From contig JAYJMM010000119.1 in NCBI GenBank assembly GCA_037349105.1, forward strand, positions 4,351,001 through 4,415,000: a stretch of 64,000 nucleotides of DNA. Reading direction: 5' to 3'. Below the pieces are notes generated by a model, which was not told the DNA's origin, did no database searches, and worked only from the letters and a program-made list of their open reading frames with translations. A program made the position numbers and the translations under genes. Source of the DNA: Limnomonas spitsbergensis. Its lineage: Eukaryota; Chlorophyta; Chlorophyceae; Chlamydomonadales. Shown piece after piece: positions 1 through 64,000 of the stretch; within the stretch, counting starts at the first letter, position 1; the number at the start of each line of letters is the position of its first letter.

Positions 1-149
1 AGGCACAGGTCGGGCTGTGGGTATTTTGCAAGTGGGTGATTTGCTACTTGTGGCGGCGTGGTACCTGGCCATACCAGAATGGATGCTGTCTTGGTGCCAT
101 CATGCAGGCTGCCTGACGTCGCCTCTTGCTTTTCTGATGTATACTCTGT

Positions 150-450
150 TGGGTCACTTTGCTTGATTGTTGATGTTCGGTTATTTAGCGTTGTTGACGA
201 ATTCTAGTATATGTAAGGTTACTTTGCTTGGCTATTGAAAATTCGGTAAGGTTACTTTGCATAGCTGTTGAATATTCAATGAGGTTACCTTGCTTAGCTG
301 TTGAATAATATTGGTGAAGGTTACTTTGCTTGACTGTTGAATATTCGTGAAGGTTACTTTATTTGCCTGCTTGGCTGTTATATTCGTCAAGGTTACTTTG
401 CTTGACTGATGACTACTAGTATCTGTAAGGTTAATTTGATTGGTTGTCGA
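150..450. repeat. Degenerate minisatellite downstream of the Ca-ATPase gene
   Basis: Repeats of a motif reading roughly AAGGTTACTTTGCTT followed by GCTGTTGAATATTCG recur about every 30-50 bp, seven or so times, with spacer changes. The open frame across it on the minus strand (232-609) is low-complexity and has no recognisable domain, so I treat it as non-coding. Confidence 0.7.
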
Positions 451-1068
451 AGCTCTTGCAGTAATATGTGGAGGAAGCGGCTTCTGCAGTTGGTAAGATA
501 AGGAGGTAATACTGTACATTTCAATTGCTTGCCCTCTGGTCCACGGGGCAATATATCGACCTGTTAGCAACAATCGGTGACGTAACAACAACCATATTCG
601 TATACTCACTGCTCATATACAACCTTATTTATTGGTTTGCATGCCTCAATAAATAGGCATGGGCCGTTTTAGCACACTACAGTCAGTTCTCATCAGAAGA
701 CGGGCAGACGGCAAATGCCAAGTACATCACGCCACAACTGAGAAATGAGAACACCGTAACCAAGCGGAGCTGGCTCCCAGCAAACCCACCACCTCACAGC
801 CCTTTGCGATGCAAAAGGGAATGTAAGAATATAACGTGAGCCAAGTTCCAACTTAGGTAAAACAACGGCCCAAAACTTATTACTTAAAAGTGGTGACTGC
901 GTGTCTGTGTTTGAGGGGACAATGAAAGTTGGGCTTTACCCTACTCCTGACCCCTAAGATTCTCTGAATCGATGTTTCAGCACCTTCCTTTATTCCATTT
1001 TTGATGCCTCATCCAAGTCGCTGTAGTATGCGTATCAGATGCCTCTGCCCGCTCAAACCAAGGGCAGC
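451..1068. other. 3' flank / probable 3' UTR of the Ca-ATPase gene
   Basis: This lies directly downstream of the stop codon of the minus-strand Ca-ATPase gene. I see no further exon. I looked for the chlorophyte polyadenylation signal (TGTAA on the minus strand, TTACA as printed) and did not find one, so the transcript end is undefined. Confidence 0.4.
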
Positions 1069-1215
1069 TCACACCGCCCGCACTGCTGCCGGAATGCGCA
1101 CCAGGGCTGCCCTCACAAGCCAAGTGACTGACCCGATACCAGCACAAGCCAGCCACTGCTCTAATGATAACGGCGTGGTCTGGAACGCCTTGCCACCAAA
1201 CTGCACAATCAGCAC
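1069..1215 (-). CDS. Ca-ATPase exon 22: M9-M10 and stop codon
   Basis: It codes [39 protein letters not shown] and RIPAAVRAV, then TGA at 1069-1071. The IVQFGG-AF-T-PL---QW landmark is diagnostic of type IIB pumps. Only about 10 residues follow M10. Confidence 0.94.
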   Translation of the reverse strand: MLIVQFGGKAFQTTPLSLEQWLACAGIGSVTWLVRAALVRIPAAVRAV

Positions 1216-4200
1216 CTGCAATGGTGGCATGCAGCAGGGCCATGTGTGTGGATTCAGCCAGATGACAATTGGAGATGCCACTGGTGCTCAATAGCGGCAA
1301 GTGCGGAACTGGCATGCATGCCAGTCAGGGCTGTGCAACTCTGCTGCAAGCTAGAAATAAGTAATTACAAACCCTTCCTGGAAAAGTAGCTAAATTTGCC
1401 TTGGAATTACTGTGACTGACAACTCAGGTGCGAAATTCGGCCACCATACGGACTGTAATCGGCATAGCACTAATGCCAGTTTAGATGCTGATTTAGACTG
1501 CACCAGAGCATCCTGGGACATCAATACATGACGGCCACATTCTCACTTCCCAATGCCTTTCCCTGCTCGTACGAGTCCACCCTCGGCAGATCGCCTGAGG
1601 GCCGCCAAATTCTTGACAAGGGCCAAGAGTTTGTGACCTGCCATCAGCCGGTGGCCCAGGCAGCAAGGCTGGCTGCGAATAGGGCAGCCAGGAGGCCAGG
1701 AGGTACCTGAATAGTCCCTTACCTTTGGCTGAGCCAAGGAAAAAACAACACTGATCGCCACTTCCCTCCCGGATTCTCTTGGACCTACCCCGGCAGCATT
1801 CTACATACAAACCCTGGCACAACGTCAGCTCTTTTGTTCGCCAACCTTCAGTATAAATCCTGAACCCTAAACCCTAGACCCCAAACCCACCTGCAGCGCT
1901 AGCTCGCTCGCCGAGATGACCATGAAAAAGTTGTTCCTGGTGATGCCCTCCAGAATGTCCGGCTCGTCCAGCACTTTGCGGCAGGTGACCTGTACCATAA
2001 ATAAGAACAGCAAAAACATGGATTCCAAGTCAAATGTTTCCGTCTTCTTCTGTTATTGCTGCTGCTCCCACGACGTGACTGTTCGTCAAACATTTTGCGG
2101 CAGGTGATCTGCAGAGCTCAATGCCAGCTAAGAATTCCAACAAACTGAGGTCTCATCCAGAGCCAGTAAGATTTGGGATAATGTGGACCCGCCTGACACC
2201 TGTGATGGCCATCCAGCAGCCTGCCAAGTGCGCTTTTGACAGGCTGCTGGACGGCCACCACTGGGCCGATGGGAGCCACACCTTCACCGGTACAGGCAGC
2301 AGGCCTCGGTGCACCAGCCATCCTGGCCGTAGGTTGTGATGCATCTGAACTGTCTCTAAGAGACAGTTCAGCTGGGGCTTTATTTTAGGTTAAACCTTGA
2401 CCCAGACCGAAGGTTGGGGCTTCGGTCTGGGTCAGTGAAGACCCAGACCGAAGGTTGGGGCTTCTAGGTTAAAAGTAAACCTTTAACCTTTAACCTTTAA
2501 CCCCCCAAAGTAGGCTAGGGGGAATTCAGAGATATTAGACCTATACCCTAAATCCTACACGGGAGGCCTTTGGAATGCGCACCTGGTTGAATAGTTGCAT
2601 CATGACGAACGTGTTGAATACCAAGGTGTTGTCGTGGACGTCAGTCGCACCCATCGCTGCCTGCCCACCCGCCAGCAGGCTGAGCAGCACAGCCAGCTGG
2701 AAGCAGGCCTGGCCTGCCACATGCTTGGTCACCAGCGGCGTGATGAGCGGCTGGTCGGCGCGGGTGGGAGGGAGGTCCAGCAGGGAGTCTGTGTAGAGGG
2801 AGGGGCGGTAGGGAGCAGCAGGAGAGGCAGGAGAGTAAGGGATCGAATGAGTGGGATGGTGGAGCAATGCAGCATAGGAGTAGGTCAGGTAAGACTTTCC
2901 GCAGTGCCGCAGTGCCGCAGTGAAAAGCTGGGAAAGCGTCTCCATCACGCGCCTGATATTTACCATACCATTACTCAGCATTTGAAGCATCCGGGGGCTA
3001 CCATAAACCCCGACTGTAGGCAAAGACGAACATATTGATTTGTTCACAGAGCCTGGCCTCAAAGTTAAGGGGTTTCCATTCTTTCACACACCTGTCGGCG
3101 CCTCCGTCGCCAGTGCCAGGCTCGCCAGGCTATCCATGAGCAAGTTAACCCACAGCATCTGGACACTACTGAGCGGGGACTCATGCAGCGTGAGGGCGCC
3201 AACACAGGCGGTCGTCACCGCCACCTGGACAGAAAGGGTTTAAGATTCAGGATTTGAGGTTCAGAATTCAGGATTTAGGTTTAAGCCTTCAGAATAAGTA
3301 ACCCTAAACCCTAATCAGCTGAGCGCCCACACAGGCTTGTCGCCCCCGCCACCTGGACAGCAAGAGTTGAGGGTTTATCCTAGAGCATAATGAGTCCTAA
3401 ACCCTGATCAGCAGAGCGCCCACAAAGGGTTGTCATCATGACCACCAGGACATGCTTTAGGGTTTAAGGGTTCAGGGTTAAGGGTGCCGCGCCCTCACCA
3501 GGTTGGCCGTCAGCTGGAACTGCAGAAACTTGGTGATGGACGAGAATACGTTGCGGCCCCACTTGACCGCGCTGACAATGGATGTGAAGGAATCATCCAT
3601 CAGGAGGATGTCAGAGGCGTCTTTGGCAATGCTGGTGCCGCTGCAGTTGTCGGGGGGGTGGGAGGCGGGCCAGTGAGGGTCAGAGGGGAGATGTCGGTGA
3701 AAGTTGTCCACCAGGAGGATGTCCGAGGCATCTTTGGCAATGCTGGCGCCCCTGCATAGGGACAAGGCAGGCAAGTTAAGGCCACAGGGGAAGGGGGGGG
3801 GGGGGGTAAGTGCAGGTACAGATCAGTGCAGGTCATGCCGCTGCATATGGATGTGTTAGCGTCTCAGGTTAGGGTTTGGCGGCCGGCCTCCCAATTTGTT
3901 AAGTCAAAACAAAAATAAGGGCCGGAGGGGACGAGGCAAGCTATTGAGGGCCAGAGGTGGAAAGGGGGCGGGTCAGTGGAGGTCGTGCTGCTGCATCAGG
4001 GGACAGAGCAGACTAACGAGGGCCAGAGGGGAGAGGGGAGGTCATTGCCACACTGATGGTCCCAAGGCATCATCATGATATCCACGTTGTCTTGAGCAAC
4101 TCGTGCTACTGACGACAGGGCCGGATGTGGAGAAGGTAGGGGCGTGCGCCATGCTGCTAATCTGTCAATGCGTGCGGAAAGCTAGCGCATCCAGTGACAC

Positions 4201-7200
4201 TCTGCAGCATGTGGGAGCCAGAAGGTCAGGAGATGGTACAGGAACAACTATGCGCCCCTTGGGAGGTGTGATTTCAGGGTGAGGTGGACCTCCTATCCAA
4301 GACGACAGAAAAGCACAGTCAAAGTATCCAGCAACAGTGCACACTGCACATGCCTTTGAAGCCTGACGCTGCTGCTTTGTACCAACAACGCAAAACTGCA
4401 TCTCCCAGATGGGCCTCCGTAACATTGAATCCCTGATACAAACCTGCTCTGCCCCTTGACTTGATGAGACAGCGCCTTTCCAATAGCCTCCTTGACAGAG
4501 GACCCCCGTGCGAGTACCCTCATCCGCTTTTGCTGTTCAAGCACCCAACACCCGCCCACCTGTTCTAACACTCATCAACCATCCACCTAATCAAGGGCTC
4601 ATCACCCGCTCACCTGTTCATGGCAAAGCCGACGTCTGCTGCACTCAACGCAGGAGCGTCATTGGTGCCATCACCTGACAGGGGGGGGGGGGGGCAGAGC
4701 AAAGCATGCACCACTGACACTCTTGTGCACATAGCGGAGCAAAGCATGCACCACTCTCAGCTCTACCTGTATATATGGCAAACAAAGCAAAGCAAGCACG
4801 GCTTTATTGAGTCCATAGTAGGTGGGGGGCCGTGTGCGAGACGCTTGAACAGCTATAACAGCAATCCTGAAAGGAGGCAACCAACACGAACACCCATCCT
4901 TGCAAACACAAACGATGTTTTAACTTGGAAGGCCATTCCAACATCAACCGTGTTCCTCTGGCACATTTGTTTTCGTTGTACCTCTGCAGCTTTATACCAC
5001 TGCTGCATGTTAAGGGGAGCTGCCCAACTAGATTTCAGCGTAAGCATCCCACTTTTGAGAAGAGCACCGAGGCGTCCTTGCTTTTCATGCCAAGCTCGTA
5101 GTTATCCATCGGAATCAGGCACTTGCCTAGGCAGGAGACCTGTACGTTGGTGTCTATATGCCTGACCTGCCGGCTCTCGCCTAGACAGGGCAACTGTCTG
5201 TAGGTATTAACATCCCTTAGATCTACAGTATCTTGCCTAGGCAGGGGACCTGTCTTCTGGTATCTACATCTCCTAGATCTACGGGCTATCACGTAAACAG
5301 GGGGCCTGCATGTTGGTGTCCAGATCTGTTAGATCCATAGGTTTTCGTCTAGATGGTTCACCTATCTGCTGGTGTCTAGATCTATAAGATCTACAGGCTC
5401 TCAGGTAAGCAGGGAACCCGTCTGTTCATATTTAAATCTCCTCCATCTACCTGTCATTGCCACGACCTCAGACAGGAGGTAGCTTGCGCCGTCATGCTCT
5501 GCAGGACTCGCATGCAGGGATCCCTGCCGACGACCCTCCTCGCGCAGCTGGGCAATCAGTCAGCAGTGAAGGCAGGGGTGACTGGATATGTATGGTTTGT
5601 CAGGTCTTTCCCCAATACTAAGTTAAAACCTCAAATTTTAGAAAACGCAGGGAGACAGGAGGGGGGGAGTATGGGGGTCAACAAGCAATGCACCGTATTT
5701 GTACCCCTGTCACTAAAACATGCATACCACCATGTAGTGAAGGGCTTGCAAGTGAAGGTACACTTGATCAGGTGCCTCAAATAGTAATCATGATAGAAAC
5801 ATGTGTCAAGGTTGAGAAAAGGGACAGCATGGGCTGCAAAACAGGGGGTGTTGTGCGTGCATAGCTCAGCGCCTGCATTTCCCGTCACCCATCATCTGCA
5901 TGGAGCGCATCAGTGTCCATCCTGCACTATATCACATTGGAGAGCCGCTGGGCGCCGGGAACTCAATCTTCACCAGCCAACGGGCTTTCTTCAAAACTAG
6001 CTTGAAAAAATAGCGTTAAGATAGAAACCTACGGCCGGTAGCGGCAGGGCTTTTTGCGCCAGCCCTTCCCAGCCGTAAGCCACGATGCAGCCACATTATG
6101 GTTGAAGCAACCTAACGTCAACACCTAATCACCCTGATGGTATGAAACATCTCATCCACACTTCCATGCAGCAGGCACACAAAAGGTTAACGTACAAGCA
6201 CAGGATCACAAAATAATGAAACAACATTTTTTTTATCAAGAAAGAATGATACTGGAGTGATACTGCACAACAGACAGAGTCACAGGAGTCATATGGTAAC
6301 ACCCGCACCCCTCCCCATGCACACACCTCCTTAACCCATGCACACGCCTCCCCAACCCATGCACACACCTCCCCAACCCATGCACACACCTCCTTAACCC
6401 ATGCACACGCCTCCCCAACCCATGCACACACCTCCCCAACCCATGCACACACCTCCTTAACCCATGCACACGCCTCCCCAACCCATGCACACACCTCCCC
6501 AACCCATGCACACACCTCCTTAACCCATGCACACGCCTCCCCAACCCATGCACACACCTTCCCAACCCATGCACACACCTCCTTAACCCATGCACACGCC
6601 TCCCCAACCCATGCACACACCTCCCCAACCCATGCACACACCTCCTTAACCCATGCACACGCCTCCCCAACCCATGCACACACCTCCCCAACCCATGCAC
6701 ACACCTCCTTAACCCATGCACACGCCTCCCCAACCCATGCACACACCTCCCCAACCCATGCACACACCTCCTTAACCCATGCACACGCCTCCCCAACCCA
6801 TGCACACACCTCCTCAACCCATGCACACACCTCCTTAACCCATGCACACACCTCCCCATCCCATGCACACACCTCCCCAACTCATGCACACACCTACCCA
6901 ACCCGTGCACACACATCCCCAACCCATGCACACACATCCCCATCCCATGCACATGCATTCCCATCCCATGCACACACCTCCCCAACCCATGCACACGCCT
7001 CCCCAACCCATGCACCCCTCCCCAACCCATGCACACACCTCCCTCCCCATGCACACACCTCCCTCCCCATGCACACACCTCCCCAACCCATGCACACACC
7101 TCCCCAACCCATGCACACACCTCCCCATCCCATGCACACACATCCCCATCCCATGCACACACATCCCCATCCCATGCACACACCTCCCCAACCCATGCAC

Positions 7201-10200
7201 ACGCCTCCCTTCCCATGCAAATGCATCCTTAACCCATGCGCACGCCTCCCTTCCCATGCACACACCTCCCCAACCCATGCACACACCTCCCCAAGCAATG
7301 AACCCCCCCCCATCCCATGCACACACATCCCCATCCCTTGCACACACCTCCCCACCCCATGCACACGCCTCCCCACCCCATGCACACGTCTCCCCGCCCC
7401 ATGCACACGCCTCCCCACCCCATGCACACACCTCCCCAACCCATGCACACGCCTCCCCTCCCCATGCACACACCTCCCTCCTCATGCACCCCCCCCCCAT
7501 CCCATGCACACACCTCCCTCCCCATGCACACACCTCCCCAGCCCATGCACACACCTCCCTCCCCATGCACACCCCCTCCCTTCCCATGCACATGCATCCC
7601 CATCCCATACAGACACCTCACCAGCCCATGCACATGCATCACCATCCCATGCACCTGCTTGAGGGCCATGACCAGCAGGTACTTGTCCTCAGGTAGGCAG
7701 CGTCCCAGCACACGCAGGCGCGGCCAAAGCAGCCTGCCACATTAAACCGAGGGGCGGGCGGCAGAATAAGCGTCGCAGCTCAAAATGGAGGAGAAGCCAA
7801 ATGCAGGATGGAGCTCGGCGTTACGACGACATTGGCTCGCAGCGTCAATGCTCTGCGGGCAACGAAGACCGGCTGAATAGTCCCGCCGGCTATCCTTGCG
7901 TCCCACCGCCGTCACACAACCGCTATACCTGCGGCTTCTTCATGCGCAAGAAAGCAGCTGTGCATCATAGTGCTCAGGGCTCAGGCCTGACGGAAAAGGC
8001 CTCTACAACCAAACCTGATTCTGTCGCAGTCTATCCCGTCGTTGCTTCCGAGTCACCCTTCCCTTCCGCACAGGTATCATTTTCCAGGCCTGGTATCGGC
8101 TCAGGTACAGTTCAGCTACCTCCTAGCCTCCAGCCAGAGCTTCATACGGCTTACGCCTGTGCCTACACGCCTGTCGGGGGCATTGTTTATCTTTTCAGGA
8201 CTTATTTACAATTCAGCTACCTCCTGGCCTACGACCAGAGCCCCTTGTGCGGCCAGCCATACAGCTTAGGCCTGAGTCTGCAGGCCGGTCCAAAAATTAG
8301 CCCCAATCAGGCATTTGACAGGCGCTCAGGCGGCCTACCGAAGATGGGCTTGCAGCTGAAAAAGAAGCACTGGCCATGTGGCCAAGGCATGGCCCCAACT
8401 GGACAGTTCCAATTCGGCAGCCATTGGACAGCCTGCCTTAGAGCTGACATCAATAGCTCCACAAAGACACACACTGTGGCCTCGCACTACAAACTCCATC
8501 TTCAATCAGGAAATGTCAGCCGCCATGCATAGCCAAACTAGCTAGCCTCACTCTTGTTTGATGATAACGGTGCGGCTGTGGCTTCGGCCCCAAACTACGC
8601 TGTTCCCTTTACCCCGCACGCCCCTAGGGGGGGCGTAGTTTTATTTCTTCCTTTCTGTGGCCTCGCACCTGAAAGCGTCCTGGTCGAGTCCGTTGCTGCC
8701 ATGCAGTCCCCCGTTGCTGCCATGCAGTCCCCCGAGACGCACTAAGCTCTTGAATTGAGCCGCCTCCATGACCAGCGGTAAAGAAGAAGCCTCCCCCTCC
8801 AGCAGCAACCCGCCGCTCCAAAGCGCCTGTCCGGCAGCAACAGCAGCGTCTACGTCCGTCGAGGGCGGCAGGATGCCGCACTCCTTGGCGATGCTGGTCG
8901 CAGTGTTGATGTTGTCGCCCGTCAGCATGCGCACCTTGCAGACAATGAGAACGGGATGGGGCAAACGACAATGACGACACTCTTTCAGGCTACCTTAACA
9001 TCTTCCCGCCAGCCATGCTGCTTGGGCCGCCTGCTGCAGGCTGGCTCAAGTTTGATCCCAATTGGGCCCTGGGCAGCCACGGGGCAGCCCCCGGCAAAGG
9101 TGGCCTTGTAGCCGGGGGAAAACTGCCCTTCTCTAAGGAAGAAAGAAAGCTACCGGTATGCCCCGTGGTAGGCGTGAGAGTTAAGGAAACAGCGCAGCCT
9201 GGGCCGATGCCACATCTGCGCCGTTACCGGCCCTCTATAAACCAACCATCCTCCTCCTGAGCCGATGAGTGACCTGCTCAGCTCCACACTATGCCAGCCC
9301 GCATAAAGCCTAACAGTGGGCTGGTTTTGGATAGGGTATACGGTTTAGGACTTGGGGTTTAGGGTGAAGGACTCAGCCTACTCAGCTTACCACGATGCCA
9401 GCCCTGGTTTGAGGGTTTAGTGTTTAGGGTTCAGGGTAAAGGACTCGGCTTAGTCAGCTCACCACGATACCAGCCCTCTGACATTGCTCGATAGCAGCCG
9501 TGACGTCCTCCCTCAACGGATCCTGTGCACGACGGCAAAGTAGGTGGCATTCATAGATGATTGGCTAGCCGATTCGATCCAAAGGTGTCTCATCAAGGCC
9601 TATATACGTGCATTTGATGCACTTGAACACAAAGACAATGCACTAGAAGATCACCCAGGCTGTGTCTGCCAGTCAGCAGGCCACGAGTGTCTCTAAGAGG
9701 CCTATGCACGTGCATATGATGCACTTGATTTACAAAACTGTGCACTTGGATGTAACCCTGGCTGTTTCTACCATCTAGCAGGCCAAGCACAGCTGTGAAG
9801 GCAAGCCGCGGTAGCTTTTCTGGAGACAAGTGACAGCGGCAGGAAACAGGAGCCCCCTTCCTTGTAATCATGGCGTAGGATTTAGGGTTGATGGTTGAGG
9901 GAGCCCCCCTTCCTAGTAATCGTTGTTCAGGGTGCACTGCGTAGGTTTAGGGTTAAGGTATAGAGTTAAGGGGAGCCTGCCCTTCCTTGTAATCAGGGTC
10001 AAGGCATTGACGTGGCCTTGGCCGATGCCTTAATTCTGTAACTCTCATGCCACTGCCCCTCTCTGTGCAGTTTTTTATTCCTTGCACCGGCAAGGCTGCT
10101 CTGCTTTGAATCCCAAAACAACCTGATAAAGGGGCAACCTGGTGGAATGTGATCAATGTATGTGTGTTAGTGCGTACCGGTATGTCAGTGCGCGTTTAAA

Positions 10201-13200
10201 GGTGCGTGTGGGTGCATTTCGTTATAATTGCCGAACCATTAATGCCCCAAGTCCTACCCTCCTGAATTCATAGAACGTGCTCTTGCACGCCCACAGTCGG
10301 CATCCTTCACCCGTTTTTATCATACATGGGTAGGAACAAAGAACATGCTATCAAGGCAGAGGGACAGCAGGGGCGAAAAACAGGGGAAGGCAGCGCCATG
10401 GCTCACATACCACCCCTCCAGCAAGAGGTTTTCCTCCAATTACACCCGTGTCCGGATATGTCAGGTTATCAGCCAGCAACAGGCCTGCTTGCGCGCAACT
10501 CTAGCAGTAGGCTCACCTGCAACCCCACCAGCACGAGGTTGTCCTCTAATTGATGCATCACGGAAGTGTCCGGAGATGTCAGGTTATCAGCCAGCAACAG
10601 GCCTGCTTGCGCGCAACTCTAGCAGTAGGCTCACCTGCAACCCCACCAGCACGAGGTTGTCCTCTAATTGATGCATCACGGAAGTGTCCGGAGATGTCAG
10701 GTTATCAGCCAGCAACAGGCCTGCTTGCGCGCAACTCTAGCAGTAGGCTCACCTGCAACCCCACCAGCACGAGGTTGTCCTCTAATTGATGCATCACGGA
10801 AGTGTCCGGAGATGTCAGGTTATCAGCCAGCAACAGGCCTGCTTGCGCGCAACTCTAGCAGTAGGCTCACCTGCAACCCCACCAGCACGAGGTTGTCCTC
10901 TAATTGATGCATCACGGAAGTGTCCGGAGATGTCAGGTTATCAGCCAGCAACAGGCCTGCTTGCACACAACCCTAGCAGTAGGCTCACCTGCAGCTTCGG
11001 CCCAGGCTGCGCTGTTTCCTGAACTCTCACACACCCCGCGGGGCGTAGCTTTCTTTCTCTCACCTGCAACCCCACCAGCGCCACCAGCACAAGGTTGTCC
11101 TCCAATTCATCCATCACGGACGTGTCCGGAGATGACAGCCTGTCAGCCAGAGACAGTCCCGCCTGCAACAGCCCAAGCATGACAGGGTTAGTTGGCGCAT
11201 AACCACTGACAAAAAGCAACGCAAATAAAATGGCGCGTGTGTATTCCATTGAAGCATAGCTAGTTTACCACAGAGACAAAGCAACGTAAATATAGTGACA
11301 CTCGTATAACGTGTATCCGATTGCACTGGACCCAATATACAGTATGTCAGTATCCGATCGTACTAAATAAGTGACACTTGGGTATCCGATTGACCCGCTG
11401 ACAGGCCTGCATCTATTCGGGGGGGGTCTTTACACAAAGTCAAAGTCCGATGATTAATCCACAATGGCAATGCAATGAAAGAGTGTTTGTGTGTGTGTGT
11501 GTGTGCGTGGTGGGGATGGCGTGTTGAAGGGGGGCGGGGGCAGTATAGCCATGCTGCATAAATTTGAACTCCACATGTTCTTTTAGCCTGTGATGTGCCT
11601 TGTGTGCAGGAGTTCCAACGGACCGGCATTTTAAATTTATAATTTGGCAACCCCTCCCATGAGGCTGGGTGCTCATCTCACAGTAACCTCCTATAGGGCA
11701 ATCCGTCATCACATTTACTTCAGCGCGCTCCGGCTGAAATGAAGCAGCAGCATCAGGGCCTATGATTGGCCTATGATTGGCCTATGATTGAGATGGCCCG
11801 TGATTGGCCTGTAATGGCCTCAAGGGCCGGGTGTGGCAACTGACAACCACGGGCCGCAGGCTGGTCAAGGTTGCGTCCCTATTGATAATAAATAAATGAA
11901 GCATATGCCCTAATACATGGATAAAGGAGGCCATCTGTTCGGTAGTAGCACTTGGTAGGCCGCCATCGCCCCATCTACCCAGTGCTGGGCGCTGGGCGGT
12001 CCCCCAAAGGTGGTAGTAAGGCACACTACAAAAATAAAAATAAACCACTCAGGCACCTTCAGACCCTGATCTTAAGCCATATCAATACGTTTGCTTGGAA
12101 CTTAACATGTGACGCTGGCAGCCCACCCTTTCAAAACCTGAAAAGGCAAACACAAAAAGCAGCCCGTGTGCGCATACGGTCCTCGTCTGCAGTTGAGAAT
12201 ATCAATACCCGGTATGCATTCCCTGAGCACCTCCTTGTCCGCACCCCAGCTCACCTCGTCGGTCTTTTCGCTGCCCACATCCCGGTAGGCCAGGGCGAGC
12301 GTGCGCAGGCCTTCCCAGCCACCAGATCTAGATCCAGATCTATCTGAAGGGGAAGCCGCCAGCAGCCGATACTTCTCATCGTCGCCGAGGGGCACCAAGT
12401 GGCCGTCGGTGCCCAGCTGTGTGGAAGATGGGCACGAATGCCAGATGAGTCGAATAAAGCAGTCAAGCTGTTTAAATGTGTGTTCAAGCCACCTACCGTA
12501 CTGTAGGTGTCCAAAGTTAATATAAAATTGTTCATCGGCCTCATTTGCCAGGTTGCATGCCACGCCATCAAATTATCCCGAAATTGTTCACATGAATGTT
12601 GGTAGAAAGTGTGCCCAACCCATTCAGCAACATAGTTAACCTCCACCTGAGCTGCACGCCCCTGCAAATATGGGGACCACACCAGTACAGCTGCCCGGCC
12701 CTGTCAATCCTGCACCTCATCAGGCATCACATCAGGGGAGCTGCCTGACCCTGTGAATCCGGCACCTCATCAAGGACCACACCAGACGCACACCAGGGAC
12801 CAGAGCATGGGCGGTATCTAACCCTGCATATGCAAGTCATAGATGGTAACACACTTCCTGTTCATCATAACCGACGAGCTGCTCAGTCCAAACACTGGCC
12901 TTAACAGCCCACCCAGCTGCCCCCTCCCTGTCTGCCAACGACCTGCCACCCTTCCCTCTCACCCACCCGTCTGCCCTCCACTGACCTGCCAACCCGCCCC
13001 TCTCACCCACCCGTCTGCCATCCACTGACCTGCAAACCCGCCCCTCTCACCCACCCGTCTGCCATCCACTGACCTGCCAACCCGCCCCTCTCACCCACCC
13101 GTCTGCCATCCACTGACCTGCCAACCCGCTCCTCTCACCCACCCGTCTGCCATCCACCGACCTGCCACCACCCCTCTCATCACCCTGTCTGCCCTCCACT

Positions 13201-16200
13201 GACCTGCCACCCGCCCCTCTCATCACCCTGTCTGCCCTCCACTGACCTGCCACCCGCCCCTCTCATCACCCTGTCTGCCCTCCACTGACCTGCCACCCGC
13301 CCCTCTCATCACCCTATCTGCCCTCCACTGACCTGCCACCCGCCCCTCTCATCACCCCCGGTCTGCCCTCCACCGACCTGCCACCCGTCCCTCTCATCCC
13401 CCCGCCTGCCCTCCACTGATCTGCCACCCGCCCCTCTCACCCCACTCTGCCGTCCACCGACCTGCCATCCGCCCCTCTCATCACCCTGTCTGCCGTCCAC
13501 TGACCTGCCACCTGCCCCTCTCATCACCCTGTCTGCCCTCCACAGACCTGCCACCCGTTCCTCTCACCCCCTGTCTGCCCTCCACCGACCTGCCACCCGC
13601 CCCTCTCACCCCCTGTCTGCCCTCCACCGACCTGCCACTTGCACCTCTCACCCCTGTCTGCCCTCCACTGACCTGCCACCCGCCCCTCTCACCCCTCTGT
13701 CTGCCTTCCACTGACCTGCCACCCGCCCCTCTCACCCCCCTGTCTGCCCTCCACTGACCTGCCACCCGCCCCTCTCATCCTCCTGTCTGCCCTCCACCAA
13801 CCTGCCACCCGCCCCTCTCACCCCCCCCCCTTTAACCTCCACCAACCTGCCACTTGCACCTCTGAAGGAGGATGTCAGCAGCGCCCTTGACGTACAGTCT
13901 GAGGGTGCTGGCAGGGGAAGAGTCGGTCCCGAGCGTCCTCCCGAGATGGGACTGGAGAGGGGGGCTGTCAGTGTTGCCGTCACCACCAATGCGGCCAGCC
14001 CAATCGTTGCATGGAATTTCACCTCCTCCGTTTTGCCCGCCGCTCCTGCTGCTGTGAGCATCCTCCAATGAGACCAGGGTGCTCATTCGCTTGCGCTCAG
14101 AAGTGAAGGGAAGCACCTGCAATTGAACAACACCCGTTAGGCAAGAGCAGGCTTAAGGCATCATGTTACATACGAAGAATGTACGTCGCAGTCCTTAAGT
14201 TCGGCTTCATGGAACATACGACGAATATATGTCGCAGTCCTTAAGTTCGGCTCATGGAACATAAGATAAACATATGCTTAGTCCTCCAGTTCAGCTGCAA
14301 TAGGAGTTCATGGAAGCATCAGCAATTAAACATACTTCATCATGCAAGTTAAAACAAACAGGCTCTACGTAGAAAATGTGCAAAAGAAATGAAAGAGCCC
14401 CGCTTAAATGCAACAAGAGGAGAGCTATACGTCCGTGCGAGGTGTAGAGTGTGCGCCCAAACTGGGGCGATGGACCCAATGCTGCCCATTCAATTTGACA
14501 CCATTTGAGATTCGGCCAATCCCCAGAAGATGAGGCAAACACCAGGCCAGCCAGTCTCCAGAGGGCCCGTCTCTGAGCGTTCAACAGACCAGTCCAGCTG
14601 GCAAACATAAACAATACAATTGAGTAGATAACCTAACCAGTTATACATATTTTTGTGTGCCCATCACCACATCATCACTTGCCTGTATTGCCTGGGCCCT
14701 CCTGCCCATCAGGTCCATCCTCGCCCCCCCTGCCTCAGGGCCCACGAGCTGCTCAGCCATCTCCAGGAGCGCACACTCGGTGCGGTTGCCTGACCTCTCA
14801 TGGCACAGGCCGGTGTCAGGGCTGGTGACCCAACGTGAGCTGGCTGTGGAGTTGAGGATCACATTGTTGACCAGCAGCTCCTGAAAGGGATTGCAGGGGG
14901 AAGGGGGCAAGGGGTGGAGGGGGGTGCAAGGGGTGGAGCGGGTGCAACAGAGGAAGGGGGGGCATGGGGTGTGGGTAGGAATGGGAGCCAATGGGTCTGG
15001 TCAAGGCAGCTTGGGCTAAACCTGGATGTCGGGCAATACCATAACATGAGAAAGAGAGCAGCTTCATAACCTCCTATTGGGACATGCATCTGCACCTACT
15101 AAGAGATTCAGGATATATTTTCAGTCAGTGCTGTGCCAATTATGGTCCTTACGGTGGCTCAATTGAGGAGCTGACTTTCAGTCACCGTAATTTCAAGGCA
15201 AATGCAGCTATATTTTCCAGTCAGGGACCGTAAGTACAGACACAATTTCTGAATGACGGCGCAATTGCACATCACAGTTTCCAGTCCACCTCGGTCAAGA
15301 CTCCTCTACGACTCTACCCGTCTGGTGCTGCATGCAGGATTCATCAGGATGACAAGAGCACGAGCAGCAGAAGTAAAACATGACACCAAGGATAAACGAG
15401 AGAAGTCAGAAGTCCACAAGGCAGCTCTCAAAACGGAGGACACGCCTCACACTACAGCGTGGCGCTGTTCGTCACGCCCAAATCAGCGAGTGTGACCGAC
15501 CCTTGATGAAATTAAAAACAAATCCCTTCAGGGAAAGCACATCATACATCAACATTTCAGAAACAGGGACAAGGTTTCTCTCTGGGTGATTAAGCTACAT
15601 GTCAGCTACACTCCGGCCGCTGGCCGAAGGTCCAATTTGTGGCCAGACTTGCTGCTTTGGTCACCAGTTGCAGTCCGGTCCAGGCTTGGTCCAAACTGGG
15701 CCTCTGGTAGCCGCTGGGTGGCCTGCCGAAGCTGCACTTGTAACCAAAAGAAAACACTGAACAGGACGCGGTCAGCAAGCCGGGCTCACCCTAGCGACGT
15801 TCGACAGTCTCTGATTGTCATCGCTGCTGCTGAGGGGTTTGAGGGCCAACACAGACCTGGCGCCCACCCGCAGCACCTCCATCGCAGATGCTCCTGGAGC
15901 CTCCCCTTCTGACCCTTGGCCACGGGCGTCCCCCACGCTGCGCACATCCTGCGGCAATCCAAAAGTCCGAGACGTCCTGGTCTCGGTCGTTTTGAGCGGC
16001 AATGAAATGTTTCCGCGTGTGCTTGGGGATGGTTTTGGGAGAGGTGGTGGGGGTAATGATGACCGGCCCTCTGGTAACAGCTGTTGCCTTTTGGTGCCGC
16101 CATGCCTGACACGGAACGTTTGCCCACTGGTCCACAGGCGAACCACTGCCATGTCGTTCTGGGTCAACGTGCCGGTCTTGTCCCTTCGATGATAAGGGGG

Positions 16201-19200
16201 GGGGGCGAAGATAAAACAGGGGGCGTTGGGATTCGTAGGCCCGTCTGTTCATGCACGACCAATGCCTGCTCCTGAGGGGAAGGGCTATGCGCAGAGTTTC
16301 TATTTTGCGACTCAGCTAAAGGTCAGCTACACTCCGGCCTCCAGCCGGAGGCCCCATTTGTGACCAGCCCTGCAGCTTGGGCCACCAGCCGTATGCTGGT
16401 CCAGGTTTGGTCCCAATTGGGCCTTTGGCGGCAGCAGGTCTGCCTGCCAAAGGTGACCTCGTAGCCGAAAAAGAAACGCTGGCTATGCGTTCAAGGCTGT
16501 GTTCTGTCAGACTTGAGTGTCAAGGAAATCAAATGTTTCCTGGCCAAAGGAGCTTATTGTGCCCACCACATTTCATGCTCTTGAAACAAATGACAGCTGT
16601 GCTCTACAACCCTTCCGTCCACTGCTTTCCAATCAATATAATCACATGCAGACTGCAGCAGCACATAAGTAGCACATACCATGATCCATGGGTAGTAGAA
16701 ATAATACTGGTTACGTGAACTCCTAATAATAGACAACACGTTAAGTTAACACCCGAACTCGAGCCACTATCAAAGTGAGCTCCCCACCACGCATGATCTC
16801 CCACCTTTTACTTCATTGGGATTCCCACACTCTAACCACCACTCACGTGCAGATTGTGGTCGCACACGCCATGGTCTCACACGCATTCAGGTGCCTGCGT
16901 ACCATGGGAAGCGGCATGAACAGCGTTGAACTCAGATATTGAGATGTGACAAATTGACAACGGCACTTCAGGTGCTGTGATGGGCGACTGACGGCCGGGA
17001 CTGTTGGCCACACACATCACTCCACTCACACTCCCTTCTCTGCAGAATCGAGCAGACGTCGGCCTTTTGACCGTGCCGCCAATATCTATTTTTTTTCAGT
17101 CGATATTTTACTGCGTTGTGGTGTAACACACCGTGTTACATTACACTTCAGTCTCTTCTTAAGAGTCAGAACCCAAGGCTGTGCTGCATGCCATTAGGAG
17201 CAGCGAGGACAGCTTTGGACTCCAGCATGACTACGGCATCGCAGGTACCATACCCGGGAGGCAAGAGACCAGATGCTGCATGCCAGCTTTTATATACCAT
17301 ATATTAAATTTCATTTTATTATATTCAATTCATTTATTATGTATATTAACTTTTCATTAAATTACATTATATATAATTATTTCATTATATATATTATATT
17401 TCATTAAATTAATTTATTACATGCTATATTTCATGTCATATATGATATCTCATTTTATTAAATATATTTTAGATTATATTTTGAATTGAACACACGAAGT
17501 GCTAGAAACGTTAAATTTCAAATACAAGATACCAGGAAGATTAAATTTTAAATACCACCAGCCTCAAAAATAGGGCTGGGACCCAGAAGCTGAGTGGCAG
17601 GTTTGGGATGACAGGACCAGCTAAACCCTCAACCCTAATTTAGCGCTTGGGGAACTATTAAACTACCATCACCTTCTATCAAGCCTACATATGAGAATGA
17701 AATCCATGGTGTGGCGGAACATCAGCATAATCTGTATTCCGGCAGGCAGGTACATTGTCCAGTGAAGGCATACACCATCCACATGGGGTTCCCACATGGG
17801 CGCATGGGCGTGTGCCTGGGCTGCCCTTCCAACTGCCACATGTGCGCATGGGCGCGCATGGGCTGCCATTCCAGCTGCCACATGTGCGCATGGGCGCGCC
17901 TGGGCTGCCCTTCCAACTGCCACATGTGCGCATGGGCGCGCATGGGCTGCCATTCCAGCTGCCACATGTGCGCATGGGCGCGCATGGGCTGCCATTCCAA
18001 CTGCCACATGTGCGCATGGGCGCGCATGGGCTGCCCTTCCAGCTGCCACATGTGCGCATGGGCGCGCATGGGCTGCCCTTCCAACTGCCACATGTGCGCA
18101 TGAGCGTGCCTGGGCTGCCCTTCCAACTGCCACATGTGCGCATGTGCGTGCCTGGGCTGTCCTTCAAACTGCCACATGTGCGCATGGGTGTGCCTGGGCT
18201 GCCCTTCCAACTGCCACATGTGCGCATGGGCGTGCTTGGGCTGCCCTTCCATCGGCCACATGTGCGCATGTGCGTGCCTGGGCTGTCCTTCAAACTGCCA
18301 CATGTGCGCATGGGTGTGCCTGGGCTGCCCTTCCAACTGCCACATGTGCGCATGGGCGTGCTTGGGCTGCCCTTCCATCGGCCACATGTGCGCATGGGCG
18401 TGCATGGGCTGCCCTTCCAACTGCCACATGTGCGCATGGGCGTGCCTGGGCTGCCCTTCCAACTGCCACATGTGCGCATGTGCGTGCTTGGGCTGCCCTT
18501 CCAACTGCCATATGTGTGCATGGGCGCGCCTGGGCTGCCCTTCCAACTGCCACATGTGTGCATGGGTATGTGCCTGGGCTGTCTTTCCAACTGCCACATG
18601 TGCGCATGGGCGTGCCTGGGCTGCCCTTCCAACTGCCACATGTGCGCATGGGCGTGTGCCTGGGCTGCCCTTCCAACTGCCACATGTGCGCATGGGTGTG
18701 CCTGGGCTGCCCTTCGAACTGCCACATGTGCGCATGGGCGTGTGCCTGGGCTGCCCTTCCAACTGCCACATGTGCGCATGGGCGTGCCTGGACTGCCCTT
18801 CCAACTGCCACATGTGCGCATGGGCGTGCCTGGGCTGCCCTTCCAACTGCCACATGTGAGCATGGGCGTGTGCCTGGGCTGCCCTTCCAACTGCCAAATG
18901 TGCTTATGGGCGTGCCTGGGCTGCCCTTCCAAATGCCACATGTGAGCATGGGCGTGTGCCTGGGCTGTCTTTCCAACTGCCACAGTTTCATGTCCACCCT
19001 ATCTGCCATAATTGGATTTCTGCTCACCAGGCATCCGCTGCGTCCAGTTTACCTGCTGAGCGTTTTGGTTGGCCGGTCTAACATTCCGGTCCCCAAAACC
19101 CTGAACGCCCGACCCCTCCTGATTATGATGCTGTCGGCCAGCATGTCCCCTGGGTGTTAGGTTGAGTTTCGACTGAAATGTATCTAAGATTACGGTTCAG

Positions 19201-22200
19201 GATGGGTCTGATCCCTAAATCCTAATTTCAACTCCCTGATCCCTAAATGTAGGGATCCCTAAATCCTAAATCTCAACTCCCTATAAGGGAGTTGAGATTG
19301 AAGATTTATGAACCTGAACACCGCAACCCTTTAACCCACCTGACCAGGTTGTTGTCGGCCAGCATGCGCTGCACGCTGAATGCCAGGGCGAGTGTGACGG
19401 CCAGCGGCAGCCCCTCGGGCACCGCCACCACCAGGATCGTCACACTGGTGATGAGGTCATCCAGGTAATGCTGGAGGGAGCAAGCAGGGGGGAGGAGAGG
19501 ACAGGGGCACGCATTCAACAACCACCGCATGTAAGCTGTTGAGAGGTTTCACTGCAGGCCGCAGGGGATTCACTGTGTACCTGCAGTGTACCTTCAGTGT
19601 ACCTTCAGTGTACCTGCAGTGTACCTGCAGTGTACCTACAGTGTACCTGCAGTGTACCTTCAGTGTACCTGCAGTGTACCTACAGTGTATCTGCAGTGCA
19701 CCTGTAGTGTACCTTCAGTGTACCTGCAGTGCACCTGCAGCTAAACTCGCTTGATGGCGGATGTGGGTAGTAATGGCCTGCCAACCAGCCAGGCAGCAGG
19801 TTCCTGCTGTCTGGCTGGTTGGCAGGCCATTACTTCTCATTTCAACACGCTTCAGCTGCGCATCAGCAAAACCTCGGCTTACAGCTGAAGGGGGCCTGGT
19901 GCAGCCAGCCCTGCTATTTGGGCCACCAGCCGTAGGCCAGTCATGGTTTGGTCCCATTGGTCCAGAGGTGGCTGCTGGGCTGCTCCCCGAATTGGGTCTG
20001 GTACACACCATAATAAACACGGGTGGACCATGGACAAGGCCCAGCTGCCCTGCCAGCCACCCTCAATTCAGTCCGTACCTGCCATCTTATACCCTGTCGG
20101 CAGCAGCGCTATTTACCCTCAACCCTGGACCCTTAGTCCAGACCGTGCCTGTCATCAGACATCCCGTCCACACCAGTGGTGTTTTAGTTTCACACCAGGC
20201 CAGCTTGAAACCCTTAAACCTTGGACCCATGCTGTCCAGTCCTACACACCAGTGGTGTTTTAGTTAACACCAGACCAGCCTAGAGGGTGCTGCTGGGCCG
20301 CTCCCAGTGGGCTGATTGAACCAAAATCTAGACCAGAAAGCATGCAGAAGGCCGCCCAAACATAAGGTTTGCGCCTTCAGACATTCAAAAGCAGCCAATG
20401 ACGCAGCTAGGTTTGAGCTGAATCAGATCAGAGAGGCGTGAAAGGCGAGCTCCCGCGTGCATCAAAACTCTTTAGCTACAGGTTGGGGTGTAAAGACGTA
20501 CCTAGTGTAGGGTTTAGGCTTCACCCTTCACACAAACCTGAAGGAACGCACCTGCAACTTGGCGCAAGAAACCTAAACAAAACAAAACAAAGGCTCCTCT
20601 TGCCGCCCCCCCCACATACACAAAAACAAACAATCACGCACCTGCACGTGGTCAATGTCCACCAGAGAGGCCTGAAGGTTGATCTCCTGCAGTGTGTATT
20701 CGCCCCAGTTGAGGGCCAGCACGCCAGCCGCCGCCGCCATGCCCGCATAGCCTATCTGCCGCGCCAACCCATCGAGCTTCTCCGTCAGGATGGTGCTCTT
20801 GCCCATAGACTCCTCTTGTCTCCCCTCTTGCTGCTGCCCCTCCTGCTCCTGCCCCTCCATCTTCCCCGGCCGCTCCTCTGGTCTGGACTTCATTTGCAGC
20901 CCAGTCTGCCCCTTCGACCTCTGTCGGCCCTGCTGCTTCTTCGCCTGGGGTTCATTCCCTCCCATTCCCGCTGCCTGCCCTTCCACTTGCAACACTTGTT
21001 CCTGCTGCTGCTCATCCACCCCTTGCGTCTGCCCCGCCACCATGCCGCTGATCTTTCCCTGCTGCGAATATATGCCCACGGCCACTACCAGCATGCGACC
21101 GTAACCTTCCAGCACCTTGGATCCAGACAGAAGAATACACGACCGGGACTGATAGGGGGAGAGGGGGAGGGGGAGAGGAAAAGTAATTCATACGTGGACG
21201 TAACTTGCCAGCATCTTGGAGCTATACAACAGAATACATGGCCGGGACTGAAAGGGGAAGAGGGGGGGGGGGGTACTTTTAGGGTACTCAGGGGCGTCGC
21301 ATGGACAGGCAGGGGGCGGAAAGTGGCAAGGTGAGTCACTCAGGTGGAAGCGCGCCATATAGACAAGAAAGATGATGAAACAAGCCTGCTAATGCAAACA
21401 TGGGCTAGCAAATAGATGCATGACAAGTGACAGGACTGCATGATGAGTGACTCTAACTGTGCAGGGTTTATGAAATAGGTTATTAGGTAGAACAAGGACC
21501 CTTCACCCTAACAAGAGGATAACTTGACACTCTGAGGGAGTTTCATCTGAACCCACAAAATGCTGACTGCTGGTTCCATCATCCAACATGCCCCTCACCT
21601 TCAGTCCTTGGGTCGTCATAGGCATCCAGCATGCCCCTCACCTCCAGTCCTTGGGTCGTCATAGGCATCCAGCATACCCCTCACCTCCAGTCCTTGGGTC
21701 GTCATAGGCATCCAGCATACCCCTCACCTTCAGTCCTTGGGTCGTCATAGGCATCCAGCATGCCCCTCACCTCCAGTCCTTGGGTCGTCATAGGCATCCA
21801 GCATACCCCTCACCTCCAGTCCTTGGGTCGTCATAGGCATCCAGCATACCCCTCACCTCCAGTCCTTGGGTCGTCATAGGCATCCAGCATACCCCTCACC
21901 TCCAGTCCTTGGGTCGTCATAGGCATCCAGCATGCCCCTCACCTTCAGTCCTTGGGTCGTCATAGGCATCCAGCATACCCCTCACCTCCAGTCCTTGGGT
22001 CGTCATAGGCATCCAGCATACCCCTCACCTCCAGTCCTTGGGTCGTCATAGGCATCCAGCATACCCCTCACCTTCAGTCCTTGGGTCGTCATAGGCATCC
22101 AGCATACCCCTCACCTTCAGTCCTTGGGTCGTCATAGGCATCCAGCATACCCCTCACCTCCAGTCTTTGGGTCGTCATAGGCATCCAGCATGCCCCTCAC

Positions 22201-25200
22201 CTTCAGTCCTTGGGTCGTCATAGGCATCCAGCATACCCCTCACCTCCAGTCCTTGGGTCGTCATAGGCATCCAGCATGCCCCTCACCTTCAGTCCTTGGG
22301 TCGTCATAGGCATCCAGCATACCCCTCACCTCCAGTCCTTGGGTCGTCATAGGCATCCAGCATGCCCCTCACCTTCAGTCCTTGGGTCGTCATAGGCATC
22401 CAGCATACCCCTCACCTCCAGTCCTTGGGTCGTCATAGGCATCCAGCATACCCCTCACCTCCAGTCCTTGGGTCGTCATAGGCATCCAGCATACCCCTCA
22501 CCTCCAGTCCTTGGGTCGTCATAGGCATCCAGCATACCCCTCACCTCCAGTCCTTGGGTCGTCATAGGCATCCAGCATACCCCTCACCTCCAGTCCTTGG
22601 GTCGTCATAGGCATCCAGCATGCCCCTCACCTTCAGTCCTTGGGTCGTCATAGGCATCCAGCATACCCCTCACCTCCAGTCCTTGGGTCGTCATAGGCAT
22701 CCAACATACCCCTCACCTCCAGTCCTTGGGTCGTCATAGGCATCCAGCATGCCCCTCACCTTCAGTCCTTGGGTTGTCATAGGCATCCAGCATACCCCTC
22801 ACCTCCAGTCCTTGGGTCGTCATAGGCATCCAACATACCCCCCACCTTCAGTCCTTGGGTCGTCATAGGCATCCAGCATACCTCTCACCTTCAGTCCTTG
22901 GGTCGTCATAGGCATCCAGCATACCCCTCACCTCCAGTCTTTGGGTCGTGATAGGCATCCAGCATACTCCTCAACTCCAGTCCTTGGGTCGTCATAGGTA
23001 TCCAGCATACCCCTCACCTCCAGTCCTTGGAATATCATATATTCATATGCACACATTCATCATGCCCCTCACCTTGGAGATGTCATCAGCCTCTCCGGTC
23101 ATGTGGCTCTCATCCACCCTGGACAGACGTATCATGGTTTGGGAATGGAGATGAAGGTCGAGAGCTTATCAAATAAAGTCTGGACTTCATATGAGGCTAT
23201 GTGGGTGCAAGCCATGCTCGAAAATGGCAACTCGAGGAGCAGACCCTGATAGGCAAGTGCAACAAAACATCAGACAGGCAAAGACAGAAAACTGACAAGA
23301 CGGGTCTGGCCAATTTTCCAAGCGCCCTCAACTTCAGCCTGCGATTGCATACCCCTCCCTCAGCTGGAATGATGTCCCCCCTCTCCCTGACCACCCCAAC
23401 ATGGCACACGAGCAGGCCGCATCCACTCACTTTAGCCTGCCGTCGTACACCACTCCGTCCGCCGGGATGATGTCCCCTGTCTCCACCACCACCACGTCTC
23501 CCACCAGCAGGTCGTACACACTCAGCTGCGACTCCACCCCGTCACGCAGGACGCGGATCTGGGAAGCAAGGGCAGGATGGGCAAGGGCAGGATGGATTGC
23601 TCATTAGGATGGCTTTAAGAATAAAATACATACCAGCGTCATATGCGCTGAACCCCCCCCCCCCCATCCAGGGTCAGCTGGGACACATTTTCACCACAGG
23701 AGATCAAATCCCTTTCATCCCTTGCCATTCATCCATTGTGAGCTCAAATGTCTGATGCACATCCGCAGCTCCCCTACACTTCACAAACTAACAACCCTCC
23801 TAGAACCAGCTGATCCTCCTCAACGATCCTCCTACTTGCCCCTGTGTATCTCTTGTGTGGCTCGGCTTCACTGCAGCTAACTTTCACCTACCTCCTGCCC
23901 CCATTTTCCAGCTTGACCCCGTGTCTGTACGCCGATGAAGCCTTGGCCCCATTCCTACCTTGAGCAGTCGAGGGGCGTCCCGTAGAAATCGGACTGGCGG
24001 GCAAGAAAGGAAATGCTGACCTGGACATCATCCTTGGCTGCCTTGATCTGCCTGAACATATCCTCTATGCACCCCATCCCTACAACACGCAGACGCCCCT
24101 CACCTCCACCTCCTCCTCAGCGGCAACCCCTAACTCTGCACAAAGCTTACGCACGTCCGCAGCTCACCCAGTCTCCCATCACCGCATGAAGCATCCACCC
24201 CACCTGCACATCATCCTTGACTGCGTTCAGCTGCCTGAACTTGGCTTCCTTGAAATAGTTGGTGGTTGCGCCCACACAAACCACAACCAAGACAGTCGCC
24301 AGGATGGCGGCTCCCTCAATCCATTCAGGCGGTCCGCTGGAGACGCCGGCAGCCAAAGGTGCCGTCGCCTCCACCGCTGCTGCCGTCGCCACTGCTGCCG
24401 CCGCTGTCGCTGCGGTGCTGGCTTCTTCGCCTAGCTGCTCGGGTATGCTGCCAACTGGGGGCACCGGAGCGGTGTGGGCGAAGCCGAGGTCAAGGGCCAG
24501 TGACAACGCGCCAGCCACAGAGAGCACGATGACCGTAGGGTCCTGCGACGCAGAGGGTGAAGCAAACAAGGCTCAGCAGGAAGGCAAAAATGCTCCAGAA
24601 CCAGGAAAATGCTCAGGAAGAAAGGCAAGAAAGACCTCCCATAATGAAAAACAGTGCTTCTGGACACTTCCTGGTTTGCCCCCGAGAAGGAAGTGCTGCC
24701 TGATGGTCGGTATCATGGGCTTGGTAGTAGATCAGGTATGATGCAAAAGCTGCTGATGCTTTAGCTACTGCGGTTCCCTGCGACGCAGCTCAGGACCAAT
24801 GCCGAGTTCTGCAAGCACTGATGCACCGCCAGTCAAGCTACTGTGCACTGCCAGGTAGGCCACTGAACACCGCCTGGCAGAAATTTTGACATTAGGAGGC
24901 AGTGGATGAGGTAACGCCAGGGATGTCATTGGGCTCCGCCAAACAGGCCCTTGAGCACCGCCAGGCAGGCCCTTGAGCACCACCAGGGCGTCAGGCTGGC
25001 CACTGGGAACTGCAAATGGCCCATGCAAATCTGCAGATCAGTAGGAGAACTGCTTCTAGATAATGGATCTGCTCACATTGAATGCGTCCAGTACCAGCTC
25101 CCAGAATGAGACAGCCCGCTGTGCGGGCAGGCGGTTCTGCCCATAGAGGACGGCACGTTGCGCCATGTGGTCTTGGCCCGCGGTGAGCGTTCCTGTTGTG

Positions 25201-25727
25201 TCAGATTCTGCCGGGAGTGTTGCGATTGGGGGTTTAGCAGCGGTGGCAGTTGCGGAGGGGGCGGCGGTGGTGCAGAGGCCGAAACGGGATGAGGTCAGCA
25301 GCTGCTGGCTGAGGCGCTCAAGGTCTAGTGAGGAGGAACCTGGGTTCAGGAGCTCATACTCCACCATCTCCACCAGCTGTTGGCGTGATATCTGGAAGCC
25401 GCAGCTTGTGCTGTTACTTCTGCTGGTCGCACTGCTCTCAGGAGGAACAGTATCTAAAGAATCTAGTGTCGGGATCGTCGAGGCGTTCGAGGCGTTCGAG
25501 TTTTCCGGGACGCATGGCGTCCGGAACTCAATACCCGCATGCGGTCTGCCCCGGATTGTTGAGTAGGCAGGGCATCGATGGATGCCCTGGTTGCTCGTGT
25601 TGGCTTTTTGGAACCAGCAGCGCTGTCGACGATTAAAGCTTGCGACAGGTAGAGAATAGCAGCTACACGGCCGCGAGAGACCGAAGAGTCCCGCTGCAGG
25701 CTTGCTTTGAATAGTGCATAGCTTCAT
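1069..25727 (-). CDS. Plasma-membrane-type (type IIB) Ca2+-transporting P-type ATPase, 22 exons
   Basis: This gene encodes a calcium pump that exports cytosolic Ca2+ using ATP through an aspartyl-phosphate intermediate. Exons, joined from high to low coordinate: 25727-25077, 24542-24204, 23558-23431, 23118-23073, 21148-20642, 19470-19340, 16894-16847, 16183-15790, 14880-14683, 14116-13847, 12416-12255, 11162-11064, 9522-9463, 8934-8669, 7733-7655, 5547-5451, 4674-4614, 3640-3499, 3224-3092, 2788-2583, 1989-1891, 1215-1069. The lengths total 4263 nt, giving 1420 residues with every junction in phase. Visible motifs are actuator TGE, the M4 [12 protein letters not shown] motif, phosphorylation site DKTGTLT (Asp about 618), nucleotide-domain [25 protein letters not shown], and M6 [17 protein letters not shown]. 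It exceeds the usual ~1000-1200 residues because of a long N terminus, a Q/E/G-rich insert before M3 and an insert after the phosphorylation site. It stops soon after M10, so there is no C-terminal calmodulin tail as in animal PMCAs. Regulation by the N terminus, as in plant ACAs, is only inference. All junctions are read from genomic sequence, without transcript data. Confidence 0.92.
1891..1989 (-). CDS. Ca-ATPase exon 21
   Basis: It codes [20 protein letters not shown] and [13 protein letters not shown], the segment between M8 and M9 (family INCRK-DE-NVFEG). Acceptor GGTACAG|GTC; donor CTGCAG|GTGGGT. The intron that follows (1216-1890) starts with CCCTAAACCC tracts; I see no gene in the rest. 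Confidence 0.92.
2058..2114 (-). pseudogene. Partial copy of exon 21 start plus acceptor
   Basis: The minus strand reads CTGCAG|ATCACCTGCCGCAAAATG, matching exon 21's GTACAG|GTCACCTGCCGCAAAGTG. It decays after [10 protein letters not shown]. It lies upstream of exon 21, on the acceptor side. Confidence 0.85.
2203..2434. repeat. Cluster of three hairpins in intron 20
   Basis: (a) 2203-2261, arms GATGGCCATCCAGCAGCCTG and its near-complement. (b) 2345-2371, CTGAACTGTCTCT / AGAGACAGTTCAG, perfect with a one-base loop. (c) 2399-2433, GACCCAGACCGAAG / CTTCGGTCTGGGTC, perfect with a 7-base loop, its left arm repeated at about 2440. TTTAACC repeats follow (2475-2505). Confidence 0.85.
2583..2788 (-). 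CDS. Ca-ATPase exon 20: M7-M8
   Basis: It starts (T)[20 protein letters not shown] and ends [11 protein letters not shown], including the [11 protein letters not shown] landmark. Acceptor CTACACAG|AC; donor AACCAG|GTGCGC. Confidence 0.95.
3092..3224 (-). CDS. Ca-ATPase exon 19: M6
   Basis: It codes [20 protein letters not shown] and [20 protein letters not shown]; Asn and Asp in WVNLLMD are the M6 Ca2+ ligands of the family. Acceptor CTGTCCAG|GTG; donor ACAG|GTGTGT. Confidence 0.95.
3318..3460 (-). pseudogene. Two degenerate copies of exon 19 start plus acceptor
   Basis: The minus strand at 3325-3365 reads CTGTCCAG|GTGGCGGGGGCGAC, matching exon 19's CTGTCCAG|GTGGCGGTGACGAC. A weaker copy lies at 3415-3452. 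Both lie upstream of exon 19 and are interspersed with AACCCTAAACCC tracts. Confidence 0.75.
3499..3640 (-). CDS. Ca-ATPase exon 18: end of phosphorylation domain and M5
   Basis: It codes [20 protein letters not shown] and later [18 protein letters not shown], the SDI-L-DD and M5 landmarks. Acceptor CTGCAG|C; donor CTG|GTGAGG. Confidence 0.95.
3641..3757 (-). pseudogene. Partial copy of exon 18 start with a phase-compatible acceptor
   Basis: The minus strand reads ATGCAG|G and then [17 protein letters not shown], matching exon 18's [18 protein letters not shown]. From this acceptor (exon start 3751) the frame stays open into exon 18, so its use would insert 37 residues in frame. Confidence 0.85.
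4548..4572 (-). pseudogene. Small copy of the exon 17 donor border
   Basis: The minus strand reads GTTAGAACAG|GTGGGCGGGTG, matching the true border ATGAACAG|GTGAGCGGGTG 50 bases away. It is too short to be certain. The rest of the intron (3760-4545) shows no other recognised feature. Confidence 0.5.
4614..4674 (-). CDS. Ca-ATPase exon 17: [10 protein letters not shown] hinge
   Basis: It codes (G)[19 protein letters not shown], the Mg2+-binding hinge of the phosphorylation domain. The acceptor TGTCAG is preceded by a run of 12 C on the minus strand (4681-4692), an unusual pyrimidine tract. Donor AACAG|GTGAGC. Confidence 0.95.
5095..5450. repeat. About 60-bp degenerate tandem repeat next to the exon 16 donor
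   Basis: Five to six imperfect copies containing CCTAGGCAGGGGACCTGT-like and CTAGATCTAC-like blocks, directly downstream of exon 16. On the minus strand the blocks read CTGTAGAT, resembling the donor CAG|GTAGAT, though less convincingly than in the exon 4, 10, 12 and 15 arrays. Confidence 0.7.
5451..5547 (-). CDS. Ca-ATPase exon 16
   Basis: It codes [20 protein letters not shown] and [12 protein letters not shown](G), linking VMALKQ to GDGTNDAP. It is longer than the usual 8-10 residue link, with about 20 extra residues. Acceptor TTGCCCAG|CTG; donor GACAG|GTAGAT. The intron upstream between 5548 and 6299 shows no recognised gene. Confidence 0.87.
6300..7654. repeat. 21-bp minisatellite seeded at the exon 15 donor, with 63-bp higher-order unit
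   Basis: About 64 copies of CATGCACACACCTCCCCAACC and variants. On the minus strand each carries GAGGTGTGTGCATGGG, related to the exon 15 donor AAGCAG|GTGCATGGGATGG, which it abuts. From 6310 to 6840 three unit types alternate strictly (CGCCTCCCC, ACCTCCCC, ACCTCCTT), a 63-bp higher-order repeat of about eight copies. Six-frame open stretches here are repeat artefacts (21 is a multiple of three). Confidence 0.95.
7655..7733 (-). CDS. Ca-ATPase exon 15
   Basis: It codes [20 protein letters not shown] and VMALKQ, the family's LRVLARSSPEDK region (here GRCLPEDK). Acceptor GTGGCAG|G; donor AAGCAG|GTGCAT. Confidence 0.9.
8210..8385 (+). repeat. Dispersed SINE/MITE-like repeat, copy 1 (diverged)
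   Basis: It contains TTCAGCTACCTCCTGGCC, CAGGCCGGTCC, GCCCCAATCAGGC and CAGCTGAAAAAGAAGC. A partial relative lies just before it at about 8105-8175. The 243-codon plus-strand open frame here (7801-8532) lies in intron 14 and has no recognisable domain. Confidence 0.5.
8669..8934 (-). CDS. Ca-ATPase exon 14: TGDN motif
   Basis: Residues 1012-1100. It reads [20 protein letters not shown] and then an Ala/Leu-rich stretch. GGLHGSN is repeated twice because of a 21-bp in-frame tandem duplication (8690-8731). It ends LDQDAF(R). Acceptor TGCAAG|GTG; donor TTCAG|GTGCGA. Confidence 0.93.
9005..9135 (+). repeat. Dispersed SINE/MITE-like repeat, copy 2
   Basis: It contains GCCAGCCATGCTGCTTGGGC, GATCCCAATTGGGCCCTGGG and AAAGGTGGCCTTGTAGCCG, matching the copies at 16.3 and 15.6 kb. 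A linked block, GAAAGAAAGCTAC through GCGCAGCCTGGGCCGA (9146-9217), recurs inverted at about 10993-11062 and 8578-8655. Confidence 0.6.
9265..9410 (-). pseudogene. Two partial copies of exon 13 3' end plus donor
   Basis: At 9375-9408 the minus strand reads CAGGGCTGGCATCGTG|GTAAGC, matching exon 13's GAGGGCTGGTATCGTG|GTGAGC. A weaker third copy lies near 9276-9303. They are embedded in TTTAGGG-like intronic sequence and spaced about 80-100 bases. Confidence 0.7.
9463..9522 (-). CDS. Ca-ATPase exon 13: DPLR motif
   Basis: Exactly 60 nt coding [20 protein letters not shown]. Acceptor TGCACAG|GAT; donor ATCGTG|GTGAGC. It joins exon 12's VGLQ and exon 14's VRMLTGDN. Confidence 0.93.
10405..10998. 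repeat. 118-bp tandem array made of whole copies of exon 12
   Basis: Nearly five copies with a constant 118-bp period. On the minus strand each unit has AAGCAG|GCCTG (acceptor), an exon-12-like stretch including GACACTTCCGTGATGCATC and GAGGACAACCTCGTGCTGG, and TTGCAG|GTGAGC (donor). The exon-like part is 86 bp against 99 in true exon 12 (a 9-bp and a net 4-bp deletion), so each copy would shift the frame. The implied spacer between copies is 32 bp. Confidence 0.93.
11064..11162 (-). CDS. Ca-ATPase exon 12
   Basis: Residues 959-991, starting [17 protein letters not shown] and ending [16 protein letters not shown] leads into the DPLR motif of the next exon. Acceptor CTGTTGCAG|GCG; donor TTGCAG|GTGAGA. 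The intron upstream (11163-12254) contains a (GT)n tract near 11487-11506 and a triplicated CCTATGATTGG at 11759-11791, otherwise nothing recognised. Confidence 0.92.
12255..12416 (-). CDS. Ca-ATPase exon 11
   Basis: Residues 905-958. It reads [19 protein letters not shown] and ends [19 protein letters not shown], the conserved [10 protein letters not shown] landmark. Acceptor CCACACAG|CTG; donor GAG|GTGAGC. The intron upstream (12417-12890) includes a short duplicated CTGCACCTCATCA stretch near 12700-12780. Confidence 0.93.
12895..13846. repeat. About 40-43 bp minisatellite seeded at the exon 10 donor
   Basis: About 22 copies. On the minus strand each carries AGAGGGGCGGGTGGCAG followed by GTCAGTGGAGGGCAGAC or GTTGGTGGAGGGCAGAC. 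The true exon end is AGAGGTGCAAGTGGCAG|GTTGGTGGAGG, so each unit repeats the last coding bases plus the donor. Unit length varies between about 40 and 43 bp. Confidence 0.92.
13847..14116 (-). CDS. Ca-ATPase exon 10: nucleotide-binding domain with KGA motif
   Basis: Residues 815-904. It starts [15 protein letters not shown] and ends [20 protein letters not shown] is the nucleotide-contacting motif. Two donors are possible; CAG|GTTGGT at 13847 keeps phase 0 with exon 11, whereas AG|GTGCAA at 13860 would not. Confidence 0.9.
14160..14295. repeat. Three-copy 58-bp tandem repeat in intron 9
   Basis: The motif GTCGCAGTCCTTAAGTTCGGC, preceded by CATACGA-GAAT, occurs twice and a third, more diverged copy follows. 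The rest of the intron (14296-14682) has no recognisable feature. Confidence 0.7.
14683..14880 (-). CDS. Ca-ATPase exon 9: nucleotide-binding domain, with GC-AG donor
   Basis: Residues 749-814. It reads [15 protein letters not shown] and later [17 protein letters not shown], matching the NSTA and G-TE-ALL family landmarks. The only donor giving the right phase is CAG|GCAAGT, a GC-AG intron with otherwise perfect consensus. Confidence 0.88.
15594..15760 (+). repeat. Dispersed SINE/MITE-like repeat, copy 3
   Basis: It starts GTCAGCTACACTCCGGCC, then TTTGTGGCCAGACTTGCTGC, GGCTTGGTCCAAACTGGGCC, and ends TGTAACCAAAAGAAA. It aligns along its length with the copy at 16313-16490. The rest of the intron 14881-15789 shows no other structure I can name. 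Confidence 0.65.
15790..16183 (-). CDS. Ca-ATPase exon 8: phosphorylation site DKTGTLT
   Basis: Residues 617-748. It opens with [20 protein letters not shown]; the Asp at about 618 is the phosphorylated residue. About 100 residues without close family resemblance follow (Pro/Ser-rich, then [18 protein letters not shown]). Acceptor CGAAG|G; donor GCTAGG|GTGAGC. Confidence 0.92.
16313..16490 (+). repeat. Dispersed SINE/MITE-like repeat, copy 4
   Basis: The clearest copy. It reads GTCAGCTACACTCCGGCC, then CCATTTGTGACCAGCCCTGC, GGTTTGGTCCCAATTGGGCC, and ends GTAGCCGAAAAAGAAA, in the intron between exons 7 and 8. Confidence 0.65.
16847..16894 (-). CDS. Ca-ATPase exon 7: entry to the phosphorylation domain
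   Basis: A 48-nt exon coding (R)[15 protein letters not shown](T). It joins exon 6's NNLV|R to the DKTGTLT exon with correct phases (AG|G and AC|G). Acceptor TACGCAG|G; donor TGCAC|GTGAGT. Confidence 0.93.
17286..17490. other. AT-rich island in intron 6
   Basis: About 200 bases of mostly A and T with repeated ATTTCATTAAATTA and TATATAT motifs, sharply different from the GC-richer surroundings. It could be inserted organellar DNA, a microsatellite-like expansion or a matrix-attachment-type stretch; I recognise no gene in it. Confidence 0.7.
17800..18985. repeat. 42-bp minisatellite in intron 6
   Basis: About 28 copies of a 42-bp unit (some 44 bp) containing CTGGGCTGCCCTTCCAACTG and CACATGTGCGCATGGGCG. 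Because 42 is a multiple of three and the unit lacks stops, long open frames of 390-454 codons appear on both strands; these are repeat artefacts. Unlike other arrays in this gene, I could not match the unit to an adjacent exon border. Confidence 0.93.
19105..19152 (-). pseudogene. Degenerate copy of exon 6 3' end
   Basis: As printed it contains CTGTCGGCCAGCATG, matching exon 6's TTGTCGGCCAGCATG, and the aligned neighbouring bases extend into the donor region. It lies about 190 bases downstream of exon 6. Confidence 0.5.
19340..19470 (-). CDS. Ca-ATPase exon 6: M4 with PEGL motif
   Basis: Residues 558-601. It reads [16 protein letters not shown] and then [20 protein letters not shown], ending [13 protein letters not shown] is the unwound Ca2+-binding part of M4. 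Acceptor CTCCAG|CAT; donor GTCAG|GTGGGT. Confidence 0.95.
19565..19745. repeat. 11-12 bp tandem repeat (CAGTGTACCTG)
   Basis: About 15 copies of CAGTGTACCTG/CAGTGTACCTTC, in intron 5 close to the acceptor of exon 6. Confidence 0.9.
19770..19833. repeat. Near-perfect 31-bp palindrome
   Basis: Arms 19770-19800 and 19803-19833 (GTAATGGCCTGCCAACCAGC and its complement) are complementary with one mismatch and a 2-base loop. It would form a long hairpin in the pre-mRNA of intron 5. Confidence 0.88.
19838..19995 (+). repeat. Dispersed SINE/MITE-like repeat, copy 5
   Basis: It shares with the copies near 8.2, 9.0, 15.6, 16.3 and 41.1 kb a core of GCCAGCCCTGC, TGGGCCACCAGCCGTAGGC, GGTTTGGTCCC and GCTGCTGGGCTGC. 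The GGTTTGGTCCC core resembles a pol III B box, which is why a SINE is possible. Confidence 0.6.
20155..20285. repeat. Short tandem duplication in intron 5
   Basis: CACACCAGTGGTGTTTTAGT occurs twice about 80-85 bases apart, each followed by a CACCAG-CCAGC stretch and preceded by CTTGGACCC or CCTGGACCC. The rest of 20000-20640 shows nothing I can name. Confidence 0.6.
20642..21148 (-). CDS. Ca-ATPase exon 5: end of actuator domain, Q/E/G-rich insert, M3
   Basis: Residues 389-557. It reads [20 protein letters not shown] and then [10 protein letters not shown], as in the family, followed by about 80 residues rich in Gln, Glu, Gly and Lys (about 425-505). Family-like sequence resumes at [19 protein letters not shown] and the M3 region. 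The insert is where animal PMCAs vary by splicing; its role here is unknown. Acceptor CTATCAG|TCC, donor GTGCAG|GTGCGT. Confidence 0.9.
21205..21262 (-). pseudogene. Partial copy of exon 5 start plus splice acceptor
   Basis: The minus strand reads TTTCAG|TCCCGG and then [17 protein letters not shown], a degenerate match to exon 5's [17 protein letters not shown]. It sits just upstream of exon 5, on the acceptor side. Confidence 0.75.
21578..23033. repeat. 43-bp minisatellite seeded at the exon 4 splice donor
   Basis: About 34 head-to-tail copies of a 43-bp unit. On the minus strand each unit carries CTGAAG or CTGGAG followed by GTGAGGGGCATGCTGGATGC. This matches exon 4's own end, CCAAG|GTGAGGGGCATGATG. 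The array starts within about 45 bases of the true donor and occupies most of the 1.9-kb intron. Variation is mostly single-base (TTC/CTC, ATG/ATA). Confidence 0.93.
23073..23118 (-). CDS. Ca-ATPase exon 4: TGE motif of the actuator domain
   Basis: A 46-nt exon coding [15 protein letters not shown], which contains the TGE dephosphorylation motif (usually TGES; here TGEA). Acceptor is TCCAG|G, donor is AAG|GTGAGGGGC. The donor border is the seed of the 43-bp array that fills the next intron. Confidence 0.9.
23340..23400 (-). pseudogene. Partial, degenerate copy of exon 3 3' end
   Basis: The minus strand reads [16 protein letters not shown], matching exon 3's [16 protein letters not shown], but the donor position has become TTGAGG. 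It lies directly downstream of exon 3 in the same intron. Confidence 0.75.
23431..23558 (-). CDS. Ca-ATPase exon 3: first part of actuator domain
   Basis: Residues about 331-373. It reads [20 protein letters not shown] and then [20 protein letters not shown]. Acceptor is TTCCCAG|ATC; donor is CTAAA|GTGAGT, phase 2. Confidence 0.92.
24010..24060 (-). pseudogene. Partial copy of exon 2 3' end plus splice donor
   Basis: Read on the minus strand it gives [19 protein letters not shown], matching exon 2's [19 protein letters not shown]. It lies about 150 bases into the intron that follows exon 2. Confidence 0.75.
24204..24542 (-). CDS. Ca-ATPase exon 2: M1-M2
   Basis: Residues 218-330. It starts [13 protein letters not shown] after CGTCGCAG| and ends [17 protein letters not shown]. 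It has two hydrophobic segments, [19 protein letters not shown] (M1) and [19 protein letters not shown] (M2), separated by an unusually long Ala/Val/Pro-rich loop. A degenerate copy of its last ~45 bases with a donor lies in the next intron at 24010-24060. Confidence 0.9.
25077..25727 (-). CDS. Ca-ATPase exon 1: start codon and N-terminal cytosolic region
   Basis: Residues 1-217. The ATG at 25727 is the first in this frame after an in-frame TAG at 25746-25748. The end is recognisable from [13 protein letters not shown], the usual lead-in to M1. The first 90 or so residues are family-unlike, and a spliced upstream start cannot be excluded. Donor is AAT|GTGAGC. The following intron (24543-25076) holds small GCCAGGCAGGCC-like repeats near 24930-24990. 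Confidence 0.78.
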
Positions 25728-26172
25728 TGGAAAATGTGCTGTACGCTACACTGAATTTGCTGTCGATGACCTGTTGAGGACGGATATGGAAGAAAAGCTT
25801 CCGATGGGCTGTCCGTTTGGTTGGTGACGTGTCCCGTACATCAGGCGATGACTGGGCAGAATTTCTTCTCCGCTCGTATGGAGTTCCGACCAACTTAGCA
25901 AGTATGGCCATCAGCTGGCCTGCACGAAAGTATGAGCCCAGCGGTGAGGGTTGCTTGATTCAACCCATGATGTCTCATTCAGATGCTGTTAAGTCCCAAC
26001 TTCAACACATTTTTTCTTTCCTCCTTGCATGCGTTGATAGTCCAGCCCTCAGGGACGATGGGTTTCTTCCCAATCAGACATCCAGGCTGGTACGGCGAGC
26101 TTGTTTTCGGCAGAGCCCCCCCGGGCGGCCGAAGGTCGCGGGGGCGAAGCCCCCAGAGTCACCCCGTATCCG

Positions 26173-26591
26173 TCAGTCAGTCAGTCAGTCAGTCAGTCAG
26201 TCAGTCAGTCAGTCAGTCAGTCAGTCAGTCAGTCAGTCAGTCAGTCAGTCAGTCAGTCAGTCAGTCAGTCAGTCAGTCAGTCAGTCAGTCAGTCAGTCAG
26301 TCAGTCAGTCAGTCAGTCAGTCAGTCAGTCAGTCAGTCAGTCAGTCAGTCAGTCAGTCAGTCAGTCAGTCAGTCAGTCAGTCAGTCAGTCAGTCAGTCAG
26401 TCAGTCAGTCAGTCAGTCAGTCAGTCAGTCAGTCAGTCAGTCAGTCAGTCAGTCAGTCAGTCAGTCAGTCAGTCAGTCAGTCAGTCAGTCAGTCAGTCAG
26501 TCAGTCAGTCAGTCAGTCAGTCAGTCAGTCAGTCAGTCAGTCAGTCAGTCAGTCAGTCAGTCAGTCAGTCAGTCAGTCAGTCAGTCAGTCA

Positions 26592-26684
<93 letters not shown>
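26173..26684. repeat. (TCAG)105 followed by (TCTG)23
   Basis: TCAG repeats run without interruption from 26173 to 26592 (105 copies). They switch to TCTG from 26593 to 26684 (23 copies) and end with one TCCG. The three Ser/Gln or Ser/Val/Cys/Leu open frames are artefacts. Confidence 0.98.
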
Positions 26685-26690
<6 letters not shown>

Positions 26691-26905
26691 AGCCCGATGT
26701 TTCTGGAACGTCCCGGAAACTGTATGCGCTACAGCGCAAATCAGCCGGCTGTATTTATTAAGGTTATTCCTGTAAGACCTCAAAGGCCGAGGTGCAGAAA
26801 TGAAAAAGAAAGAAAAGAGAACGCCGATGCGGCGTGGATTTTGGGAAGTACAGGTTGACGAGACGCCCAAGCCCCGGTCTGTATACCCTTAAAGGGAGAA
26901 AGGGG

Positions 26906-27436
26906 CTATGGCGGGTCAGTGAGAACAGGGGGAGATGCTGGACGGCAGTCGGGTGGACTGTTTTCAAGGTAACGGCGAAGTCGATGAATGGAATAGGCAG
27001 ATTGGACAGTGTGAACTGCTAGTTGTTTGAGCAGTGGGGGGACGTTGAAGGGTGTGATACCAAGGACTGGAAAGAGGTGCATGATATCTTTATAGAAAAT
27101 GCCAGAGCAACCAATGATGACAAGGTGAACATAGGGGTAGAGGATGTCTTTAGCAGGGGGGGGTAACAGATATGTAAGAGGGTGGGGGGCAGGAATGTGG
27201 AGAGGGTCTATAACAGGTGTAGTGAGGTGCCATCCTGCGGAGCGAAGCAATTGTACTAACTGTGCATGTTGTGTGGATTTGTGGGACAGGCAGAATTGTA
27301 GATTGGAGGTAAACCCGAGCTCAATAACATGGATGGTACAACGGTGTTGGAGGTCAAGAAGGAAGGCAGGGTCGGCAAGCCGGGCGGGAGGATAACTGTG
27401 GAAATGAGAAACTAAGCTACCAAGGCTGGATCTCAC
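26906..27436 (-). pseudogene. LINE ORF2 C-terminal fragment
   Basis: 176 codons starting at an internal Met, with no reverse transcriptase or RNase H remaining. It is homologous to roughly the last 150 residues of the plus-strand LINE ORF at 35207-36970. It is truncated 5' by the insertion or by decay. Confidence 0.7.
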
Positions 27437-27715
27437 AGCGGATGACGTAAGGTGTCGTCACGCAGTCCCCTGGTGTCACGCAACAGGCCGACAGCTGTGG
27501 CTTCGCTTCGCTAGGCACAATTCGATACGGATCATTAAAAACACGCACTTAGCCAGCGATAGAGTTGTAACAAATATTATGAAATCACAACATGGCGAGG
27601 GGGTTTGCATGGGGTCCAGGTGACCCCGTCCGCACCTGGCTGCGCCTGCCCGCTGAAAAGTCACATACCCGTCTGCTCTGCCGTTTTTTGTGCTGCGCAG
27701 CAGCACCTCTGATTA

Positions 27716-27985
27716 CTTGTCCATGGGGACCACACAAAGCCAAAACTGCCACTACCCTCGCCCTATAACAAGGGCATTAGCATTGGAGTGTATCGAAGCG
27801 CACTGGCGAAAACAACGAGTTTGTACAGGCGATCCGCGCCGACCATGACGTTGTGGTCGGCGCGGATCGCCTGTACAAACTCTTTTGTTTTCACCAGTGC
27901 GCTTGATTGATCATCATTCAAATCTTAATGCCCTTATTATAGGGCGGGGGTGGTGGCAGTTTTGGCTTTGTGTGATCCCCATGGA
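27716..27985. repeat. Core palindrome of the fold-back element
   Basis: Arms of about 125 bp meet at 27846-27853. The inner 50 bp are nearly perfect (AGCGCACTGG-GAAAACAA, GAGTTTGTACAGGCGATCCG, CGCCGACCA, then the complement). The outer parts share CACACAAAGCCAAAACTGCC and its complement with a few differences. Confidence 0.92.
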
Positions 27986-28172
27986 AAACCCCTGTTCGCC
28001 GTAGCAGCCTGCCTGGATGTCTAATTGGGAAGAATCCCATCTTCCCTGTGGACTGGATTATCAAGAAGAAAGAAAAAATATATTGAAGTTGGGACTTAAC
28101 CGCATGTGAATGCGACATCATGGGTTGAATCAAGCAACCCTCACCGCTGCATATGTAGCTGGGCTCATACTT

Positions 28173-29057
28173 TTGGCAGGCGCCGCGTAGCAGAAGGAGC
28201 GGAATTCATGAGAAGAAAGGTACGGCTCGGTGTCGCATACGACAGCTGCCTGGTATGCCACATCTAATACGTTTATACGTTGCTTTCTTATGTAATGCGG
28301 ACCCCCCGTATTAGACACGTTGATCATTATTTCCTTAATTCTTATTGACACGTGTCCACTTTCAAAAATGACGTACCGGGAGAAATAGGAAAGATACGGG
28401 AAAGATATTGAAATTCCGGTGGTGTCTGGCTTTCAGTCCATCTGCATTCTGCAACCAGAGACCAAACTAATTCTTTTATTTCACATAAACCTCTTTTGGC
28501 AAGCTGCTGAGCCGCCCCCTCTGCCTGGGATGATGGGGACCATACCGGCAATCCAGCATACTGTACCTGACTGAACTAAGGACGGTGAGTTGGGGGCATG
28601 GAGCAGGGTAAAATTACGGTCAAACGGTGTTGTACAAGTACTGGTAGTCATGGTACGGACAATGGGGAGAGTACGGTACTCGGGACGGGGCGCTGCTCAG
28701 GGACACGGGCCCCAACTCACCCTAAAACCTCGCTATATGGGTGCCTACATCTCATACAAATTTGACAGTTGACAATGGCAACTGACTTACTGAGTGATGC
28801 AGACCGACCACGCATAGCATCATCACAAAGATGCAGCCTTCCAATACCCATGCATGAGCCTAAACTTGCCCTAAAGAGTCATCATGCATGCATGCATGCA
28901 ACATCGCCATGCATGCAAAAGTGTCGCGGCTAACTGGTGCTCATAAGGAACATGTGACCAAAGCAAAAACAGTACAAACCCCTGGGACGACTGGGACGAT
29001 GTTATATATTGTAGCATGTAATTACAGAGTAAGAAAGGCAGATTATTGGGTGGTCCA
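28173..29057. other. Spacer between fold-back element and LINE-end inverted repeat
   Basis: No gene, RNA or strong repeat recognised. A short (GCAT)n-like stretch occurs at 28884-28915. Confidence 0.5.
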
Positions 29058-29722
29058 CCAGATAAGTCTGTCACTCAAACTCTAATACCGTACGTATACC
29101 AGATTTCTGTACGAACGTCGTCAGTAGCCCAAATGCCTCAGATTTTGGTGCCAGGTTTACAGGGTTTGCTGGGTGAGGTCATAGCGCTTTTAGGGTCAAC
29201 TGCGTCCCCGAGGCGCGCGCAGTCGGACGTGACGTCAGGGACACGTGACATCACACTTTTTGCTCCAGTCGAACTCTTGTTTCATCCTGGCCGTTCCTTC
29301 TTTGTTTGTCTTGCCTAAGTACGCTCGGTGACCTAGTTACCAACGTCGTCAGTAGGCCAAGTGCCTCAGATTTTGAGGAGGTTTTTCGGGGTTTGGTGGG
29401 TGAGGTCATAGCGCTTTTAGGGTATACAGCGTCCCCGAGGCGCCTGGCCTGGCCCGTCTTGGGGGGATACGTGACATCACACTTTTTGTGCCAGCCGAGC
29501 TTGTCTCTTTTCGTGAACGTTCCTTCTTTGTTTGTCTTGCTTACGTTCGGCATCCTAGTTCAACCACATTAGAGATCGCCCTAAGTCATACGCTTAGGGT
29601 ACGCTTAGGGTGTAGGACAGCCAGCCCAAGAATTGATGCGCTTCGCGCAGCTAGCTTTAGGATCGATGCCATTTATACTCCAGCCTTTCATATTTATTTA
29701 ATACAAGCACCTCAAACCATTC
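29058..29722 (-). mobile_element. LINE-like 3' end (left inverted copy) containing a 228-bp tandem duplication
   Basis: 29058-29113 and 29562-29722 are the reverse complement of 37190-36971. Shared blocks include CAGATAAGTCTGTCACTC, CTAATACCGTACGTATACC, CTGCGCTTCGCGCAGCTAGC-like and AAGCACCTCAA. Between them sits an insert of two 220-228 bp copies (29114-29340, 29342-29561) that is absent from the right-hand copy. Confidence 0.8.
29114..29561. repeat. Two-copy ~228-bp direct repeat
   Basis: Both copies begin AACGTCGTCAGTAG, share TGAGGTCATAGCGCTTTTAG, GCGTCCCCGAGGCGC, TGACATCACACTTTTTG and TTCCTTCTTTGTTTGTCTTG, and end CCTAGTT. Divergence is moderate. Confidence 0.93.
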
Positions 29723-29744
29723 CTAAGCCTACATAAATGCCGAA

Positions 29745-29930
29745 GGAGTTTAGGGTTGGGAGTTAGTTTGGCCATCAATAGACACCTTCGACAAGAGTTG
29801 CTCAACGTACTGCGCCACAGGGCGAATTGAGTAGCGAGAAACAAATTCATCGATGCGGAGGAACTCTTTGAAGACGCCATAGATGCCCAGGAGTGGCTCA
29901 ACCAGAGGAAGGAGGACGAGGATATTGGAT
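29745..29930 (-). other. Possible short coding remnant
   Basis: On the minus strand an open stretch reads LVEPLLGIYGVFKEFLRIDE and FVSRYSIRPVAQYVEQLLSK, with stops at both ends and no start codon. The composition looks protein-like but I do not recognise it. It could be an exon or gene fragment carried by the element. Confidence 0.3.
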
Positions 29931-30009
29931 TATTTGGATCCTCCTGGCTGCTGATGCCGAAATGGCCTTACACGCAACAGTCTCAAGCTGGCAGTAAATT
30001 ACCGGCACA

Positions 30010-30720
30010 ATGCGGGCAGGACTGCAGATATCAGATGCCGTGAGAACGATGCAGTAGCTACCCGCATGCATGCCAATACACCACCCGCATGCAGTTCCTC
30101 CCCGCCGGCAAGCCGGCTCCCCACTCGAATGACAACACCTTGCATGCACGCAGAGCATCCCAATGGCATGACAGCACTCCGCCTGCATGTAGAAGCGTCC
30201 CGCCGGCAGGACAGCGCCCTGCCAGCATGCAAAGCACCCAGCCGGCATAACTTGCGCACGGTCATACGGATAGCACCCCGCGTGCATGCAGTTGCGCCCC
30301 ACGGGCACGACAACACCCTGCCTGCATATGGCCCTGCCAGCACGACAGCACCCTGCTTGCATGCATGCACCTCACTGGCATGACAGCAACGGCATGCATA
30401 CAAAGGTTTCCTACATCATGACAACACCCTGCTTACTTGCATAGCACCCTGCATGCATGCATTTGGCTCCGACAGAACGACAGCACCCTGCTTGCATGCA
30501 TAGTACCCCACTGGTATGACAGCACCCCGCCTGCGTACAAGGTGCCCCGTCATCATGACAGCACCCTGCTTACTTGCATAGCATCCTGCATGCATGCATG
30601 TAGCCCTGCCGGTACGATTACACCCTGCGTGCCTGCAGTAGCGCCCCACCGGCACAACCCCAATGACATGCACTGCATGCATGCTGATGCACCATGGTCC
30701 CACACTCCCACCTACCTCTA
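30010..30720. repeat. Degenerate ~42-45 bp tandem repeat
   Basis: Loose repeats of CATGCATGCA, then a GC-CCC stretch, CCGGCACGACA and GCACCCTGC, about 16 copies with strong divergence. All frames lack a recognisable domain. Confidence 0.75.
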
Positions 30721-30769
30721 GCAGAAAGACATACGGTACACTATAAGCATGCTGCCTAACTACCTACCT

Positions 30770-32350
30770 CACTGTCATGCACTTCCTGTGGGCAGCAACA
30801 CTGACACACCCACTGGCATGCACTACATACACCCTTTAGCACCCTTACTCCACTGACATGCTCTGCCTGCACATTGCAGTACCGCTGCAGCCACTGGCAT
30901 GTACTGCCTGTGCGCAGCAGCACCACTGCACCCACTGGCATGCACTGCCTGTGTGCTACAGTACTGCAACACCCTCAGGCATGTACTGCCTGTGTGCTAC
31001 AGTACCGCAGCACCCACTGGCACGCACTGCCTGTGTGCTACAGTACCGTAACACCCACTGAAACGCATTGCCTGCACACAGCATCACCACTGCGCCCACT
31101 GGTCTGTAATGCAGGTACACAGCAGCACCACTGCACCCACTGGCATGTACTGCCTTTGCGCTGCAGCACCACTACATCATATGGCATGTACTGCCTGTGC
31201 GCAGCAGCACCACAGCACCCACGGGCATGCACTGCCTGTGCGCAGCGGCACCACTGCACCCACTAGCATGCACTGCCTGTGCGCAGCAGCACCACTGCTC
31301 CCATGGGCATGTACTACATGTGCGCAGCAGCTCCACTGCACCCACTGGCATGCACTGCCTGTGCACAGGATCTCCACTGCACCCACTGGCATGCACTGCC
31401 TGTGCGCAACAACACCACTGCTCCCATTGGCATGTACTACATGTGCGCAGCAGCTCCACTGCACCCACTGGCATGCACTGCCTGTGCGCAGCAGCACCAC
31501 TGCTCCCATTGGCATGTACTACATGTGCGCAGCAGCACCACTGCACCCACTTGCATGTACTACATGTGCGCAGCAGCTCTACTGCACCCACTGGCATGCA
31601 CTGCCTGTGCGCAGCAGCTCAACTGCACCTACTACCATGCACTGCCTGTGCGCAGCAGCTTAACTGCACCCACTGGCATGTACTGCATGTGTGCAGCAGC
31701 TCCACTGCACCCACTGGCATGCACTGCCTGTGCGCAACAACACCACTGCACCCACTGGCATGCAATGCCTGTGCCCAGCAGCACCACTGCACCCACTGAC
31801 ATGTACTGTATGTGCGCAGCAGCACTACTGCACCCACTGGTATGCACTGCATGTGCGCAGGAGCACCACTGCACCCACTGGCATGCAATGCCTGTGTGCA
31901 GCAGCACCACTGCACCCATTGACATGTACCACATACATGGTGATGCATCGACGTACCTAATGGCATGCACTACCAGCATGTTGCTGTACCGCCGCACCCA
32001 CTGACATGCATATAATGCTAGCACTGCCGCAGCGCCGCACCCACTACCATGCCTATCATGCCAGCGCTGCTGCAGCGTCACACCCAATGGTATGCACTTT
32101 ATTCCACCACTGCCGCAATGTCTCACCCACTACTATGCAGTTCATGCCAGCACTGCCGCAGCGCTGCACCCACTAGTATGCACTTAATGCCAGCACTGCT
32201 GCAGTACCGCTCCCACGTGTATTCACTGCATGTATGCTGAAGCATGAATGCACTCACAGGCATGCACCCCCTGTATGTTGAAGCATGACTGCACTCATTG
32301 GCATGCACTGCCCCTTCGCTGCAGTACCGCAGTACCCTCACTACCATGAA
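30770..32350. repeat. 41-bp minisatellite
   Basis: About 38 copies of a 41-bp unit containing CACTGGCATGCACTGCCTGT and GCGCAGCAGCACCACTGCAC. Because 41 is not a multiple of three, a repeat reads through all frames, which explains the overlapping Cys/His-rich open frames on both strands. Copies become more diverged toward both ends. Confidence 0.95.
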
Positions 32351-33030
32351 GGGCATGTGCAATGGAAGCCAAGGAGTCACAATACCAGTTTATATGCCTT
32401 GTGTATTGAGTTCGTGAATGGATACCGGTAGTGGTTTATGGATGCTTAGGACAGAAGCTTCAGCCCAACAGCCATTAATAACACAACAATGAAGGCACTG
32501 AACATTGGAAGCCAATCAGTCTTGCAGCCACTTTATCTGCCGTGAGACATGAGTTACGTGAATGGATACTGGTAATGGTCCATGGATGCTTAGGATGGGT
32601 GCTCCAGCCCAGCAGCCATTGATAACGCAACAGCGATGATGATGCACACTGCCTGGAAGCAAGTCAGCCCCGCATCTACTTCATCTGCCTTGTGTTATGA
32701 GTTACGTGAATGAACACTGGCAGTGATCCATGGATGCTTAGGATAGGGGCTTCAGCCCAACAGCCATTGATAAAACAGCAGTGATAGCGATGCGCATTGG
32801 AGGCCAATCAGTCATGCAACCGCTTCATCTACCTTATGTTATGACATCCAGGAATGGATACCGGTACTGGTCTAGTGTTGCACCTGTGAGTTTTTTTTGC
32901 TAAGCTGACATTCATAACACAAGAATGATGGCACGGCATACTAGAAGCCAATTAGCCCAGCAGCAACTTAATCTCGCTTGTGTTATGCAGTCCGGGAACT
33001 ATGTATACCAGTAGTCATTGGGAGCAAAAC
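32350..33030. repeat. About 146-bp tandem repeat
   Basis: Four to five copies. Landmarks GATGCTTAGGA (32441, 32584, 32733), CAGCCCA-CAGCCATTGATAA and GTGAATGGATAC recur at 143-149 bp spacing. Copies are moderately diverged. Confidence 0.85.
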
Positions 33031-33059
33031 AGTCCCCAAACTCCTTTTCAGAAATCTAG

Positions 33060-34480
33060 CAAGCTGGAACTGCATTTCTAGAATATGTCATCAAAGGCAT
33101 GGCATTGATTTTCTGGAGGAAATTTGACATCTGCAAGTTGGCCTCAGCCTCCGCGACGCCCTCAAAGCGGGGCCTATAGGGCCATTGAGAGCAAAAGAGC
33201 CCTAAAAACCTCCTCAGAATTGAACCAAACTAGAACAGCAGTCCTAAGATATTTCAACAAAGGCATAGCATTGGTGTCTGGAGGAATTTGGACACCTGCA
33301 AGTGGCTTGAGCCACCGCGGCGCCCTCAAACCGGGGGCCGAGAGGACCATTGAGAGCAAAAAGCCCCCAAACACCTTATCATAATTCTTTCAACTGGAAC
33401 GGCACTCCTGATATATGGCAACAAAAGCATAGCATTGGTGTTCTGGATACATTTGGACACCGACCTGCAAGTTGGCTTCAGCCACCGTGGCGCCCTCAAA
33501 GCGGGGCCGAGAGGGCCATTGAGAGCAAGTGGCCCTCACCACCTTCTCATAATTCTTCCAAACTGGAACAGCAAACCTGAAGTATGTTAACAAAGGCATA
33601 GCATTAGATTCTGGAGGAATTTGGACACCTGCAAGTTGGCCTCAGCCACTGCGGCGCCCTCAAAGCGGGTCCAAGAGGGCCATTGAGAGCGAAAACCCCC
33701 CTAAACAACTTTTCAAAATCCAACCATTGAACTGGAACAGCACTCGTGATATTTGTAAACAAAGGCATAGCATTGGTGTTCTGGAGGAGTTATGACACCT
33801 GCAAGTTGGCCTGAGCCACCGCGGCGCCCTCAAAGCGGGGCCGAGAGGGCCATTGAGAGCGAAAAAGCCCCCAAACAACTTCTCAGAATTCAACCAAAAT
33901 GGAACAGCACTCCTGACATTTGTCAACAAAGGCACCGCATTGGTGTTCTGGAGCAATTAGGACACCTGCAGTTGGCCTCAGCCACCGCGGCGCCCTTAAA
34001 GCGGGGCCGAGAGGGCCATTGAGAGCGACCCCCTCCCCAAAACGCCTTCTCAGAAATCAACCAAACTGGATCAGCAGTCTTAATATATGTCACCAAAGGC
34101 ATAGCATTAGTTTCTGGAGGAATTTGGACACCAGCAAGTAGGCCTCAGCTACCGTGGCAGTGTGGCACCCTTCAAGCAGGGGCCGAGAGGCCCATTGAGA
34201 GCAAAACGGCATCCCCCAAACACCTCCTCAGAATTTAACCAAACTGGAACAACAGTCCTAATATCTGTCAGCTATGTCTGCCACAGTGGTTTTCCTAAGG
34301 AATTAGGACACCAGTAAGTAGGCCACATCTACCAGTGCAGCCTTTGAAGGGGGGCCGAGGGGGCCATTATGAGCCAAACGGTCCCTTATTACATCCTCAG
34401 AATTGAAGAAAACTGGACACGCAATCTTGAACTGTGTCAACGAAGTCACAGGCGTCTGAGGGAATAAAGACACCTGTGAG
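33060..34480. repeat. About 166-bp satellite
   Basis: Eight to nine copies. GGGCCATTGAGAGC recurs at about 33179, 33346, 33511, 33676, 33847, 34013, 34190 and 34361 (spacing 165-177). Other landmarks are AAAGGCATAGCATT, TCTGGAGGAATTTGGACACC and GCGGCGCCCTCAAAGCGGGG. No protein is implied. Confidence 0.92.
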
Positions 34481-35190
34481 TTGGCCTCAGCTACACATGC
34501 AGCCACCGGCAAGGCGTTGCACATACAGAGGGCACAATGCATGAGGACGGGGTGCTGCAATGACTGCCAGGGCGGGCACAGTGCGGAAGGGTGGGGAGCT
34601 GCGACCAATGTCAGGGCGAAACATATACGTGCGGTCGTTGCGCATGAGGGCTGGGAGCTGCCACCCACAGCAGGGAGCTGTAGGGCGATGCAATCAATGA
34701 CACGGCGCTCGACATACGGGGGGCATTGAGCATTAGGGAAGTGCGCAGCAACGACAAGCACGGTGCACAAACAGGCAAGCGCCACACAAACAAGCGGGTT
34801 GCAGAGGAATAAGAGGATGCGGGTGGGCACTACGACAACCACCGGCATGGACTTCGGTAGCTGTGCATGCGAGCGGATTACAGAGCATGCGGGTGGGACA
34901 CTGCAACAACCAGCATGGCGTTGCTCACGGGGCATGCGCTTTGAATGAAAGTTGGGCACTGCAGTCTGCAGCCAATACCAGGGCGTTGCGCCCTCGGGCG
35001 CCCGCCGGGCGGGCGCTGTGCATAAGGGTAAGGCGTTGTGCATGCAGGTGGCGCTTTTCAGCCTGGTGAGGTGCTCCACACACTGGGAAGGCATGGTGCT
35101 GTGACTGTTGGGGTGTTTTGCATGCGGCCATGCACCCACCGGCAGAATAGAGCAAGACAGCATCAACCAGCAAGGCGTTGCGTTCGCGGC
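34480..35190. repeat. Degenerate short-period tandem repeat upstream of the LINE ORF
   Basis: Loosely repeated GGGCGTTGC / GGGAGCTGC / GCATGCGGGTGGGCAC blocks about 40-45 bp apart, with no recognisable product. It ends where LINE-coding sequence begins, at about 35195. Confidence 0.6.
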
Positions 35191-35194
35191 AAGA

Positions 35195-37190
35195 TGTCGG
35201 TAAACATTGGATCATACGAATGGTGCACTGACTCGGTCTCAGTTGCAGCGAAAACTCGAAGTGATAGTTCCCTCTCTGGTTCCCTCAAGGAATCCGCAGG
35301 TGCGGAATCAGGTACGGGATCGCCTAATATTTGCCAAATGGTTTGATGGCCGGGCTGAAACCAACACTATTACACGGGCTGAGCTTGCTGGCATCCATGC
35401 TGCCCTCACTCATGCAGCCATACACCACACCGGTGATCTTACCATTTTTTCCGACTCCTTGGTTTCTCTCTATGATACGCAGAAGGCCCTTCGCTACCCA
35501 CACACTCTGCTTGAATGTAAGCACGCCCCCCTTCTCCTCGACATTCGTGCTCTCATCCTTACCAGGCTACGCCTCCGCCACCATTTTCACCTGTACAAGG
35601 TCAAATCTCACATCGGCATCATTGGCAATGAACTCGCAGATAAGGGTGCTGCACTCGCCCTCCAATCCCCCGAACATTGCGACTACACATGCACCTCAGA
35701 TGTCCAACACTTCGCACACCTACCTGCATGGCCATGCCTCCCTCCCCCCCATGACACGGACGAACCGTGGTTTGCATCAGACCTTACCCATTCTTTGAAG
35801 GAACACATGTACCGCACCTGCCCCCTTCTCACAGATGGTCCTACTTCTCCCCCTCTGCCCTTGCGCTACGTCCGCATGCAAGTCCTCGTTGCCTCTGCCC
35901 TTGCCTCCTACCTCCCCATCTTATGGCACATGGGTCTGCCCTTTAGTGGTATTCGCAACATCCTCAAATCGCGCACCAATACCCTGTGGACTGCATCTAC
36001 AGCCATGCATATGAACCGCCCTTACAAAACAGCTGTAGGCACTCGCACCACCCCCCACTGTCCCATATGCTCCCATCCCAATGATACCCCTGGCCATCTT
36101 TTAGGCGGTTGTGCTCATTCCTCCATGTCCGCCTCGTACATTGCTCGACACAACCGAGCTGTATGCATCATCCAAACTGCTATTGCTAATGGCTCCCTAG
36201 GCTCCTCTTTTACTATCATGGATGCCACTTCCCGTGCTAACCTCCCCTTCGGGGTCTATGACACCCGTCTTCCACGCTGGCTAGTACCCCGACGACCCCC
36301 CACTTTCCCAGACACCTTTGATTACTGTGACAAACTGCGACCGGATTTGCTTATTGTCCAAGGTCTCCCACATTCCGAATTCCTTCGTCTTTCCCGCGCT
36401 GGTCAACTCTCTAGCTCACAAACTATGTCTCGGCTCCAGAGGACTTGCACTGTACACGTTGTTGAAGTCGGTTACACCTCCGAATTTTCTTTCGAACAGT
36501 GTCATGCCCGTAAATCAGACCAACATTTACAACTTATCCTTCTCCTCAAACATAATGGTTGGACAGTTTCCTTGGCACCCGTTCTCCATCCTGCCCTTCC
36601 ACCTGATCCTTCGCCGACCGTGCCCATCCCCCCCCCTCATCCTTCCCCGCCTTCTTCTCATACACATATCATCCTTCTGGGCACCGCAGGCTTCCTCTTT
36701 CGTCCTGCCGATAAAATCCTCAGCATGCTCGGTATCTCCAAACACGACATCTCCTCCGTCCTCAGCCGTCTCACGAAGCATACCATACGCTGCCATATAA
36801 ACATCCTTCGTCAGCGTCGCCATCTGGAAAACTCCCCTGCCCATTATTGTCCGGTACCCCGTGACGATCCTCAGTCCTTAACCACAAAGTTTTTTGTCTC
36901 CCGGTGTACGGCATTTCAAATCCCGTATTCCTCAAGCCACGCTCAGGCGTTTTCTTTCTTTCTTTCTTGAGGTGCTTGTTTTTAATAAATATGATTATAT
37001 GAAAGGCTGGCGTATATATGGCATCGATCCTAAAGCTAGCTGCGCGAAGCGCAGCAGTTCTTGGGCTGGCTTTCCTACACCCTATCTAAGCGTACCCCAA
37101 GCGTATGACGTTGGGCGATCTCTAATGTGGTTGAAAGAAATCTGGTATACGTACGGTATTAGAGTTTGAGTGAGTGACAGACTTATCTGG
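35195..37190 (+). mobile_element. 5'-truncated LINE copy (right copy)
   Basis: LINE ORF2 C-terminal coding sequence followed by a (CTTT)n stretch and about 220 bases of 3' sequence that recur inverted at 29058-29722. There is no poly(A). No clear target-site duplication was found, so the two inverted ends could be independent LINE insertions or the ends of one composite element. Confidence 0.75.
35207..36970 (+). CDS. LINE ORF2 C-terminal fragment: RNase H domain plus CCHC-like zinc motif
   Basis: 587 codons. It reads ITRAELAGIHAAL (catalytic Glu about 59), FSDSLVSL (Asp about 83) and VKSHIGIIGNELADKGAALA (His about 135, Asp about 145), the later part of a retrotransposon RNase H that removes RNA from the hybrid. 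A zinc-binding motif CPICSHPNDTPGHLLGGCAH lies at about 285-304, as downstream of RNase H in some LINEs. The first catalytic Asp is not in this frame. A SDSSLSG-like candidate lies at about 35260 in the frame ending at 35346, suggesting a frameshift near 35300-35340. No reverse transcriptase or endonuclease is present, so the copy is dead on its own. Confidence 0.85.
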   Translation: MDHTNGALTRSQLQRKLEVIVPSLVPSRNPQVRNQVRDRLIFAKWFDGRAETNTITRAELAGIHAALTHAAIHHTGDLTIFSDSLVSLYDTQKALRYPHTLLECKHAPLLLDIRALILTRLRLRHHFHLYKVKSHIGIIGNELADKGAALALQSPEHCDYTCTSDVQHFAHLPAWPCLPPPHDTDEPWFASDLTHSLKEHMYRTCPLLTDGPTSPPLPLRYVRMQVLVASALASYLPILWHMGLPFSGIRNILKSRTNTLWTASTAMHMNRPYKTAVGTRTTPHCPICSHPNDTPGHLLGGCAHSSMSASYIARHNRAVCIIQTAIANGSLGSSFTIMDATSRANLPFGVYDTRLPRWLVPRRPPTFPDTFDYCDKLRPDLLIVQGLPHSEFLRLSRAGQLSSSQTMSRLQRTCTVHVVEVGYTSEFSFEQCHARKSDQHLQLILLLKHNGWTVSLAPVLHPALPPDPSPTVPIPPPHPSPPSSHTHIILLGTAGFLFRPADKILSMLGISKHDISSVLSRLTKHTIRCHINILRQRRHLENSPAHYCPVPRDDPQSLTTKFFVSRCTAFQIPYSSSHAQAFSFFLS

Positions 37191-38692
37191 GTCCACTGCC
37201 TGCCTCATCATCTACCGTATGACCGAAAGATAGAGAATGTCGCAGCAAGGCTTTATGAGTTCGGACATGCATCTAAAGAATGAGTGCATGACTGCATAGC
37301 GAGCCCGTAACTTTAACGGAAGCGCTTCCATGCCTGATGCAGGGCTCCATGCGCCAGCACACCACGGGTTGCACGAACCCGCACTGTCGCACATGGGTGG
37401 GGCGAATAAGCGAATTGCTTCAACCGGCCTTCAAACCTTGTACCTCAGATTGAACAGCGTGTCATAGGCAGTTAGAATAGCTTGAACGAGCTAAAGCGGG
37501 CTTCCAATCATTCCTCTATTCCTCAGCAAATAAACTCACTGCTTGCTCGATTTGTATCCAACATGCATCAGGGGAGGGTGCATGTCGAGCATTCTTCCGC
37601 CGACACCGCCGCTTCAGGGCAGAGGCAGCAGGAAGTCTCTTCATCAGGGGCGCTCGACAGTGCCAAGCTCCACGCGAATGGTGGTGGTGAAGGTCTTCGT
37701 TTTTCTCTGAATGGTGCGTCGACATGCTTTGAGCTCGTTTGCCTTCTGGTGCACCCGAGGAAGCCTGCAAGGCTGGCATACTGTTGTGATTGTCTCGTGT
37801 TGCAGCGTCTACGCATCTGCCGAATGTCATTTGTCTTCGGAGGGAGAGTTAGTGCAAACCAGAGATACAGGCGAAGTAACAAATGCGGTGTTACGCAACG
37901 CACCTTTTGTTGGTGTCCCGTGCTGCTGCGAAGGTGAACAGCAGACAGGAGATGAAAGCAGCAAGGGACATGAGTTTGCCGATGTGGAGTCGGGAGAGGC
38001 GAAAGCGAAACGGGACGCCTTTGCGAAGCCTTCCTTCATGTCCAAGTCCATGAAGACATTCCGCTCAAAGAACTAAGGAGGCCGTGAACGTATTTGGGGC
38101 CAAAGATGCTTACAGACTTACAGTTACGCAGTCAAGGTTAGAGGTTCAAATTACATCATGTACCGTATGCATGATGCCACTGACAAGGCGGATGAGGAGC
38201 CTATGATATTCACACACTGTTGAAGTAGCTGCATGCATGCCCAGGAATATGTCAAGTGTCTTGCCTGAACAACTAAGTCTCAACACAGGGTGTGTGTCTA
38301 GTATCTGCTTGCTGCATCTCATGACCATTCCTCGCCCTTCGACAAGCAGTGCATGCTCTGTCGGCATTCTCAAGCACTGTCGCGTTCCAAGCATTCATTG
38401 CTCATGTCAATGATGCAGTGCTGGCCACTGACTGAGTGGCCAGTTTGCATTACCGGTCTCCAAGAATCCTCTTCTCTTTGTAACGAGGACAATAATGTCA
38501 CCATCCTGTATCAATCCTTTTCCTTTTGCTTGATTGGACATAAGAAAGTGGGAGACTGGCCAATGTCTGGCCGTCCAACCCTTGAGAACCGTTAAATTAA
38601 TACAGCAAATCTGTGTTAGCAACTGACTCCAAAGCCTCACATGGTCACACAAATCCGCACATGGTCACACCTGGTCTCACTCCTCCCTGCAG
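37191..38692 (+). other. Upstream region and possible 5' exon(s) of the membrane-protein gene
   Basis: Two overlapping plus-strand open frames (37482-37937 and 37711-38076) have protein-like composition. The second ends in a Lys-rich stretch, AKAKRDAFAKPSFMSKSMKT, that could precede a membrane segment. I found no strong donor joining it in the required phase (two bases left over) to the exon at 38693, so this stays open. 38080-38690 shows nothing else. Confidence 0.35.
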
Positions 38693-41441
38693 GAGAGCCC
38701 CCCAGAGATGGCTGGCTGGTATCGTCATCACCATCCTGGTCTGGGTTGCGGTGATTGCCTACACCATATACACTGTGGTTGTCTGGTCAGGCCACCCGTG
38801 GACTGTCAGCTCAGAGAGCCTGTGGTCCTACAACTTTGGGCCTTGGCCACTAGTACGCATGCGCTGCCGCGCCACTGCGGGCTGCCATGTTTCCAACTTT
38901 GTCAACCCCAAGTGGACTATGCTGACCCTGGAGGGCCCCACTGCTCAATCGGGGTGTTCCTTCGTGGCCAATGGGGACTACTTCAAGTTCGAGTTTGCGT
39001 TCAGCAACAGGTGTGTGCGTGGGGCCTTGAGGGAAAGGACTGAGGGTTGATGTGAGAGTTGGCCTGGGCCTGGATTCTGGCGCTCAAGTTTCTGGGCTAA
39101 CGTCAATCCACCTGCCGATCAGGCGACATAGGTTTTTCTCCCCTTTTGTATCTCTTTGTCTCCAAGATAATTTGTTTCCCTGACTCCTGCTGCAGCCCCA
39201 ATGACGGCATCTCTGTCATTTACATGCCGGGCCCATCCATTTTGCCCATGACGAGCTACCCCAACACGAGCATACCTAAGTGTGACTTTGGTGGGTGTTC
39301 CCTGATTGTTAGTGTAATTTGGCAAAAATCAAAGTTGCTGTGCGCCCGCAGCTGCCCGATGAACGTACTGATATGGCGTGTCTTGAGAGTTTGAGTGTAG
39401 CAAGCTTCACCTTCAGTCGTGGTTAATAAAAATTCTCTACAACATAGACTTTTGTTTGTTTGTAAGGGCAGGGCAGTGTGAGCAGGGAGGTCAGAGACTA
39501 GGACTTTCAAAACCAGGGAAGTAAAGTAGTCATTGGGGCAGATAGTTCAGTTAGGGACGGCCTTGCATCCCTGACCAGCCTCTCCCACCACCTTTTCTGT
39601 GCAACCATGATTGTAGATGGAGTGCGTCATGTGTGAATAACGTGCCTGCCCATACTCTCCCACCATCTCTATTGAATCAAGCATTGTTGAGAAAACTGCC
39701 TTGCACCGTTGCATACTCACCTTCTCCCACCGCACTGTTATGTTCAATCAGGCATCGAGATAGAGAGCTTCCTGTCTATCCTGTCATGTCCCGGCCAGAG
39801 TGCCAAGCACATTTTTGTGTGGATGGTGACAAGGGTGCAGAGCTCCTTATGACGCCCATGGAGGCCGGGCTGCTGTTCTTTGTGGAGACTACGAACAACT
39901 CTGCTGAGGGCGCAGGGCGGTTCAGGGAGGAGTGGTACCCAACACAGGTCAGTGTGCCGAGAAGGGGACTATGGAGACTTCAAAAACAGTATGGTGAAGC
40001 ATGGGGAAGTTCATAGAAAAGTAAATGCAGGTCTATGCAGCCATCCAGCTCCATGTAGACACATGCAACATTTCAATTGTCAACCCCATGCACATGCTTA
40101 TTCCAGTCAGCTCCCCACCCCCATGACTACCAATGAAACCGCTCGACCCTATACGGGCCTAGGCGGGTCCCCGGCTCCTACACCATTGAAGCCCCATGCA
40201 TGTCCATCCAATACAAAAATGTTGTGGGTTAGTGTAGCCTACCTTCCCCATGCAACATCTCAGCACAATGCAAGCACATGCAACTTCACAGGCTCCTGCT
40301 CGACCCTGCAGTTTCCGAGCAATATGCAGGCTCATGCATCCCCTAAGCCCCAGCTAGGCATATGCAGCCTCGCAGCCCCCATGTTGGCCCATGCAGCCTC
40401 GTAGCCCCATGCAGGACCATGCAGCCTCAAACCTCCTTGCATGCAAATGCATCTCTACAGCCTTATGCGTGCCCATGAAACCCCACAGCCCCACATAAAC
40501 CCTTGCAATCTCGCTCACAGCCCCATGCAGGCCCATGTAGCTTCACGGCATCCATGCAGTCCCATGCAGCTTCACGCACTGCCCAATGCCGGTTCATGCT
40601 GCCACTTAGCCCCATGCAGGTCCATACAGCCTCCCAACCCCATGCAAGCCCAGTATCCAAGCTAACTGCTTATTGCCAGGTGTTGCTTTTCTTCCCTCCT
40701 TTCCTCCCAGGTCAACACATAGACAGCTATCAAGGCCGCGGCGACGACGTGCAATGCATTGGATTTCAACAGCAGTTATGTGCAAGCGCGCATCAGAACC
40801 AACTCCCAGTTTGCCAGGGTCAGTGAGTGGAGGTCGGGGTGGACAATGTCATATTTTGTCGCAGCTGTCAGAAGATGTGTGTGTCATGACTTGACAGATC
40901 TCTGGTAATATGTGTCATTAACTGGTCAATACATTTATTATCGAATATATGTATACCCCGTAAGAAAACGTCCGACCGCCTTCATTAGGCGTGTTTTAAG
41001 GAGGCCTCATGATAAGTGGGCATGATGCTGCAGCTTGCCTGCTCCATTCGATTTTTTTTAGCATGTTTCAGCTACATTTTAGCTGCATCACGGCCTGCGG
41101 TCGCTGGCTGGGAACTAAGGCCTGTCAAGGTTTGGTCCCCATCGACCCAGTTATGGTAGTTATGGCCACCTGGCGGCCCCCCAAACTTTGCCTGGCACGC
41201 ACCAACATACAGTGTTTACTATGTGGCCTTCAACGTTGTTGGCTGGGACAGATTTGCACTGTTCAGGGAACAGAGCACGACAGGTTTCCCCCACCTCCAA
41301 GCTGCCAACAAAAACACTATTGGTGTTGTTGGCAAACAGGTGACGGTGTCGAGACATGACCTCTGGGTAGTGGTGTGGAGCTTGGTTGGAGGAGCCCTCA
41401 GCCTGTTTCTAACGGTAATAAGATACAATAATGGGATGTGA
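38693..41441 (+). CDS. Unrecognised membrane protein with two membrane segments, 5' end unresolved
   Basis: Exons: 38693-39010 (acceptor CTGCAG|G, donor AACAG|GTGTGT), starting RAPQRWLA and the membrane segment GIVITILVWVAVIAYTIYTV; 39196 to 39290 or 39294 (SPNDGISVIYMPGPSILPMT); about 39754-39947, containing RPECQAHFCVDGDKGAEL and ending EEWYPTQ|GTCAGT; 40723-40818 (TAIKAAATTCNALDFNSSYV); and 41213-41441, starting VYYVAFNVVGWDRFALF and ending in the hydrophobic LWVVVWSLVGGALSLFLTVI, RYNNGM, stop. Paired membrane ends around a Cys-bearing, Asn-Ser/Thr-containing middle suggest a lumenal or surface domain. I do not recognise the family. Two junctions (39290/39294 to 39754; 40818 to 41213) do not keep phase with the strongest donors, so a micro-exon, a weaker donor or decay must be considered. 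Confidence 0.65.
40020..40680. repeat. Degenerate intronic repeat (CCCATGCAGGCCCATGCAGC)
   Basis: Loose copies of AGCCCCATGCAGG / CCCATGCAGCCTC about every 30-45 bases fill the intron between the exons ending at 39947 and starting at 40723. Confidence 0.65.
41066..41200 (+). repeat. Dispersed SINE/MITE-like repeat, copy 6
   Basis: It contains TTTCAGCTACATTTTAGCTGC, GGTTTGGTCCCCATCG and GGCCACCTGGCGGCCCCCCA, resembling the intronic family in the Ca-ATPase gene. It lies in the last intron of the membrane-protein gene, just upstream of its final exon. Confidence 0.5.
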
Positions 41442-41571
41442 ATGAAATCCTCATCACGTCATTACCTCGGCTGATATTGCGCAGAAATTAGAATCGCTGT
41501 GCCAAACACACATCAGTACATAAGGGGTGGATTGCTTGATGATAGTGCGCTATGATAATAAGTGTCTTGAG

Positions 41572-41576
41572 TGTAA
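41572..41576 (+). terminator. TGTAA polyadenylation signal
   Basis: TGTAA, the usual chlorophycean polyadenylation signal, lies 131 bases after the stop codon of the membrane-protein gene. The 3' flank to 41785 contains nothing else recognised. Confidence 0.65.
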
Positions 41577-41785
41577 GGGCTGTGTGCATGATGTGATTGC
41601 ACTTGGAGGCATCTGATTCCGGATACGAGCTTGTGAGGGTTCAAGATGAAGGGCGACTCGGGATGAAGAACCCCACACATGCTCCTTTTTTAAGCAATTT
41701 TTGATTTCACATGGCATCATCTCTAAACTTGACAGTGCGAGTGCAAACATGCCCTCTTCGTCAAAGACCGCCATCACTTTCACTC

Positions 41786-44700
41786 CGTGTTTATTTGACC
41801 CGTGTGCCCCATGTGTTTATTTGACCCTTGTGCCCCATGTGTTTATTTGACCCTTGTGCCCCATGTGTTTATTTGACCCGTGTGCCCCATGTGTTTATTT
41901 AACCCTTGTGCCCCATGTGTTTATTTGACCCTTGTGCCCCATGTGTTTATTTGACCCTTGTGCCCCATGTGAGTGTTTATTTGACCCTTGTGCCCCATGT
42001 GTTTATTTGACCCTTGTGCCCCATGTGTTTATTTGACCCGTGTGCCCCATGTGTTTATTTAACCCTTGTGCCCCATGTGTTTATTTGACCCTTGTGCCCC
42101 ATGTGTTTATTTGACCCTTGTGCCCCATGTGTTTATTTGACCCTTGTGCCCCATGTGTTTATATGACTCTTGTGCCCCATGTGTTTATTTGACCCTTGTG
42201 CCCCATGTGTTTATATGACTCTTGTGCCCCATGTGTTTATTTGACCCTTGTGCCCCATGTGTTTATTTGACCCTTGTGCCCCATGTGTTTATTTGACCCT
42301 TGTGCCCCATGCGTTTATTTGACCCTTGTGCCCCATGTGTTTATTTAACCCTTGTGCCCCATGTGAGTGTTTATTTGACCCTTGTGCCCCATGTGTTTAT
42401 TTAACCCTTGTGCCCCATGTGAGTGTTTATTTGACCCTTGTGCCCCATGTGTTTATTTGACCCTACTGCCCCATGTGTTTATTTGACCCTTTTGCTCCAT
42501 GTGATTATTTGACCTTTGTGCCCCATGTGTTTATTTGACTCTTGTGCCCCATGTGCTTATTTGACCCTTGTGCCCCATGTGTTTACTTGACCCTTGTGCC
42601 CCATGTGTTTATTTGACCCTTGTGCCCCATGTGTTTATTTGACCCTTGTGCCCCATGTGTTTATTTGACCCTAGTGCCCCATATGTTTATTTGACCCTTG
42701 TGCCCCATGTGTTTACTCGACCCTTGTGCCCCATGTGTTTATTTGACCCTTGTGCCCCATGTGTTTATTTAACCCTTGTGCCCCATGTGAGTGTTTATTT
42801 GACCCTTGTGCCCCATGTGTTTATTTGACCCTAGTGCCCCATGTGTTTATTTGACCCTTTTGCTCCATGTGATTATTTGACCCTTGTGCCCCATGTGTTT
42901 ATTTGACCATTGTGCCCCATGTGTTTATTTGACCCTTGTGCCCCATGTGTTTATTTGACCCTTGTGCCCCATGTGAGTGTTTATTTGACCCTTGTGCCCC
43001 ATGTGTTTATTTGACCCTTGTGCCCCATGTGTTTATTTGACCCTTGTGCCCCATGTGCTTATTTGACCCTTGTGCCTCATGTGTTTATTTGACCCTTGTG
43101 CCCCATGTGTTTATTTGACCCTTGTGCCCCATGGGTTAGATCAACCCTTGTGCCCCATGTGTTTATTTATTTGACCCTTGTGCCCGTGTGTTTATTTGAC
43201 CCTTGTGCCCCATGTGTTTATTTGACCCTTGTGTCTCATGTGTTTATTTTAACCCATGTGCCCCATGTGTTTATTTGACTCTTGTGTCCCCTGTGTTTAT
43301 TTGACCCTTGTGCCACATGTGAGTGTTTATGTGACCATTGTGCCCCTTGAGTTTATTTGACCCTTGCGCCCCATGTGTTTATATGACCCTTGTGCCCCAT
43401 GTGCTTATTTGACCCTTGTGCCCCATTGTTTACTTGACCCTTGTGCCCCATGTGTTTATTTGACCCTTGTGCCCCATGTGTTTATTTAACCCTTGTGCCC
43501 CATGTGAGTGTTTATTTGACCCTTGTGCCCCATGTGTTTATTTGACCCTAGTGCCCCATGTGTTTATTTGACCCTTTTGCTCCATGTGATTATTTGACCC
43601 TTGTGTCCCATGTGTTTATTTGACCCTTGTGCCCCATGTGCTTATTTGACCCTCGTGCCCCATGTGTTTACTTCACCCTTGTGCCCCATGTGTTTATTTG
43701 ACCTATGTGCCCCATGTGTTTATTTGACCCTTGTGCCCCATGTGAGTGTTTATTTGACCCTTGTGCCCCATGTGTTTATTTGACCCTTGTGCCCCATGTG
43801 TTTATTTGACCTTTGTGCCCCATGTGTTTATTTGACCCTTGTGTCTCATGTGTTTATTTGACCCTTGTGCCCCATGTGTTTATTGGACCCTTGTGCCCCA
43901 TGTGTTAATTTAACCCTTGTGCCCCATGTGTTTATTTATTTGACCCTTGTGCCCCATGTGTTTATTTGACCCTTGTGCCCCATGTGTTTATTTGACCCTT
44001 GTGTCTCATGTGTTTATTTTAACCCATGTGCCCCATGTGTTTATTTGACTCTTGTGTCCCCTGTGTTTATTTGACCCTTGTGCCACATGTGAGTGTCTAT
44101 TTGACCCTTGTGCCCCTTGTGTTTATTTGACCCTTGTGCCCCATGTGTTTATATGACCCTTGTGCCCCATGTGTTTATTTGACCATTGTGCCCCATGTGT
44201 TTATTTGACCCTTGTGCCACATATGTTTATTTGACCCTTGTGCCCCATGTGATTATTTGACCCTTGTGCCCCATGTGTGTTTTTGACCCGTGTGCCCCAT
44301 GTGTTTATTTGACCCTTGTGCCCCATGTGTTTATTTGACCCTTGTGCCCCATGTGTTGATTTGACCCTTGTGCCCCATGTGTTTATTTGACCCTTGTGTC
44401 CCATGTGTTTATTTGACCCTTTTGCCCCATGTGTTTATTTGGCCCTTGTGCCCCATGTGTTTATTTGACCCTTGTGCCCCATGTGTTTATTTGACCCTTG
44501 TGCCCCATGTGTTTATTTGACCCTTGTGCCCCATGTGTTTATTTGACCCTTGTGCCCCATGTGTTTATTTGACCCTTGTGCCCCATGTGTTTATTTGACC
44601 CTTGTGCCTCATGCGTGTATTTGACCCTTGTGCCCCATGTGAGTGTTTATTTGACCCTTGTGCCCCATCTGTTTATTTGACCCTTGTGCCCCATGTGTTT

Positions 44701-47700
44701 GTATGACCCTTGTGCCCCATGTGTTTATTGGACCCTTGTGCCCCATGTGTTTATTGGACCCTTGTGCCCCATGTGTTTATTTGACCCTTGTGCCCCACTC
44801 ATGTGTTTATAGGACCCTTGTGCCACATGTGTTTATTTGACCCTTGTGCCTCATGTGTTTATTTGACCCTTGTGCCTCATGTGTTTATTTGACCCTTGTG
44901 CCCCATGTGTTTATTTGACCCTTGTGCCCCATGTGTTTATTTGACCCTTGTGCCCCATGTGTTTATTTGACCCTTGTGCCCCATGTGTTTACTTGACCCT
45001 TGTGCCCCATGTGTTTATTTGACCCTTGTGCCCCATGTGCTTATTTGACCCTTGTGCCCCATGTGTTTCTTGACCCTTGTGCCCCATGTGTTTATTCGAC
45101 CCTTGTGCCCCATGTGTTTAGTTAACCCTTGTGCCCCATGTGAGTGTTTATTTGACCCTTGTGCCCCATGTGTTTATTTGACCCTAGTGCCCCATGTGTT
45201 TATTTGACCTTTTTGCTCCATGTGATTATTTGACCCTTGTGCCCCATGTGTTTATTTGACCATTGTGCCCTATGTGTGTATTTGACCCTTGTGCCCCATG
45301 TGTTTATTTGACCCTTGTGCCCCATGTGAGTGTTTATTTGACCCTTGTGCCCCATGTGTTTATTTGACCCTTGTGCCCCATGTGTTTATTTGACCCTTGT
45401 GCCACATGTGCTTATTTGACCCTTGTGCCTCATGTGTTTATTTGACCCTTGTGCCCCATGTGTTTATTTGACTTGTGTGCCCCATGTGTTAATTTAACCC
45501 TTGTGCCCCATGTGTTTATTTATTTGACCCTTGTGCCCCATGTGTTTATTTGACCCTTGTGCCCCATGTGTTTATTTAACCCTTGTGTCTCATGTGTTTA
45601 TTTTAACCCATGTGCCCCATGTGTTTATTTGACTCTTGTGTCCCCTGTGTTTATTTGACCCTTGTGCCACATGTGAGTGTTTATTTGACCATTGTGCCCC
45701 TTGAGTTTATTTGACCTTTGTGCCCCATGTGTTTATATGACCCTTGTGCCCCATGTGTTTATTTGACCCTTGTGCCCCATGTGTTAATTTAACCCTTGTG
45801 CCCCATGTGTTTATTTATTTGACCCTTGTGCCCCATGTGTTTATTTGACCCTTGTGCCCCATGTGTTTATTTGACCCTTGTGTCTCATGTGTTTATTTTA
45901 ACCCATGTGCCCCATGTGTTTATTTGACTCTTGTGTCCCCTGTGTTTATTTGACCCTTGTGCCACATGTGAGTGTCTATTTGACCCTTGTGCCCCTTGTG
46001 TTTATTTGACCCTTGTGCCCCATGTGTTTATATGACCCTTGTGCCCCATGTGTTTATTTGACCATTGTGCCCCATGTGTTTATTTGACCCTTGTGCCACA
46101 TATGTTTATTTGACCCTTGTGCCCCATGTGATTATTTGACCCTTGTGCCCCATGTGTGTTTTTGACCCGTGTGCCCCATGTGTTTATTTGACCCTTGTGC
46201 CCCATGTGTTGATTTGACCCTTGTGCCCCATGTGTTGATTTGACCCTTGTGCCCCATGTGTTTATTTGACCCTTGTGTCCCATGTGTTTATTTGACCCTT
46301 TTGCCCCATGTGTTTATTTGGCCCTTGTGCCCCATGTGTTTATTTGACCCTTGTGCCCCATGTGTTTATTTGACCCTTGTGCCCCATGTGTTTATTTGAC
46401 CCTTGTGCCCCATGTGTTTATTTGACCCTTGTGCCCCATGTGTTTATTTGACCCTTGTGCCCCATGTGTTTATTTGACCCTTGTGCCTCATGCGTGTATT
46501 TGACCCTTGTGCCCCATGTGAGTGTTTATTTGACCCTTGTGCCCCATCTGTTTATTTGACCCTTGTGCCCCATGTGTTTGTATGACCCTTGTGCCCCATG
46601 TGTTTATTGGACCCTTGTGCCCCATGTGTTTATTGGACCCTTGTGCCCCATGTGTTTATTTGACCCTTGTGCCCCACTCATGTGTTTATTGGACCCTTGT
46701 GCCACATGTGTTTATTTGACCCTTGTGCCTCATGTGTTTATTTGACCCTTGTGCCTCATGTGTTTATTTGACCCTTGTGCCCCATGTGTTTATTTGACCC
46801 TTGTGCCCCATGTGTTTATTTGACCCTTGTGCCCCATGTGTTTATTTGACCCTTGTGCCCCATGTGTTTACTTGACCCTTGTGCCCCATGTGTTTATTTG
46901 ACCCTTGTGCCCCATGTGCTTATTTGACCCTTGTGCCCCATGTGTTTCTTGACCCTTGTGCCCCATGTGTTTATTCGACCCTTGTGCCCCATGTGTTTAG
47001 TTAACCCTTGTGCCCCATGTGAGTGTTTATTTGACCCTTGTGCCCCATGTGTTTATTTGACCCTAGTGCCCCATGTGTTTATTTGACCTTTTTGCTCCAT
47101 GTGATTATTTGACCCTTGTGCCCCATGTGTTTATTTGACCATTGTGCCCTATGTGTGTATTTGACCCTTGTGCCCCATGTGTTTATTTGACCCTTGTGCC
47201 CCATGTGAGTGTTTATTTGACCCTTGTGCCCCATGTGTTTATTTGACCCTTGTGCCCCATGTGTTTATTTGACCCTTGTGCCACATGTGCTTATTTGACC
47301 CTTGTGCCTCATGTGTTTATTTGACCCTTGTGCCCCATGTGTTTATTTGACTTGTGTGCCCCATGTGTTAATTTAACCCTTGTGCCCCATGTGTTTATTT
47401 ATTTGACCCTTGTGCCCCATGTGTTTATTTGACCCTTGTGCCCCATGTGTTTATTTAACCCTTGTGTCTCATGTGTTTATTTTAACCCATGTGCCCCATG
47501 TGTTTATTTGACTCTTGTGTCCCCTGTGTTTATTTGACCCTTGTGCCACATGTGAGTGTTTATTTGACCATTGTGCCCCTTGAGTTTATTTGACCTTTGT
47601 GCCCCATGTGTTTATATGACCCTTGTGCCCCATGTGTTTATTTGACCCTTGTGCCCCATGTGTTTACTTGACCCTTGTGCCCCATGTGTTTATTTGACCC

Positions 47701-50700
47701 TTGTGCCCCATGTGTTTATTTAACCCTTACAGTGCCCCATGTGAGTGTTTATTTGACCCTTGTGCCCCATGTGTTTATTTGACCCTAGTGCCCCATGTGT
47801 TTATTTGACCCTTGTGCTCCATGTGATTATTTGACCCTTGTGCCCCATGTGTTTATTTGACCATTGTGCCCCATGTGTGTATTTGACCCTTGTGCCCCAT
47901 GTGTTTATTTGACCCTTGTGCCCCATGTGAGTGTTTATTTGACCCTTGTGCCCCATGTGTTTATTTGACCCTTGTGCCCCATGTGTTAATTGACCCTTGT
48001 GCCCCATGTGCTTATTTGACCCTTGTGCCTCATGTGTTTATTTGACCCTTGTGCCCCATGTGTTTATTTGACCCTTGTGCCCCATGTGTTAATTTAACCC
48101 TTGTGCCCCATGTGTTTATTTATTTGACCCTTGTGCCCCATGTGTTTATTTGACCCTTGTGCCCCATGTGTTTATTTGACCCTTGTGTCTCATGTGTTTA
48201 TTTTAACCCATGTGCCCCATGTGTTTATTTGACTCTTGTGTCCCCAGTGTTTATTTGACCCTTGTGCCACATGTGAGTGTTTATTTGACCATTGTGCCCC
48301 TTGAGTTTATTTGACCCTTGTGCCACATGTGTTTATATGACCCTTGTGCCCCATGTGCTTATTTGACCCTTGTGCCCCATGTGTTTACTTGACCCTTGTG
48401 CCCCATGTGTTTATTTGGCCCTTGTGCCCCATGTGTTTATTTAACCCTTGTGCCCCATGTGAGTGTTTATTTGACCCTTGTGCCCCATGTGTTTATTTGA
48501 CCCTAGTGCCCCATGTGTTTATTTGACCCTTTTGCTCAATGTGATTATTTGACCCTTGTGCCCCATGTGTTTATTTGACCCTTGTGCCCCATGTGCTTAT
48601 TTGACCCTTGTGCCCCATGTGTTTACTTGACCCTTGTGCCCCATGTGTTTATTTGACCCTGGTGCCCCATGTGTTTATTTGACCCTTGTGCCCCATGTGT
48701 TTATTTGACCCTAGTGCCCCATATGTTTATTTGACCCTTGTGCCCCATGTGTTTATTTGACCCTTGTGCCCCATGTGTTTATTTGACCCTTGTGCCCCAT
48801 GTGTTTATTTAACCCTTGTGCCCCATGTGAGTGTTTATTTGACCCTTGTGCCCCATGTGTTTATTTGACCCTAGTGCCCCATGTGTTTATTTGACCCTTT
48901 TGCTCCATGTGATTATTTGACCCTTGTGCCCCATGTGTTTATTTGACCATTGTGCCCCATGTGTTTATTTGACCCTTGTGCCCCATGTGTTTATTTGACC
49001 CTTGTGCCCCATGTGAGTGTTTATTTGACCCTTGTGCCCCATGTGTTTATTTGACCCTTGTGCCCCATGTGTTTATTTGACCCTTCTGCCCCATGTGCTT
49101 ATTTGACCCTTGTGCCTCATGTGTTTATTTGACCCTTGTGCCCCATGTGTTTATTTGACCCTTGTGCCCCATGGGTTACATTAACCCTTGTGCCCCATGT
49201 GTTTATTTATTTGACCCTTGTGCCCGTGTGTTTATTTGACCCTTGTGCCCCATGTGTTTATTTAACCCTTGTGTCTCATGTGTTTATTTTAACCCATGTG
49301 CCCCATGTGTTTATTTGACTCTTGTGTCCCCTGTGTTTATTTGACCCTTGTGCCACATGTGAGTGTTTATGTGACCATTGTGCCCCTTGAGTTTATTTGA
49401 CCCTTGCGCCCCATGTGTTTATATGACCCTTGTGCCCCATGTGCTTATTTGACCCTTGTGCCCCATATGTTTACTTGACCCTTGTGCCCCATGTGTTTAT
49501 TTGACCCTTGTGCCCCATGTGTTTATTTAACCCTTGTGCCCCATGTGAGTGTTTATTTGACCCTTGTGCCCCATGTGTTTATTTGACCCTAGTGCCCCAT
49601 GTGTTTATTTGACCCTTTTGCTCCATGTGATTATTTGACCCTTGTGTCCCATGTGTTTATTTGACCCTTGTGCCCCATGTGCTTATTTGACCCTTGTGCC
49701 CCATGTGTTTACTTCACCCTTGTGCCCCATGTGTTTATTTGACCTATGTGCCCCATGTGTTTATTTGACCCTTGTGCCCCATGTGAGTGTTTATTTGACC
49801 CTTGTGCCCCATGTGTTTATTTGACCCTTGTGCCCCATGTGTTTATTTGACCCTTGTGCCCCATGTGTTTATTTGACCCTTGTGTCTCATGTGTTTATTT
49901 GACCCTTGTGCCCCATGTGTTTATTGGACCCTTGTGCCCCATGTGTTAATTTAACCCTTGTGCCCCATGTGTTTATTTATTTGACCCTTGTGCCCCATGT
50001 GTTTATTTGACCCTTGTGCCCCATGTGTTTATTTGACCCTTGTGTCTCATGTGTTTATTTTAACCCATGTGCCCCATGTGTTTATTTGACTCTTGTGTCC
50101 CCTGTGTTTATTTGACCCTTGTGCCACATGTGAGTGTCTATTTGACCCTTGTGCCCCTTGTGTTTATTTGACCCTTGTGCCCCATGTGTTTATATGACCC
50201 TTGTGCCCCATGTGTTTATTTGACCATTGTGCCCCATGTGTTTATTTGACCCTTGTGCCACATATGTTTATTTGACCCTTGTGCCCCATGTGATTATTTG
50301 ACCCTTGTGCCCCATGTGTGTATTTGACCCGTGTGCCCCATGTGTTTATTTGACCCTTGTGCCCCATGTGTTGATTTGACCCTTGTGCCCCATGTGTTGA
50401 TTTGACCCTTGTGCCCCATGTGTTTATTTGACCCTTGTGTCCCATGTGTTTATTTGACCCTTTTGCCCCATGTGTTTATTTGACCCTTGTGCCCCATGTG
50501 TTTATTTGACCCTTGTGCCCCATGTGTTTATTTGACCCTTGTGCCCCATGTGTTTATTTGACCCTTGTGCCCCATGTGTTTATTTGACCCTTGTGCCCCA
50601 TGTGTTTATTTGACCCTTGTGCCCCATGTGTTTATTTGACCCTTGTGCCTCATGCGTTTATTTGACCCTTGTGCCCCATGTGAGTGTTTATTTGACCCTT

Positions 50701-53700
50701 GTGCCCCATGTGTTTATTTGACCCTTGTGCCTCATGTGTTTATTTGACCCTTGTGCCTCATGTGTTTATTTGACCCTTGTGCCCCATGTGTTTATTTGAC
50801 CCTTGTGCCCCATGTGTTTATTTGACCCTTGTGCCCCATGTGTTTATTTGACCCTTGTGCCCCATGTGTTTACTTGACCCTTGTGCCCCATGTGTTTATT
50901 TGACCCTTGTGCCCCATGTGCTTATTTGACCCTTGTGCCCCATGTGTTTCTTGACCCTTGTGCCCCATGTGTTTATTCGACCCATGTGCCCCATGTGTTT
51001 AGTTAACCCTTGTGCCCCATGTGAGTGTTTATTTGACCCTTGTGCCCCATGTGTTTATTTGACCCTAGTGCCCCATGTGTTTATTTGACCTTTTTGCTCC
51101 ATGTGATTATTTGACCCTTGTGCCCCATGTGTTTATTTGACCATTGTGCCCTATGTGTGTATTTGACCCTTGTGCCCCATGTGTTTATTTGACCCTTGTG
51201 CCCCATGTGAGTGTTTATTTGACCCTTGTGCCCCATGTGTTTATTTGACCCTTGTGCCCCATGTGTTTATTTGACCCTTGTGCCACATGTGCTTATTTGA
51301 CCCTTGTGCCTCATGTGTTTATTTGACCCTTGTGCCCCATGTGTTTATTTGACTTGTGTGCCCCATGTGTTAATTTAACCCTTGTGCCCCATGTGTTTAT
51401 TTATTTGACCCTTGTGCCCCATGTGTTTATTTGACCCTTGTGCCCCATGTGTTTATTTAACCCTTGTGTCTCATGTGTTTATTTTAACCCATGTGCCCCA
51501 TGTGTTTATTTGATTCTTGTGTCCCCTGTGTTTATTTGACCCTTGTGCCACATGTGAGTGTTTATTTGACCATTGTGCCCCTTGAGTTTATTTGACCTTT
51601 GTGCCCCATGTGTTTATATGACCCTTGTGCCCCATGTGTTTATTTGACCCTTGTGCCCCATGTGTTTACTTGACCCTTGTGCCCCATGTGTTTATTTGAC
51701 CCTTGTGCCCCATGTGTTTATTTAACCCTTACAGTGCCCCATGTGAGTGTTTATTTGACCCTTGTGCCCCATGTGTTTATTTGACCCTAGTGCCCCATGT
51801 GTTTATTTGACCCTTTTGCTCCATGTGATTATTTGACCCTTGTGCCCCATGTGTTTATTTGACCATTGTGCCCCATGTGTGTATTTGACCCTTGTGCCCC
51901 ATGTGTTTATTTGACCCTTGTGCCCCATGTGAGTGTTTATTTGACCCTTGTGCCCCATGTGTTTATTTGACCCTTGTGCCCCATGTGTTAATTGACCCTT
52001 GTGCCCCATGTGCTTATTTGACCCTTGTGCCTCATGTGTTTATTTGACCCTTGTGCCCCATGTGTTTATTTGACCCTTGTGCCCCATGTGTTAATTTAAC
52101 CCTTGTGCCCCATGTGTTTATTTATTTGACCCTTGTGCCCCATGTGTTTATTTGACCCTTGTGCCCCATGTGTTTATTTGACCCTTGTGTCTCATGTGTT
52201 TATTTTAACCCATGTGCCCCATGTGTTTATTTGACTCTTGTGTCCCCAGTGTTTATTTGACCCGTGTGCCACATGTGAGTGTTTATTTGACCATTGTGCC
52301 CCTTGAGTTTATTTGACCCTTGTGCCACATGTGTTTATATGACCCTTGTGCCCCATGTGCTTATTTGACCCTTGTGCCCCATGTGTTTACTTGACCCTTG
52401 TGCCCCATGTGTTTATTTGGCCCTTGTGCCCCATGTGTTTATTTAACCCTTGTGCCCCATGTGAGTGTTTATTTGACCCTTGTGCCCCATGTGTTTATTT
52501 GACCCTAGTGCCCCATGTGTTTATTTGACCCTTTTGCTCAATGTGATTATTTGACCCTTGTGCCCCATGTGTTTATTTGACCCTTGTGCCCCATGTGCTT
52601 ATTTGACCCTTGTGCCCCATGTGTTTACTTGACCCTTGTGCCCCATGTGTTTATTTGACCCTGGTGCCCCATGTGTTTATTTGACCCTTGTGCCCCATGT
52701 GTTTATTTGACCCTAGTGCCCCATATGTTTATTTGACCCTTGTGCCCCATGTGTTTACTTGACCCTTGTGCCCCATGTGTTTATTTGACCCTTGTGCCCC
52801 ATGTGTTTATTTAACCCTTGTGCCCCATGTGAGTGTTTATTTGACCCTTGTGCCCCATGTGTTTATTTGACCCTAGTGCCCCATGTGTTTATTTGACCCT
52901 TTTGCTCCATGTGATTATTTGACCCTTGTGCCCCATGTGTTTATTTGACCATTGTGCCCCATGTGTTTATTTGACCCTTGTGCCCCATGTGTTTATTTGA
53001 CCCTTGTGCCCCATGTGAGTGTTTATTTGACCCTTGTGCCCCATGTGTTTATTTGACCCTTGTGCCCCATGTGTTTATTTGACCCTTCTGCCCCATGTGC
53101 TTATTTGACCCTTGTGCCTCATGTGTTTATTTGACCCTTGTGCCCCATGTGTTTATTTGACCCTTGTGCCCCATGGGTTACATTAACCCTTGTGCCCCAT
53201 GTGTTTATTTATTTGACCCTTGTGCCCGTGTGTTTATTTGACCCTTGTGCCCCATGTGTTTATTTAACCCTTGTGTCTCATGTGTTTATTTTAACCCATG
53301 TGCCCCATGTGTTTATTTGACTCTTGTGTCCCCTGTGTTTATTTGACCCTTGTGCCACATGTGAGTGTTTATGTGACCATTGTGCCCCTTGAGTTTATTT
53401 GACCCTTGCGCCCCATGTGTTTATATGACCCTTGTGCCCCATGTGCTTATTTGACCCTTGTGCCCCATATGTTTACTTGACCCTTGTGCCCCATGTGTTT
53501 ATTTGACCCTTGTGCCCCATGTGTTTATTTAACCCTTGTGCCCCATGTGAGTGTTTATTTGACCCTTGTGCCCCATGTGTTTATTTGACCCTAGTGCCCC
53601 ATGTGTTTATTTGACCCTTTTGCTCCATGTGATTATTTGACCCTTGTGTCCCATGTGTTTATTTGACCCTTGTGCCCCATGTGCTTATTTGACCCTTGTG

Positions 53701-56700
53701 CCCCATGTGTTTACTTCACCCTTGTGCCCCATGTGTTTATTTGACCTATGTGCCCCATGTGTTTATTTGACCCTTGTGCCCCATGTGAGTGTTTATTTGA
53801 CCCTTGTGCCCCATGTGTTTATTTGACCCTTGTGCCCCATGTGTTTATTTGACCCTTGTGCCCCATGTGTTTATTTGACCCTTGTGTCTCATGTGTTTAT
53901 TTGACCCTTGTGCCCCATGTGTTTATTGGACCCTTGTGCCCCATGTGTTAATTTAACCCTTGTGCCCCATGTGTTTATTTATTTGACCCTTGTGCCCCAT
54001 GTGTTTATTTGACCCTTGTGCCCCATGTGTTTATTTGACCCTTGTGTCTCATGTGTTTATTTTAACCCATGTGCCCCATGTGTTTATTTGACTCTTGTGT
54101 CCCCTGTGTTTATTTGACCCTTGTGCCACATGTGAGTGTCTATTTGACCCTTGTGCCCCTTGTGTTTATTTGACCCTTGTGCCCCATGTGTTTATATGAC
54201 CCTTGTGCCCCATGTGTTTATTTGACCATTGTGCCCCATGTGTTTATTTGACCCTTGTGCCCCATCTGTTTATTTGACCCTTGTGCCCCATGTGATTATT
54301 TGACCCTTGTGCCCCATGTGTGTATTTGACCCGTGTGCCCCATGTGTTTATTTGACCCTTGTGCCCCATGTGTTGATTTGACCCTTGTGCCCCATGTGTT
54401 GATTTGACCCTTGTGCCCCATGTGTTTATTTGACCCTTGTGTCCCATGTGTTTATTTGACCCTTTTGCCCCATGTGTTTATTTGACCCTTGTGCCCCATG
54501 TGTTTATTTGACCCTTGTGCCCCATGTGTTTATTTGACCCTTGTGCCCCATGTGTTTATTTGACCCTTGTGCCCCATGTGTTTATTTGACCCTTGTGCCC
54601 CATGTGTTTATTTGACCCTTGTGCCCCATGTGTTTATTTGACCCTTGTGCCTCATGCGTGTATTTGACCCTTGTGCCCCATGTGAGTGTTTATTTGACCC
54701 TTGTGCCCCATCTGTTTATTTGACCCTTGTGCCCCATGTGTTTGTATGACCCTTGTGCCCCATGTGTTTATTGGACCCTTGTGCCCCATGTGTTTATTGG
54801 ACCCTTGTGCCCCATGTGTTTATTTGACCCTTGTACCCCACTCATGTGTTTATTTGACCCTTGTGCCCCATGTGTTTATTTGACCCTTGTGCCTCATGTG
54901 TTTATTTGACCCTTGTGCCTCATGTGTTTATTTGACCCTTGTGCCCCATGTGTTTATTTGACCCTTGTGCCCCATGTGTTTATTTGACCCTTGTGCCCCA
55001 TGTGTTTATTTGACCCTTGTGCCCCATGTGTTTACTTGACCCTTGTTCCCCATGTGTTTATTTGACCCTTGTGCCCCAAGTGCTTATTTGACCCTTGTGC
55101 CCCATGTGTTTCTTGACCCTTGTGCCCCATGTGTTTATTTGACCCTTGTGCCCCATGTGTTTATTTAACCCTTGTGCCCCATGTGAGTGTTTATTTGACC
55201 CGTGTGCCCCATGTGTTTATTTGACCCTAGTGCCCCATGTGTTTATTTGACCTTTTTGCTCCATGTGATTATTTGACCCTTGTGCCCCATGTGTTTATTT
55301 GACCATTGTGCCCCATGTGTGTATTTGACCCTTGTGCCCCATGTGTTTATTTGACCCTTGTGCCCCATGTGAGTGTTTATTTGACCCTCGTGCCCCATGT
55401 GATTATTTGACCCTTGTGCCCCATGTGTTTATTTGACCCTTGTGCCACATGTTCTTATTTGACCCTTGTGCCTCATGTGTTTATTTGACCCTTGTGCCCC
55501 ATGTGTTTATTTGACTTGTGTGCCCCATGTGTTAATTTAACCCTTGTGCCCCATGTGTTTATTTATTTGACCCTTGTGCCCCATGTGTTTATTTGACCCT
55601 TGTGCCCCATGTGTTTATTTAACCCTTGTGTCTCATGTGTTTATTTTAACCCATGTGCCCCATGTGTTTATTTGACTCTTGTGTCCCCTGTGTTTATTTG
55701 ACCCTTGTGCCACATGTGAGTGTTTATTTGACCATTGTGCCCCTTGAGTTTATTTGACCCTTGTGCCCCATGTGTTTATATGACCCTTGTGCCCCATGTG
55801 TTTATTTGACCCTTGTGCCCCATGTGTTTACTTGACCCTTGTGCCCCATGTGTTTATTTGACCCTTGTGTCCCATGTGTTTATTTAACCCTTACAGTGCC
55901 CCATGTGAGTGTTTATTTGACCCTTGTGCCCCATGTGTTTATTTGACCCTAGTGCCCCATGTGTTTATTTGACCCTTTTGCTCCATGTGATTATTTGACC
56001 CTTGTGCCCCATGTGTTTATTTGACCATTGTGCCCCATGTGTGTATTTGACCCTTGTGCCCCATGTGTTTATTTGACCCTTGTGCCCCATGTGAGTGTTT
56101 ATTTGACCCTTGTGCCCCATGTGTTTATTTGACCCTTGTGCCCCATGTGTTAATTGACCCTTGTGCCCCATGTGCTTATTTGACCCTTGTGCCTCATGTG
56201 TTTATTTGACCCTTGTGCCCCATGTGTTTATTTGACCCTTGTGCCCCATGTGTTAATTTAACCCTTGTGCCCCATGTGTTTATTTATTTGACCCTTGTGC
56301 CCCATGTGTTTATTTGACCCTTGTGCCCCATGTGTTTATTTGACCCTTGTGTCTCATGTGTTTATTTTAACCCATGTGCCCCATGTGTTTATTTGACTCT
56401 TGTGTCCCCTGTGTTTATTTGACCCTTGTGCCACATGTGAGTGTTTATTTGACCATTGTGCCCCTTGAGTTTATTTGACCCTTGTGCCCCATGTGTTTAT
56501 ATGACCCTTGTGCCCCATGTGCTTATTTGACCCTTGTGCCCCATGTGTTTACTTGACCCTTGTGCCCCATGTGTTTATTTGGCCCTTGTGCCCCATGTGT
56601 TTATTTAACCCTTGTGCCCCATGTGAGTGTTTATTTGACCCTTGTGCCCCATGTGTTTATTTGACCCTAGTGCCCCATGTGTTTATTTGACCCTTTTGCT

Positions 56701-56789
56701 CCATGTGATTATTTGACCCTTGTGCCCCATGTGTTTATTTGACCCTTGTGCCCCATGTGCTTATTTGACCCTTGTGCCCCATGTGTTTA
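41786..56789. repeat. 26-bp satellite, block 1 (about 15 kb)
   Basis: About 570 copies of a 26-bp unit, GTTTATTTGACCCTTGTGCC plus CCATGT, with common variants (GAGTGTTTATTT giving a 30-bp unit, TTTATTTATTT, AACCC for GACCC, TCTCATG). The short open frames of about 60-68 codons on both strands are artefacts of the repeat. No gene was found within it. Confidence 0.98.
44201..56690. repeat. Higher-order repeats within the satellite (about 1.88, 4.00 and 4.16 kb)
   Basis: Segments with identical variant patterns recur at fixed offsets. 44201-44840 matches 46080-46719 (+1879), then about 50242 (+4162) and 54244 (+4002). 47801 matches 51803 (+4002) and 55965 (+4162). 48344 matches 52346 and 56508. 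49136 matches 53138. The rare ACCCTTACAGTGCCCC variant marks 47727, 51729 and 55891. An earlier copy at 43096 matches 49136 (+6040). Confidence 0.88.
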
Positions 56790-57260
56790 CGTCGGTAACT
56801 TTCGTCGGTTTGAAAGTCGCTTGAATAAAAAACGATCGCGTTTGAACGGGCCGCTTGATTCAAACTCAAGCATAATCGGAGATCGTCCTTATTCAAGCAT
56901 GTTTGAGCACCACTTGAATCAACCGTCGATCAATCATTACATCTGCAATTCAAGCATGCTTGAATCAAACTGAGTCTAAAGCGGCCACTTGCTTGAATCG
57001 AGTGGGGTTGAAAAGGGTCTGAATCAAGTACTAATCAAACAGTAAAAAAACAATCAATCATGTTTGAATCAAACTCAGTCTCAAGCGGACCTTTATCTGA
57101 ATCATGTGTTGTTTATAATATTTTGAATCAAGTATACTGGTCAACCAGAAAAACATATTTCAAGCATGTCTGAATCAAACCCAGTCTCAATCGCTACATG
57201 TCTGAATCAAAGGGGCCCAATTGTCGCATGAATCAACTACTTGACCTCTGTTGGTGAAAC
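56790..57260. repeat. Left subterminal repeats of the TIR element
   Basis: About a dozen copies of TTGAATCAAAC / TTCAAGCATG / CTCAAGCGG-like motifs in both orientations. The matching right side (61990-62109) has CGCTTGATTCAA, GTTCAAACGACC and ATTCAAGCG. Confidence 0.8.
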
Positions 57261-57321
57261 AGTAAAAATATGTTTCAAGCACTATATGAAACGTTCCCTT
57301 GTTGCCTGCATTTCAAGGTTG

Positions 57322-59462
57322 CTACTTCGACTTGCAAGTAATGCGGAGGCCCGTGATCTTGTCCCATCCGTGAGCGAAGCCAAGCCTCTCTACCTCTACC
57401 GCCTCTGCTAGGATGAGCGCGAGGTGCCCATCTCCCTTTGCAGTCGCCGACACTCCAGCCAACTCCCTCAGCCGGTTCTTAATCTATAGCACATGAATGC
57501 GAAATCATATTATCAGAGAGGTGAATGAGTCATGCACTATTGAAAGTATACTCTGGGTATCTTTAGTAACATGAGTGGAAGTAAGGACAGTCATGTGTCC
57601 CTCTAGTAAATGTTATGATGCAAAAATAGCAGCATTTGTAGTCAATGAACCTTGAATCTAGAGGACATGCCAAGAACTGAAATTGAAATTACCTTGAAAC
57701 TGAAGAAAGCGAGCCATTGGATGGTCACTGCGGGAGTATTAACCGGTGTGCGCGCGCCCGTGAGCACGGCCCTCTTATCCATGCCGGTGGCAATGGCTGA
57801 CACGAATGCGCGGGCGTCGAAAGGCTGAGAGTTGCTGCGGTATACCATGTTGCCCTCACCGACAGGCAGCAGTTACTGTTCTGCCCACTCTTCACCGCTG
57901 CCTTGTTGCTCTCAGAAGTGTCCTTCGTATTCTTCGTGTTGCAGACCATGAACTGGTCAAACTGCAGTAGCATGAATGAGTGTTGTTTCAGGTATTCATT
58001 ATTAATTATTAAAGAGATATTTTAAATTACAAAGCCAACAACTTCAGCAATTTAAGAGAGTTACTTTGGTGGCACATGTCAAAGCCAAGAACTTGAGCAA
58101 TTAACCAGCAATTACTAATTAGATATTGATAATTACTTTGGTGGCACATGTCCAAGCCAGCAATTAATCAGCAATTAATGATACATTGATAACAAAAATT
58201 AGTAAACCATCTACTTCAAAGAGAGTTACTCTGGTGGCTCTAAGTCTGACATGCACATAGTCTACAAGCACGTCTGAAATGCATATCTATCACTCACCGC
58301 GCATGTAGAGATCTGCCCAACTTGATTGGAAAACTTGTTCTGCCAGACCGCTCTCCCACCCTGACAGCCTGGAAATAGGCCACCGTTGTTGACCACCTTG
58401 TAGAAACAGAACTGGTTCCAGTGGGCACGGTTGGTGGCAAACCCAGGGTCGAACTGCTGCTGGAACTCCAGGATGGGTTCGTAGCTGAGAAGGTACTTAT
58501 GTCTCAGTCTCATTCCCTGTCAGCAAGAACTTGGAGTATTTTTTTGTCCGGGACAATAGACAGCTCACTGCCTTCCCAATAAGGTCCTGCATGATGTAAA
58601 TACAAGTACAGAATTAGGTGGCCATTGCTTATTCATTCATGTGCCGCGAACTGTAGGACAAAAAGCCAAGTTACATCTCCCGGCCGGCCCTACTAGGTAG
58701 TACTGCCCACCCTGGCCAATCTTACGCGCTCATCTTATTCAACTAGTACCACTGATACATTATAAGCCTCAAACCTGGGAGGCGACAAAATAACACGGTA
58801 ACCTCACCAACAGCATCTTGTTGGCGCGCATGTATGCGTTGGCATGGCCACCACTGCGAAGTCCTGCTCCACTTTCTGTCAGGTCCACATGGCTGATGTC
58901 CGCCTGTCTTCCGGGCTGAATCAACTTCTCCGGCTGCGAGGACGAAATTTTCTCATTCATGGCGGTTGTGAATCAGGTAGTGGCAGATGTCATTCCTTAC
59001 CTCGACCCGGAGCATGCCCAGCTTGACCTCTTCCCCTTTCAAGAGGAGGGCTAAGTAACTCGTTGCCACTGACGGCCATGAAATCGGGTGTCATAAATGT
59101 CTCAAGCCCCTGTCCCGCGGATGAAACGCGGGAGTTTCGCGTTGTTTCCTGTGACGAACCTTGCCAATACCGGGCGGATCGGGGAGATCATCATTCTCTG
59201 TGTCTTTTTCCTCCATCCAGTCGTCGTTCGTCCCCAGGGGAATGATCTAGGAGATCAGTGTCTTGAGGCTCATTGCCTGGATGCAAAAAAACAGAACAGT
59301 GAGGACAGGCAACGAGTTCGCAGATTATGCAAGGGCTGCTGCGTCTTATGTCCTATAAGATGAATATCTCACCGCTCTGAACAGAATGCCCTCCAGCTTT
59401 GCGCGCGATAGGCTGAGGGGTGTTTTCTGGCAGAGGAGCCGTGGAGGGGGCCGCGCCACTGT
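57322..59462 (-). pseudogene. Broken multi-exon gene carried by the TIR element, function unknown
   Basis: Seven exons with canonical borders, all joined in phase 0: 59462-59373 (TVARPPPRLLCQ, ending KLEGILFRA), 59276-59001 (AMSLKTLIS, ending GEEVKLGMLRVE), 58933-58808 (PEKLIQPGRQADISHVDLTE, ending ANKMLL), 58586-58569 (DLIGKA), 58516-58298 (GMRLRHKYLLSYEPILEF, ending GQISTCA), 57961-57693 (FDQFMVCNTKNTK, ending WLAFFSFK) and 57477-57322 (NRLRELAGVSATAKGDG, ending ITCKSK and TAG). Exon two has in-frame TAG (59247-59249) and TGA (59091-59093). The 57961-57693 exon is one base out of frame between NSNCC and GEGNMVYRSN. The intron 58517-58568 is only 52 nt. I recognise no family and no DDE motif. 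Upstream exons may exist; an ATG at 58960 with good context is an alternative start. Confidence 0.6.
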
Positions 59463-60060
59463 CTGCACGGAACACACTAGTCTAGATCTCTTCATTTCGG
59501 CAAATTAAAATGCAGTGAGCTCGTTCACCATTGACTGCCTCTCCCTCTGTATCGACCGCGATAGCAGCCCTCTTTTTGCCTACGAAAGTTGGTTTAGGAA
59601 CTTTATAGAGAGACTTTCCAGCAGCAACTCTCATACTAGATGGACGAATATAAGACATGGTAAAGAAAGGCAGATATTGTCGGCGGATGTCACCTTTCAA
59701 TTTGAAACAACGAAATACACATGTATTCACACAAGTCACACATCTCGCAACGCGACATTGTCCACTCGCGAGATGTATGAAGCAAGTGTGGCGGAACAAG
59801 GCAGTTGACGCTAAAGGGTCCGCTTACGCTCGTCAACGCCCCCCCTTATAACACACTCAAGCGATTGTTCTATTTCAGTACGGTCACTCTGATGACAAGT
59901 CAGGACATTGCCTCTTCCTCAGAACATGACTCTCCAAGCCTTCTAAGCAGCAGCAAGGTCACTAAGCTGCAGCGACGGAAGCCCACCAGCATGTGTACAG
60001 GAGCGAGAGTTATCCGGCAGCTCGGAATTTGGCCGCCCTAAGCAAACGGGCAGCAGGCGA
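59463..60060. other. Element interior upstream of the broken gene
   Basis: A minus-strand open frame at 59482-59655 (MSYIRPSSMRVAAGKSLYKV and PTFVGKKRAAIAVDTEGEAV) could be an N-terminal exon of the broken gene. I could not join it in phase 0. No other feature recognised. Confidence 0.35.
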
Positions 60061-60064
60061 CAAG

Positions 60065-61940
60065 AGTAGATGAGGCAGCACCAGAAATAGGCAGTAGTAC
60101 ACCCCTCAGTGTGGGGTCAGCGCTGTGGGACTCGCATTTCAGCATGCATGTCTGGCATGGGCATTGCCTGACCCATATACTGTATACACTGATACGCACA
60201 AGGCCCAAGCGCAACGTCCCGCCGGCATGCACAACGCCCTTCTTGCATGAGCATATCCCTCGAGTATGAACAGTGCCCCACACATATAATAGCATTTCCT
60301 GGTATGCCTATTGCCGGCCTGTTTGCAATGCCCTACTTGAATCCGTAGCACCCCATAACCTCGTGTGCATGCACAGCGCTTGCCTGATGGGCAGTGCCAC
60401 CCATATGCACAGCAACACTCGCATTTATATGTCCTGCGGATTGGTTCAGTTCCCCACCCACAGGCACAGCGCCCACCCACATCATTTATTGTGCACAACG
60501 CCCGCTCGTATTACCATGGTATAGCGCCCACCCGCATGCACGGCACCTACCTCTATGGAATATGCCCTGCCAGTGGGTGCAGCGCTTCACCAGCATACCG
60601 CCCGTATGACATGTATCCTACCAGTGGGTGAAGCGCAACTGCCTGAATTTCCTGTGCCCTACCAGTGCGTGAAGCGCAACTGCCTGCATGTCCTGTGCCC
60701 TACCAGTGGGTACAGCGCAACTGCCTGCATTTCCTGTGCCCTACCGGTGGGTGCAGCGCAACCGCCTGCATTTCCTGTGCCCTACTGGTGGGTGCTGTGC
60801 AACCGCCTGCATTTCCTGTGCCCTTCGGTGGGTGTAGCGCAACCGCCTGCATTTCCTGTACCATACCACTGGGTGCAGCGCAACTGCCTGCATTTCCTGT
60901 GCCCTACCGGTGGGTGCAGCGCAACCGCCTGCATTTCCTGTGCCCCACTGGTGGGTGCAGCGCAACCGCCTGTATTTCCTGTGCCCCACCGGTGGGTGAT
61001 GCGCAACCGCCTGCATTTCCTGTGCACTACCGGTGGGTGCAGCGCAACTGCCTGCATTTCCTGTGCCCTGCTGGTGGGTGTAGCGCAACTGCCTGCATTT
61101 CCTGTGCACTACCGGTGGGTGTAGCGCAACTGCCTGCATTTCCTGTGCCCTACCGATGGGTGCAGCGCAACCGTCTGCATTTACTATTCGCTACCGGTGG
61201 GTGTAGCGCAACCGCCTGCATTTCCTGTGCCCTACCAGTGTGTGCAGCGCAACTGCCTGCATTTATGTGCCCTACTAGTGGTTGCTGCGCATCTGCCTGC
61301 ATTTCCTGTGCCCCACCGGTTGGTGCAGCGCAACCGCCTGCATTTCCTGTGCCCCACTGGTGGGTGCAGCGCAACTGCCTGCATTTCCTGTGCCCCACCG
61401 GTGGGTGCAGCGCAACCGCCTGCATGTCCTGTGCCCTACCAGTGGGTGCAGCGCAACTGCCTGCATTTCTGTGCCCTACTGGTGGGTACAACGCAGCTGC
61501 CTGCATTTCGTGTGCCCTACCGGTGGGTGCAGTGCAACCGCTTGCATTTCCTGTGCTTCACCGGTGGGTGCAGCGCAACCGCCTGCATTTCGTGTGCCCT
61601 ACTGGTGGGTGTAGCGCAACCGCCTGCATTTCCTGTGCCCTCCGGTGGGTGTAGCGCAACTGCCTGTATTTCCTGTGCCATACTTGTGGGTGCAGCGCAA
61701 CCGCCTGTATTTCCTGTGCCCTACCGGTTGGTGCAGCGCAACCGCCTGCATTTCCTGTGCACTACCGGTTGGTGCAGCGCAACCGCCTGCATTTCCAGTG
61801 CCCCACTGGTGGGTGCAGCGCAACCGCCTGCACTTCTTGTGCCCTACCGGTGGGTGTAGCGCAACTGCATGCATTTCCTGTGCCCTACCGATGGGTGCAG
61901 TGCAACCGTCTGCATTTACTATTCGCTACCGGTGGGTGTA
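60065..61940. repeat. 41-bp minisatellite inside the TIR element
   Basis: From about 60555 to 61940, about 33 copies of a 41-bp unit containing CCGGTGGGTGCAGCGCAACC and GCCTGCATTTCCTGTGCCCT. 60065-60555 holds older, degenerate relatives. Open frames of up to 329 codons on both strands are artefacts of a 41-bp stop-free repeat. Confidence 0.93.
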
Positions 61941-62109
61941 CAGGAAACAGCAAACACTGACGCCAGCGGGACGACGGCACGGATGCTGGGGCGACAATGC
62001 AGGGGGTGGGGACACGCTTGATTCAATCACGCAAAATCGCCAGTTCAAACGACCCGTTTCCCCCATCTTGATTCAAACGACCCATTCAAGCGTCGGAAAC
62101 TTACCGACG

Positions 62110-64000
62110 TACTTCACCCTTGTGCCCCATGTGTTTATTTGACCCTTGTGCCCCATGTGAGTGTTTATTTGACCCTTGTGCCCCATGTGTTTATTTGACC
62201 CTTGTGCCCCATGTGTTTATTTGACCCTTGTGCCCCATGTGTTTATTTGACCCTTGTGCCCCATGTGTTTATTTGACCCTTGTGCCCCATGTGTTAATTT
62301 AACCCTTGTGCCCCATGTGTTTATTTATTTGACCCTTGTGCCCCATGTGTTTATTTGACCCTTGTGCCCCATGTGTTTATTTGACCCTTGTGCCCCATGT
62401 GTTTATATGACCCTTGTGCCCCATGTGTTTATTTGACTCTTGTGTCCCCTGTGTTTATTTGACCCTTGTGCCACATGTGAGTGTCTATTTGACCCTTGTG
62501 CCCCTTGTGTTTATTTGACCCTTGTGCCCCATGTGTTTATATGACCCTTGTGCACCATGTGTTTATTTGACCCTTGTGCCCCATGTGTTTATTTGACCCT
62601 TGTGCCCCATGTGTTTATTTGACCCTTGTGCCCCATGTGTTTATTTGACCCGTGTGCCCCATGTGTTTATTTGACCCTTGTGCCCCATGTGTTTATTTGA
62701 CCCTTGTGCCCCATGTGTTTATTTGACCCTTGTGCCCCATGTGTTTATTTGACCCTTGTCCCCCCTGTGTTTATTTGACCCTTTTGCCCCATGTGTTTAT
62801 TTGACCCTTGTGCCCCATGTGTTTATTTGACCCTTGTGCCCCATGTGTTTATTTGACCCTTGTGCCCCATGTGTTTATTTATTTGACCCTTGTGCCCCAT
62901 GTGTTTATTTGACCCTTGTGCCTCATGCGTTTATTTGACCCTTGTGCCCCATGTGTTTATTTGACCCTTGTGCCCCATGTGTTTATTTGACCCTTGTGCC
63001 CCATGTGTTTGTATGACCCTTGTGCCCCATGTGATTACTTGACCCTTGTGCCCCATGTGTTTTTTTGACCTATGTGCCCCATGTGTTTATTTGACCCTTG
63101 TGCCCCATGTGTTTATTTGACCCTTGTGCCCCATGTGTTTATTTGACCCTTGTGCCTCATGTGTTTATTTGACCCTTGTCCCCCATGTGTGTATTTGACC
63201 CTTTTGCCCCATGTGTTTATTTGACCCTTGTGCCCCATGTGTTTATTTGACCCTTGTGCCCCATGTGTTTATTTGACCCTTGTGCCCCATGTGTTTATTT
63301 GACCCTTGTGCCCCATGTGTTTATTTGACCCTTGTGCCCCATGTGTTTATTTGACCCTTGTGCCTCATGTGTTTATTTGACCCTTGTGCCCCATGTGTTT
63401 ATTTGACCCTTGTGCCCCATGTGTTTATTTGACCCTTGTGCCCCATGTGTTTATTTGACCCTTGTGCCCCATGTGTTTATTTGACCCTTGTGCCCCATGT
63501 GTTTATTTGACCCTTGTGCCCCATGTGTTTATTTGACCCTTGTGCCTCATGCGTTTATTTGACCCTTGTGCCCCATGTGAGTGTTTATTTGACCCTTTTG
63601 CCCCATGTGTTTATTTGACCCTTGTGCCCCATGTGTTTATTTGACCCTTGTGCCCCATGTGCTTATTTGACCCTTGTGCCCCATGTGTTTACTTGACCCT
63701 TGTGCCCCATGTGTTTATTTGACCCTTGTGCCCCATGTGTTTATTTAACCGTTACAGTGCCCCATGTGAGTGTTTATTTGACCCTTGTGCCCCATGTGTT
63801 TATTTGACCCTAGTGCCCCATGTGTTTATTTGACCCTTTTGCTCCATGTGATTATTTGACCCTTGTGCCCCATGTGTTTATTTGACCCTTGTGCCCCATG
63901 TGTGTATTTGACCCTTGTGCCCCATGTGCTTATTTGACCCTTGTGCCCCATGTGAGTGTGTATTTGACCCTTGTGCCCCATGTGTTTATTTGACCCTTGT
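62110..64000. repeat. 26-bp satellite, block 2 (runs off the window end)
   Basis: The same 26-bp unit resumes immediately after the element and continues to the last base. A variant ACCGTTACAGTGCCCC at about 63750 corresponds to the higher-order marker seen in block 1. Confidence 0.98.

Follow-up and report, generated by a model that had tools for sequence, protein, structure and literature searches.

The closest described counterparts of the repeats analysed here are the mirages of amphioxus, minisatellite-like tandem duplications of exon–intron boundaries in the Adh3 and globin genes (PMC3087553, which cites Canestro 2002 for them), described also in TnC and PGBD5 (PMC3902484). In Chlamydomonas reinhardtii and Volvox carteri, tandem repeat density is described as highest in introns and rising towards intron ends (PMC3887541), and in human IFI6 (6-16) a minisatellite supplies multiple splice donors (Turri 1995, cited in PMC4526556). 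Intron gain by tandem duplication, in which coding sequence becomes intron, is a further related process; a case in potato crosses an intron–exon boundary (PMC3443670, PMC2891723).

The window analysed here is a stretch of 64,000 nucleotides from the green alga Limnomonas spitsbergensis (contig JAYJMM010000119.1, positions 4,351,001 to 4,415,000), and all coordinates are positions within it. It contains the following gene, in which introns total 19,721 nt and modelled exons 3,756 nt.

1891..25367, minus strand: plasma-membrane-type Ca2+-ATPase gene with 21 modelled exons; the first ATG is assumed, and further C-terminal exons lie outside the model
8690..8734, minus strand: 21-bp tandem duplication that stays in frame, within exon 14 and close to its donor

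The splice sites taken as used are those predicted by protein alignment. By spliced alignment, at least one of three algal proteins supports 19 of the 20 donors and 19 of the 20 acceptors, and none of the three supports donor 15 or acceptor 16. Exon 21 starts at 1989, a similar stretch at 2108 being a copy.

Copies of splice-site borders within the Ca2+-ATPase gene

An initial annotation had listed copies of exon end plus donor downstream of ten exons of this gene, and copies of acceptor plus exon start upstream of four. Each border, as a query of 40 nt of exon and 30 nt of intron, was compared with the remaining intron and with 100 dinucleotide shuffles (p = 0.01). Nine of the ten donors (D2, D3, D4, D6, D10, D12, D13, D15 and D17; scores 29–60) and all four acceptors (A5, A18, A19 and A21; scores 38–75) pass; D16 (score 24, p 0.01) is weak and falls below threshold. 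D14, absent from that list, scores 28 with a match covering 14 intron bases only, and the borderline A10 (27, p 0.02) and A2 (24, p 0.04) were excluded from the count. The copies and arrays are as follows.

24019..24057, minus strand: exon 2 end and GT copied within intron 2, 183 nt downstream (score 53 against a shuffled mean of 17.6)
23333..23395, minus strand: final 60 nt of exon 3 copied within intron 3 (identity in 47 of 63 alignment columns, score 29)
21580..23030, minus strand: 43-bp array of 33.7 copies starting 42 nt past donor 4, its units containing AG/GTGAGG, with an exon match of 3 nt only
21208..21272, minus strand: polypyrimidine tract, AG and first bases of exon 5 copied within intron 4, 99 nt upstream (score 75)
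19114..19145, minus strand: end of exon 6 with its donor region copied within intron 6, GT having become GA (score 34)
17792..18984, minus strand: 42-bp array of 28 copies in mid-intron 6, away from the borders
12940..13827, minus strand: 43-bp array of 20.7 copies starting 20 nt past donor 10, with 16 site-spanning copies
10448..10993, minus strand: 118-bp array of 4.6 copies in intron 12, holding almost the whole of exon 12 plus the donor
9361..9405, minus strand: tandem copy of the exon 13 end, donor and intron start (intron part p 0.003)
6314..7654, minus strand: 21-bp G-rich array of 64 copies from donor 15, on the intron side only
5175..5282, minus strand: 56-bp repeat near donor 16, a weak border copy below threshold (score 24)
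4533..4620, minus strand: 27-bp repeat of 3.3 copies across donor 17, with 6–7 nt of exon
3712..3756, minus strand: acceptor 18 and first bases of exon 18 copied within intron 17, 111 nt upstream (score 70)
3323..3368, minus strand: acceptor 19 and first bases of exon 19 copied within intron 18 (score 54; p 0.003 for the intron part)
2083..2111, minus strand: copy of acceptor 21 and the exon 21 start in intron 20 (score 38)

The description as copies of exon end plus donor fits most of the listed sites, but not D4 and D15, where the matched exon part is 3 nt and none, respectively; these two arrays begin at or near the donor and are not exon copies. In the D10 array, the unit that matches best includes 17 nt from the exon 10 end, together with the donor. 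With exon-only queries (p ≤ 0.02), matches were obtained for 7 of 20 donors (D2, D3, D5, D6, D10, D12 and D13) and 4 of 20 acceptors. For the exon 13 end, a further copy in a more decayed state was seen by eye near 9273–9302.

In D13 and A19 the duplication extends to the intronic side of the unit (p 0.003); D17 (p 0.02) and A5 (p 0.03) show this weakly, and the test gave no support in D2 (0.06), A18 (0.11), D3, D6 or A21. A complete tandem unit is shown for some events only, because the intronic half is clear in D13 and A19 alone.

The initial annotation had seen no copy on the wrong side of an exon, but there are exceptions at A12, A13 and, weakly, D8. Copies of the exon 12 start lie downstream of exon 12 (score 63), because this 99-nt exon has been copied almost whole into the following intron. 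The start of the 60-nt exon 13 matches its downstream intron (25, p 0.01). Exon 8 shows a weak match of its end to the preceding intron (23, p 0.02). The exon 12 copies lack 9 nt of the exon and, read by eye, keep an open frame and have lost the in-register acceptor AG; an idea that they contain stop codons was dropped after this reading.

Side, distance and origin of the copies in seven genes

An excess of near-side matches over the far side and over other introns, one of the checks that the initial annotation had proposed, was borne out in a set of seven genes with 83 introns. Of 166 borders, 43 had a copy in their own intron (donors 26/83, acceptors 17/83). When borders were paired with the remaining introns of their gene, 5 of 2080 pairings matched; among further controls, the intron across the exon gave 2/152 and inverted queries 1/166. 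With the Ca2+-ATPase gene of the window excluded, the counts were 29/126 near and 0/114 far, and for NOP58 and PheRS alpha, two genes of other families, 3/26 near and 0/22 far. These tests leave out C104a, a near-duplicate of the paralogue C104b, introns 2, 5 and 10 of the 13 in the paralogue C34, whose borders differ between references, and the last PheRS alpha intron. A weak exon-only test on four paralogues (score ≥ 24, p ≤ 0.01) gave 5/100 near and 1/100 far; it included both C104a and C104b, and its far match came from a mis-modelled exon of the paralogue C122.

Copied exon sequence is confined to about 60 nt from the border. On the donor side, the first three 20-nt bins gave matches in 24/266, 11/226 and 2/151 overlapping windows, followed by 0/321; the acceptor side gave 34/304, 11/189 and 0/141, followed by 0/343. 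Taken together, the deeper windows of both sides matched the near intron in 0/664 cases, and acceptor-side exon windows matched the far intron in 6/899.

These figures bear on whether dispersed local copying, by template switching or repair filler, might drop exon pieces into nearby introns without any tandem duplication of the border. Such a process would account for the dissimilar intron part of the unit in D3, D6 and A21, for those matches that end at or just beyond the splice site, and for the exon-only match of D5, which halts 21 nt before the border (p 0.05 once the border is included). However, it is largely refuted by the distance profile, in which no exon window beyond 60 nt from the border matches the adjacent intron (0/321 and 0/343), and few borders have a match across the exon (2/152). 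Exon halves would also be expected to remain alignable for longer than intronic halves because the exon is under selection. We regard dispersed copying as quite improbable.

That many introns are affected, and that donor arrays share a G-rich composition, might instead suggest a mobile element or dispersed minisatellite family inserting at splice sites in the manner of introners. The copies, however, match their own exon, and a search of the 260-Mb genome with the D4, D10, D12 and mid-intron 6 arrays recovered each at its own locus only; for the D15 array, the matches elsewhere, among those listed, are distant (69–75% identity). Similar sequence at many unrelated positions, by which introners are recognised, was not found for four of the five arrays searched, and insertion of this kind is exceedingly unlikely.

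Local direct repeats cover 15–51% of intron windows (introns under 200 nt left out), and coverage did not uphold a strong hotspot at the borders. In introns of at least 250 nt, 36-nt windows over donors were covered in 21/78 cases, compared with 15–19/78 for intron windows in the next 100 nt, and windows over acceptors in 10–12/78, compared with 9–15/78 for intron within 100 nt. Among arrays with a period of 9 or more, 14 of 58 start near donors (7.0 expected under random placement, p 0.004) and 13 of 58 end near acceptors (6.9 expected, p 0.012), a mild excess over what a simple neutral model would give. Local tandem duplications occur throughout the introns, at every distance, and those that cross a border are the part visible against the exons.

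Copies and intron positions in paralogues

The near-duplicates C104a and C104b are 98.6% identical, and 9 of 10 introns compared differ by 0–7 nt in length. In contrast, intron 7 measures 1076 nt in C104a and 1210 nt in C104b, a difference of 134 nt or about two units, and all five gaps of at least 62 nt (62–132 nt) fall inside the acceptor-border array. Array length is unstable at this intron, in a comparison of paralogues rather than alleles.

Intron positions were aligned for three paralogues, C34 being left out for its 8 stops in the joined exons. All three have 13 positions in common. Eleven border positions bear copies, 9 of them in one paralogue only; in intron 9, a donor copy is present in all three and an acceptor copy in two.

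Intron gain by tandem genomic duplication has been described, and the Ca2+-ATPase gene of the window has only 1 of its 20 intron positions in common with the three aligned paralogues, as might be expected if the introns arose when an AGGT-containing exon segment was duplicated in tandem, the copies being birth marks rather than signs of growth. Yet the three paralogues have 13 positions in common while most of their copy-bearing borders have a copy in one of them only, no flank copies were found for the extra intron present in C122 only, and many copies include intron sequence flanking a splice site already present. Birth of the introns in this way is accordingly unlikely to explain the copies.

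Retention for function, as alternative exons, decoy sites or splicing enhancers, can be weighed on the same data. Splice dinucleotides are kept in copies about as well as their flanks: identity in site-spanning copies is 0.91 for donor G, 0.86 for donor T, 0.89 for acceptor A and 0.83 for acceptor G, averaged over 21 donors and 18 acceptors and biased upward by the need for an aligned site. The open frame of the exon 12 copies is in keeping with function, whereas their missing AG and 9 nt are not. Since 9 of the 11 copy-bearing positions differ between the three paralogues, and unit number changes between near-identical ones, we consider a retained function improbable.

A probable route of intron growth and its known relatives

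These observations are very probably explained by tandem duplications that span splice sites, after which splicing keeps to the exon-proximal site and the copies remain in lengthened introns. Direct support for this reading consists of the copies themselves, their side, their nearness to the border, the change of unit number between paralogues and, in some events, the duplicated intronic half. Short tandem duplications (units of about 20–200 bp) would be frequent in the non-coding DNA of this alga, presumably through a replication or recombination step. One that crosses a splice border would give the order exon–border–border–intron, and the protein would survive only if splicing takes the copy that remains contiguous with the coding sequence. 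The second exon end and donor, or the first acceptor and exon start, would then turn into intron; extra copies would drift, or expand into minisatellites by unequal exchange or slippage, leaving a longer intron and an unchanged exon.

The proposal of the initial annotation, that duplications spanning splice sites seed minisatellites and lengthen introns, is supported to this extent. The fixed polarity it stressed is present but adds no finding of its own, because it follows from tandem geometry and a conserved reading frame. More tentatively, and with somewhat less than even confidence, border-crossing duplication may be a main, nearly neutral and ongoing route of intron growth across the gene set, with dozens of decoy sites tolerated because the exon-proximal site is chosen, and with G-rich donor and pyrimidine-rich acceptor flanks preferentially seeding arrays.

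Intron growth is often attributed to transposons. Growth by border duplication leaves a receipt, exon sequence of known origin in the adjacent intron, from which direction and unit size can be read. If the density in the seven genes holds elsewhere, it would be possible to measure genome-wide how often border duplications arise, how old they are and what they cost in selection, and the dozens of tandem donors and acceptors would provide natural tests of how the spliceosome chooses among near-identical sites.

The initial annotation knew of no description at this density in one gene; the phenomenon itself is already on record in the mirages and in the repeats near intron–exon junctions in Chlamydomonas and Volvox. 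For the two algae the resemblance is in intron-end repeats, and the part of PMC3887541 used here does not state that units contain exon or splice-site copies. As far as the accounts drawn on here describe it, IFI6 likewise has a minisatellite over a donor site with donor sequence in its units; there, downstream units serve as donors, whereas in the alga protein alignment points to exon-proximal use. Intron gain by tandem duplication, as those sources present it, shares the conversion of coding sequence to intron and makes a new intron, whereas in the alga existing introns grow.

The mirages are closest. In the portions of the amphioxus reports used here, as in the alga, tandem units of tens of bp to about 160 bp span the splice border, donor and acceptor borders are both hit, splice signals are often kept, unit number is unstable, and intron gain has been suggested. 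Boundary-spanning units, involvement of both boundaries, splice signals and length instability are all found here, and the algal copies can on these features be classed as mirages in the amphioxus sense. Mirages are described from a chordate, in few genes and with splicing checked by RT-PCR, whereas the algal sites are known from sequence; the algal copies come with a frequency, 43 of 166 borders in seven genes, and with side, distance and whole-genome controls. What is new is the lineage, the density and the controls, the kind being already known from amphioxus, and dense occurrence in a green alga suggests that mirages may recur wherever tandem duplication is frequent.

Copies of splice borders in the window's gene

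The window (G000:C119:4351001-4415000) lies in a searched genome of 260 Mb on 124 contigs and carries the following gene:

25367 to 1891, minus strand: Ca2+-transporting P-type ATPase gene, 21 exons modelled

The encoded protein has Pfam domains PF00122, PF00689, PF00690, PF13246 and PF00702, and among the matches listed its nearest proteins are from Chlamydomonas eustigma and Chlamydomonas sp. UWO 241. The modelled exons total 3,756 nt, against 19,721 nt of intron. Spliced alignment of three algal proteins, by a purpose-written protein-to-genome aligner, recovered 19/20 donors and 19/20 acceptors with at least one protein; donor 15 and acceptor 16 were recovered with none of the three. Exon 21 starts at 1989; a copy accounts for the similar sequence at 2108. 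Protein continuity points to the donors and acceptors probably used in the modelled genes. Intron 9 (14117-14682), with GC-AG borders, marks the one intron position of this gene that the three aligned paralogues also have.

Each border (40 nt of exon plus 30 nt of intron) was compared with the remainder of its own intron, with 100 dinucleotide shuffles each. Ten donors (D2, D3, D4, D6, D10, D12, D13, D14, D15 and D17, numbered by exon) and four acceptors (A5, A18, A19 and A21) gave p = 0.01 with scores of at least 28, and A10 and A2 were borderline. The acceptor copies described in the initial annotation were therefore all recovered, as were nine of its ten donor copies; the tenth, D16, was weak (score 24, p 0.01), and the matches of D4 and D15 hold only 3 and 0 nt of exon. 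With exon-only queries, 7/20 donors and 4/20 acceptors reached p ≤ 0.02. The statement that no copies lie on the wrong side of an exon did not fully hold: exon 12 (99 nt), by its near-complete copy in the 118-bp array, and exon 13 (60 nt) give such matches, as, weakly, does the end of exon 8.

In the genome search, where match counts are lower bounds, the units of the D4, D10, D12 and mid-intron 6 arrays matched their own locus only among the matches listed. The G-rich, 21-bp D15 unit had distant matches (69-75% among the matches listed) in arrays on several contigs, C70 and C74 included. How many copies an array has depends on the assembly.

Frequency and age of copies across seven genes

Six further genes were modelled, the ATPase paralogues C104b, C109, C122 and C34 (named by contig) and, from other families, NOP58 and PheRS alpha; with the window's gene this gives 83 introns in seven genes, five of them from one family. 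At score ≥ 28 and p ≤ 0.01, 26/83 donors and 17/83 acceptors had a copy in their own intron, compared with 0/76 and 2/76, respectively, in the intron across the exon; inverted copies occurred at 1/166 borders. By score only, the own intron matched at 43/166 borders, the same gene's other introns in 5/2080 comparisons and introns of other genes, paralogues included, in 44/11,532. The preference for the near side over the far side (2/152) and over shuffled or unrelated introns was thus borne out; it persisted when the window's gene was excluded (near 29/126, far 0/114). An earlier exon-only test of four paralogues was weak, with 5/100 near and 1/100 far. The proposed extension beyond one gene held in that all six added genes have copies, with uneven density: 14/40 borders in the window's gene, 12/20 in C34, 8/28 in C122, 4/26 in C104b, 2/26 in C109, 2/16 in NOP58 and 1/10 in PheRS alpha.

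C104b, C109 and C122 have 13 intron positions in common, with one additional in C122, and at 9 of their 11 copy-bearing border positions the copy is in a single paralogue, so most copies there are younger than their introns. At intron 9 the donor copy is in all three and the acceptor copy in two. The additional intron of C122 (a paralogue with locus span L017-L021) measures 766 nt and lies within exon 8, whose counterparts in C109, C104a and C104b lack it; flank copies above threshold were not found inside it.

The paralogues C104a and C104b, ∼15 kb apart, share 98.6% identity across 8,538 aligned bases. Nine of the ten introns compared differ in length by 0-7 nt; intron 7 measures 1076 versus 1210 nt. 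It is a repeat array nearly throughout (period 64 in C104b), its units carrying the polypyrimidine tract, TTGCAG and the start of exon 8, with 18 site-spanning copies in C104b. All five alignment gaps of at least 62 nt fall in this array, where their exact placement is arbitrary. Between the two paralogues, at ∼22.8-24.6 kb of the fetched C104 span (L008), there is also an array of 17-bp spacing with many shifted self-matches.

Probable duplication across the border

A tandem duplication spanning an exon-intron border would copy the exon sequence adjoining that border, whereas dispersed copying of exon pieces into nearby introns could take any piece of the exon. Overlapping 36-nt exon windows were each assigned to the nearest border. 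Donor-side matches to the near intron fell from 24/266 at 0-20 nt to 11/226 at 20-40 nt and 2/151 at 40-60 nt, and acceptor-side matches from 34/304 to 11/189 and 0/141. Deeper than 60 nt there were none (0/321 and 0/343), which argues against dispersed copying, and the far intron was matched by 0/873 donor-side and 6/899 acceptor-side windows. Near-intron matches are thus confined to border-near exon sequence, as tandem duplication predicts.

At D13 and A19 the similarity extends to the unit's intronic half (p 0.003), as it does weakly at D17 (p 0.02) and A5 (p 0.03). Similarity was not clear at D2 (p 0.06) and A18 (p 0.11), which gives dispersed copying some support, and was not found at D3, D6 and A21. 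The latter three are probably older events, in which selection would preserve the first copy's exon half while both intron halves drift. The suggestion of a duplication spanning the splice site is supported by the exon profile and in part by the intronic halves. Judged from sequence, tandem duplication across splice borders, with the exon-proximal site kept in use, very probably explains the copies; our confidence is slightly lowered because D2 and A18 have no clear intronic half and only 3/26 borders are copied in NOP58 and PheRS alpha together. Dispersed copying is improbable. An in-frame 21-bp duplication in the coding sequence of exon 14 is consistent with the same process.

Local repeats and known systems

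Depending on the distance bin, local direct repeats occur in 22-51% of intron windows when distance is measured from the donor and in 15-43% when it is measured from the acceptor; inverted ones occur in 0.8%. Of the windows over donors, 21/78 have a direct-repeat match, compared with 15-19/78 for windows up to 100 nt into the intron and 8-14 of 64-78 at greater distances; the acceptor values are 10-12/78, 9-15/78 (within 100 nt) and 5-10 of 64-78. Introns of the window's gene have such repeats in 302/803 windows, compared with 4/803 when shuffled and 0/832 in the E. coli control. Ten stretches from other parts of the genome than the ATPase genes, which may include other genes, range in repeat coverage from 4% to 66%, so that local duplication is a genomic trait. 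It is not mainly a border speciality. The highest count was in L024-L025 (C119:4415001-4435000), at 551/832 windows. Within the window itself, a 26-bp tandem array at 41787-56789 has ∼566 copies over 15 kb, its unit recurring at the window's end (62116-64000), and GTCA is repeated ∼130 times at 26172-26692 with 99% matches.

Array edges show a mild excess near donors (14/58 arrays versus 7.0 expected by random placement, p 0.004) and acceptors (13/58 versus 6.9, p 0.012); the window's gene gives 4/17 at each (p 0.08). Sense-strand units are G-rich at donors (mean skew +0.41, positive in 13/14) and C-rich at acceptors (-0.56, negative in 12/12), and arrays away from borders are neutral on average (n = 32). 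We suggest, only tentatively, that border-crossing duplication may be a main, nearly neutral and continuing route of intron growth across the gene set of this alga, with exon-proximal sites chosen and G- or pyrimidine-rich flanks seeding arrays.

A literature search by titles and abstract openings, with most subscription journals outside it, turned up no algal case of units that span a border. For two green algae, a survey (PMC3887541) gives tandem repeat density as highest in introns, with more repeats toward intron-exon junctions. The initial annotation knew of no description at this density in one gene; the kind itself is already described in lancelets as 'mirages', tandem duplications of exon-intron boundaries in the amphioxus Adh3 and globin genes (PMC3087553), to which a paper on lancelet PGBD5 adds the TnC and PGBD5 genes (PMC3902484). 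The locus belongs to this known kind, and its density is unusual.
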